From positions 1-36,536 of the IMG/VR virus record IMGVR_UViG_3300025030_000941: a stretch of 36,536 bases of DNA. One strand, written 5' to 3'. Below the pieces are notes generated by a model. That model saw only the letters and a list, made by a program, of their open reading frames with translations, did not search any database and was not told the DNA's origin. Both the position numbers and the translations under genes were made by a program. Every line of letters starts with the position of its first letter. Position 1 is the stretch's first letter. This DNA is from a virus. Positions 1-36,536 of the stretch are shown here, one piece after another.

Positions 1-516
1 TCAGGGCTTGACCAGCAGGGTCTTGGAACAATCATTGAGGACTACTACGCAGGCGCAGGAAATCTTCACGGGTCTAAACTGTGGGGGACTACCATCATTA
101 AAAAATATGTCTCTGATGGTGCGAGGGGGAACTCAGTCCTCTGTATTTCAGGAGAACATACGATTGAGAAAGCCCTATTATTAAACGCTGGAAGTCATCA
201 TTTAAAGCTCGGACTCTCGGCTTATGCAACACAGAAAAAGAAACTAATTATCACAGGTGTGGCAGATAAATGGGAGTCATTCTCTAAAGATGCCAATAGC
301 ACGTTGATCGCTTCAATAACACAAGGAACCGCACTACCAACAGGAGGCTATGAAACCATGTATAACGAACTCTTAGTAAAGTATGACGCATTAAGAGCTG
401 ACCTTGAAACTGCGATAAATTCTGCCAACGCTCAAGCGTCGGTTATTACGTCCTTACAAGCCGAAGTCGATGGCTTGAAATCTAAGCTCGAACAGATAAA
501 GGGAATTATTGGATAA
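1..516 (+). CDS. Tail-associated structural protein, C-terminal part (5' truncated)
   Basis: The reading frame is open from the first base, so the visible 171 residues are the C-terminal part of a longer protein. A GTG at 259 is in frame but is not a real start, because the frame continues upstream without a stop. The first ~110 residues are rich in Gly, Ser and beta-prone stretches, and the last ~50 (from about YNELLVKYDALRADLE) form a heptad-like helix with regular Leu/Ile/Val positions, which suggests trimeric coiled coil. The stop directly abuts the next start (TAA then ATG at 517). Position immediately before the nozzle-like gene suggests a tail or fibre component. The family is not recognised; the structural role is inferred from context. 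Confidence 0.6.
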   Translation, partial: SGLDQQGLGTIIEDYYAGAGNLHGSKLWGTTIIKKYVSDGARGNSVLCISGEHTIEKALLLNAGSHHLKLGLSAYATQKKKLIITGVADKWESFSKDANSTLIASITQGTALPTGGYETMYNELLVKYDALRADLETAINSANAQASVITSLQAEVDGLKSKLEQIKGIIG

Positions 517-1230
517 ATGGCAATAGCGTTTGATGCCGCATCAAATACTAACGCGATAGACGGAACATCGGTTCAAACCCTGACTTGGCAACACGTCGTC
601 GGAGCCGGGGCTAACCGAATCCTTATCGTTTGCATAACAGGTGAGGACTCTACTTCTTCCGATGTGAATGTCGCCTCTGTTACATGGAACGGAACCGCAT
701 TATCTCAAGCTGTTGAGAAATTCCAAACCGCACAGATGTCAACGATTTATTATTTGATTGCCCCCGAATCTGGGACGTTTGACATTGTTGTCACGTTTGA
801 TGGTGTAGGAACGAGCGTAGCGGCGAACGCGACCTCATGGACTGGCGCGAAGCAATCAGCCCAACCGGACGCGATAGCGTCTACTGGAAATGGAACGGCC
901 GGGGCTAGCATCGCCTTAGACATCGTGACCGTCGCGGCTGACTGCATCATCATTGATTCTCTAAATTCATCAAGTGGTGGTTCGTCTTTGACAGTCCAAG
1001 ATGCTGGGCAAACCCAACGAGCGAACATCCTTATCCCGGATCCAACCCCTAATTACAGGCATGGATCCTCTAGTGAAGTCGGCGCGGGTGCCGGGACCTA
1101 TAATCTTGGGTGGACTTTTTCACCCAATTCAACAACGAAGGCTTATTGCATAGCTTCGTTTTCGCCGTTTGTTGAGGCAGGTGGGTCTACAAAAATATCT
1201 AAACTAGCTCTTATGGGAGTCGGGACGTGA
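517..1230 (+). CDS. Putative beta-sandwich virion protein
   Basis: A 237-residue protein beginning MAIAFDAAS. It is Ser/Thr/Gly/Ala rich with alternating hydrophobic residues typical of an Ig-like or jelly-roll beta sandwich (for example ANRILIVCITGED, FDIVVTFDGVG, YCIASFSPFV), with no signal peptide or membrane segment. The ATG directly follows the previous stop, and the gene ends in a GTGA overlap with the nozzle-like gene, so the three are probably co-translated. Proteins of this build occur in phage tail regions as accessory or fibre-tip proteins. Function is inferred from position and composition only. Confidence 0.6.
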   Translation: MAIAFDAASNTNAIDGTSVQTLTWQHVVGAGANRILIVCITGEDSTSSDVNVASVTWNGTALSQAVEKFQTAQMSTIYYLIAPESGTFDIVVTFDGVGTSVAANATSWTGAKQSAQPDAIASTGNGTAGASIALDIVTVAADCIIIDSLNSSSGGSSLTVQDAGQTQRANILIPDPTPNYRHGSSSEVGAGAGTYNLGWTFSPNSTTKAYCIASFSPFVEAGGSTKISKLALMGVGT

Positions 1231-4208
1231 AGGTAGATACTATTCAAACATCTTTTACCGCTGGCGAAATTGCCCCCTCTCTTTTTGGTCGCACCGACAT
1301 CGCCCAATACGCCAACGCCTGCGAGATCGTGGAGAACTTTCTCCCGCGCTCCTACGGCCCAGTGATCTCCATGCCCGGGACCCGGTACGTCGCAACGGTG
1401 AGCGATTCCACTTTAAGAACCCGCTTCATCAAATTCGTTTTCAACAGATCTGACGCCTATGTGATCGAAATGGGCGACCTGTACATGAGGTTTTTCACGA
1501 ATAGAGGCCAGGTTACTACTCGTAGCGGTACAGAAACCCTAACGTCATTGGCGGCAAACATAGTTGCTCATTACAGATTGGATGACAATGCCGCAACGAC
1601 GGTAGTTGTTGACGATGACGGCGCAACTTATAACGGGACTTGTTCAACCTTAACGTCAAGTCTCAGCACGACAGCCATAGTCGGTAAAGGGTTTAATTTC
1701 GCAGGGATACATTATGTGGAGATCCCGGATAACGCGGCTTTTACATTTTCAGACACAACAGGAACAGCTCCATTCACTCTTGCCGCATGGATTTATTATT
1801 CTCCGAACGGGCAATATCAAAGATTTCTTACCAAGATGTCGGATAATGAATGGCAATTTATCACAACCCCGGGGGATAAATTACATTTTTCAACGTTTTC
1901 AAAAACATCTTCAACGGCTTCGATCATTGAGACAAATCAATCTCTTTCAACTGGTTGGCATTTTGTTGTGGTCACTTATGACAGCAGGGGAGGAAGCGCA
2001 GCCGCCGATGGTAAAAACCTGTATTTAGATGGCGTATTGGTGACAGACGTTACAAGAACAGTGAACGCCGGTTATACATATATGATTGACGGAACAGCCC
2101 AGGTCATGATCGGTACGTATAAAGTCGGAGGTATCGCGCAGGATATTTTTAAAGACAAGATGGATAATGTGGCGATTTTCAATAAAGTGCTTTCCAACGC
2201 TGAAGTGGCGTCTTTGTATACTTCCGCCGTCTATCAACTCACGACGGTCTTTCAGGAAGATCATATATTTGACGTTCAATTCACCCAACTAAACGACATC
2301 ATTTGGCTTACCCATCCGGACTATCCGCCTCAAAAGCTTGTGAGAACTTCGGCGAATGAGTGGGCAATTTCAGATGCCCCAATAGTTGGAGGCCCGTTTT
2401 TGGATTCAAATACTAATACTTCAACGACCCTTTCGATGTCTGCTACCCAAGGAACGATCAACATCACGGCGGCGACCGGCAAGATCGTCTTTACAAAATC
2501 AGGCAGCACTTTGGGGCATCACAACGCTTTTTTTGCTATTGGCGGTCTTACGGTCGAGACTATTTCAACAACCGGATTAAAAGAAATAGCTTACGTTAAG
2601 ATCACTAACGTTGTAAACAGTTACACCGCGACGGCTACCGTCATTAAAAATCTTCCGGCCATTACAGCAACATCTAATTGGTCTGAGGGTGCGTGGAGCG
2701 CCGTCAGAGGTTATCCGTCTCGCGTTGCTTTTCAAGAGAGACGTCTTTGGTTCGCTAGAACCAATCACGAACCTCAAAAAGAATGGGGGTCGAAGGTCTT
2801 TGAATATGAAAACTTTGCCCTCGACACGGAAGCTGACGACGATGCCCTAAATTTACCTCTAGCTTCAAACGAATCTAACGAGATCCAATGGCTTGCGCCT
2901 GGGAAGTCACTTATCGCCGGGACTTTCGGCGGGGCGTTTGTAACTAATTCCGGTTCTACCGAACCGATCACGCCTGACAACGCGAACGCCTCCGAAGAAA
3001 TTGGTTTTGGCGCAGATTCAATCATGCCTAAGAAAATAGGAAACTTCCTCTATTATGTGCAACGGTTTGGATTAAAACTGAGAGAAATGTTCTTTAACTG
3101 GGAATTAGACACCTACAAAGCCGCGGACAGGACGATTCTTTCACCTCATATTTTGGGTGATGGTGTAATTGATATGGACGTTCAACAAAATCCAGAGACA
3201 ATCCTTTATTGTGTTCTTACAAGCGGAACCCTTGCGACCATGACACGTGAAGTTGATCAGGAAGTCACGGCGTGGGCCAGGCACTCAACGGCGGGGACTT
3301 ATACGTCCATTGCGATCATTCCATCTCAGACAGCCAGTTATGATGAGGCGTGGGTTATCGTCGAACGATGGATTAACGGCTCTCAAAAGAAGTACGTCGA
3401 GTTCTTTGAAAATATCGAAGTCCCTGACCGGCAGGATAAATGTCTTTATCTTCATTCTGCGTTAAGCTTCGACGCTTATGAAGCGACAAGCACGTCCGCG
3501 GTTACGATCTCACTATCCGCATCTTCTGGATCTGTCACCCTAACTTCTTCTTCCGCCTATTTTATAGGCAGTCATGTAAACAGAAAAATAAGAGCAATAA
3601 ATGCGGCAGGTACCACCATCGGTGAAGGACAGATCACAGCCACCGCTTCAACGACAAGCATCACGCTTTCTATCACGACGACGTTTAATGCCTTGAGCTA
3701 CGTGGCGGGCAGGTGGGGACTTTCGGTACGAAGCGTATACGGTTTGGAGCATCTTGACGCTAAAACTATCGGGATACTGGCCGATGGTCTTGTAGATTCA
3801 CTCACCAGAACCGTCGCTTCTGGAACGGTTACCTTAACATCACTTTCGTTTGTTGTTCATGCAGGGCTTTCCTACGACCAAATACTTTTTACACTTCCAA
3901 AAGAAGCGGGAACCAATCGAGGAACGGCACAAGGGAAATGGCAGAGGTTTAACGAAATCGCTTTTAAGGTAAACCGTTCAACCCAAAACTTTAAATACGG
4001 AACGGATGCGGATAACCTTGATGATGTCAATTTGTCGATTACGCCCACAATCACTACTCTTTATACCGGTATCCTTCCTCCACAGGGCGGCGGGATCGCC
4101 ATGCGTGGGGGCTATAAGCGCGGGGCGCAGGTTTATATAAAAAACTCAAACCCTTTGCCGATTGAACTTTTAAGTATCATGGGATCGCTCGATACGAATG
4201 AGAAATAA
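1227..4208 (+). CDS. Nozzle/tail-tube-B-like protein with inserted LamG domain
   Basis: A 993-residue protein starting at GTG (GTGA overlap with the previous stop). The N-terminus TSFTAGEIAPSLFGRTDIAQY is the hallmark of a large podovirus tail protein family occupying the place of T7 gp12 (nozzle). That family normally runs from the MRFFTNRGQV strand straight into the segment here reading YQLTTVFQEDHIFDVQF and WLTHPDYPPQKL. In this protein about 220 residues (roughly 110-335) intervene: AHYRLDD, FTLAAWIYY, WHFVVVTYD, NLYLDGVLV, IFNKVLSNAEV. That order is characteristic of a LamG/concanavalin-like domain. Downstream beta-rich repeats (residues ~400-450 and ~755-900) with WGL, GILADG and LTSLSFVVHAGLSYDQ are typical of the family C-terminus. 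Probably part of the tail tip and, through LamG, able to bind a surface glycan. Confidence 0.8.
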   Translation: MKVDTIQTSFTAGEIAPSLFGRTDIAQYANACEIVENFLPRSYGPVISMPGTRYVATVSDSTLRTRFIKFVFNRSDAYVIEMGDLYMRFFTNRGQVTTRSGTETLTSLAANIVAHYRLDDNAATTVVVDDDGATYNGTCSTLTSSLSTTAIVGKGFNFAGIHYVEIPDNAAFTFSDTTGTAPFTLAAWIYYSPNGQYQRFLTKMSDNEWQFITTPGDKLHFSTFSKTSSTASIIETNQSLSTGWHFVVVTYDSRGGSAAADGKNLYLDGVLVTDVTRTVNAGYTYMIDGTAQVMIGTYKVGGIAQDIFKDKMDNVAIFNKVLSNAEVASLYTSAVYQLTTVFQEDHIFDVQFTQLNDIIWLTHPDYPPQKLVRTSANEWAISDAPIVGGPFLDSNTNTSTTLSMSATQGTINITAATGKIVFTKSGSTLGHHNAFFAIGGLTVETISTTGLKEIAYVKITNVVNSYTATATVIKNLPAITATSNWSEGAWSAVRGYPSRVAFQERRLWFARTNHEPQKEWGSKVFEYENFALDTEADDDALNLPLASNESNEIQWLAPGKSLIAGTFGGAFVTNSGSTEPITPDNANASEEIGFGADSIMPKKIGNFLYYVQRFGLKLREMFFNWELDTYKAADRTILSPHILGDGVIDMDVQQNPETILYCVLTSGTLATMTREVDQEVTAWARHSTAGTYTSIAIIPSQTASYDEAWVIVERWINGSQKKYVEFFENIEVPDRQDKCLYLHSALSFDAYEATSTSAVTISLSASSGSVTLTSSSAYFIGSHVNRKIRAINAAGTTIGEGQITATASTTSITLSITTTFNALSYVAGRWGLSVRSVYGLEHLDAKTIGILADGLVDSLTRTVASGTVTLTSLSFVVHAGLSYDQILFTLPKEAGTNRGTAQGKWQRFNEIAFKVNRSTQNFKYGTDADNLDDVNLSITPTITTLYTGILPPQGGGIAMRGGYKRGAQVYIKNSNPLPIELLSIMGSLDTNEK

Positions 4209-4220
4209 AGGAAAATCACC

Positions 4221-4793
4221 ATGGCAGTAGGAACAACTGCAGCACTTCTTATAGCTGGTGGAGCTTTCTCCGCGACCACTCAAGTCATGGGTGCTAAACA
4301 ACAAGCTAAAGGCATCCAAAGACAGGCTGAATATAACGCCCAAATCTACGAACAACAGGCCGCCATGGTCTTGGAAAAGAAGAAAATCCAGGACTATCAA
4401 TTTAACCGAGAAGCGGCCCGGGCCCGGGGAACGATCATTTCAAAGACCGCCGGAAAAGGTTTTAATCTTGGCGGGTCACCTTTGGCGATCTTAATTGACA
4501 ACGAAACCCAGATGCAATTCGATAAGGCGATAGGGGATTATAATCTTGATATTGAGGCAAACTATGCGAGATCGGGAGCGAGTTATATGCGCGAGACGGG
4601 AAGGCAGCAGTCGAGGCTTGCGCGTTTTTCTGGCTATTCAAATGCTTTTTCCACTATATTAAATACTGGCGCGACGCTCGGGATGCTGAATATTGGAAAT
4701 CCGACTGGTGGCGGCTATGGAAAATCAGGTCTTACAAAACAACAGAGGTTGACGCAGATGAATACATTTAAAGCCGGTCGATACGGGAGATAA
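4221..4793 (+). CDS. Internal virion protein (gp14-like position)
   Basis: A 190-residue protein preceded by AAAGGA about eight bases before the ATG. The N-terminus MAVGTTAALLIAGGAFSATTQVMG is hydrophobic and small-residue rich, followed by a long helical region rich in Gln, Ala and Lys (AKQQAKGIQRQAEYNAQIYEQQAA). A conserved-looking GFNLGGSPLAIL stretch follows. Size, composition and place between the nozzle-like gene and two large ejection-type genes match the first of the three ejected internal proteins of T7-like phages. The first 23 bases are almost identical to the start of the gene at 33184. Confidence 0.65.
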   Translation: MAVGTTAALLIAGGAFSATTQVMGAKQQAKGIQRQAEYNAQIYEQQAAMVLEKKKIQDYQFNREAARARGTIISKTAGKGFNLGGSPLAILIDNETQMQFDKAIGDYNLDIEANYARSGASYMRETGRQQSRLARFSGYSNAFSTILNTGATLGMLNIGNPTGGGYGKSGLTKQQRLTQMNTFKAGRYGR

Positions 4794-4798
4794 CAAAA

Positions 4799-6202
4799 TT
4801 GCCTGAATTTCCAAGAGTTTATTCCAAAGGTCAGCTTACCACTCAAGCACCTTCCGTCCAGGCCGCCGAGGACACCACGGGCGAGATTATCCAAAAGGTG
4901 GGGGAGGTTGGAGGTGCAATTCAGAAAGCAACACTTACTTATAGCAACGCTCTTGATTCTATGCAGAAATCTAGGGCGAATTTAAACTATAAGACTGGTG
5001 TTTTAGAAGAACAGCAGAAGTTTGAAAATATCCCGAATCCAACACCGGAGGATTATGAGAATACTAGAAAATCAATTGAAAAACTTGGGATGGATAGTCT
5101 GAAAGGATTCTCAAATAAATCCGTTGAAACCGAGATGGCTATTGAGTTTGCTTATCAAGGAAAAGTAGCTACCGCCCAAATAGATAATTCTTATAAGAAG
5201 AAGCAAATTTTAGGGTGGCGGGCGGATACAATCGGTTTGCTAGATTTGGAAATTGCCAAAGGCGCGGATAATTTAGAGGGTCGGTTAGATGTGATTATTG
5301 ACCCGGTACAAAATTTAGGTGGTTATGACAAATTAGAAGCCTTGAATCTGAAAAAAGAATATCTAAAAAAAGGAAAATTCAATTCCTTTTTGACAGATAT
5401 ACAAAATGCTCCTGCTATTGCCAGCGAGAACATTTCAAAAAATACTTACGGTTTTGACGTTAGAGAATTAAGAGACGCTCAGTCAATCTACGACACCGAA
5501 TCTAAAAAAATACAGGCAAAAAATCAAAGTGCTTTGTTGGATGAATATTTGTCAAAACAAGATGTAACAGTTGATGCTGTAGATCAGCTTCGTAAGGAAG
5601 GAAAAATAAGCCCAGAGTTTGCCGAAGGCATGATAAATAAAATCAACAATCCGAAACCTGATATCCCCAGCAAAGACAAAACCTATATTGAGTTTCAGAA
5701 TAAAGTTATGGATATGCAAGCGAAGGGCGATAAGGCCACCACCGAAGAAATTATAAAACTTATGAGCGACACCATACAAGCCCACGCGAAAGGACTTTTG
5801 GACACAGCGGATGTGGAAAGAATATTGAAAGACCGTAATGAGCTTGTCCAACAGAAACTTGAAAAAGTAGTCCAAAAAGACATTATGAATACGGTTAGAC
5901 CAAAGAATTTATTTGATCGTCTATCGTTTTGGTCAGACGAATATGCTGAAGCTGGAATGGATAAAGACGAAATCAAAGCCAGGATGTACCGAAAACTGAT
6001 AGATGGAGCTTTGGCAGGGCAAGACCAAGAAGCCTTAGCGGCAAAGGTTGTCAATGACGAGATCGAAATTCAACTGGCTAAAAAATTGACTTCTACCGAT
6101 AGAATTTACGCCAATGATGAAAGCACCAAAGAAAGAAAAGCATATTCAGATGATGGCGGTGCTACTTGGTACGACATAAAAACAGGAAAAGAAATTAAAT
6201 AA
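4799..6202 (+). CDS. Internal virion/ejection protein (gp15-like position)
   Basis: A 467-residue protein starting at TTG, supported by GGGAGA about eight bases upstream; no ATG lies near the beginning of the conserved-looking MPEFPRVYSKGQL segment. The sequence is mostly predicted helix, charged (Lys/Glu/Asp/Gln) with coiled-coil stretches (KVGEVGGAIQKATLTYSNAL, residues ~230-330) and no membrane span. The stop overlaps the next ATG by one base (TAATG). The order small membrane-like protein, mid-size helical protein, giant protein is the usual arrangement of podovirus ejection proteins that form the periplasmic DNA conduit. Assigned by position and architecture. Confidence 0.6.
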   Translation: MPEFPRVYSKGQLTTQAPSVQAAEDTTGEIIQKVGEVGGAIQKATLTYSNALDSMQKSRANLNYKTGVLEEQQKFENIPNPTPEDYENTRKSIEKLGMDSLKGFSNKSVETEMAIEFAYQGKVATAQIDNSYKKKQILGWRADTIGLLDLEIAKGADNLEGRLDVIIDPVQNLGGYDKLEALNLKKEYLKKGKFNSFLTDIQNAPAIASENISKNTYGFDVRELRDAQSIYDTESKKIQAKNQSALLDEYLSKQDVTVDAVDQLRKEGKISPEFAEGMINKINNPKPDIPSKDKTYIEFQNKVMDMQAKGDKATTEEIIKLMSDTIQAHAKGLLDTADVERILKDRNELVQQKLEKVVQKDIMNTVRPKNLFDRLSFWSDEYAEAGMDKDEIKARMYRKLIDGALAGQDQEALAAKVVNDEIEIQLAKKLTSTDRIYANDESTKERKAYSDDGGATWYDIKTGKEIK

Positions 6203-8676
6203 TGCCACTTCCAGCGGGTTTAGTTTTAGAAGAAAGCTTGAATGTAAAACAAACATCCGATCCACAACCCCCATCAGGATTGGTTCTTGAGGGTAATCCC
6301 CAACCCCAAATAAAGCAAGCCCCACCACAAGGTATGATGGATAAGCTCTTCAGCTTCTTTCGTGATGAGGACAAATATACTGCTCGCGCCGCGAATATTT
6401 ATGCCCTTTCCGAAGTAACCGGACTCCCATTAAATGAAGTAAACAAAAATTATGACATTATACGGCGATCCGCAAATATTACAGGGATGGAATCAGAACC
6501 GACTGAAATGGAAGTTATGCAGGGATTACTATTGCCTGGGGTTGTCGCTGGAGCAATAGCAAACCCAGTTGGAACAGCTATGGGGCTTCTTGCTTTTTCA
6601 GCGGTTGATTTTGCGATCCCAACAGATAGATTAATTAAAAAACTAGATGAAGAGGGAGTTTCGGACGATGTTGTAAAAACAGTCGAATTGGCTGATTTTG
6701 CAGGAAAAGCTTTCATAGCCGGTGGGGTGTTTAAAAAATCAGGCGCTATAAAAGAAGCGTTTTTTAAAAGAAAAATCACGGAGTATAAGTTACCGAAAAG
6801 CGTGTCTCTTACGCCCGAACAAGTAAAAGATATTTACCAGACGGGAGAGCTTACGACGCCGGAACAAAAGTCTTTATGGGCGGCGCTTGAACTCAACAGC
6901 TTTGATCGCCGGGCTGCTTTTGAACACGGAATAAATATCAATGTTCCTTCTGAAAAAATAATTAGCATAACGGATAATCCTCTTTGGGCGAAAGTTAAAA
7001 ATATGTTTGGTAAGTCCGAAGAAGCTCCAATAGTTAAAAAGACTATGGCCGGAGAACCCACGAAAGGCCTGGCAGGGCTATTGGAAGGAACCGTCCCCAC
7101 AGAAGGGGAGAAGGTAGATCCTGTAGCAAAATTGATATCCGCCTTAAAAGAAGCCAAAGACGTTCGTGGTAAACAAGAAACGCTTTACGAAAAAGCCAGG
7201 TCGCAGAAGTTCGCTAAATTAAAAGGAGCGCAAGCTACGGCAAAAGGGGAGTCCGGCTTTTATAAGGAATTAGGTGCTTTGAAGGGGGAACTTCCAAAAG
7301 TCGAGTTTGAAGCCATAAGGGGAAAGGTAGGCCAGGCCGATATTGACGCTCTTTTCCAACAAGTCAGATTAAGTCCAAAGATCGGTGACTGGGAAAAGAT
7401 AAACGCCATGACAGGGCTTTCTAAAATGCTAGGCGCGGAAGGTGGTAAGGTTCCAACTGAAGGCGAGCTTTCTTTGCTGAATGCTGTTTTTGGAGAGGAA
7501 TTTACAAAAGCTGTGTTAGAGAAAAGGACTTTATTTGAAAAATTTAAAGAAGCGGGCTTACAAATTGCCAATATTCCAAGATCTATTATGTCATCCATCG
7601 ACCTTTCTGCTGCCGGTCGTCAAGGCGGTTTTCTTATATCCAGACAAAAGCAATTCGGCCCGGCGTTTAAAAAGCAATTTGGGGCATTTGTAAGTGAGGA
7701 AGCATATCAAGCCATTCAAGACTCTATTATTACTCATCCAGATTATCAACTCGCAAGAGATAGTAGACTTTCATTAACAGACTTGGACGTTCTTATAGGA
7801 AATAGGGAAGAAAAATTTATGAGTTCTTGGGCTGAAAAAATACCTCTTCTTGGCAAGGGTATTAGAGCTTCAGGACGTGCTTATATTGGTTTTCTGAATA
7901 AGTTGAGATTTGATACTTTCGTCGATTTGTTAAATCAAGCCGAGAGGGTCGGTCTTGACTCAAGAAAGGACAGAGATCTAACTAAAAGAATCGCCGATTT
8001 TATTAACAACGCAACAGGTCGAGGCACATTACCAAAAGGTCTTGAAACATCAGCACTAGCACTTAACGCTTTGCTATTTTCACCGCGGCTTTTATTCTCA
8101 AGGTTGAATCTTCTTAATCCAATCTATTATGTTAAACAAGACAATTTTACAAGAAAAGAGGCTCTTAAATCATTTTTTTATTTTTTAGGAATTGGTTTCA
8201 CAATTTTAACTTTATCTAAATTGGGAGGTGCTGAGGTTGTCACTGACCCAAGAAATTCTGATTTTGGAAAAATTAAAGTCCGAAATACACGGTTTGATAT
8301 ATGGGGAGGTTTTCAACCACTCGTAAGAAGTGCCGCACAAATTGTAACTGGTAAATACATTAGCTCTACGACTGGCAAGGAAATGACTCTAGGTGAAGGT
8401 TATAAACCAATGACCAGGGCTGATATTTTCCAACGATTTATAGAAGGCAAGCTGGCTCCAATTCCTTCTTTTATCGTTACGCTTATGAAACAACAAGACG
8501 CACAGGGTAAGCCAGTTAGCATCCCGAAGGAGATTGGCGAGAGATTTGTTCCGATGGTTTTACAGGATATTTACGATTTAGCGAAGGAAGACCCTTCTTT
8601 GATCCCGGCTGGACTTGTGAATATTTTTGGGGTGGGAGTACAAACCTATCAAGACAAAAAAAGAAAGGGTTTTTAG
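6202..8676 (+). CDS. Large ejection/internal virion protein (gp16-like position)
   Basis: An 824-residue protein. The N-terminus has two copies of a short PxGLVLE motif (residues 4-9 and 25-30) separated by a Pro/Gln-rich linker, a feature I associate with large phage polyvalent proteins. A hydrophobic segment follows at ~110-137 (LLLPGVVAGAIANPVGTAMGLLAF), then long amphipathic helices, a charged middle (KGKQETLYEKARSQKF) and a second hydrophobic region near residue 650 (FFYFLGIGFTILTLS). No lytic transglycosylase motif was seen. Probably ejected into the host envelope with the two preceding gene products. It is the last gene of the tail/ejection block. Confidence 0.65.
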   Translation: MPLPAGLVLEESLNVKQTSDPQPPSGLVLEGNPQPQIKQAPPQGMMDKLFSFFRDEDKYTARAANIYALSEVTGLPLNEVNKNYDIIRRSANITGMESEPTEMEVMQGLLLPGVVAGAIANPVGTAMGLLAFSAVDFAIPTDRLIKKLDEEGVSDDVVKTVELADFAGKAFIAGGVFKKSGAIKEAFFKRKITEYKLPKSVSLTPEQVKDIYQTGELTTPEQKSLWAALELNSFDRRAAFEHGININVPSEKIISITDNPLWAKVKNMFGKSEEAPIVKKTMAGEPTKGLAGLLEGTVPTEGEKVDPVAKLISALKEAKDVRGKQETLYEKARSQKFAKLKGAQATAKGESGFYKELGALKGELPKVEFEAIRGKVGQADIDALFQQVRLSPKIGDWEKINAMTGLSKMLGAEGGKVPTEGELSLLNAVFGEEFTKAVLEKRTLFEKFKEAGLQIANIPRSIMSSIDLSAAGRQGGFLISRQKQFGPAFKKQFGAFVSEEAYQAIQDSIITHPDYQLARDSRLSLTDLDVLIGNREEKFMSSWAEKIPLLGKGIRASGRAYIGFLNKLRFDTFVDLLNQAERVGLDSRKDRDLTKRIADFINNATGRGTLPKGLETSALALNALLFSPRLLFSRLNLLNPIYYVKQDNFTRKEALKSFFYFLGIGFTILTLSKLGGAEVVTDPRNSDFGKIKVRNTRFDIWGGFQPLVRSAAQIVTGKYISSTTGKEMTLGEGYKPMTRADIFQRFIEGKLAPIPSFIVTLMKQQDAQGKPVSIPKEIGERFVPMVLQDIYDLAKEDPSLIPAGLVNIFGVGVQTYQDKKRKGF

Positions 8677-8771
8677 AACCCACGTAGAGGCGGATGATTA
8701 AAATGATAAACGACGATTTGAATGATCCCAAAAAGAATAATCAGCGAAGCTACAAACAGCCATTTTTTCAT
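8673..8771 (-). CDS. Possible minus-strand single-span membrane peptide
   Basis: On the minus strand a 32-codon frame reads MKKWLFVASLIILFGIIQIV followed by a short polar tail (VYHFNHPPLRGF). This is a textbook Lys-capped single transmembrane segment. Against it: no Shine-Dalgarno sequence precedes the start, it lies opposite another short open frame, and it would be the only minus-strand gene here. In favour: it sits at the start of a membrane-protein-rich, probably lysis-related block, and a TATACT-like hexamer lies just upstream on its strand. Confidence 0.3.
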   Translation of the reverse strand: MKKWLFVASLIILFGIIQIVVYHFNHPPLRGF

Positions 8772-8810
8772 GGAAAAAGTATACCACAACAAGGAGCAAT
8801 TAAACAATGA
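8694..8810 (+). CDS. Possible 38-aa leader peptide
   Basis: A short plus-strand frame begins MIKMINDDLNDPKKNN and ends in an ATGA overlap with the gene at 8807. AGAGG precedes its ATG by about three to four bases. The product is polar and matches no family I know. The ATGA overlap is the same coupling used by most genes here, which is the main argument that it is translated. It competes with the opposite-strand membrane peptide for the same DNA; at most one is likely to be under protein-level selection. Confidence 0.35.
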   Translation: MIKMINDDLNDPKKNNQRSYKQPFFHGKSIPQQGAIKQ

Positions 8811-9055
8811 TCGAAATCGGTTGGTCGGGAGTAGGGGTTATCGTCGCTGTAATAGGCCATGCGTTCTTTACCGTTTGGTCGGCAGCAAGTTTTAAAGCAA
8901 CGATCTCGGCAAAGATAGATAATCTTGTAGCCTCTCTTAACCGTTTAGATTCTGAAATGGAAAAAAGAGACATGAAGATTTCCGCGGCTTTTACAAAAAT
9001 AGACAAGCTGCATGATAGAGTCACGCGGATAGAGATTGAAAATGAGAATAAATAA
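8807..9055 (+). CDS. Single-span membrane protein with coiled coil (holin/spanin-like)
   Basis: An 82-residue protein with AAGGAG upstream of the ATG. Residues ~5-27 form a hydrophobic segment (VGVIVAVIGHAFFTVWSA); residues ~35-80 form a charged amphipathic helix with heptad spacing (KIDNLVASLNRLDSEMEKRD). One N-terminal membrane span plus a long helix is typical of small phage proteins next to lysis genes (holin-like or i-spanin-like). It precedes another membrane protein and an RlpA-type wall enzyme. The lysis role is inferred from architecture and neighbours. Confidence 0.55.
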   Translation: MIEIGWSGVGVIVAVIGHAFFTVWSAASFKATISAKIDNLVASLNRLDSEMEKRDMKISAAFTKIDKLHDRVTRIEIENENK

Positions 9056-9066
9056 TAGGAGGCATG

Positions 9067-9813
9067 ATGAGAAAAAATGACAAAGGTTTTGTGATAGAAG
9101 GGACGTTCGCTATCATCACGTTGATCAGCCTTGCAACCTTAGCGGTTTTCGCCCTTACTCCGGCGAAGAACCTGATTAACATTGGTGGAGATGGAGGGCA
9201 AAAGACAACGCAGACCCAAAGCTACAAGGAAACGATGGAGCCGTACACGGAAGACGGCAGGCCGGTGAAAGTCAAGTTATCGGACGGATCGGAAGGTCTG
9301 GTATTTAAGCGCGTGGTGACGACCGCTTCGCTTGACGAGACAATTCAGCCAAAACTCCCATGGTGGAAGAAGCTCATACAGGTAGGTTGGTGGTGGCTCG
9401 CGCTCACGATAGCTGGCATGTTTTTCGGGCCGCTTGGAATGGTGATGAACGCGATAAATTCTAAAGCTAAAAAAGTAGCCCTAGCCGCAGTTGATATTGC
9501 CAAACAGAAGCATGAAAAAATGATGAATGAAGCGCAGGGCATAGTGGTGTCGGTGGACGCTGGCCTCGACGCACTGGACGCTGAGATCACTGCCGCGCAG
9601 TCAGCGGCCAAGGCCGCGACAGAAGCGGCGGCCGCAACGAGCGATCCGACCGCTTTGGCTATGTACAATGCTATGGCAACGCGACACAAGGCTGTTGCGG
9701 AGGCTCTTATAAATGCGAAGTCAGAATTTCTCTACGCGCTAAAGGAGAAGCAGGATAGGTCAACAAAGGTTCTTGTCGCGGAACTCCGTAATATGGGACA
9801 CAACGGGGGTTAG
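9067..9813 (+). CDS. Two-span membrane protein with Ala-rich helical tail
   Basis: A 248-residue product if translation starts at ATG 9067; ATG 9064 is also in frame but lies only one base after the strong AGGAGG (9057-9062), while 9067 has four bases of spacing. Hydrophobic segments fall at ~10-31 (FVIEGTFAIITLISLATLAVF) and ~108-130 (GWWWLALTIAGMFFGPLGMV), separated by a polar loop. The C-terminal 110 residues are an Ala/Lys/Glu-rich helix (AEITAAQSAAKAATEAAAA) likely to coil. It may be a membrane-anchored lysis regulator or virion-associated protein. No family recognised. It is the last gene before a promoter and terminator. Confidence 0.55.
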   Translation: MRKNDKGFVIEGTFAIITLISLATLAVFALTPAKNLINIGGDGGQKTTQTQSYKETMEPYTEDGRPVKVKLSDGSEGLVFKRVVTTASLDETIQPKLPWWKKLIQVGWWWLALTIAGMFFGPLGMVMNAINSKAKKVALAAVDIAKQKHEKMMNEAQGIVVSVDAGLDALDAEITAAQSAAKAATEAAAATSDPTALAMYNAMATRHKAVAEALINAKSEFLYALKEKQDRSTKVLVAELRNMGHNGG

Positions 9814-9816
9814 TTT

Positions 9817-9845
9817 TTGACTTGAAAAAAAATTGATTTTATGAA
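9817..9845 (+). promoter_or_regulatory. Candidate sigma70 promoter
   Basis: TTGACT (9817-9822), a 17-base spacer, then TATGAA (9840-9845). The spacer is A/T rich. Only about 60 bases separate it from the terminator stem starting at 9904, so initiation here would make a short transcript unless it reads through. The -10 box is imperfect, so this is moderate evidence. Confidence 0.35.
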
Positions 9846-9851
9846 ACACTA

Positions 9852-9934
9852 TCCTTGAACGTCGACTCATCATCGATGTCTCCATGACGCTCTCACGGGC
9901 GGGCGCCGGGGCCAAAAGCCTCGGCGTTTTTTTT
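9852..9934 (+). ncRNA. Candidate small RNA between promoter and terminator
   Basis: The interval between the promoter at 9817-9845 and the terminator ending at 9934 contains no open frame of note and would yield a transcript of about 80 nt with an intrinsic terminator as its 3' end. Bases 9878-9886 (GTCTCCATG) are perfectly complementary to 10166-10174 (CATGGAGAC), which covers the Shine-Dalgarno-like GGAG in front of the RlpA-type gene. This is an inference from layout plus one 9-base complementarity. The region may instead be only the end of the upstream operon. Confidence 0.3.
9904..9934 (+). terminator. Rho-independent terminator
   Basis: A GC-rich stem, C+GCCGGGGC (9904-9912) with GCCTCGGC+G (9918-9926), is nine pairs with one G-U around a CAAAA loop. 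Eight T residues (9927-9934) follow directly. It should end transcription of the tail/lysis operon and insulate the promoter at 9958. Confidence 0.9.
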
Positions 9935-9957
9935 CGTAAAAAAGATTTGAATAGGGC

Positions 9958-9986
9958 TTGACAACTCTGGATGTATTCGTTATACT
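9958..9986 (+). promoter_or_regulatory. Consensus sigma70 promoter
   Basis: TTGACA (9958-9963), exactly 17 bases, TATACT (9981-9986). This is the best promoter match noticed in the window and sits 24 bases after a terminator. Predicted start of transcription is about 9992-9994, leaving a short leader with AGGAGG (10002-10007) five bases before the ATG at 10013. It probably drives the early/accessory block with host RNA polymerase. Confidence 0.85.
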
Positions 9987-10012
9987 TTCATCATACGGTT
10001 CAGGAGGGCTGA

Positions 10013-10162
10013 ATGAAATCAATGTGTGAGACTTGTGGCAAAGGGTACGAAAAGAAGGCGTACTGGCAAAAATATTGTTCTGGTTCTTGTAGATTGGCGG
10101 CATGGGCTTTGAGAAAGACAAACAAAAAGAAATTGACAAAACCAAAAGAAGTGCTAAAGTAA
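10013..10162 (+). CDS. Small zinc-ribbon protein
   Basis: A 49-residue protein with an ideal ribosome binding site. It reads MKSMCETCGKGYEKKAYWQK then YCSGSCRLAAWALRK, giving C-x2-C and C-x3-C pairs (residues 5, 8, 22, 26) followed by a basic Lys-rich tail. This is the pattern of small zinc-ribbon proteins common in phages and plasmids (CxxCGKxF...QKYCSxxCRxxAWR). Probably binds nucleic acid. It is the first gene after the consensus promoter. Confidence is high because promoter, ribosome site and paired cysteines agree. Confidence 0.8.
   Translation: MKSMCETCGKGYEKKAYWQKYCSGSCRLAAWALRKTNKKKLTKPKEVLK
10133..10160 (+). promoter_or_regulatory. Candidate secondary promoter before the RlpA-type gene
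   Basis: TTGACA (10133-10138), 16 bases, TAAAGT (10155-10160), lying within the end of the zinc-ribbon gene. The -35 box is perfect; the -10 box and spacing are less good. The predicted start would fall at about 10166-10168, right at the beginning of the downstream gene, so transcripts would have almost no leader. Confidence 0.35.
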
Positions 10163-10181
10163 AAACATGGAGACGATGACG

Positions 10182-10565
10182 ATGAGAATTAAACTGTTGG
10201 CCATGATTCTATTCGCGGCCTTTTTTTATGGATGTGAACCCGCCTACCCCGCCGAAATTCAAACTGCTTCCTATTACACATACGAATCAGCTAGACGCGA
10301 AGGAACGTCCGGGATTACAGCCTCTGGTGAGAAGTTCCGGGATTCCCGGTTAACTTGCGCCTCTTGGTTTTATCCATTCGGAACAATACTTAAAGTCACA
10401 TCACTTAATAACGGACGCTCAATTAATGTTACCGTTAATGACAGGGGACCGGCGAAGCGTCTTGTCAAAAAAGGTCGCGTGATCGACCTTTCTAAAAAAG
10501 CATTTGAATCTATCTCCCCACTCAGCGCGGGCGTTATTCCCGTGCGGATTGAGAGGTTGTCATGA
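10182..10565 (+). CDS. rlpA: RlpA-like double-psi beta-barrel lipoprotein, candidate wall-lytic enzyme
   Basis: A 127-residue product from ATG 10182, chosen because GGAG (10169-10172) lies nine bases upstream; ATGs at 10167 and 10176 are in frame but badly spaced. Residues 1-17 form a signal sequence (MRIKLLAMILFAAFFYG) ending at a Cys in a lipobox-like FYGC. The rest matches the RlpA domain: TASYYTYE, TASGEKF, FGTILKVT, NGRSINVTVNDRGP and VIDLSKKAFE. The Glu of ASGE and the Asp of NDRGP correspond to the catalytic acids proposed for RlpA lytic transglycosylases. No SPOR domain is present. Beside membrane proteins it is the best candidate for the phage wall-lysis enzyme; a role in envelope remodelling is the alternative. 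Confidence 0.8.
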   Translation: MRIKLLAMILFAAFFYGCEPAYPAEIQTASYYTYESARREGTSGITASGEKFRDSRLTCASWFYPFGTILKVTSLNNGRSINVTVNDRGPAKRLVKKGRVIDLSKKAFESISPLSAGVIPVRIERLS

Positions 10566-10777
10566 CCCGCGCTGAAACACTCGCAAAATCCATGCTTGAT
10601 TATTCCTATGGCATCATTTCGTTTGAGGAACTCATAGCGCTCAAAAACGAGCTTTTAGAAAAAGAATGTGAACACGGCGACTTCACAAAGAAAGGCTCTT
10701 ATATGCTTATTTGCGGCTATTGCGGAGCCGAACTAACAAGGGATGAGGACTCTTATGCAGAACGAGGCGACAGATGA
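10562..10777 (+). CDS. Small zinc-ribbon-like protein
   Basis: A 71-residue protein whose ATG overlaps the previous stop (ATGA). The N-terminal half is an amphipathic helix region (YGIISFEELIALKNELLEK); the C-terminal half has CEHGDF and CGYCGAEL, giving Cys/His spacing compatible with one zinc site. No known family. It is part of a chain of ATGA-coupled small genes. Confidence 0.6.
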   Translation: MTRAETLAKSMLDYSYGIISFEELIALKNELLEKECEHGDFTKKGSYMLICGYCGAELTRDEDSYAERGDR

Positions 10778-10977
10778 AATATCTACATCCTGATTATGAG
10801 GTAGTGATAAACGCTTCTGGTGGCCACAGAATCCTTGAATCAATGGGCTTTAAATCCGAAGCCATGACTGAATATCAAGTAAAACGCGCCGAGAAAATAT
10901 CCAAAGTCAAAGAATACTTCGCCAAGCGGAAAGCGGAGAAAGAACAACAGGAAAAAGATTTATGGGAGGCCGCATGA
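10774..10977 (+). CDS. Small charged helical protein
   Basis: A 67-residue protein beginning MKYLHPDYEVVINASGG. Its C-terminal half is a Lys/Glu-rich helix (AEKISKVKEYFAKRKAEKEQ). It overlaps both neighbours by four bases (ATGA), supporting translation. No family recognised. Confidence 0.55.
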   Translation: MKYLHPDYEVVINASGGHRILESMGFKSEAMTEYQVKRAEKISKVKEYFAKRKAEKEQQEKDLWEAA

Positions 10978-11177
10978 CACGTCTTAATTTCCTAACCCGA
11001 ACCTTTGAATGGTCTGGTAAGTGTCCTTTCTGTAATGAGACACTGGCTTTGAGAGTCAAAGGAAACATTTTTAGATTCTTAGCCAGTGTCCGTGTTTACC
11101 AAAAAGGCTACGAAACTCACGTTAATATCTGCATGAAAGCGAGTGCTTTGGAAGCAAAGGAGAATTGCTATGAATAA
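10974..11177 (+). CDS. Small zinc-ribbon-like protein
   Basis: A 67-residue protein. ATG 10974 is chosen over the in-frame ATG 10962 because GGAGG lies about five bases before it and it forms an ATGA overlap with the previous stop. CPFCNETLALRVKG and a later H-x3-C (THVNICMK) suggest a single zinc knuckle. Function unknown; it overlaps the next start by eight bases. Confidence 0.55.
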   Translation: MTRLNFLTRTFEWSGKCPFCNETLALRVKGNIFRFLASVRVYQKGYETHVNICMKASALEAKENCYE

Positions 11178-12018
11178 CGTAAATGAACTTACAAGAATAC
11201 CAGAGAACGACATTACATCGAGTGTTTCAAATGCCGAGGCAACGATTGTCAGAGCCGAGGTTATCCTAAAATTGATTGCGAAGCACATTAGACCCACTGA
11301 GATACGCATTTTCGGTGAGAATCTTCATTTTGAGCGCGGAGCGTGTGAAAAAATCCTCATGTGGGCTGGCGCTCAGATCACCAAAACCCGAATCGAGACG
11401 GTGCCTATCGTAGACGAGAAGAACGAACGGTATTACATTTTCGAGGCGTGGGGAACCTGTACCATTGACGGCCGAGAGATTGAAGTTATGGGGAACTGCT
11501 CTACCCGTTCCGACTTCTTCGGAACTCAAGGTGGACAGTTTAAACCTATATCAGAGATCGACATTCCTTCCGTCCGTATCGCAGCGGTAACGAATATGTG
11601 GAATCACGCTTGCGTCCGTTCTCTAGGGCTTAAGTCTATGACCCTTGAAGATCTGAAACGCGCCGGGATGGACGTTGCTAAGATTTCAAGCGTCGCCTAT
11701 TCCAAAGGCTCACAGGGCGGGTCAACACTTACGCCGGAAGAAAAACAACAACAAATCCTAGTCGGTAATTGGCTACTCGAATTAAACGGCGGTGATAAGG
11801 TTATCGCATCTGCGAACTTGGTCAAGTTGACCGAATTTACAGGCAAGGAAGGTAACAAGGTGCCTGGTATTGACTCATGCGCCAAGCTGACCGGGAAACG
11901 GCTCCAGATCATTTATGGAAAGGTCAAGGCAGAGTACGAAATTCATGCAAAGAAAAATGGATTACCATTACCCGAATCTATACATCAAGCAAAAGAACTT
12001 CCAACAATAAATATATGA
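11170..12018 (+). CDS. Putative recombination/ssDNA-annealing protein
   Basis: A 282-residue protein. ATG 11170 is preferred because AAGGAG lies about eight bases upstream; an in-frame ATG at 11143 lacks this. Visible features: an alpha/beta N-terminal domain with FEAWGTCTIDGREIEVMGNC, a helix-rich stretch IPSVRIAAVTNMWNHACVRSLG reminiscent of the conserved core of phage annealing or recombination-mediator proteins, then a Gln-rich linker and a second small domain. It is followed, across an inserted homing endonuclease, by a Cas4-like exonuclease, a usual partner for annealing proteins. I do not recognise the family with certainty; the function is largely contextual. Confidence 0.5.
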   Translation: MNNVNELTRIPENDITSSVSNAEATIVRAEVILKLIAKHIRPTEIRIFGENLHFERGACEKILMWAGAQITKTRIETVPIVDEKNERYYIFEAWGTCTIDGREIEVMGNCSTRSDFFGTQGGQFKPISEIDIPSVRIAAVTNMWNHACVRSLGLKSMTLEDLKRAGMDVAKISSVAYSKGSQGGSTLTPEEKQQQILVGNWLLELNGGDKVIASANLVKLTEFTGKEGNKVPGIDSCAKLTGKRLQIIYGKVKAEYEIHAKKNGLPLPESIHQAKELPTINI

Positions 12019-12509
12019 AAACAATAATTCTGACTCAATCAAAACTGGCTCTTGTTGATGAAAAAAACTTTGATAGGTGTATGAATTATAAATGGTGTGC
12101 ATCTAAAAAGGGGAATTTGTTTTATGCCTGTGCCTGGATTGGGGGGCGAATAAGTCTACTCCATAGGTTTATTCTTGGCCTTGAGTATGGTGACGGAAAA
12201 AAAGTCGATCACAGAAATGGTGATTCTCTTGATTGTAGAGAGGAAAATTTAAGGCTTTGTACTCAGGCGCAGAACGGAATGAATGTAAAAAAGATCAATA
12301 ATCGTTCTTCTAAATACAAAGGTGTTTCTTATTTCACAAATAAAAGTGTGAAAACGCCGAATAGATGGACGGCTTATATTGGAGGGAAAAAAGTAGGAAA
12401 AAATAAAATCCACTTAGGCAATTTTAGAACGGAAATTGAAGCCGCATTAGCTTACAACCGGAAGGCAAAAGAATTATTTGGTGAATTTGCCTTATTAAAC
12501 GAGGTGTAA
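12015..12509 (+). CDS. HNH homing endonuclease with AP2 domain
   Basis: A 164-residue protein beginning MKTIILTQSK at the ATGA overlap with the preceding stop. The HNH core is HRFILGLEYGDGKKVDHRNG with Asn of REENLR (His50, His66, Asn78). Residues ~99-160 are an AP2-type DNA-binding domain: SSKYKGVSYFTNKS, RWTAYIGGKK, HLGNFRTEIEAALAYNRKAK and FGEFALLN. This two-domain layout is a well known free-standing homing endonuclease. It lies exactly between the putative annealing protein and the Cas4-like nuclease, with no disrupted gene evident. Base use is more A/T rich than its neighbours, consistent with mobility. Confidence 0.9.
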   Translation: MKTIILTQSKLALVDEKNFDRCMNYKWCASKKGNLFYACAWIGGRISLLHRFILGLEYGDGKKVDHRNGDSLDCREENLRLCTQAQNGMNVKKINNRSSKYKGVSYFTNKSVKTPNRWTAYIGGKKVGKNKIHLGNFRTEIEAALAYNRKAKELFGEFALLNEV

Positions 12510-12510
12510 C

Positions 12511-13443
12511 ATGATAACCCTAAACATACCCGTCGCGGTCGATGAGATAAAGAAAAAGAAGATTACGCTTTACCCATGCCATGCAAACCGCGCCTCAAGC
12601 GCTGGGCAGGAGTGTGTGCGTCGGTTAGTTTATGATCGCGTGGCGTGGGATAAGAAAATTCTTCACGATGTTGGCCTTCAATACATATTTGATGAGGGAA
12701 ACCGATCCGAAGAAACCACGATGAAGGAATTAAACGAAGCCGGCGTCCAAGTATTTGAAGGACAGAGGGCTTTCAAGTACCCTGAAAACGGCGGTGAAAC
12801 AATCGTGACCGGACGAATTGACTGCACTGTAACCCAAGAGGCAATACCACTTGAGGCAAAGTCGATCAACCCTTATGACTTTGGTACGATCTCCGATTAT
12901 GAGAGCGTAAAAAAACACAAAAAAGCTCATATTCGCGGGTATCTTGCACAACTCATGGTTTACCTATTTCTGAAAGAAAAGCCAGAAGGAATACTTCTTT
13001 TTAGGGATAAAAGCTCCGGACGATACAAACAAATCAATGTTCCTTTGGATTACCAGCTCGTCGAAGAAACCTTAAAAAAGTTTGAACTTGTAAACAAGCA
13101 CATCAGAGAAAATACATTGCCGGAAAGAATTGCGGATTTAACAATCTGCAAGACCTGTCCATTCCGCGCCCTGTGTTTACCGGATACAAACTTTGGTGAC
13201 GGTGTAAAACTTGTATCAGACAATTACCTTGAACAGCTTATAGAAAAACGTCAGGCCGTTGAAATCTCGGCCTCAGAATATGACGGATTCGACAAAGAAC
13301 TTAAGGAACTCATCAAAAAACGTGCTGAAAATAAAGAAGCACATTTTGTTATCAACGGTCGATGGGAGGCCGTTGTCAAAACTCACGGTAAAAGCTTACG
13401 AGTAGATATTTTAAGGCTCGGTGAGATTGCAGTAGAAGCATGA
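12511..13443 (+). CDS. Cas4-like PD-(D/E)XK exonuclease with Cys cluster
   Basis: A 310-residue protein. The nuclease core shows Asp104 (GRIDCTV), Glu115-x-Lys117 (LEAKS) and Gln147 (AQLMVYLFL), the D, ExK and QxxxY-like elements of the RecB/Cas4 fold. Cys23 and/or Cys35 near the N-terminus and CKTCPFRALC (Cys213, 216, 222) provide the cysteines that hold an iron-sulfur cluster in Cas4 and AddB-type nucleases. The C-terminal ~80 residues add a helical segment. No CRISPR array or cas1/cas2 is present, so this is a phage recombination/replication exonuclease rather than adaptation machinery. The next gene overlaps by ATGA. Confidence 0.8.
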   Translation: MITLNIPVAVDEIKKKKITLYPCHANRASSAGQECVRRLVYDRVAWDKKILHDVGLQYIFDEGNRSEETTMKELNEAGVQVFEGQRAFKYPENGGETIVTGRIDCTVTQEAIPLEAKSINPYDFGTISDYESVKKHKKAHIRGYLAQLMVYLFLKEKPEGILLFRDKSSGRYKQINVPLDYQLVEETLKKFELVNKHIRENTLPERIADLTICKTCPFRALCLPDTNFGDGVKLVSDNYLEQLIEKRQAVEISASEYDGFDKELKELIKKRAENKEAHFVINGRWEAVVKTHGKSLRVDILRLGEIAVEA

Positions 13444-13640
13444 CCATTCGTGAAACAGCATTTTTAATTTGGGGCTATTACAAGCCACGTCTAAATTTTT
13501 ACGAGAGGAACCTATTAAAAAAGTTACTAGATGGCATACGGGGGATCGGGGAGGTGGATGACAACGAAATATCAAACTACCTTTCAGATAAACAGATTGC
13601 TTGGATCAAAAAACTAGGACTGAAGTTTAGACTAAAATAA
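13440..13640 (+). CDS. Small hypothetical protein
   Basis: A 66-residue basic protein (MTIRETAFLIWGYYKPRLNF) joined to the nuclease gene by an ATGA overlap. It looks mainly helical, with IRGIGEVDDNEISNYLSDKQ in the middle. It is the last gene before a promoter, so it closes this transcription unit. No family recognised. Confidence 0.55.
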   Translation: MTIRETAFLIWGYYKPRLNFYERNLLKKLLDGIRGIGEVDDNEISNYLSDKQIAWIKKLGLKFRLK

Positions 13641-13643
13641 ACT

Positions 13644-13672
13644 TTGACTTTCCAAGTGAATAGGGGTAGAAT
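13644..13672 (+). promoter_or_regulatory. Sigma70 promoter upstream of structured leader
   Basis: TTGACT (13644-13649), 17-base spacer, TAGAAT (13667-13672). The predicted transcription start, about 13679-13680, falls four to five bases before the first strand of the RNA structure at 13684. This placement ties the promoter to the structured leader and the replication gene. Confidence 0.7.
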
Positions 13673-13683
13673 TTGAGTATGTT

Positions 13684-13813
13684 AAAACCTATGAGAAAAA
13701 AGACGTGGGACTTTTCATGCCTAGCTTTATAAATAATGCCGTTACTGACATGGTTAAAACCCACGCACTCGATCCTTCGAGTCAGACTCTCATAGGTCTT
13801 GTTGGTAACGGCA
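13684..13813 (+). ncRNA. Candidate structured RNA leader with three-way junction and pseudoknot
   Basis: Four helices can be drawn from the sequence. Stem A pairs 13684-13696 with 13788-13800 (12 of 13 pairs, ten contiguous). Stem C pairs 13704-13709 with 13760-13765 and, after a two-base bulge, 13712-13715 with 13756-13759. Hairpin D is 13767-13772 with 13777-13782 around TCCT. Stem B pairs 13737-13749, in the loop of C, with 13801-13813, directly after A (13 pairs, two G-U). A encloses C and D as a three-way junction, and B forms a pseudoknot with the 3' tail. The structure begins at the predicted transcript start and ends about eight bases before AAGGTG of the replication gene at 13832. 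It matches no riboswitch or ribozyme class I can name. Control of replication-gene expression is inferred. Confidence 0.6.
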
Positions 13814-13842
13814 GTTTTATTAAGGTGCCTAATGGCGTATAA
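13717..13842 (+). CDS. Possible 41-aa ORF inside the structured leader
   Basis: A short frame reads MPSFINNAVTDMVKTHALDP and ends at 13842, overlapping the replication gene start by eleven bases. A weak GTGGGAC precedes the ATG. It could be a leader peptide whose translation opens or closes the RNA structure, or it may be a chance frame. The extended base pairing through the same DNA makes the RNA interpretation stronger. Confidence 0.25.
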   Translation: MPSFINNAVTDMVKTHALDPSSQTLIGLVGNGSFIKVPNGV

Positions 13843-14521
13843 AAACATTGTCTTTGTTAAGCTAGAAAAAAGACTGTTAAATGACCATCGTTGGTGGACA
13901 ATGAGTGATTATTCACAGCTTTTTTATATCAAACTGATGTTACTGGCGGCTGAAAATTACAATAAAATACCTCTAAATGACGATGTACTAAGGAAGTCAC
14001 TGAGGTGTTCTTTACCTTTAAAAGATTTTCAAAGATGTCTTAATGAAATTTCATTAAATTTCCCTAAGTTTAAGAAAAATAAACACTTCCGTTATTTTAA
14101 GAACTTCGAAGAAAAGACAAATTGGTATCAAAATAAGCAATCGCTCAGCAATCGCTCAGCAATCGCTCAGCTTCATGCAGATAAAGAGAAAGAGAAAGAT
14201 AAAGATAAAGAGAAAGAGCCGGCAATTGCTACTCGCCCGTCTTTGGATGATTTAAAAACATTCTTTAAAAACCAAGACCTTGCAAGTGGTTTTTTTGATT
14301 ACTATTCCGCGAACGGATGGAAAGTTGGCCGAAACTCCATGAAAGATTGGAAGGCCGCGGCGCGGAACTGGCAAAGACGCCAGGGCGAGTTTTCCAAGAA
14401 TGGAACACCTAAAAAACAAATAGATTTATGGAAGTGTTTTGTTTGTGAAAAACAAATGTCAGAAAACCAACGTCGCGCACACATGGACGATCACGAAAAA
14501 GAGGTTGCTAACCGTGGCTGA
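13832..14521 (+). CDS. Replication initiator-like protein with internal iterons and C2H2 finger
   Basis: A 229-residue protein. ATG 13832 (MAYKNIVFVKLEKRLL) is chosen because AAGGTG is just upstream; the in-frame ATG at 13799 lies inside the structured leader. The N-terminal ~90 residues look like a winged-helix initiator domain. Residues 103-114 are encoded by three tandem 11-bp repeats, followed by a charged linker DKEKEKDKDKEKE. The segment at 155-180 (FFDYYSANGWKVGRNSMKDW) is the conserved C-terminal motif of many phage replisome-organiser proteins. WKCFVCEKQMSENQRRAHMDDH at the end fits a C2H2 zinc finger (Cys202, 205, His217, 221). Probably binds the iterons inside its own gene and recruits host helicase, as lambda O does. 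Confidence 0.7.
   Translation: MAYKNIVFVKLEKRLLNDHRWWTMSDYSQLFYIKLMLLAAENYNKIPLNDDVLRKSLRCSLPLKDFQRCLNEISLNFPKFKKNKHFRYFKNFEEKTNWYQNKQSLSNRSAIAQLHADKEKEKDKDKEKEPAIATRPSLDDLKTFFKNQDLASGFFDYYSANGWKVGRNSMKDWKAAARNWQRRQGEFSKNGTPKKQIDLWKCFVCEKQMSENQRRAHMDDHEKEVANRG
14139..14171 (+). repeat. Three tandem 11-bp iterons, candidate replication origin
   Basis: AATCGCTCAGC occurs three times head to tail (14139-14149, 14150-14160, 14161-14171) without a mismatch. Since 11 is not a multiple of three, each copy is read in a different frame, so the protein is not repetitive there and the repetition must be a DNA-level property. A purine-rich, A-rich tract (about 14180-14218) follows at once. Iterons plus an A/T-rich tract inside an initiator gene is the layout of the lambda origin. 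Confidence 0.7.
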
Positions 14522-14804
14522 CTGCTGGCCTTGTGCCCCACAACGAAAGAATATTCCAATAACCGATTGGGATCTGCCAAGTCTAAACGCGATGGCTAAC
14601 GGACTTTTTAGTTGTTGTCCAAACCACAAAACACAAATTGAGGCTGAAATCAAAAAGCGTGAATCTGAACTACCAGAGCCACCAAAGAAATACGTTTTAA
14701 GCAAAGCAGTTAGCCAGTTCTTACCGCCGAAGCCCAAACATGAAATTAAAGATTACAACGAACCAAGAGAGCGTGAGCCGAATGATGGGAGTCTTATTGA
14801 GTAA
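14514..14804 (+). CDS. Small hypothetical protein with Cys-rich N-terminus
   Basis: A 96-residue protein. GTG 14514 is preferred to the in-frame ATG 14439 because it overlaps the previous stop by only eight bases and begins MADCWPCAPQRKNIP, whereas 14439 lies deep inside the preceding gene. Cys4, Cys7 and later CCPNH may bind metal. The C-terminus is Pro/Lys/Glu rich. It overlaps the next gene by 65 bases. No family recognised. Confidence 0.5.
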   Translation: MADCWPCAPQRKNIPITDWDLPSLNAMANGLFSCCPNHKTQIEAEIKKRESELPEPPKKYVLSKAVSQFLPPKPKHEIKDYNEPREREPNDGSLIE

Positions 14805-15006
14805 CACCGATCTAGTCCTCCAGCTTCTTCAAGACGGACAGCCGCACTTCAGCGCAGAGTTTAGAGACAGGTTGAATCTCTTGGAATACCGAAAACGAAT
14901 TTCAGAGCTTCGGGATAAGGGCTATAACATTATTTCTTTTAAGCGTCAGCAAAACTTATGGGGCAAACCGCGGCCGGCGTATCAGCTCATAAAGGCGGCA
15001 ATATGA
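14740..15006 (+). CDS. Winged helix-turn-helix protein
   Basis: An 88-residue protein. The segment VLQLLQDGQPHFSAEFRDRL then YRKRISELRDKGYNIISF and a final YQLIKA follows the pattern of small phage winged-helix proteins: an activation helix, a recognition helix ending ISELRxxGY, then a beta wing and a final YxL strand. Probably a DNA-binding regulator or replication accessory protein. The stop overlaps the next ATG (ATGA). Confidence 0.65.
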   Translation: MKLKITTNQESVSRMMGVLLSNTDLVLQLLQDGQPHFSAEFRDRLNLLEYRKRISELRDKGYNIISFKRQQNLWGKPRPAYQLIKAAI

Positions 15007-15122
15007 ACAAACCAAAATCCTCAAACGCCCGCTGGCAATGTGACATCTGTAAAAAAAGATACGATGACTACCAAGACTGTATTGACTGTGAAAAGAGCCA
15101 TGAAGAAGAAAAAATCTCTTAA
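15003..15122 (+). CDS. Tiny zinc-finger protein
   Basis: A 39-residue protein: MNKPKSSNARWQCDICKKRY followed by DDYQDCIDCEKSHEEEK. Two C-x2-C pairs (residues 13, 16, 26, 29) define one zinc ribbon. It overlaps the previous stop by ATGA and the NinG-like start by 23 bases. The coupling and the paired cysteines support a real gene. Confidence 0.65.
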   Translation: MNKPKSSNARWQCDICKKRYDDYQDCIDCEKSHEEEKIS

Positions 15123-15480
15123 AACTTTAGGAAACAAACTCTGGAAACTTTGCACCCAGATCATAAAATTAAAATATGGAAATGTCTGTTATACCTGCGG
15201 ACAAACGAATCTTTCGGCTCACAACTGGCAAGTCGGACATATGATCCCGCGCTCTGTCTGTGGGGCTTTCCTAAAATATAATCTCCGAAACCTGCGTCCC
15301 CAGTGCTTTCGTTGCAATATCCACGCCGGAGGAAACGGGGCAATTTTTAAAAAGCGCATGGAAGAGCGTGAAGGCTTGAATTACGTAAATCAAGTCTTTA
15401 TTGACTCTCAAATTAAACTGGCAAGCGCCCAAGTTCGAGAACTTTACGAAGAGCTTATAAAAAAATATGGACAAGAATAA
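15100..15480 (+). CDS. ninG: NinG/Rap-like recombination nuclease
   Basis: A 126-residue protein from ATG 15100 (MKKKKSLKTLGNKLWKLC). An in-frame ATG at 15040 lies within the preceding zinc-finger gene and gives a non-conserved extension. The core has Cys30-x2-Cys33 (YGNVCYTCG), QVGHMIPRSV (His47), YNLRNLRPQCFRCN (Cys69, Cys72) and a helical tail, matching NinG, the lambda structure-specific endonuclease that acts on branched recombination intermediates. With the Cas4-like nuclease and putative annealing protein it suggests a phage recombination system. Confidence 0.85.
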   Translation: MKKKKSLKTLGNKLWKLCTQIIKLKYGNVCYTCGQTNLSAHNWQVGHMIPRSVCGAFLKYNLRNLRPQCFRCNIHAGGNGAIFKKRMEEREGLNYVNQVFIDSQIKLASAQVRELYEELIKKYGQE

Positions 15481-15654
15481 ATGACCAAACCTAAGAAAGA
15501 TGTGAAGTGTGGGTGTGGACACGTTGCCAAAGTTCATGGTTGTGGTCAAACTCTAAGGTGTATGCCATGTATGACTAAAGGTAAATACTGTGCAAGATTT
15601 GTATCACTAAGGCTACTATCAGCAAGGAGAAATAAGACAAAGAGGGAAACATGA
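15481..15654 (+). CDS. Small Cys-rich basic protein
   Basis: A 57-residue protein starting directly after the NinG-like stop. Residues 10-37 carry six cysteines (C10, C12, C21, C27, C30, C37) and two histidines, enough for one or two zinc sites (KCGCGHVAKVHGCG, CMPCMTKG). The C-terminal tail is basic and ends KTKRET. It ends in an ATGA overlap within a 16-base junction repeated at 15857. Confidence 0.6.
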   Translation: MTKPKKDVKCGCGHVAKVHGCGQTLRCMPCMTKGKYCARFVSLRLLSARRNKTKRET

Positions 15655-15872
15655 CGCTTGATTGCCTTCAACGATTCTGCAAAGACTTGCGTAAGATAGG
15701 AATTGAGAGTGTTGTAAGAGAGTCTGAATACTATCGCATAATCAACATCAACGGAATGGATTTCTACTTTTATCTTGAACCAAAAGAAACTGGGATGGAA
15801 TATGATGGCTGGAGAACTGGACAAAAAGACATCATAGATGAATTGGGATTTGGAGAAAAGAGGGAAACATGA
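15639..15872 (+). repeat. Two copies of a 16-base gene-junction repeat
   Basis: AAAGAGGGAAACATGA is present at 15639-15654 and again at 15857-15872. Each copy contains the end of one gene (coding KRET and stop), the ribosome site GAGGG and the ATGA start of the next. Identity across a coding end, a ribosome site and a start suggests gene cassettes exchanged or duplicated at the junctions. Confidence 0.7.
15651..15872 (+). CDS. Small hypothetical protein
   Basis: A 73-residue protein (MTLDCLQRFCKDLRKIGIES) with a mixed alpha/beta pattern and an aromatic central strand (INGMDFYFYLEP). Start and stop both lie in the repeated AAAGAGGGAAACATGA junctions, so this gene is exactly one unit between two copies. 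No family recognised. Confidence 0.55.
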   Translation: MTLDCLQRFCKDLRKIGIESVVRESEYYRIININGMDFYFYLEPKETGMEYDGWRTGQKDIIDELGFGEKRET

Positions 15873-16048
15873 GTAGCGGAACTGTTTATTGTAGTGAATG
15901 CGGAAAAGAGCTTTACTCGAAAGGTATCCATCCAGAAAAAGGTGGAAATATCTGGTGGCATTATGGTGAGCCAGAACCAACAGTGATTTGTCCAAATGCA
16001 ACCGCTTCTTATGAAAAGCCATCACCACCCCACAAGGAGATAGGATGA
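15869..16048 (+). CDS. Small zinc-ribbon-like protein
   Basis: A 59-residue protein: MSSGTVYCSECGKELYSKGI, then WWHYGEPEPTVICPN. Cys8, Cys11, His31 and Cys41 could bind one zinc. It starts in one junction repeat and ends in the first copy of another (coding EIG and stop). Position inside a run of ATGA-coupled genes supports expression. Confidence 0.55.
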   Translation: MSSGTVYCSECGKELYSKGIHPEKGGNIWWHYGEPEPTVICPNATASYEKPSPPHKEIG

Positions 16049-16092
16049 GTAAAATGTTTGATAATAGGGCTTTGAATAACTTGCGGGCATAA
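16045..16092 (+). pseudogene. 15-codon stub frame after a junction repeat
   Basis: MSKMFDNRALNNLRA and stop begins in the GAGATAGGATGA junction with a good ribosome site, then ends after 15 codons. A similar nine-codon stub (MSLKPTREG, 16432-16461) follows the second junction copy. They may be remnants of deleted genes or simply coupling frames that carry ribosomes to the next start. Neither is likely to be a functional protein. Confidence 0.3.
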
Positions 16093-16109
16093 ATTACCTG
16101 AAGAGTGCG

Positions 16110-16262
16110 ATGTGCTTATCAGATATATTTAGGCGTCACTTTATTTTTATGGGCGGTGCATGTATTGTTTCTTCGGATGATTTGGCCGCCCTAATCAAAG
16201 ACCTTCACAAATGGTCAAGAGAACGTCACCGCTCCATCAAGAAGAAAGGGAAGAAGAGATGA
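16110..16262 (+). CDS. Small basic hypothetical protein
   Basis: A 50-residue frame (MCLSDIFRRHFIFMGGACIV) with a strongly basic C-terminus ending in KKKGKKR. AAGAG precedes the ATG and the stop overlaps the next ATG (ATGA). It lies in the gap after the first stub, so it may be the C-terminal part of an older gene. No family recognised. Confidence 0.4.
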   Translation: MCLSDIFRRHFIFMGGACIVSSDDLAALIKDLHKWSRERHRSIKKKGKKR

Positions 16263-16435
16263 ATCAGCCAGTCAAATGCCCCGTCTGTGAAGGCCGTGGC
16301 CATGTTCATGGAGGATTTTATTATCCCACACCAGGTATGCCTTCCGTATCAAATGTCATTCAAGAGATGTGCCGTGCATGTCAAGGCGTAGGGATAATCT
16401 GGACGAAACCAAATGAAACGGGAGAGATAGGATGA
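16259..16435 (+). CDS. DnaJ-type CxxCxGxG zinc-finger protein
   Basis: A 58-residue protein from ATG 16259, which overlaps the previous stop by ATGA; an in-frame ATG at 16211 would add a non-conserved basic extension. It has CPVCEGRGHVHG and, about 30 residues later, CRACQGVGIIW: two CxxCxGxG repeats, as in the DnaJ cysteine-rich domain. Small one-domain versions are common in phages. Function unknown; a zinc-bound protein- or nucleic-acid-binding role is likely. Confidence 0.7.
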   Translation: MNQPVKCPVCEGRGHVHGGFYYPTPGMPSVSNVIQEMCRACQGVGIIWTKPNETGEIG

Positions 16436-16457
16436 GTTTGAAGCCGACAAGAGAGGG

Positions 16458-16622
16458 ATGAAGAGTATGGAAAACTGGCTGTGCAACGAGGCTGACATTC
16501 GTTGCCATCTTAGATTACGCCACCAGAAAACTCTCTTCCAAGTGACAGACACTGTCAGACACTTGGATAGGCTTAATTTTAATCAAGGAGAGATAGAAAA
16601 AGACAAAAGGGAGATAGGATGA
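16458..16622 (+). CDS. Small hypothetical protein
   Basis: A 54-residue frame (MKSMENWLCNEADIRCHLRL) preceded by GAGAGGG, with a His/Arg-rich middle and a charged C-terminus ending EKDKREIG in the third junction repeat. It overlaps both the nine-codon stub and the next gene by ATGA. No family recognised. Confidence 0.45.
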   Translation: MKSMENWLCNEADIRCHLRLRHQKTLFQVTDTVRHLDRLNFNQGEIEKDKREIG

Positions 16623-17242
16623 AGCAGAATGAGGAGATAGCAAGACAACTTTTATATACTCTCAATGCCTATAATTGGGCTGTCAACAGATATTCTAACG
16701 AAAAAATGGAAGAAATTGATATCGGGCATATTATTAAAGTACTCTCAGCCAAAGACCAAGAATATGAAGGGAGGATAGAGGAGCTTGAACTTGGAATTTT
16801 AAAATATCCACACCAAGTTTTGATACCGGCTACTTTATTTGAATCTCAAGAACATGCAATCAAAGACCTCCAAGCCAAAATAAAGGAACTTGAAAGTCTT
16901 ATCCATCTTCACCATGACGGTGAGTTTAAGACGGCTAAACAGGTGATAGAACTCCAAGCTAAAGTAGATGAGCTGAAGAATGAAGTTGATTCACTCCTTC
17001 AAGGTCATGCGGGTGATAAGGGAACTGTTAAGATGATTGGTTTAGAAAATATTAAACTGAAAGAAAAAATCGCTATGCTGGTTGAGGCTTTGAAAATAGC
17101 TCGCTATGGAGTTAACCACACACAGATTTCTTATGACAAAAATCTGCCCGAAGAAGAATATGGTGTAAATATGGCATTAGGTTGTCATTTCCCATTGACC
17201 AAAATTGATGAAGCCTTAGCCAAACTAAGAGGTGAGAAATGA
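16619..17242 (+). CDS. Coiled-coil hypothetical protein
   Basis: A 207-residue protein dominated by coiled coil between residues ~50 and ~165 (EYEGRIEELELGILKY, IKDLQAKIKELESLI, VIELQAKVDELKNEVDSL), with a short C-terminal domain. No catalytic motif, signal peptide or membrane span. ATGA overlaps at both ends place it in the coupled early chain. It may be a scaffold for other small proteins, but nothing in the sequence says which. Confidence 0.6.
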   Translation: MKQNEEIARQLLYTLNAYNWAVNRYSNEKMEEIDIGHIIKVLSAKDQEYEGRIEELELGILKYPHQVLIPATLFESQEHAIKDLQAKIKELESLIHLHHDGEFKTAKQVIELQAKVDELKNEVDSLLQGHAGDKGTVKMIGLENIKLKEKIAMLVEALKIARYGVNHTQISYDKNLPEEEYGVNMALGCHFPLTKIDEALAKLRGEK

Positions 17243-17427
17243 GTCAATGGGCAGTAGTAAAAGACGGTATCAACAAGACCTTCACCAAGATTCACATGGA
17301 CGAGATTGAAGCACACGATGAGGCAAAACGTCTGTGTCGATTAGAGAATAAACCATTCTTAGTAATTCGAATAACAGGACGTTATTACCAAGAGGAAAAG
17401 CCCGTGGCTTTTGAGAATCTGACATGA
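17239..17427 (+). CDS. Small hypothetical protein
   Basis: A 62-residue protein (MSQWAVVKDGINKTFTKIHM) with a compact beta-alpha-beta pattern: AVVKDG, a helix EIEAHDEAKRLCRLENK, then PFLVIRITGRYY. This resembles small phage domains that put a variable segment around one helix, but I cannot name the family. ATGA overlap at both ends. Confidence 0.55.
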   Translation: MSQWAVVKDGINKTFTKIHMDEIEAHDEAKRLCRLENKPFLVIRITGRYYQEEKPVAFENLT

Positions 17428-17789
17428 GCAAGTCCCAAATGAAACGGATTAACCTACAGAAAGGGTTGCCTATGGATACGCCTAATCATTCAGAGGTAGC
17501 GAGGAATATTGTAGATAAATTTGGAATCGGATATATCAATGGCGAGAAAGCGAACTGTTTGGAATTGAATATTACCAATGCACTTGTCCAATCCTTCCTC
17601 GATGGAAGAAAGAGTGGGATTAATGCAAGTGTAGATGTGGCTAACGAATTAGCTAGAAAAATGAATATTTTAGGTTCTGACGCAAAGATGGTGAGGAAAA
17701 TGACTCACGCTGAGATTCAGGCCGAAAGAGTTTATCAGACTCAGGATGTAGCCCAAGCCATAAAAAATCTAATGAGGGAGGGGAAGTGA
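17424..17789 (+). CDS. Hypothetical protein, mainly helical
   Basis: A 121-residue protein (MSKSQMKRINLQKGLPMDTP) with long helices (ASVDVANELARKMNIL, HAEIQAERVYQTQDVAQAIKNLM). An internal ATG at residue 17 is possible but has no better ribosome site. The stop overlaps the GTG start of the outer-membrane protein gene (GTGA). Function unknown. Confidence 0.55.
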   Translation: MSKSQMKRINLQKGLPMDTPNHSEVARNIVDKFGIGYINGEKANCLELNITNALVQSFLDGRKSGINASVDVANELARKMNILGSDAKMVRKMTHAEIQAERVYQTQDVAQAIKNLMREGK

Positions 17790-18421
17790 AGAAACTAATT
17801 GTTTTAACCGTCTTATTTTTGACTGGAATTGTAAATTGTTATTCTGATGATCAGAGTATTTTAGTTCAGGGGGGTTGGGAACACACCGCTTCAAGTGCCT
17901 ATGAAGATTCTTGGACAAACTCAGTTCGTTATGAACACAAGCTCTACAAGAACTTGTGGATAGGCCCAGAGTACACTTACCACGGGCCTATGGAACACCA
18001 CACAGGTCAAAACGATGGAACACGTTTTGACTATGGTGATGTTTCTGGGCATTCGTTACTGCTTAATTTAATTTATTACCCTGAATGGGCAAAGGTAAAA
18101 AACATTCAAGCCTACGCAATCACCGGCGGCGGGTGGTCTTGGTGGGATTTTGATGAGTCGGATGGCGTTAAGGAATTGGGAATCATTGTCGATCTAGGAG
18201 ACGCCTTCGCTTACAAGGTTGGCGCTGGGGCCGTTTATCCAATTAATGACGATTGGAGTTTTCTTGTCGAGTGGTCGTTTTTTAAAGCGGCGATCACCAA
18301 AGACGCTTATGAGGGTGACGGTTCTTATTCCGCGATTTTAGGCGACGACAAAGCCTCTGGCCGCGTCAGAATTGGAGAGGAAGAAACAAGACTTACCTTT
18401 GGCCTTAAATACTCATGGTAA
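17786..18421 (+). CDS. Outer-membrane beta-barrel protein
   Basis: A 211-residue protein starting at GTG in a GTGA overlap, with GGAGGGG close upstream. Residues 1-20 (MKKLIVLTVLFLTGIVNCYS) form a signal peptide. The rest alternates polar and aromatic residues in strands of about ten (VRYEHKLYKNLWIGPEYTYH, LLLNLIYYPEW, AYAITGGGWSWW, FLVEWSFF) and ends LTFGLKYSW, the final aromatic recognised by the outer-membrane assembly machinery. Size fits an eight-strand barrel of the OmpW/opacity type. Phage genes of this kind can modify the host surface or block superinfection. It implies a Gram-negative host and lies directly before the glycan genes. Confidence 0.75.
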   Translation: MKKLIVLTVLFLTGIVNCYSDDQSILVQGGWEHTASSAYEDSWTNSVRYEHKLYKNLWIGPEYTYHGPMEHHTGQNDGTRFDYGDVSGHSLLLNLIYYPEWAKVKNIQAYAITGGGWSWWDFDESDGVKELGIIVDLGDAFAYKVGAGAVYPINDDWSFLVEWSFFKAAITKDAYEGDGSYSAILGDDKASGRVRIGEEETRLTFGLKYSW

Positions 18422-18507
18422 AATTCTTTAAGGATATTTGGTTTATATTTTGTCTCGGTGAAAAACAGATCAAGGAACTACATGAAAAATATATCAATAG
18501 ACGATGA
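18415..18507 (+). CDS. Possible 30-aa coupling peptide
   Basis: A short frame, MVKFFKDIWFIFCLGEKQIK then a basic tail, starts within the last codons of the barrel gene and ends inside the cupin gene. The hydrophobic-amphipathic start could lie at the membrane. No strong ribosome site is visible, so it may be chance. Confidence 0.25.
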   Translation: MVKFFKDIWFIFCLGEKQIKELHEKYINRR

Positions 18508-18883
18508 GGTTTATGCAATTTTAGCCTCAATTGACGACACTAAAGAGGGATCGGAGTGGTTCGGAAATCAGTTTGAATCCCTACAGGCTTCGCGGATGAA
18601 ATATCCCGCAGGTAAAAACTTTCGTGTTCATCATCACATATTGAACCCGCGCACAATAAAAAGAACTCAGGAATCCTTTGTGGTTGTGCGAGGAAAAATA
18701 GCAGTGGACGTTTATGACAACAAAGCTACCCTAATCGGAACCCTTGAAGCCTCGCAAGGTGACGCGGTGTTTGTTTATCGCGGTGGGCATGGGGTTCGGA
18801 TCATTGAGGATGCGGTTGTCTACGAAATTAAGGCTGGTTCTTATAGTTACGTCAGCGAAGATAAGGAATATTTGAATGATTAA
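18482..18883 (+). CDS. Cupin-fold protein of sugar-nucleotide type
   Basis: A 133-residue product from ATG 18482, with AAGGAA about six bases upstream; an in-frame GTG at 18458 lacks such a site. The cupin pattern is clear: VHHHILNPRTIKRTQESFVV, RGKIAVDVYD, SQGDAVFVYRGGHGVRIIE and VVYEIKAGSY. The clustered His and Gln/Glu suit a metal site. Cupins of this size occur in polysaccharide clusters (WbuC-like or sugar ketoisomerase relatives). It opens the glycan island. Exact reaction unknown. Confidence 0.65.
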   Translation: MKNISIDDEVYAILASIDDTKEGSEWFGNQFESLQASRMKYPAGKNFRVHHHILNPRTIKRTQESFVVVRGKIAVDVYDNKATLIGTLEASQGDAVFVYRGGHGVRIIEDAVVYEIKAGSYSYVSEDKEYLND

Positions 18884-18891
18884 GAGTGGAT

Positions 18892-19479
18892 ATGTACGAA
18901 CGTAATAACTGCATCCGTCAGTTTGAAAAGACCATAGCAAAGCATTGTGGTGCGCTTTATGGAATCGCGGTCGAGAGTTGCACCGCCGCGTTGTTCTTGT
19001 CTTGCCTATATCTCAAGGTGGGTAAGGTGACTATCCCAAAGAAAACCTACTTCAGCGTTCCAATGAGTATTATTCATGCTGGCGGGTGTGTTAGATACGA
19101 GGATCTAAGTTGGTTCGGTGCTTATCGGTTAAAACCTTATCAGATTATAGACAGCGCGATGAGATTTAAGAAGGATATGTATTGGCCCGGCCAGTTTCAA
19201 TGTCTGTCTTTTCATTACGCTAAACATATCCCAATTGGCAGGGGTGGGATGATTTTAACTGATAACAAGAAAGCCGCTAAATGGTTCAGGGTGATGCGGA
19301 ATGACGGTCGGCGGGAGATTCCGAAAGAGAAAGACAATGTAAAACTTTTAGGATGGAACTTCTATATGACCCCGGAACAAGCGGCGAGGGGTCTGTCCTT
19401 GTACTATTGGCGAATCTTCAATCAACCAGACCCGCAAGACCTTCCGATGACGCATGGAGATATCAGTTATGTTTGCTAA
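18892..19479 (+). CDS. Compact DegT/DnrJ-type aminotransferase
   Basis: A 195-residue product from ATG 18892 (GTG 18886 is also possible). It follows the DegT/DnrJ/EryC1 fold in order: YGIAVESCTAALFLSC, VTIPKKTYFSVPMSIIHAGG, QIIDSAMRF (Asp of the IEDxAQ position) and LSFHYAKHIPIGRGGMILT, where Lys113 (counted from the GTG) is in the PLP lysine position, then LGWNFYMTPEQAARGL. Full-length family members have about 370 residues; here the middle is shortened and the whole C-terminal domain is missing. Key cofactor residues look intact, so it may still be an enzyme or act with a partner. Family role: amination of keto-sugar nucleotides. Confidence 0.7.
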   Translation: MYERNNCIRQFEKTIAKHCGALYGIAVESCTAALFLSCLYLKVGKVTIPKKTYFSVPMSIIHAGGCVRYEDLSWFGAYRLKPYQIIDSAMRFKKDMYWPGQFQCLSFHYAKHIPIGRGGMILTDNKKAAKWFRVMRNDGRREIPKEKDNVKLLGWNFYMTPEQAARGLSLYYWRIFNQPDPQDLPMTHGDISYVC

Positions 19480-20125
19480 ATACTCCAGATACTACGATCT
19501 TTTTAACCAAGACAAGCCGTACAAAAAAGAGATTGAATTTGTTTATTGGTGGGCTAAAAAACCAAGAACTATTTTTGATATCGGATGTGGAACTGGTAAC
19601 TATTGGAAATATTATCCAATAAAGACAAAAATTTTCGGTGTTGATAAGTCTAGGGCGATGGTTGAATTGACCGATGGCAAGTTGTTTCCAAACTTTAAAA
19701 GAGAAATTATGTGCGCGGACATCACAAAATTTAAAATGGAATCTAAGTTTGATTGCGCCACGGCTTTGTTCGACGTGATAAATTACATTTCAAAACATGA
19801 TTGGTGGAAAAATATCCCGGTTAAAGAAGGTGGGTATTTTATATTTGATGTTTTTAATTCTGAAAAGGTGTATAATGATCGTTTTAGAACAACTATAAAA
19901 AATGTTAAAGGCATTTCAAGAAGTATTATACCTATTAACTATAATGGAAATTCAGTTGACTTGCTTATTGACGTCTATGTTGGAAAAAAAGTTTTTAGAG
20001 AGAAGCACAAAATATATATTTATAACAAAGAACAATTATCAAATTTTTGTGGGAAAGAATTTAGGATAATTGAGATTAAGGAAACTGACAAATGGCAACA
20101 GTGGTGGAAGCTACAAAAAATATAA
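19469..20125 (+). CDS. SAM-dependent class I methyltransferase
   Basis: A 218-residue product from ATG 19469, placed nine bases after GGAG; ATG 19454 is in frame but overlaps more of the previous gene. The Rossmann motif I is TIFDIGCGTGNYWKY, motif II FGVDKS, then MCADITKF and CATALFDVINYI. The N-terminus FAKYSRYYDLFNQDKPY is typical of sugar/lipid methyltransferases in polysaccharide clusters. Probably methylates a sugar or precursor made by the surrounding genes. It overlaps the next gene by 34 bases. Confidence 0.8.
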   Translation: MFAKYSRYYDLFNQDKPYKKEIEFVYWWAKKPRTIFDIGCGTGNYWKYYPIKTKIFGVDKSRAMVELTDGKLFPNFKREIMCADITKFKMESKFDCATALFDVINYISKHDWWKNIPVKEGGYFIFDVFNSEKVYNDRFRTTIKNVKGISRSIIPINYNGNSVDLLIDVYVGKKVFREKHKIYIYNKEQLSNFCGKEFRIIEIKETDKWQQWWKLQKI

Positions 20126-20553
20126 AGTTTGATAAATTTTATCATAGGGCATGGAGAGCAAAAAACCCACTAAAAGTTTTTAAGGCAAACAGAAAATTTA
20201 GAAATAAAAATAAAGTTCGTTTAAAAAAATACCATAAAAAATGGTATCAAGAACATAAGGTCGAACATGACAAAAAAAGTAGGAAATATTTAAAAAAAAA
20301 TCCCTGGATTTGTCATTATTCAAATGCTAGGCAAAGATGTTTAAATCCGAAGCAAGCGGATTTTAACTCCTACAAGGGAAAAGGCATTAAATTTAAAATG
20401 TCAGTTAATGACTTTAAATTTTTGTGGTTTAGAGATGGTGCGTCAAAAATGAAAAAACCTAGCATCGATAGAATTGATGTCAATGGGGATTATTTTATTG
20501 ATAATTGTGAATTTGTTGAAATGAGTATAAATTTAAAGCGAAGAAATAAATGA
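20092..20553 (+). CDS. HNH-like homing endonuclease candidate (paralogue 1)
   Basis: A 153-residue basic protein. Its N-terminal half is Lys/Arg/His-rich linker; the C-terminal half has NARQRCLNP, SYKGKGIKF, FLWFRDGASKM, SIDRIDVNGDYFIDNCEF and NLKRRNK. That DRIDxxGxYxxxNC order is seen in a family of phage-borne endonuclease-like proteins. A close paralogue is encoded at 28116. It sits between the methyltransferase and GT4 genes and overlaps both. The A/T-rich composition differs from flanking genes. Endonuclease activity is inferred from family resemblance. Confidence 0.65.
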   Translation: MATVVEATKNIKFDKFYHRAWRAKNPLKVFKANRKFRNKNKVRLKKYHKKWYQEHKVEHDKKSRKYLKKNPWICHYSNARQRCLNPKQADFNSYKGKGIKFKMSVNDFKFLWFRDGASKMKKPSIDRIDVNGDYFIDNCEFVEMSINLKRRNK

Positions 20554-21527
20554 AGATCGCTTTGCTTCACCGCTACCCATCAGATCGCATCAGAGAAACC
20601 AACGCCGCTTTTCCATATCTTAAAGCTAAAGGGATAGATGTTCTAACATTTAAAAAATTTGACCGACTCGGTAATTTCGGGAAATTCTGGAAAAGCATAG
20701 CATGGATTTTTTATGCCCCGTGCCTTGTTATTGGAAAAGGGTATGACGTTCTATATTTAGATGATTCATATCCATTTTACCCGGCACTCGTAAAGCTTGC
20801 TTCTCCCAGATCTCGGGTTGTTATACGGCTTGGAGACTTGCACCTCATGTACTACTACAAGGGGTGGCTATATTGGATTCTCCACTTCTTCGAAGAAATC
20901 GGTTGGTCGGTTGCCGACAAAATACTTGTCATTTCAAACGCCATGGCAGAGGTCTTAAGAAAAGAGGGCTATCCTTGCGAGGTTGTCCGTGATCCAGTTG
21001 ACCCAAAAGATTTTCCAATTAACGGTTTATCTAGCAACGGAACGGTCATGTTTCATGGCGTACTTACAAGAAATAAAAATATTGATATTCTTCTGGGAGC
21101 GGCGAGGTTTCTTCCAGAAATTGATTTTATTATTGTCGGCGACGGTCCGGATCTTAATCGGTTGCAAAAGATAGCCCCAAGAAACGTATTTTTTGATGGG
21201 TGGACGCCGTTTAAAGATATTTGGCTTAAAATCGCTTCGTGTTCAGTAGGGGTTGCTTTGAGGAGTGATAATCCTGGGAATGAGTTTGTCGTTACCTCTC
21301 CATTTCTTCAATATGGAATTATGGGCAAGCCCTGTCTTGTTACTCGACGGGGGGTCTTTGGGGATTACAAATGGCAGTTTAATGGTGTGGATGAGCTTGT
21401 CGAGAAGATAAAAATTCTTATTTCAAAGCCGGAAGAAGGTGAGAAGTTAAGAAAATTCGTTCTTGAAAACCACGACGCCGAAAAAATAGCTGGGGAGATA
21501 TGGGAAATCCTTACGCAAGCGTCATAA
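20550..21527 (+). CDS. GT4-like glycosyltransferase (GT-B fold)
   Basis: A 325-residue protein. The C-terminal nucleotide-sugar domain is clear: GTVMFHGVLTRNKNIDILL, FIIVGDGPDLNRLQ, FFDGWTPFKDIW, then NEFVVTSPFLQYGIMGKPCLV with the Glu/acidic region and GKP typical of family GT4. The N-terminal acceptor domain has DVLYLDDSYPFYPALV. It would transfer a sugar from a nucleotide donor on the cytoplasmic side. ATGA overlap with the previous gene and 28-base overlap with the next. Confidence 0.85.
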   Translation: MKIALLHRYPSDRIRETNAAFPYLKAKGIDVLTFKKFDRLGNFGKFWKSIAWIFYAPCLVIGKGYDVLYLDDSYPFYPALVKLASPRSRVVIRLGDLHLMYYYKGWLYWILHFFEEIGWSVADKILVISNAMAEVLRKEGYPCEVVRDPVDPKDFPINGLSSNGTVMFHGVLTRNKNIDILLGAARFLPEIDFIIVGDGPDLNRLQKIAPRNVFFDGWTPFKDIWLKIASCSVGVALRSDNPGNEFVVTSPFLQYGIMGKPCLVTRRGVFGDYKWQFNGVDELVEKIKILISKPEEGEKLRKFVLENHDAEKIAGEIWEILTQAS

Positions 21528-22285
21528 TTTGCACCATGGGCACCCCGGCCCTAGTACTCAAATGTCTAGAAGAACAGACCTTCAAGGACTTTGAGATCAT
21601 TATAGCCTCTGAGAAGGGCATTGTGAATGCCATGAATAACGCACTAGCTAAGGCCACAGGCACGATATTTGTCAGGGTAGACGATGACGTGGATATCCCA
21701 TCTCATTGGTTGCAGGAGCTTATAAAGCCATTTTCTGAGGCTATCGTAGCCGGAGTGACAGGCCCAACCTATGTTCCTATGGCTCGACGTAAGAACAGGG
21801 ATAGCATTCGGATCTGGGAGAAGCCGAACTGGTTTTTAAGATGGATGACTGGTTGCGATAAATTTAGACCAGCTGGGATCTACAAATGTGGGATGGTTTC
21901 TTATGATTCAAACTACGCAGAGAGGTTCGATAACCATGCGCCTGAGTTTCAGCCAGATCATCTTGAAGGTACAAATTGGGCGATGAGGACTGATCTTATC
22001 CGCGCTGTCGGGGGGTTTGACAAGGCTTTTGACGGGGTTTGTGAATGGTTCGATACGGATGTTGAGTTTAAGATCAAAAAACTTGGCTACGTCCTTCGAT
22101 ATTGCCCGAAGGCATACCTCTGGCACTGGCTTGAATTTAGCGACAATTACAATGAGCGATTTGATGGTGTCGGTCGGATAAAGAATTGGATACGGTTTCA
22201 CCATAGGCATACGAAGTTTCATTGGAAGATGATAGTTTATCTCATGGTTTGGGGAGGGTATTTCCTATGCAAAAAGTTTCGGTAA
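21500..22285 (+). CDS. GT2-like glycosyltransferase (GT-A fold)
   Basis: A 261-residue protein: ASVIICTMGTPALVLKCLEE at the start, VRVDDDVDIPSHWLQEL as the DxD metal/nucleotide-sugar site, and EGTNWAMRTDLIRAVGGFDK followed by WFDTDVEFKIKKLGY, the ED-type catalytic region of GT2 enzymes. The last ~15 residues are hydrophobic (MIVYLMVWGGYFLC) and may touch the membrane. GGGGAG is just before the ATG. It is the first of two adjacent GT2 genes. Confidence 0.85.
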   Translation: MGNPYASVIICTMGTPALVLKCLEEQTFKDFEIIIASEKGIVNAMNNALAKATGTIFVRVDDDVDIPSHWLQELIKPFSEAIVAGVTGPTYVPMARRKNRDSIRIWEKPNWFLRWMTGCDKFRPAGIYKCGMVSYDSNYAERFDNHAPEFQPDHLEGTNWAMRTDLIRAVGGFDKAFDGVCEWFDTDVEFKIKKLGYVLRYCPKAYLWHWLEFSDNYNERFDGVGRIKNWIRFHHRHTKFHWKMIVYLMVWGGYFLCKKFR

Positions 22286-23091
22286 TCATCCCCACAATGA
22301 AAGGCCGCGAGACCATGCTTCAAAAACTTCTCTCAACCATTCCGGACGAATACGAAAAGATCGTGGTGGATGATGAGGATTTGCTTTTGGCCGCCAAAAG
22401 AAACAAGGGGGCCAAACTTGCCAAAGGAGAATACCTTTTTTTCGTTGATGATGATAATTACCTTACGCCCGGAGCGATAGAAGCCGCGCTTGAATTGGCT
22501 GAAAAAGAAGGTGTTGGGGTTGTAGGTTTTATGGCGTGTTATGATGACAAGCAAGACCTCGTTGCGGATGGTGGCTCTAAGCGAAATTATTTAACGGGCT
22601 TCACCACAGGGATAAACACTAATGCCTTTTGGCCTAGATTAAATAAAACACCATACGAAGTTGATGAAGTAGCCAATGCTTTTATGATCCACGCCGAGCT
22701 GTTCTTTGAACTTCAGGGCTTTGATGATGTCAACTTCCCGATGGACATGAATGAATCGGATATATGCTTTAGAATTAAGAAAATGGGTTATACTATAATG
22801 ATGAATCCGTTAGCGATGGGTTACCACAAATCACAGACGTATTCTTGTTTTCCTAACTTTCGAAAGGAGATGTATGCGTATTTTCATGGAAACGGTCGCG
22901 TTGGTTTTGCGCGAAAGCATTATCACGGTTTATGTTATTGGGGCCACATTAGCATTTTCCTTCCTCTATTTCTTTGTTTTTATACAGTATCGCTTCTTTG
23001 GAGAAAAAACTTCAAAGTAATTTTCCCATTCCTGAAAGGGGTGTTCGATGGACTACGAGGTCGTAGAACGAATAAATATCAACCGCGCTAA
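22267..23091 (+). CDS. GT2-like glycosyltransferase with C-terminal membrane segment
   Basis: A 274-residue product from ATG 22267 (MQKVSVIIPTMKGRETML), preceded by GGGAGGG; an in-frame ATG at 22222 lies well inside the preceding gene. DxD site: YLFFVDDDNYLTPGAI. Acceptor region: LQGFDDVNFPMDMNESDICF. Residues ~225-260 are strongly hydrophobic (ISIFLPLFLCFYTVSLLW), anchoring the enzyme at the cytoplasmic membrane. Likely adds a sugar to a lipid-linked glycan. Confidence 0.85.
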   Translation: MQKVSVIIPTMKGRETMLQKLLSTIPDEYEKIVVDDEDLLLAAKRNKGAKLAKGEYLFFVDDDNYLTPGAIEAALELAEKEGVGVVGFMACYDDKQDLVADGGSKRNYLTGFTTGINTNAFWPRLNKTPYEVDEVANAFMIHAELFFELQGFDDVNFPMDMNESDICFRIKKMGYTIMMNPLAMGYHKSQTYSCFPNFRKEMYAYFHGNGRVGFARKHYHGLCYWGHISIFLPLFLCFYTVSLLWRKNFKVIFPFLKGVFDGLRGRRTNKYQPR

Positions 23092-23842
23092 CTGCGTCAA
23101 AGTTGGTTCGTTTTTGTATGACAAAGAAGTAGACGGACTTTACCATGAAAGCCATTGGTGGTTCCCAGTTCAAATTGGAATCACGCATGGACTTACCAAG
23201 TGTCAAGTTACTCCAATGTTTTTGAAATTGCCGTTTTTGATGAAAGGGTGGGTTCAGGAATATATACTTCTCAGAGAAATTGAACTTTTGAAACTTACCC
23301 TAACAGGAAAGATTTTAATGCACGGCTCTTGTTACGCCAATACTCTGGTAGTCGGCTTCCCAAACTCCGGCAAGACCTACCAGACGTACAAGGCCGTCTC
23401 GGAAGGGGCGAAACTTATCTCAGAGGAATACACCATAATCTACGATGGTAAAGCCCACCCCTACGAGCGCGTTATGAGGACGTGCTTCTCGGCTCGGACG
23501 ATGAAAGATTGTAACATCGAGACTTCCTTAAGGGAAAAACTCTGGCTCGCGGCCGCCACACTTCGGGCGACTCTTTTCCCTTTCATGTACGAAGCGGTGA
23601 TTTGGAAGAATATCCATGTAAGCGGCGAGGCGTCAGAGATAAAGAAGATCGTCTATGGTTCCACAGGCCGCGAGGTTAAGGACTGGAAAGAGTTTGCGAT
23701 ACTTTGTGAGAATGAGTTCCCTTTTATGTCGAGCGAATTTTTACAGGCTTACGCCATCGCCTCTGGTCTTGATTTATTAAAGATTCAGGAAACCCAAAGA
23801 AATTTAATCAAGGAGTTTGTTGAGAGTGTTTATCAAAATTAA
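23048..23842 (+). CDS. HprK-like P-loop kinase of glycan cluster
   Basis: A 264-residue protein. Walker A is VVGFPNSGKTYQTYKA (Gly103 to Thr110), preceded by KILMHGSC and followed by SEGAKLISEEYTIIYDGKAH. This order (small-residue loop before the P-loop, then GAxLxSxE) resembles HPr-kinase-like proteins, a few of which occur in polysaccharide and peptide-modification clusters. The N-terminal ~85 residues have no clear homology. It may phosphorylate a sugar, lipid or protein partner. ATG 23048 follows AAAGGGG. Confidence 0.6.
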   Translation: MDYEVVERININRANCVKVGSFLYDKEVDGLYHESHWWFPVQIGITHGLTKCQVTPMFLKLPFLMKGWVQEYILLREIELLKLTLTGKILMHGSCYANTLVVGFPNSGKTYQTYKAVSEGAKLISEEYTIIYDGKAHPYERVMRTCFSARTMKDCNIETSLREKLWLAAATLRATLFPFMYEAVIWKNIHVSGEASEIKKIVYGSTGREVKDWKEFAILCENEFPFMSSEFLQAYAIASGLDLLKIQETQRNLIKEFVESVYQN

Positions 23843-24026
23843 AACGAGGGATGGAAGATTCAGTCATGGTGCTAGGGTAAAATCTCCGTCTGGAAGATTG
23901 GGAACATTTATTGACGATTATATTCCTGACAGTTGCCTATATGATAAATACCATAGAGTACAAATTAAATGGGATGATGGAGAAATCGAAATCAGGTACC
24001 CGCAAACATTGGAGGTTGTTAAATGA
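23820..24026 (+). CDS. Small SH3/KOW-like protein (copy 1)
   Basis: A product of about 68 residues, with TTG starts at 23817 and 23820 and a GTG at 23826; AGGAG (23811-23815) best suits 23820. The sequence RDGRFSHGARVKSPSGRLGT then VQIKWDDGEIEIRYPQTLEV is a small beta barrel of KOW/SH3-like appearance. The gene at 27905 codes for a protein of similar size and layout. Function unknown. Confidence 0.5.
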   Translation: MRVFIKIKTRDGRFSHGARVKSPSGRLGTFIDDYIPDSCLYDKYHRVQIKWDDGEIEIRYPQTLEVVK

Positions 24027-24709
24027 AAATTTTAATCACAGGAAATAAAGGCTTCATCGGAAGCGGTCTTGTCGGCGACGGAATCGACATCAAAGATGGT
24101 TTTGATATCCTTACCTACAAAGCCAAAAATAAATACGAAGTTGTGATACACACCGCCGCAAAAACAAGTGTGGTGGAATCAGAAAAACAACCTGCATTTT
24201 ATTTTGAAACGAATATCACTGGCACTATGAATATGGTGAAACAACACCCGGAATCACATTTTATATATTTATCTACCGCAGCCATTTATGGAGAAGGATT
24301 AGACCATACGGTAAACTCGATTCCACAGCCATCTTCAACTTACGCTTACACAAAATATTTAGGAGAAGGAATTATAAAAAAATTTGCGAAGTCTTGGGTG
24401 ATCCTGAGACTAACAAACGTGATCGGTGACGGTGAGCGCGGCGAGCCGAACGTCTATCAGATTTTTCAGAAGGCGGATGTGCTTCCGATTTATGGGGATG
24501 GCCTACAAACAAGGGATTTTATCCACGCTGATAAAGTCCGGGAAGTCATAATGAACAGTCTCAACAAGCGCGGCGTGTTCAACGTTGGGTCGGGGGTGTC
24601 AAAAACAATTCTTCAGGTGGCGAAGGAATTTAACAAGCCGATGGAGTTCCTACCAGCACGTTCGGGTGAAATCAGAAACTTCGGAATTAAGGACGCAATC
24701 TCATGTTGA
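24023..24709 (+). CDS. NAD-dependent sugar epimerase/dehydratase (compact)
   Basis: A 228-residue extended-SDR protein. ILITGNKGFIGSG is the Rossmann GxxGxxG motif; VVIHTAAKTSVVESEKQP, YLSTAAIYGEG and STYAYTKYLGE supply the active-site Ser/Thr and Tyr107-x3-Lys111; LRLTNVIGDGERGEPN and TRDFIHADKV complete the family pattern. Length is below the usual ~310 residues, mainly from shortening after the cofactor domain. Probably acts on a nucleotide sugar. It ends in a seven-base overlap with the next GT. Confidence 0.8.
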   Translation: MKILITGNKGFIGSGLVGDGIDIKDGFDILTYKAKNKYEVVIHTAAKTSVVESEKQPAFYFETNITGTMNMVKQHPESHFIYLSTAAIYGEGLDHTVNSIPQPSSTYAYTKYLGEGIIKKFAKSWVILRLTNVIGDGERGEPNVYQIFQKADVLPIYGDGLQTRDFIHADKVREVIMNSLNKRGVFNVGSGVSKTILQVAKEFNKPMEFLPARSGEIRNFGIKDAISC

Positions 24710-25293
24710 GCATAATTCTCCCTAATCACTACGAAGCCACAATCCATGAGTTCATTGCCGAGGTCGAGGGGCGTTTCCCTTGCTGTGAAATTATCATTTC
24801 TAACGACTCTGAAAGCAAAGGCAAGGGATGGGCTATCCGGGAAGCGTTGAGGCATTGCAAGGGAGATCAAATTGCCATGCTCGATGGAGATGGTGAAATC
24901 CCGGCACGGATGCTTTTGAGACTGCTTCCATTCCTCGAAGATTTTGATGTGGTGGTTGGTTCAAAAAGATTGGCAAAAACCTCCCCTTTAAGAAGAAAGA
25001 TAATGACCCATGTAACAAGAATTTGGTTTCGGTTTCTTTTCGGGGTTCAGGTTGATACGCAAACAGGGATTAAAATTTTTAGACGCTTGGCACTTGATGC
25101 ATTAGATTGGTCTTGGGAAAGTAACGGATTTATTTATGATTGCGAGGTCATTGCTAGGTTACAAAAAAAAGGTTTTAAGATAGTAGAGGTACCGATTGAA
25201 TGTGAGATTAGGCGACAGCTTGCGTTCAAAACAATTTTCAGAATCGCCGGAGAGAGTGTTTGGCTATGGTTTCGATTACTCAAAAAGAATTAG
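24703..25293 (+). CDS. DPM1/GtrB-like polyprenyl-phosphate GT2 transferase
   Basis: A 196-residue protein: LSIILPNHYEATIHEFI, SKGKGWAIREALRHCKGDQI, MLDGDGEIPARML, VVVGSKRLAKTSPLRRKIMT and DTQTGIKIFRRLALD. These match dolichol/polyprenyl-phosphate sugar synthases, which load a sugar onto a membrane lipid carrier. It lacks the two C-terminal membrane helices of GtrB, so it resembles the soluble DPM1 type. Together with the GT-C-like gene at 29923 it could supply lipid-linked sugar for periplasmic transfer. Confidence 0.8.
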   Translation: MLSIILPNHYEATIHEFIAEVEGRFPCCEIIISNDSESKGKGWAIREALRHCKGDQIAMLDGDGEIPARMLLRLLPFLEDFDVVVGSKRLAKTSPLRRKIMTHVTRIWFRFLFGVQVDTQTGIKIFRRLALDALDWSWESNGFIYDCEVIARLQKKGFKIVEVPIECEIRRQLAFKTIFRIAGESVWLWFRLLKKN

Positions 25294-25706
25294 CTTATAT
25301 CGCTGGATTTATTGATGGCGAGGGTTGTTTGACTTTAGACCTTGGATTTTCACGAAAAACTCTTGTTTTTTCTGCTCGATTGATCGTGGTGAACACAGAC
25401 AAAAGAATCATTAAGTGGTTGGCTAGAAAAATAGGCGGTGGTTCATGTGATATGAAAAGAAACCCCGGAAAATATCATAAACCAGCATATCGTTTTTTCT
25501 TGTGCGCTCAATCGGATTTACTGAAATTTTTGGTCGAAATTTATCCCTATTTAAGAATAAAAAAGAGACAAGCCAGAGTTTTGATAGGTATTTTGAAATA
25601 TAGAGCGAAATTTTTTGGATTTAGGCCAAGAAATACTATTGGGAAAATGGAACTTTCGGCACTGAAAAAAATAAGGGAGTTAAATAAAAAGGGATGTCGA
25701 CCTTGA
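25266..25706 (+). CDS. LAGLIDADG homing endonuclease, single motif
   Basis: A 146-residue product from ATG 25266 (MVSITQKELAYIAGFIDGEG); TTG 25260 is in frame. The AYIAGFIDGEGCLTL segment is a LAGLIDADG helix with the catalytic acidic residue, followed by a beta saddle (ARLIVVNTDKRIIKWLARKI). One motif means it should act as a homodimer on a near-palindromic target. It lies between two glycosyltransferase genes, overlapping both, with no intron-like sequence. Confidence 0.85.
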   Translation: MVSITQKELAYIAGFIDGEGCLTLDLGFSRKTLVFSARLIVVNTDKRIIKWLARKIGGGSCDMKRNPGKYHKPAYRFFLCAQSDLLKFLVEIYPYLRIKKRQARVLIGILKYRAKFFGFRPRNTIGKMELSALKKIRELNKKGCRP

Positions 25707-26374
25707 AAGTTTCTATCATCATTCCTTGTAAAACGCTAGACGATTACGCCCAGCGGTGTTTAAAGCATTGCAAAGCACTCGAAGAAGATAAGGAAATAAT
25801 CCTTGTTCCTGATTCGGTGTGTCCGGGATATCCCGCGGCTAAGAGGAATTGGGCGATGCAACAAGCTAAAGGTGATATATTTGCCTTTATAGATTCGGAT
25901 GCTTTTCCTGATCATGATTGGCTCAAAAACGCTCTTTACTGGCTTCAGTGCTATTCGGCAGTCTGCGGGCCCGGGGTCTTGCCGCCGGATGCACCATTCA
26001 AGGAACGAGTCGCCGATCAGGTTCACAAGTGGGTTTTCTGTCCTTATCGGGTAACTCCGAAGAAACCTCGGATCGTGCCGTGGCACCCGACCTTCAACCT
26101 CATTATCAAGAAAGAGGTCGCCACGCAGTTTGACAGCTATTTGACAGGCGAAGATGACCGCTTCTGTGAAAAAATAAAAGGGGGGATTTTCTACCATCCC
26201 GATATTTTGGTCTACCACAACCGACGCGGGGCGTTCAGGCCGTTGTGGCGACAATTTGCGACGTATGCACGTCACAAGGGAGCTTTTAAGGCACTCGCCC
26301 TGATCGCTTTTGTGACAACAATATGGACTTATGCCATTAACTTTGCGAAAGGATTTATTAGGAGAAAGCCATGA
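25694..26374 (+). CDS. GT2-like glycosyltransferase with C-terminal membrane segment
   Basis: A 226-residue protein. KVSIIIPCKTLDDYAQRCLK begins the GT-A domain; FAFIDSDAFPDHDWLKNAL is the DxD site; SYLTGEDDRFCEKI is the acceptor/catalytic region. A hydrophobic segment near residues 200-218 (ALALIAFVTTIWTYAINF) suggests membrane attachment. ATG 25694 has almost no space after its purine stretch; TTG 25703 is an alternative start nine bases on, with AAGGGA well placed. Confidence 0.8.
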   Translation: MSTLKVSIIIPCKTLDDYAQRCLKHCKALEEDKEIILVPDSVCPGYPAAKRNWAMQQAKGDIFAFIDSDAFPDHDWLKNALYWLQCYSAVCGPGVLPPDAPFKERVADQVHKWVFCPYRVTPKKPRIVPWHPTFNLIIKKEVATQFDSYLTGEDDRFCEKIKGGIFYHPDILVYHNRRGAFRPLWRQFATYARHKGAFKALALIAFVTTIWTYAINFAKGFIRRKP

Positions 26375-26934
26375 GCAAGACTTTATATCATTGCGAGTGG
26401 TGTAAAAAAATGATCTATGATTGGCCAAGCAATAAAAGGTTTAAGCATATTTTTTGTGGTTTAAAATGTCGTGGTAAATACTTCTGGACTAAAAAGAATC
26501 CAGCAAAGAAGTCTAGCGTAAAAAGGATTTTGAGAAATCAAAAATTAGGAAATAAAAACCCCCAATTTGGAAAACCCTCTTGGAACGCAGGACTCAAAGG
26601 GGTGCAAATTGCGTGGAATAAAGGAAAAAAATTCCCGCAATTTAGTGGTGCTAATAGCTCTAATTGGAAAGGTGGTGTCACGCCCGAAATAAGGAGAATC
26701 AGAAACAGCGACGAATATGCTTTGTGGCGTAAGGCTGTTTTTGTCAGAGACAACTATACCTGTATTTGGTGTGGTTCAAATGGAAATATAAACGCAGACC
26801 ATATCAAACCTTTTTCAGACTATCCAGAGCTTCGTTTCGCTATTGACAACGGAAGAACGCTATGTGTCTCTTGTCATAAAACAACACCCACTTATGGCGC
26901 AAAATGGAGATGGAACAAATGCCGAAAGCGCTGA
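26371..26934 (+). CDS. HNH homing endonuclease with zinc ribbon and NUMOD-like repeats
   Basis: A 187-residue protein. N-terminal CEWC and FCGLKC pairs (Cys8, 11, 29, 33) form a zinc ribbon. Residues ~55-105 hold NUMOD3-like segments (GNKNPQFGK, AWNKGKKFP, NWKGG), known DNA-target-binding elements. The HNH core is YTCIWCGSNGNINADHIKPF then NGRTLCVSCHK. A complete, probably active free-standing homing enzyme, translationally coupled (ATGA) to the preceding GT and overlapping the next epimerase gene. Confidence 0.9.
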   Translation: MSKTLYHCEWCKKMIYDWPSNKRFKHIFCGLKCRGKYFWTKKNPAKKSSVKRILRNQKLGNKNPQFGKPSWNAGLKGVQIAWNKGKKFPQFSGANSSNWKGGVTPEIRRIRNSDEYALWRKAVFVRDNYTCIWCGSNGNINADHIKPFSDYPELRFAIDNGRTLCVSCHKTTPTYGAKWRWNKCRKR

Positions 26935-27908
26935 TCACAGGTTCTATGGGTCTCTGCGGGACAGAAGCGACAAAATATTATTTGAACGAAGCGTGGGAGG
27001 TTGTTGGAATTGACAACGATATGCGAAAGCACATGTTTGGGCCAGAAGCATCGGTATTGAAAAATCGAATTGACCATAGGAATTATACTCATCATGGGGT
27101 TGACATTTCAAAGGCGGAGCCAATTATCACTAAAGAAAAGCCAGATATAATTCTTCATTTCGCCGCAGCCCCATCCCACGATTGGTCTGCTACAAACCCA
27201 CTTTTGGACTTCGGAATAAATGCCTACTCAACCCTCATGCTTTTGGAGATGGTTAGAAAGCACTGTCCCCAATCCGTGTTCGTCTATACCTCAACAAACA
27301 AGGTTTACGGAGATACCCCGAACTTTCTGCCATTGGTGGAAAAAGAAACACGGTACGAGTGCGAAGCCCTACCAAACGGGATAGACGAGATGATGAGTGT
27401 AGATCACTCCATGCACTCACCTTTTGGGGTTTCAAAGCTCGCCGGAGACTTGTACGTACAGGAATACGCCCGATACTTTGGCCTCAAGACAGGCGTTTTC
27501 CGTTGCGGGTGCATCACCGGCGCCGCTCATGCCGGGACAGAACTTCACGGTTTCCTTGCGTACATGGCACGGTGCAAGAAAACAGGAACGCCCTACAAAG
27601 TCTTTGGGTATCAAGGAAAACAAGTCCGTGACCAAATACATGCCTCGGACCTTGTAAGAGCGATTAACTGTTTCGTCCGCAATCCAACGCCAGGAGAAGT
27701 CTATAACATGGGCGGCGGCACACACGCGAACGTCTCTGTTTTGGAGGCTCTGAACATGTTCAAGATAAAAGACTGGATGTATATGGATGAGGCAAGACGA
27801 GGCGACCATCAATGGTACATCAGCGATACAAGGAAGTTTGAATCAGACTACCCAAAATGGAAAAGAGAATATAACCTGTGGGCTATTATGGAGGATTTAA
27901 TGAAATGA
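26919..27908 (+). CDS. CDP-paratose 2-epimerase (tyvelose epimerase)-like enzyme
   Basis: A 329-residue product from ATG 26919 with GGAG nine bases upstream; 26904 is in frame but overlaps more of the endonuclease gene. Diagnostic stretches: ALITGSMGLCGTEATKYYL, VVGIDNDMRKHMFGPEA, ILHFAAAPSHDWSATNP, STNKVYGDTPN, GIDEMMSVDHSMHS, CGCITGAAHAGTELHGFL and GYQGKQVRDQIHASD. These are characteristic of the RfbE/tyvelose-epimerase-like branch of extended SDR enzymes. The usual catalytic Tyr of YxxxK is Phe169 (FGVSK) here. Likely epimerises a nucleotide-linked sugar; the exact substrate is uncertain. Confidence 0.8.
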   Translation: MPKALITGSMGLCGTEATKYYLNEAWEVVGIDNDMRKHMFGPEASVLKNRIDHRNYTHHGVDISKAEPIITKEKPDIILHFAAAPSHDWSATNPLLDFGINAYSTLMLLEMVRKHCPQSVFVYTSTNKVYGDTPNFLPLVEKETRYECEALPNGIDEMMSVDHSMHSPFGVSKLAGDLYVQEYARYFGLKTGVFRCGCITGAAHAGTELHGFLAYMARCKKTGTPYKVFGYQGKQVRDQIHASDLVRAINCFVRNPTPGEVYNMGGGTHANVSVLEALNMFKIKDWMYMDEARRGDHQWYISDTRKFESDYPKWKREYNLWAIMEDLMK

Positions 27909-28111
27909 ATTATGGAGATATTGTTACTCTTAAAGGAAAGTTTTATAACGGGCAAACGGGGGTTATCGTCGGTATAAATAGACCGAGAGTTGAGTGGAAA
28001 AATCCATCATATAAAGTAAAAATAGACGATGGAAATATTGTTGATGATGTTTCTTATTCTGAAATGGAAAAAGTTATCATTTGTGAGAAATGCAAGTCTA
28101 CAAGGATTTGA
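27905..28111 (+). CDS. Small SH3/KOW-like protein (copy 2)
   Basis: A 68-residue product from ATG 27905 (ATGA overlap, GGAGG upstream). MNYGDIVTLKGKFYNGQTGV then KVKIDDGNIVDDVSYSEMEK resembles a KOW-type small barrel, like the product of 23820. It ends with a CEKC pair. It lies directly before the second HNH-like paralogue. Confidence 0.5.
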   Translation: MNYGDIVTLKGKFYNGQTGVIVGINRPRVEWKNPSYKVKIDDGNIVDDVSYSEMEKVIICEKCKSTRI

Positions 28112-28115
28112 TGAG

Positions 28116-28487
28116 ATGAAAACAGCAGAAGAAAATAGAGCCAAGAGAGCAATTTATCGTAAAAACACCATAAGAGAAAGGTATCTCTACAATAAAAAAA
28201 GACGAAAAGATAAACCGTGGATAAATTCATTTGATAGTGCTAGGCAAAGATGTAATGACCCAAATCACGTGGCATATCATTCTTACGGAGGCTTTGGGAT
28301 TAAATTCTTATTGGCAATGGAAGAAATAAAATATCTTTGGGTGCGGGACAATGCGGAGGGTATGAACTTTCCAAGCCTAGATCGAATTGATAATGACGGG
28401 CATTACGAATATTCAAATCTCAGATTTATAGAGAGAAGCGAAAATTCTTCAAGGCCAAAAAGGAAAAAAAATGCGGGTTCTATTTAA
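28116..28487 (+). CDS. HNH-like homing endonuclease candidate (paralogue 2)
   Basis: A 123-residue product from ATG 28116 (MKTAEENRAKRAIYRKNTIR). Shared elements with the gene at 20092 in the same order: SARQRCNDP, SYGGFGIKF, YLWVRDNAEGM, SLDRIDNDGHYEYSN and a final basic tail. In-frame ATG 28029 lies inside the previous gene and is rejected. Endonuclease activity is inferred. It overlaps the radical SAM gene by 17 bases. Confidence 0.65.
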   Translation: MKTAEENRAKRAIYRKNTIRERYLYNKKRRKDKPWINSFDSARQRCNDPNHVAYHSYGGFGIKFLLAMEEIKYLWVRDNAEGMNFPSLDRIDNDGHYEYSNLRFIERSENSSRPKRKKNAGSI

Positions 28488-29484
28488 AGACAGTCCGTTT
28501 CATTCTCAGAGGCAGTACCAAAAAAAAGTTTGGATATATCCAGCGCATTTAGCGATGTTCGCGACGCATCTACGCGACCAAGGCAATGAGGTTGTTTGGC
28601 TTGGAGAGGATGACGGAAAATTTGACCGCATTATAGAATCGGATCGCCAGATTGATGTTGACTATGAAAAACTCCCCATCCCTGATCGAGTGTTCACAAA
28701 TTCGATGAACCCAAAATATTTAAAATACGGCAATTACAAGAAATCTAGGGGTACTCATCTTCTATCATCGAACCTTTGCTGGTATGGACGCTGTTCGTTT
28801 TGTGTCGATACCGAAAGGCTGCAAGCGGGTGAACACAGAGGTGTTCGTTCTGTAGACCATGTACTTTCTGAGATAGATGATTGCATCAGAATTGGACATA
28901 ACGAAATATTTGACGATGCCGGGACGCTTCCTATTGGAGCATGGTTACAAGAATTTTGTGAAAAGATGATACGATCCAAAAGAAATAAAAAGATTATGTT
29001 GGGCGCCAACATGAAACCAATTTCCGAAAAGGTCGTGCCATTCAAGCTGATGAAAGAAGCTGGGTTCAGGTTCATGCTTGTCGGGGTTGAATCAGCTAAT
29101 CAAGAGACAATCAACCGGATTCAAAAGGGGCAAGAGTCTAACAAAGTCATTGAGAATATAAAAGCCATGAACGATGCCGGGCTTGAGGTACATTTGACTT
29201 CGATGTTCGGTTATCCGTGGGAAAGCCATGAGGACGCCATGCGGACTGTGAATGAAATCCATTACTTGTTGCGGAAAGGCTACGTTAAGACAGCCCAAGC
29301 GTCGGTCTATATGCCCCCTCGCACAGCCCCAGATCCAAATGCCGATGGGCAAAAATACATTAAGATGATTTACGACATCTACAAAGACCCACGCTATTGG
29401 CTAAGAAAGGTTCTTGATATTCGTAGAATCGAGGACATCACTTACTTGCTAAAGAGGATCGGTCATGTCAAACACGCAGAATAA
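28471..29484 (+). CDS. Radical SAM enzyme
   Basis: A 337-residue protein. SSNLCWYGRCSFCVDTERLQ provides the iron-sulfur ligands Cys103, 108 and 111 with C-x4-C-x2-C spacing rather than the common C-x3-C-x2-C. Later SAM-domain elements are visible: EIFDDAGTLP, KIMLGANMKP, FMLVGVESANQETINRIQKG and VHLTSMFGYPWESHEDAM, as in B12-type radical SAM enzymes. The N-terminal ~95 residues are too short for a complete B12 domain. In glycan clusters such enzymes can carry out deoxygenation, methylation or epimerisation. Substrate unknown. Confidence 0.8.
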   Translation: MRVLFKDSPFHSQRQYQKKVWIYPAHLAMFATHLRDQGNEVVWLGEDDGKFDRIIESDRQIDVDYEKLPIPDRVFTNSMNPKYLKYGNYKKSRGTHLLSSNLCWYGRCSFCVDTERLQAGEHRGVRSVDHVLSEIDDCIRIGHNEIFDDAGTLPIGAWLQEFCEKMIRSKRNKKIMLGANMKPISEKVVPFKLMKEAGFRFMLVGVESANQETINRIQKGQESNKVIENIKAMNDAGLEVHLTSMFGYPWESHEDAMRTVNEIHYLLRKGYVKTAQASVYMPPRTAPDPNADGQKYIKMIYDIYKDPRYWLRKVLDIRRIEDITYLLKRIGHVKHAE

Positions 29485-29866
29485 AGTACCGGGTTATTCA
29501 AAAAAAATCCCGTGCAACGAAACGAGATACTTTTTTGAGAAGGTGAAGGGAAAACAATTTCATCCAAAAGAATCAGCTTGTGATGAATTTACCGTCCGAC
29601 TACAGATAAGAAAACGCCATTCTTTAGATTGGAACGCTGTTGCTTACCAGCTTTGTATAAGAGATTGGGTTAATCAATTTCATACTATCGGCATGACTTC
29701 TGGAAATAGCACAAAGCTTGTTTCAACTTTCAGAGTGCGTCTTGGGGACCATTCTAAATGTATAATAGCGTCAAGGAAGTATCAGCTTGCTCTAAAAGAA
29801 TATAATAAAACCAAGAAGATGCCAGTATATGATTGGCCTATAAAATGTTTGGTGGAGAAAAAATGA
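29465..29866 (+). CDS. Hypothetical protein in glycan island
   Basis: A 133-residue basic protein (MSNTQNKVPGYSKKIPCNET) overlapping the radical SAM gene by 20 bases. It has a helical middle and several aromatic/Arg clusters (WNAVAYQLCIRDWVNQFH). No signal peptide or membrane span. Function unknown. Confidence 0.5.
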   Translation: MSNTQNKVPGYSKKIPCNETRYFFEKVKGKQFHPKESACDEFTVRLQIRKRHSLDWNAVAYQLCIRDWVNQFHTIGMTSGNSTKLVSTFRVRLGDHSKCIIASRKYQLALKEYNKTKKMPVYDWPIKCLVEKK

Positions 29867-29922
29867 ACCTGATAATTATAATTATTTTGTTATTAATTCT
29901 TCAGAGACTTGGAGGCTGTTAA
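29863..29922 (+). CDS. 19-aa hydrophobic peptide
   Basis: MNLIIIIILLLILQRLGGC starts in an ATGA overlap and stops directly before the ATG of the GT-C-like gene. Its 3' end (TTGGAGG) is the ribosome site for that gene, so it may serve mainly in coupling. It is nevertheless a plausible membrane micropeptide. The C-terminal LGGC resembles a lipobox, but no sequence follows the Cys. Confidence 0.4.
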   Translation: MNLIIIIILLLILQRLGGC

Positions 29923-31293
29923 ATGTTTGAACAAATAGCATGGATTATAATTGTAAATCTTGCGCTTTACATTAAGACTTTACGCTTTAAGTTTGTCTCC
30001 GACGACTTCTCCTGTTGGAAAAACCCCCCAGTTGCCAAGAACGCCTGGCATAAACTTTGGCTTGAAATCACAGGCCAGAAGAAAATATATGCCAAGAGCA
30101 TTCAGTTTGTCCGCGCTAATGGCAAGCTCTTTATGGCAATCGTGAGGAAAGAAGAGATGGAGCATCTTTTAACGCTTCTTATTCATATCGGTATCTGCGT
30201 AACGATTTATTTCGCTTTTGGGGCTTCGTGGATTTCTTTCGTAGCGGCCATGCTTTATTCCACGAACCCGGTCAATAACCAAGGCACGATCTGGCCGTCC
30301 GGCAGGGGGTATGCTTTTCCGATTCTTTTCCTTGTTCTTTCGATGGTGGTTCCGATTCTCTCGCCACTTTTTCTATATGCTGGGACTTGGTACACCGCAG
30401 GGTTCCTCTCACCGCTATCACTTATCGGATCAAACGTTTGGTACATCTTGGCCTCAATGCCCCTGATATGGTACTTACACTCAAGGAAATTCACGACCGC
30501 CGTCAGGAATAAGCAAAAATCGGAAACGTTCGCCGAGGATAAAATAGTTCACCCAAAAAAACTAATCTTGGGAGTTAAATCTTTCGGATTTTACCTTTTT
30601 TTGTGTATCATTCCTTTTCGGATAACCTTCTACCACAATTTTCTCCAATCATCGGCTGGAAGCATGAAGCGTAAAAATTATACCCTCTGCCGGTATTTTT
30701 GGATTGGGTTTATAGCTATAGTCACATGGGTTTATTTCGCTTTCACTATCCAATGGAATTTGCTCTTGTGGGCGTGTCTTGCTTTCTTTATTACTATTGT
30801 TCCATTTTGTAACATCGTCCGGGCGAATCAGGAAATAGCTGAACGCTTCGCCGCGCTCCCAAATGTATTCTTGATGTACGCTCTAGCTCAGTTTATTGCA
30901 CCTTATAGCATTTTATGCACAGCGTTCGTAGTCTTTTACGCAACAAGGACATTTTATACCCTAACGCTTTACAAAGACGAGTACAACATTACCGAGTGCG
31001 CTGTCATCGAAGATCCTCACGCTTGGTGGGCTTGGCATTGCCGCGCCATGAAGCGATGGGACACTCAAAGCTACAAAGAGGCCCTTATCCTTTGGGTGAT
31101 GGCAAAACTTATCTCTCCGAATGAATTCAAGGTTTTAATTAACATCGCAACGTGCCTGAGACTTTTAAAAAATGATAAAGAGGCCGACGAATATTTGAAG
31201 CTCGCAGAGCAGAACATTGTTCCTGGTCAAGAGAAAGAGGCGGCAGAATTTATAGATAACCATAGACGTGGAAAATTACCGATATTGCTTTAA
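29923..31293 (+). CDS. Polytopic GT-C-like glycosyltransferase with C-terminal TPR
   Basis: A 456-residue membrane protein. The first loop has LRFKFVSDDFSCWKNPP, placing Asp27-Asp28 where GT-C enzymes of the TMTC/PMT type carry their catalytic acidic pair. HLLTLLIHIGICVTIY, AAMLYSTNPVNNQGTIWPSG and later hydrophobic blocks (130-180, 220-330) indicate about eight to ten membrane spans. The C-terminal ~85 residues look like TPR helices (SYKEALILWVMAKLISPNEF, CLRLLKNDKEADEYLKLAEQ), also found in TMTC proteins. It probably uses a polyprenyl-phosphate sugar on the periplasmic side. It is the last gene of the island. Confidence 0.7.
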   Translation: MFEQIAWIIIVNLALYIKTLRFKFVSDDFSCWKNPPVAKNAWHKLWLEITGQKKIYAKSIQFVRANGKLFMAIVRKEEMEHLLTLLIHIGICVTIYFAFGASWISFVAAMLYSTNPVNNQGTIWPSGRGYAFPILFLVLSMVVPILSPLFLYAGTWYTAGFLSPLSLIGSNVWYILASMPLIWYLHSRKFTTAVRNKQKSETFAEDKIVHPKKLILGVKSFGFYLFLCIIPFRITFYHNFLQSSAGSMKRKNYTLCRYFWIGFIAIVTWVYFAFTIQWNLLLWACLAFFITIVPFCNIVRANQEIAERFAALPNVFLMYALAQFIAPYSILCTAFVVFYATRTFYTLTLYKDEYNITECAVIEDPHAWWAWHCRAMKRWDTQSYKEALILWVMAKLISPNEFKVLINIATCLRLLKNDKEADEYLKLAEQNIVPGQEKEAAEFIDNHRRGKLPILL

Positions 31294-31300
31294 AGAACAC

Positions 31301-31329
31301 TTGCTTTAAAAAAAGTCAAGTGATATTAT
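31301..31329 (+). promoter_or_regulatory. Candidate sigma70 promoter of the packaging operon
   Basis: TTGCTT (31301-31306), 17 bases, TATTAT (31324-31329), just after the end of the island. The -35 hexamer is part of a direct repeat TTGCTTTAAA (31285-31294 and 31301-31310). Predicted start is about 31336, upstream of GGGAG and the ATG at 31351. Confidence 0.55.
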
Positions 31330-31332
31330 CAC
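31320..31332. promoter_or_regulatory. 13-bp palindrome over the -10 box, possible operator
   Basis: GTGATATTATCAC is a perfect inverted repeat around a central T and covers the -10 box of the promoter at 31301. A protein bound here would block RNA polymerase. The winged-helix protein at 14740 is a candidate in this window, but no direct evidence links them. Confidence 0.45.
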
Positions 31333-31350
31333 AGTAGTGGGAGATTCGAC

Positions 31351-31527
31351 ATGCCAACACCATTTGAAAAAAGACCGTTCAGTATGTTCTCGGTTTCGGA
31401 TGAAATCACTGTCAATCGAGTCGGGAAGCGAGTGACAATCAAAGGGCGGGATGGAACTTTTACGGATTCTGATTCTGTGGAATCGAATCTCCTTTTTGAA
31501 ATATTGAAAGTGCTTAAGAAAAAATGA
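31351..31527 (+). CDS. Small hypothetical protein before the terminase genes
   Basis: A 58-residue protein with GGGAG eight bases before the ATG. MPTPFEKRPFSMFSVSDEIT, then VNRVGKRVTIKGRDG and a basic end (ILKVLKKK). It looks like a small beta-rich domain followed by a helix. First gene after the promoter/palindrome; its role is unknown. Confidence 0.6.
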   Translation: MPTPFEKRPFSMFSVSDEITVNRVGKRVTIKGRDGTFTDSDSVESNLLFEILKVLKKK

Positions 31528-31551
31528 GTTATGATTTTAGAATGAGGATTT

Positions 31552-31860
31552 ATGGCTGGTAAAAAAGGAAGAAGCGGACGCAGACCCATGAGTGAAGAAT
31601 GTCTACGCCTTCGTGTACTTCAAAAAGGGTGGGAGCTTGCTGACGAAGATTTAAATAATCCTTCCCTTGATATGGAAATCAAGAGAGATATTTATCTACG
31701 ATTAATCTCCAAAGACATACCGACAGAATTTTCAGGCAATGTTACAGCTCAAGTAACCCAAATGCCCGCGATCCAGAAAGAATATCCTGGTGAGGCCAAT
31801 AATACCAACCGCATAGCGGAGTATTTCATTGGCTCGCCTCCTCCTCCCACAGATTCTTGA
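31552..31860 (+). CDS. Small terminase subunit-like protein
   Basis: A 102-residue protein. The basic start MAGKKGRSGRRPMSEE and the following helices (CLRLRVLQKGWELADEDLNN, KRDIYLRLISKDIP) fit DNA-binding small terminase subunits of short-tailed phages, and it lies immediately upstream of, and overlaps by 32 bases, the large subunit gene. Assignment rests mainly on position and size. Confidence 0.65.
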   Translation: MAGKKGRSGRRPMSEECLRLRVLQKGWELADEDLNNPSLDMEIKRDIYLRLISKDIPTEFSGNVTAQVTQMPAIQKEYPGEANNTNRIAEYFIGSPPPPTDS

Positions 31861-33184
31861 TATCCCGGATAAATTACTTCCTCTTTTAGATCCCGACAAC
31901 TTTAACAAATACCGATACTTTATTATCAAGGGCGGTCGTGGTGGCGGCAAGTCTCAAGGGGTTGCCCGCTTTGTCCTTTACTTAAACGAGAAATACAGTC
32001 TTCGCACTGTTTGCGGTCGTGAGACTCAAAATTCAATCTCCGAATCAGTCTACTCTCTTCTTTCGGATTTAATCCTTCAGTATCAATTGAATTTCGAAGT
32101 AGCTGCTTCTAAAATCTCATCCAGGGAAAAGTCAAGTGAATTGAATTTTAGAGGGTTTAGACAACAAGGAGCTTGGAATATTCAAGGTCTTGAAGGCGTG
32201 GACCTAGTTTGGATAGATGAATCTCAAGCTCTAACTAAACCAACGCTCGACGTTCTTATCCCTACCATCCGTAAAGAAAACGCAAAGATCATATTTACCA
32301 TGAATCCGCACGTTCACAACGACCCCGTGATTGTAATGCTCGGCAAGCGCAAAGATTGTCTCGTGATAGACATAAATTATCTCGATAATCAGTTTTGCAC
32401 CAATGCTCTTATCAACGAAGCTAACGAATGTAAGAAGCTTTCCGAGAAAGATTATAAGCATATTTGGCTCGGTGAACCTCTGGATCAATCAGAGGATTCA
32501 TTATACTCTTTGGAAGATTTTGAGATTGGAAAGAGAGCCGCCCATATCCTTGCCAAAGGTTATGGCGTTCGTGTCGCGGGCTTCGATGTTGCGCGTTACG
32601 GTGACGACAAATGCGCCGCGTTCATCTTTCAACAGATGGGAGCATTGCATTGGGAAGAAATCTTTTGTGACGAGTGGGATCACAGGGATCTGAATTACAC
32701 AACCGGACGCATACTAATGATCTGCAACGAACAGGGTGTTGACATGGCCGCTATTGACGAGGATGGAATAGGATCAGGACCATTTGACACGCTCTCCAAA
32801 GGCCGAGGACTCGAATACTTTGTGGGGTTTCGTAATCCAGGACTTAGTTATCAAGACAACAAGTCTTTTGGGAACACCCGCACCTTAAACGCCTATAAGC
32901 TTAAAGACGCTCTTGTGAATGGCCACAGGCACGTAAAGACTCAAAGAGCCATTGATGAGTGTTTGACTATTAAATATACCTTCGACCACAATCAAAGGCG
33001 TATCCTCGTATCAAAAGAAAAAATGAGGAAAGACGGGTTTAAGTCTCCAAACATCGCTGACGCAATTATAATGGCAGAGTCTTTAATCGGGCAGGTGAAA
33101 CAAAAACAGGATAGACAATACGAACCGAACGTGCAACAATACGCTAAGGAAGATGATTTGTTTAAGCTTGCAGGGGTGAGATAA
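31829..33184 (+). CDS. terL: Terminase large subunit
   Basis: A 451-residue protein starting at TTG with GCGGAG eight bases upstream; no ATG lies before the ATPase motif. Walker A is FIIKGGRGGGKSQGVA (Gly35-Ser42), Walker B LVWIDESQAL (residues 126-131), with coupling motif IIFTMNP. The nuclease domain has AGFDVARYGDDKCAAF, AAIDEDGIGSGPFDTL and SPNIADAIIMA with its three acidic positions. This is the DNA-packaging motor of the PBSX/phage-type terminase family. Acts at the portal during capsid filling. Confidence 0.93.
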   Translation: MARLLLPQILDIPDKLLPLLDPDNFNKYRYFIIKGGRGGGKSQGVARFVLYLNEKYSLRTVCGRETQNSISESVYSLLSDLILQYQLNFEVAASKISSREKSSELNFRGFRQQGAWNIQGLEGVDLVWIDESQALTKPTLDVLIPTIRKENAKIIFTMNPHVHNDPVIVMLGKRKDCLVIDINYLDNQFCTNALINEANECKKLSEKDYKHIWLGEPLDQSEDSLYSLEDFEIGKRAAHILAKGYGVRVAGFDVARYGDDKCAAFIFQQMGALHWEEIFCDEWDHRDLNYTTGRILMICNEQGVDMAAIDEDGIGSGPFDTLSKGRGLEYFVGFRNPGLSYQDNKSFGNTRTLNAYKLKDALVNGHRHVKTQRAIDECLTIKYTFDHNQRRILVSKEKMRKDGFKSPNIADAIIMAESLIGQVKQKQDRQYEPNVQQYAKEDDLFKLAGVR

Positions 33185-33453
33185 TGGCAGTAGGAACAAC
33201 AGCAGCGATATTGCTTGCACTTGGTGGAGGAGCAGCGGCAGGTTTCGGAGCTTCAAAGCTTATGTCCGGTGGCGGGAGTAAAGTATCTTCACCAATGTCT
33301 TTACCTCAACCTCCAAGCGCGGACGCCGCCGCAGGAAAAGCTGGGGAAGTGATAAAAAAGAAAAGAGCCGCCATGACCCAGAGCATTTACACCTCGCCTC
33401 TTGGGGTGGCTGGTGAAGCGCAGATCGCACGGAAGACGCTTTTAGGTCAATAA
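33184..33453 (+). CDS. Small Gly/Ala-rich protein sharing a start with the internal virion protein
   Basis: An 89-residue protein overlapping the terminase stop (TAATG). Its first residues MAVGTTAAILLALGGGAAAG repeat those of the gene at 4221, and the DNA agrees in 22 of the first 23 bases. The remainder is polar (KVSSPMSLPQPPSADAAA, then a Lys-rich helix). Similar small proteins follow terminase genes in related phages. Role unknown; perhaps a membrane-active or virion component. Confidence 0.6.
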   Translation: MAVGTTAAILLALGGGAAAGFGASKLMSGGGSKVSSPMSLPQPPSADAAAGKAGEVIKKKRAAMTQSIYTSPLGVAGEAQIARKTLLGQ

Positions 33454-33478
33454 AATTGGCATACCTGTCATCGGGCGG

Positions 33479-33541
33479 ATGATGCCTGGATACGCACCAG
33501 AGCTTTTAACGGTAGTGAAAATCTACTCTGCCATAAAATGA
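33479..33541 (+). CDS. Possible 20-aa coupling peptide
   Basis: MMPGYAPELLTVVKIYSAIK and stop ends in an ATGA overlap with the acetyltransferase gene. A purine-rich GGGCGG precedes it. It may only hand ribosomes to the next gene, or be a remnant of a longer one. The 33454-33478 gap otherwise holds a short imperfect hairpin and no gene. Confidence 0.25.
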   Translation: MMPGYAPELLTVVKIYSAIK

Positions 33542-33972
33542 GGGTCGAGATATATTCCGAGAAGTATTTTTCAGATGTTGTTGGACTCATTGAAAAGTTT
33601 CACTCGGAATATCTAACGGATTATTACGGTCTACCGTTAAAAGACGCAATCACGGAAACGCTAATCAATTTTAAGGATTTGACGTTTCTGTTAATCAATA
33701 AAGACAAATGCGTTGGCGTTCTGGCTGGCGTGGAGATAAAGTCAAAGCTGAATGACGAGCGATTCTTTCAGGAGATTATTTGGTACGTTGAGAAACCTTA
33801 TGGGCATTTTGGATTTTATCTCATTGAGAAAGTAAAAATTATGTTGAAATCGCTTGGGTTTAGTCATATTATCATGTCAGTCTTGGAGAGTATGAAATCC
33901 AAGCGGATTGAAGCAATTTATAACAAGCTTGGTTTTAAACCAATTGAAACGCATTATATTAGGAACTTGTAA
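33538..33972 (+). CDS. GNAT-family acetyltransferase
   Basis: A 144-residue protein: RVEIYSEKYFSDVVGLIEKF, FKDLTFLLINKDKCVGVLAG (beta strands 2-4 region), IIWYVEKPYGHFGFYLIEKV (position of the acetyl-CoA loop and helix) and RIEAIYNKLGFKPIETHYIR, the conserved C-terminal YxxxGF motif of GNAT enzymes. The Q/RxxGxG/A loop is degenerate (KPYGHFGFYL). It lies in the packaging operon, between the terminase and connector genes; small acetyltransferases of this kind are seen in some phages but the target is unknown. Confidence 0.75.
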   Translation: MRVEIYSEKYFSDVVGLIEKFHSEYLTDYYGLPLKDAITETLINFKDLTFLLINKDKCVGVLAGVEIKSKLNDERFFQEIIWYVEKPYGHFGFYLIEKVKIMLKSLGFSHIIMSVLESMKSKRIEAIYNKLGFKPIETHYIRNL

Positions 33973-34229
33973 TGGGTTGGGCCGAACGGTGCAATCCAGA
34001 CAGCGAATGGAATAGAAAACGAGCATTGAATATGTCTTCAAACGTAGCATCCCCAATTTCAAATAGTCCAATAAAACAGGTGTCGATTCCGGCCTCGCCG
34101 GATGAGCCTATGGTCATAGAGATAACCCCAAAGAGCATTTTCAAGCTCTTTAAGGAGTTCTTATGCCGTATGTTCAGGATCAATCCGTCGCCGCCAAGCC
34201 AGTCTCAAAGCCCCGCGCCGACGAGTTAA
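33972..34229 (+). CDS. Small Pro/Ser-rich hypothetical protein
   Basis: An 85-residue protein (MGWAERCNPDSEWNRKRALN) that overlaps the acetyltransferase stop by one base and the connector start by 67. The middle is Ser/Pro rich; residues ~50-70 form a basic hydrophobic helix (IFKLFKEFLCRMFRI); the end is SPPSQSQSPAPTS. No family recognised. Confidence 0.5.
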   Translation: MGWAERCNPDSEWNRKRALNMSSNVASPISNSPIKQVSIPASPDEPMVIEITPKSIFKLFKEFLCRMFRINPSPPSQSQSPAPTS

Positions 34230-35845
34230 TCCAGCAGTACGAACAAGAATTATCCAAACGCCGTAACTTTGAAAGTTATTGGCAGACCCTCCATGATTAT
34301 TTCTACATCGAATCAGTCGACGTAAATAAAACCTATTCGATGGGCAATGAGCTTGACCCATCGATGCTTTGGGATTCTACGACCCTTGAAGCTTCGGATG
34401 TATTTGCGTCCGGGTTTATGAATTATCTCACTCCTCCAACTTCCAAATGGTCAAGACTTAGGTCCCGAGATCCCGAGCTTCAATCAAACGAAGCGGTCAG
34501 CGCATTTCTTGAAGACGTAATGAGTGAAGTCAATTACGCCCTCAATCGCTCAAACTTCTATGACCAGATGTTCCCTGCCTACAAATCAAGCGGAGTGTAT
34601 GGGACTACCTGTCTTTTTGAAGAAGAAGACGTTGAAGATGATATTCGTTTCTACAATATGCCGCTAAAGCAGTGCGTGATCGTGGAAGACGCGAGAGGCC
34701 GCGTCTGCAAATTCTACATTGAGTTTGAGTACACCTCAGAGCAAGCCGCAGGCAAGTGGGGCGAGGATGCTTTATCCTCCGAGATGAAACAGGAGATTAG
34801 GGAAGGAAAAGGCCAATCCGTTAAGCATAAATTCTTACTTTTTATCGGTGAGCGCTATGCGCGTGAAATCCAAAAAGAAGACAAGCGAAACCTCCCAATC
34901 GAGGCCGTGTGGATTGACATTAAAGGCCGGATGATTGTGGATGAATCTGGCTACAACGAGTTTCCAGCGTTCGCGCATCGTTTTGACAGAAGGCCTTTTG
35001 TTCCGTGGGGTTTCTCTCCAGCTATGAAGGCTTTGCCATTTGCGAGGCTTTTAAACGCCATCGCAAAGACAAATCTCCGAACCATGATGAAACACACCGA
35101 CCCCCCGATCGCCGTGCCTCACAACGCTTTTTTAGCGCCTTTCAACATGAACCCAAGGGCTATCAATGCCTATAAGAAAGAAGCGATGGACTCAGGTAAA
35201 GATATATTTGCCTTCGGGAACTTTGGAGATCCGGGTATTGGCCTTCAAGCCGTTGAGTATTATGCAAGCAAAGTAAAAGTTCTGATGTACCACGATGTAT
35301 TTCTTGCTTTCTCGAACATCACAAAAGACATGAATAACCCTGAAATCATGGAACGAATCAATGAGAAAATGACAATGCTTGGTCCCGCTGTAGGGCGATA
35401 CCTGGATGAAGTAATAAGCCCAATCATCCAAAGAACAATTGGAATCTTGGCACGACGCGGCAAACTGCCAGATCCACCGATTGAATTTCTGATGAGTTCC
35501 GGTTATGAGATTGATTTCGTTGGTGTTCTTGCTCAAGCCCAGCGCAGGGCAGAACTGAATACTCTTGTGACGGGTCTTACGATGATAGGTAACATGGCTC
35601 AGTTTTCGCCTGAAGTCTTGGATAAGATTGACCCTGACAAGGTCACAGATGAGGTTTGGTCTATTACAGGCGCACCCGTGAAGGTTTTAAGGGATGACGA
35701 CGAAGTACGCCAGATTAGAGAAGGACGCGCCCAGGCCGCCTTAAAACAAGAAGAAATGGCTACTCTACACGCCGGCTCAGAGATTGCCAAGAACGCCGGG
35801 CAAGCTGACGCAGGGTTCGCCAAAGCGAAGGAAACTAATAAATGA
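34163..35845 (+). CDS. Head-to-tail connector (portal) protein, T7 type
   Basis: A 560-residue protein with AAGGAG before the ATG. Family features of the podovirus connector are clear: ELIQQYEQELSKRRNFESYW at the start, FASGFMNYLTPPTSKWSRLR, RSNFYDQMFPAYKSSGVYGT, FPAFAHRFDRRPFVPWGFSP, LNAIAKTNLRTMMKHTDPPI and GPAVGRYLDEVISPIIQRTI. The C-terminus is a charged Ala/Gln/Glu-rich helix. It forms the twelve-subunit ring through which DNA is packaged and ejected and on which the tail is built. Confidence 0.93.
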   Translation: MPYVQDQSVAAKPVSKPRADELIQQYEQELSKRRNFESYWQTLHDYFYIESVDVNKTYSMGNELDPSMLWDSTTLEASDVFASGFMNYLTPPTSKWSRLRSRDPELQSNEAVSAFLEDVMSEVNYALNRSNFYDQMFPAYKSSGVYGTTCLFEEEDVEDDIRFYNMPLKQCVIVEDARGRVCKFYIEFEYTSEQAAGKWGEDALSSEMKQEIREGKGQSVKHKFLLFIGERYAREIQKEDKRNLPIEAVWIDIKGRMIVDESGYNEFPAFAHRFDRRPFVPWGFSPAMKALPFARLLNAIAKTNLRTMMKHTDPPIAVPHNAFLAPFNMNPRAINAYKKEAMDSGKDIFAFGNFGDPGIGLQAVEYYASKVKVLMYHDVFLAFSNITKDMNNPEIMERINEKMTMLGPAVGRYLDEVISPIIQRTIGILARRGKLPDPPIEFLMSSGYEIDFVGVLAQAQRRAELNTLVTGLTMIGNMAQFSPEVLDKIDPDKVTDEVWSITGAPVKVLRDDDEVRQIREGRAQAALKQEEMATLHAGSEIAKNAGQADAGFAKAKETNK

Positions 35846-35858
35846 GGTGGATAATAAA

Positions 35859-36110
35859 ATGACAGACCTTAAAAGTATCGTAGCTGTAAAGGCTTTGCAG
35901 TCAAACCTCCGGGCTTCACTAGACACGCCGCAAGGAAAAGAGGTTATTGTTTTCTTGGAAGAAATTTGCGGGTGGTATGACTTTGAAGAGACTGACCCAA
36001 ACATGATTTTAATCAAACACGGGAAGCGTGCAGTTTTAGCGACGATTAAGACGCTTCTTGAATTAACACCTGACCAAATCGTCGCAGTAGCACAACAAAA
36101 GGAGTTCTAA
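35859..36110 (+). CDS. Small capsid-assembly region protein (Bbp19-like)
   Basis: An 83-residue product from ATG 35859, with GAGGTGG upstream; in-frame ATG 35784 lies in the connector gene and is rejected. TPQGKEVIVFLEEICGWYDF then NMILIKHGKRAVLATIKTLL resembles small proteins found between connector and scaffold genes of podoviruses. Mostly helical. Function in assembly is inferred from position. Confidence 0.6.
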   Translation: MTDLKSIVAVKALQSNLRASLDTPQGKEVIVFLEEICGWYDFEETDPNMILIKHGKRAVLATIKTLLELTPDQIVAVAQQKEF

Positions 36111-36536
36111 ATGGATAATCCCGATCCGGGAATAACGCCGGGCAATCCCGACCCATCAACACCACCCGTAACACCGCCGGAACCAGTAGCGTTTAATTGG
36201 AAAGCCAGTTTAGCACCAGACCTTGCAAACGCGCCCTCAATGAAGAAGTTCGAGGATACAAAAGAAGGATTTAACGAAGCCGTTAAAAGTCATCTTTTAC
36301 TCGAAAAGCTATTGGGATATGAAAAGGTTCCTATCCCAAAAAGTAAAGATGATGTAGTCGCTTGGGAGATTTTCTCAAAGGCTATGGGTATCCCGGAAAA
36401 GGCAGAGGGTTACGGACTCCCGGACGTGGAGATCCCGGAATCAATGAAGGGACTCGCTTTTGATAAAGCGAAGTTCTCTGAGATTGTCCATCAACAGAAG
36501 CTTACACCTGACGCTGCGAAAGGCTTGTGGGGCGCT
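36111..36536 (+). CDS. Scaffold/capsid-assembly-like protein, N-terminal part (3' truncated)
   Basis: The frame is open from ATG 36111 (AAAAGGAG upstream) to the last base, 142 residues. A Pro/Asp/Thr-rich start (MDNPDPGITPGNPDPSTPPV) is followed by FNWKASLAPDLANAPSMKKF, KEGFNEAVKSHLLLEKLLGY and KAMGIPEKAEGYGLP, the pattern of T7-like scaffold/capsid-assembly proteins, which are acidic, helical and lie between connector and capsid genes. The rest and the capsid gene lie outside the window. Confidence 0.75.
   Translation, partial: MDNPDPGITPGNPDPSTPPVTPPEPVAFNWKASLAPDLANAPSMKKFEDTKEGFNEAVKSHLLLEKLLGYEKVPIPKSKDDVVAWEIFSKAMGIPEKAEGYGLPDVEIPESMKGLAFDKAKFSEIVHQQKLTPDAAKGLWGA

Follow-up and report, generated by a model that had tools for sequence, protein, structure and literature searches.

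A conserved glycan-type gene island in an uncultured podovirus lineage may remodel host envelope glycans

Thirteen glycan-type genes, all intact open reading frames (ORFs), lie at positions 18458-31293 of the virus record IMGVR_UViG_3300025030_000941, a linear record of 36.5 kb that was analyzed over its full length and is termed the window herein. The initial annotation had counted at least twelve such genes and put the island at about one third of the window, and both statements hold. The source phage is a member of an uncultured podovirus lineage, in which the island is a resident, stable module. Judged from its sequences, the island may remodel host envelope glycans during infection, for superinfection exclusion or shielding, a reading to which we assign a probability of about 0.5. 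The sequences directly show which genes are present, that their catalytic motifs are conserved, that purifying selection acts on them, and that they have been retained in synteny across the lineage.

Both ends of the window lie inside the virion structural block and closed relatives are about 40 kb long, showing that the record is an incomplete genome. No lysogeny genes were found among the window proteins scanned, as previously noted, with some small ORFs falling outside the scan and part of the genome missing. All features described here are on the plus strand. Directly upstream, the island adjoins a gene for an outer-membrane beta-barrel-like protein (17786..18421; Pfam OMP_b-brl E 0.001, below cut-off), which has a hydrophobic N-terminal segment by hydropathy (residues 1-19) and a 40% identical counterpart at the same position in relative G003; this protein is possibly part of an envelope theme. 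The terminase large subunit gene (TerL, 31829..33184; PHROG 3.9e-42) is the conserved neighbor downstream.

Pfam supported most of the families originally named, that is, the DegT aminotransferase, methyltransferase, GT4, four GT2, two SDR epimerase, and radical SAM assignments. The cupin (WbuC-like, 18458..18883) was matched weakly (NCBIfam cupin_WbuC 5e-7, below cut-off; Pfam 0.029), with a HHHILNPRTIKRTQE-type motif kept in 6 aligned members. It is followed by a compact DegT/PerA-type sugar aminotransferase (18886..19479; Pfam DegT 2.2e-21) of 197 residues versus about 373, whose match to perosamine synthase (3e-12) is split into two blocks. It spans 195 profile positions and lacks the middle and C-terminal parts of the full fold of about 370 residues, while the PLP-binding lysine is present as a conserved Lys in HYAKHIP. 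A SAM-dependent methyltransferase (19454..20125; Pfam Methyltransf_25 2.2e-9), a short GalE-like SDR epimerase/dehydratase of 228 residues (24023..24709; Pfam Epimerase 1e-26, PDB GalE-type 2e-18), and a radical SAM enzyme (rSAM, 28471..29484; Pfam 4.9e-13) with the cluster motif CX4CX2C in 14 of 14 aligned members were also encoded. The second epimerase (26904..27908; Pfam SDR epimerase 1e-35) is a homolog of CDP-tyvelose 2-epimerase (RfbE), with matches to PDB 9rl0 (4e-45 over 306 residues) and 1orr (4e-41). In place of the catalytic YxxxK it carries FxxxK (FGVSK) in 11 of 11 members. With an epimerase that lacks the catalytic Tyr and a DegT protein of half size, the chemistry may differ.

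The P-loop kinase-like protein at 23048..23842 had no significant match to Pfam, nor did its alignment in a PDB sequence search. Its AlphaFold model (pLDDT 88) was closest to PEPCK (E 8e-4), followed by HprK/P (E 8e-3), so that an HprK/PEPCK fold was supported, in line with the HprK-like kinase named earlier. The GKT of the P-loop is invariant in 9 members, and the protein combines the P-loop and the fold of the HPr kinase family. The catalytic acidic pair after the P-loop is DD in HprK; at this place the protein has SEE, or SDE in relative G015.

Five cytoplasmic-type glycosyltransferases were identified, namely one GT4-type enzyme (20550..21527; Pfam Glyco_trans_1_4 1.4e-6) and four GT2 enzymes, the latter with Pfam support from 7e-12 to 3e-10. 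GT2a (21500..22285; 2.8e-10) has a conserved DDD motif, and GT2b (22222..23091; 7e-12) and GT2d (25694..26374; 1.5e-11) each end in a single hydrophobic segment by hydropathy. The profile of GT2c (24703..25293) matched dolichol-P-mannose synthase (9e-7), ArnC (1e-5), and sll0501 (2e-5), which we take to be a GtrB, in the PDB, and the top seven PDB sequences were all polyprenyl-phosphate-type glycosyltransferases. By hydropathy, the membrane segments at the C-terminus of GtrB have no equivalent in GT2c; in sequence it resembles polyprenyl-phosphate-sugar synthases and is gtrB-type by its profile.

The last gene of the module (29923..31293) encodes a membrane protein, termed GTC, with at least six hydrophobic segments by hydropathy. 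SDD in the loop after the first of these segments is invariant in the alignment, as is an ER motif; the full ERxxY is limited to the two deepest rows (ERYAY and ERYTY), and the window has ERFAA. TPR structures were matched by the C-terminal part with a probability of 1.00 (63-113 aligned columns), while the match to the GT-C fold was weak and not significant (PglB and STT3, TM 0.35-0.38, E about 0.5-0.7). Among the identities first proposed, those of GTC and the cupin thus stand at the level of weak matches. GTC resembles TMTC-type GT-C transferases, the O-mannosyltransferases of PMC7801869, in its first-loop DD motif, ER motif, GT-C-like membrane part, and C-terminal TPR, but has no DUF1736 match in Pfam and is too distant for significant matches in Pfam or, as an alignment, in a PDB sequence search.

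The genes are clustered, as described in the initial annotation, but do not form one uninterrupted overlapping chain. Homing-type endonuclease ORFs break it at 20092, 25260, 26371, and 28029, and small ORFs at 23817, 27878, and 29465. An HNH-like ORF recognized by eye (20092..20553; no Pfam match) is missing from most relatives and has a 57% relative in L081. The LAGLIDADG-like ORF (25260..25706; Pfam 0.012, weak) had no match in the relatives compared, and the insertion at 26371..26934 is an HNH endonuclease (Pfam HNH 9.6e-7). Another HNH-like insertion recognized by eye (28029..28487; no Pfam match) is identical in G001 and mostly different in G002. It travels with the adjoining small ORF (27878..28111), which is 95-96% identical in both of these relatives, against 66-93% for the enzyme genes on either side. 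The ORF at 23817..24026 had no significant match, and that at 29465..29866 had no Pfam match and has related ORFs at the same position in G001, G002, and L012.

Relatives were found via the portal gene, and a contig was counted only if it extended 3.5 kb or more beyond TerL on the upstream side. GTC was present in 14 of 14 such contigs, nearly always adjoining the terminase on its upstream side. The same gene order was seen immediately upstream of TerL in G003, G005-G008, G010, G011, and L081, which answers the suggestion to look for this order in other phages. Orthologs with invariant motifs in dozens of contigs indicate that the island is more than chance. In deeper relatives, rSAM, GTC, and GT2c form the core that persists most widely, present at up to 42% difference between portal proteins, while the remaining genes vary, as expected for glycan-type diversification. 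Distances of island genes tracked those of the portal (r 0.72-0.93 for 8 of 10 island genes tested).

An assembly chimera with host DNA was rejected because independent relatives carry the module, three of them closed by direct terminal repeats of 99-127 bp; a similar contig was also assembled in another study. Decay was likewise rejected, given the conserved catalytic motifs and a dN/dS of about 0.03-0.15 for island genes against G003 in non-saturated comparisons. Neither of the two objections raised at the outset, chimera and decay, thus applies.

The search for the same order in bacterial O-antigen/capsule loci came up empty: a single scan of 84,980 genomes, for which the alignment of the HprK-like protein was used, had as its sole match a contig of 40.8 kb from a relative phage that had been binned into a Ca. 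Methanoperedens MAG. Compared with 148 genomes of the phylum of this MAG, GTC of relative G016 matched only that phage contig and, weakly, one other sequence. The archaeon was not accepted as the host, which seems improbable for a phage encoding an RlpA-type lytic transglycosylase domain and the outer-membrane barrel-like protein. No PADLOC match to anti-phage defense was obtained for seven proteins, and no description of this podovirus lineage was found in the open-license literature.

How the island might act on the envelope can be outlined, although its substrates, polyprenyl donor, acceptor, timing, and benefit are what we infer. The cupin, compact DegT, methyltransferase, epimerases, kinase-like protein, and rSAM would modify host-supplied sugars, and a short glycan would be assembled by the GT4 and GT2 enzymes on the side of the inner membrane that faces the cytoplasm. 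GT2c would load a sugar onto polyprenyl phosphate. Once turned over by a host flippase, the lipid-linked sugar would be passed on by GTC, on the periplasmic side, to an acceptor in the envelope, which could be LPS, a lipid-linked glycan, or an envelope protein. The altered surface might block adsorption of competing phages or keep progeny from rebinding dying cells and debris. The earlier suggestion that the set could make a sugar and export it was not borne out for a complete sugar. No nucleotidyltransferase, 4,6-dehydratase, initiating sugar-phosphate transferase, flippase, polymerase, or ligase was recognized, nor a second multi-pass ORF in the island by hydropathy or a Pfam match to a gtrA-type flippase; the host must therefore supply those steps or precursors. 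All of these unrecognized functions count against envelope remodeling, as do the non-significant GT-C fold, the epimerase lacking Tyr, and the half-size DegT. More tentatively, the lineage might be virulent and carry a TMTC-like, polyprenyl-phosphate-sugar-dependent periplasmic glycosylation machine with a near-invariant core (radical SAM enzyme, DPM-like synthase, and GT-C/TPR transferase), swapping the sugar genes around it so as to alter the glycans that the host displays. Such phages would possess a viral glycan-typing system although their genome measures only about 40 kb.

Purifying selection fits host-envelope and virion targets alike and does not discriminate between them. Hydropathy gave no clear transmembrane segment for several of the GT2 and GT4 enzymes and the island adjoins the packaging block, as would suit a module that adds glycans to virion proteins in the cytoplasm so as to mask them or tune adsorption, as reported for mycobacteriophage capsids and tails. 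Virion glycosylation is documented in work cited in PMC12619734. We regard this explanation as unlikely, since a multi-pass GT-C-like enzyme and its polyprenyl-phosphate-sugar synthase-like partner point to the membrane and periplasm rather than the site of virion assembly, and the number and variety of genes exceed the two glycosyltransferases of mycobacteriophage Maravista, with its presumed glycosylated capsid.

TMTC enzymes take part in a pathway for the O-mannosylation of proteins (PMC7801869). With dolichol-P-mannose synthase as the best PDB match of GT2c, this raises the prospect that GT2c and GTC O-glycosylate host envelope proteins and not LPS, the other genes building an extension. 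TPR domains often bind peptides, which would agree with such a target. We consider it decidedly unlikely; the target of GtrII-type GT-C enzymes is O-antigen, and we know of no characterized prokaryotic TMTC-like protein.

Sugar and amino-acid metabolite clusters have been suggested for jumbo cyanophages (PMC7824862), and the radical SAM enzyme, aminotransferase, and methyltransferase would suit a pathway whose product, a glycolipid or sugar metabolite, diffuses and serves against competitors or in host manipulation without a surface coat. An oligosaccharide or polymer is the better fit for the five cytoplasmic-type glycosyltransferases and the GT-C-like enzyme, no gene for export or self-resistance was recognized, and a diffusible product is accordingly quite improbable. 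Glycosylation of phage DNA to evade host nucleases, a use of phage glycosyltransferases covered by references in PMC12619734, was rejected as barely credible: no modified-base gene such as dCMP hydroxymethylase was noticed in the window, itself missing part of the genome, and DNA modification would have no use for enzymes that sit in the membrane.

Phage glycan genes are usually seen as sporadic accessories. In this case they make up about one third of the record of a small podovirus, and their order is kept across relatives under purifying selection. The conserved order, the persistence of the core despite portal divergence, and the purifying selection imply that the module must pay off in most infections. 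If envelope remodeling is its role, the island offers a compact system for studying phage control of host surfaces. GTC is possibly the first TMTC-like transferase recognized in phages; GTC, the HprK-like protein, and rSAM of the window had no match in 50,697 phage records.

The initial annotation knew of no described phage module of this kind. Indeed, the sources searched held no counterpart to this precise combination of genes, to the fraction that it takes up in a podovirus of about 40 kb, or to its conservation throughout the lineage, but comparable glycan clusters are known in other phages. The capsular/surface polysaccharide clusters of jumbo phages, including jumbo cyanophages, likewise combine epimerase/dehydratases, cupins, sugar kinases, and many glycosyltransferases, and are proposed to hinder competing phages (PMC7824862). 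As in those clusters, glycosyltransferase and sugar-modifying epimerase/dehydratase genes are adjacent in the island. Jumbo-phage clusters are, however, described as sporadic and polymorphic between relatives, whereas this podovirus keeps its set lineage-wide, and the island differs from them in having a radical SAM enzyme, a TMTC-like enzyme, and an HprK-like protein. A compact DegT of the same kind (40-43% identical) occurs in clusters of Flavobacterium phage immuto (MW353176; with glycosyltransferases, methyltransferase, and epimerase) and Synechococcus phage S-SCSM2R (with glycosyltransferases and radical SAM), both of which are large phages with a different gene order. The pairing of a putative polyprenyl-phosphate-sugar synthase with a GT-C-like membrane transferase recalls the Gtr modules (gtrA, gtrB, and gtr type) by which temperate phages bring about serotype conversion, GTC being multi-pass with a DD motif but a weak GT-C fold match; unlike these modules, the island comes without recognized gtrA-like flippase or lysogeny genes and with eleven further glycan genes. 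Pelagimyophages, another uncultured aquatic lineage, have a glycosyltransferase-rich hypervariable region with several LPS-type glycosyltransferases and sugar genes (PMC7029224). These are myophages whose glycosyltransferases mostly lie in that hypervariable region or are scattered, whereas the order of the island is conserved.

The glycan island (18458-31293), upstream of the terminase large subunit gene (TerL, 31829-33184), holds 13 glycan-type genes in 12.8 kb, 35% of the 36,536-bp record, in keeping with the at least twelve genes over about a third of the window read in the initial annotation. G+C content along the window showed no sharp step. The window is the entire virus record, and its T7/HTVC010P-type head-tail adaptor, terminase, tail, and internal virion proteins identify a podovirus. 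Pelagibacter podoviruses were the nearest cultured phages to its portal, at only ~31% identity, so the collection searched contains no close cultured representative of this lineage. Because both window ends (1 and 36536) lie inside the virion block, and portal-tail spacing in relatives is ~4-7 kb, a piece of that size is absent from the record, presumably including the major capsid gene. The tail protein (1227-4208) carries a laminin-G/ConA-like lectin domain at residues 163-328 (Pfam, 4e-18), and tail length varies by clade (about 760, 990, and 1190 aa).

A portal scan recovered 42 contigs with a portal match. The gene for the TMTC-like GT-C membrane transferase (GTC, 29923-31293) was present in 14 of the 14 portal-found contigs whose sequence extends 3.5 kb or more upstream of TerL, a count that leaves out the window itself and, to avoid circularity, contigs found later via GTC or the HprK-like gene. 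The comparison of gene order with other phages that had been proposed initially revealed the long island, with its gene order unchanged and placed upstream of TerL, in five near-complete relatives (G005, G006, G008, G010, and G011); the short SDR (24023-24709) was absent from G010 and G011, and the cupin from G010. In relative G015, most of the island was inverted and located downstream of the virion genes. Terminal repeats close G008 (127 bp), G011 (127 bp), and G015 (99 bp); with these closed relatives and the 14/14 occurrence of GTC, an assembly chimera was ruled out. A gene set of almost the same content was found on a 40.8-kb relative phage contig (L081, JAHFDG010000034.1) binned in the Ca. 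Methanoperedens MAG nzgw24, likely a binning error, or else an unexpected host link.

Deeper relatives kept the radical SAM gene (rSAM, 28471-29484), GTC, and usually GT2c (24703-25293) beside TerL, with other GT2s, an SDR, a methyltransferase, or an amine-oxidase-like gene replacing the remaining island genes. These three were the only island families in G013; G015 lacked rSAM and GT2c. A profile built from GT2c retrieved dolichol-P-mannose synthase, ArnC, and sll0501. In GTC, six or more hydrophobic segments were counted; SDD is invariant in the first loop and ER is invariant ahead of a late segment, extending to ERxxY in the two deepest rows, and the protein ends in TPR structure. The loop motif and TPR end are known from TMTC enzymes, and the ER corresponds to part of the ERxxY motif of that family. 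Structure comparison gave no significant match for the membrane fold (best GT-C entries, E about 0.5-0.7), and the TMTC-like label therefore rests on motifs and architecture.

Among the other enzymes, the compact DegT aligns with perosamine synthase in two blocks, keeping the PLP lysine but lacking the middle and C-terminal parts. This form is common in viruses (346 viral loci matched, including contigs of >150 kb) and also occurs in cultured Flavobacterium and Synechococcus phages; in G005, G006, and L081 the DegT is instead longer (318-340 aa) and diverged. The SDR at 26904-27908 is a CDP-tyvelose 2-epimerase homologue in which the catalytic Tyr is Phe in all 11 examined members. The HprK-like protein (23048-23842) has a PEPCK/HprK P-loop fold, and in our searches every contig with a member of this family also carried the island module.

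Comparison with relative G003 gave a dN/dS of 0.02-0.04 at the terminase and portal genes. Values for island genes ranged from 0.03 to 0.15, leaving aside five whose synonymous sites were saturated; with catalytic motifs also conserved, decay of the island was ruled out. Pairwise distances, based on small sets of 7-11 taxa, correlated with those of the portal for the methyltransferase, GT4, GT2a, GT2b, HprK-like, GT2c, SDR, and GTC (r = 0.72-0.93); the correlation was weaker for rSAM (r = 0.53) and GT2d (r = 0.32), suggesting that these two genes undergo exchange. A sharp recombination break with G002 falls inside rSAM (28977-29008), identity being 99.9% from 29008 onwards and 68-76% before, and endonuclease-like ORFs flank the diverged part. 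G001 was 96% identical from the TerL end through the portal, 90% across rSAM, and 75% across GTC. Most of the G001 terminase had no DNA-level alignment to the window (31529-33009), with ~49% amino acid identity over the alignable part, marking a diverged replacement; around the portal this contig otherwise keeps 96% identity. A small ORF at 27878 was 95-96% identical in both G001 and G002, and an HNH-like ORF at 28029 was identical in G001, each among diverged neighbors. The endonuclease-like ORFs are variable insertions in the island, and homing-driven gene conversion may therefore move alleles.

At least one further viral group has islands that combine rSAM and glycosyltransferase genes. G016, a separate 48-kb viral contig (L065-L067) with virion-type genes by eye and no portal homologue, encodes an rSAM homologous to that of the window (57%) in its own cluster, with two more rSAMs (three in all), GT2s, methyltransferases, a polysaccharide deacetylase, and a protein resembling GTC (25%); several 47-54 kb contigs resemble it.

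The enzymes are membrane-oriented, and no genes for initiation, flipping, or polymerization were recognized in the island; for these reasons we favor an existing host envelope glycan as the putative substrate, which the island enzymes would modify. Of the two putative targets, a change to the host envelope is favored over one to the virion, since the periplasm is where GT-C enzymes work. Phage glycan clusters are already known (PMC7824862; PMC7029224), among them those of Flavobacterium phage immuto (MW353176) and Synechococcus phage S-SCSM2R, which narrows the initial view that no described phage module has this combination; what is new here is which genes make up the set, its TMTC-like core, the small size of the genome, and conservation across the lineage.
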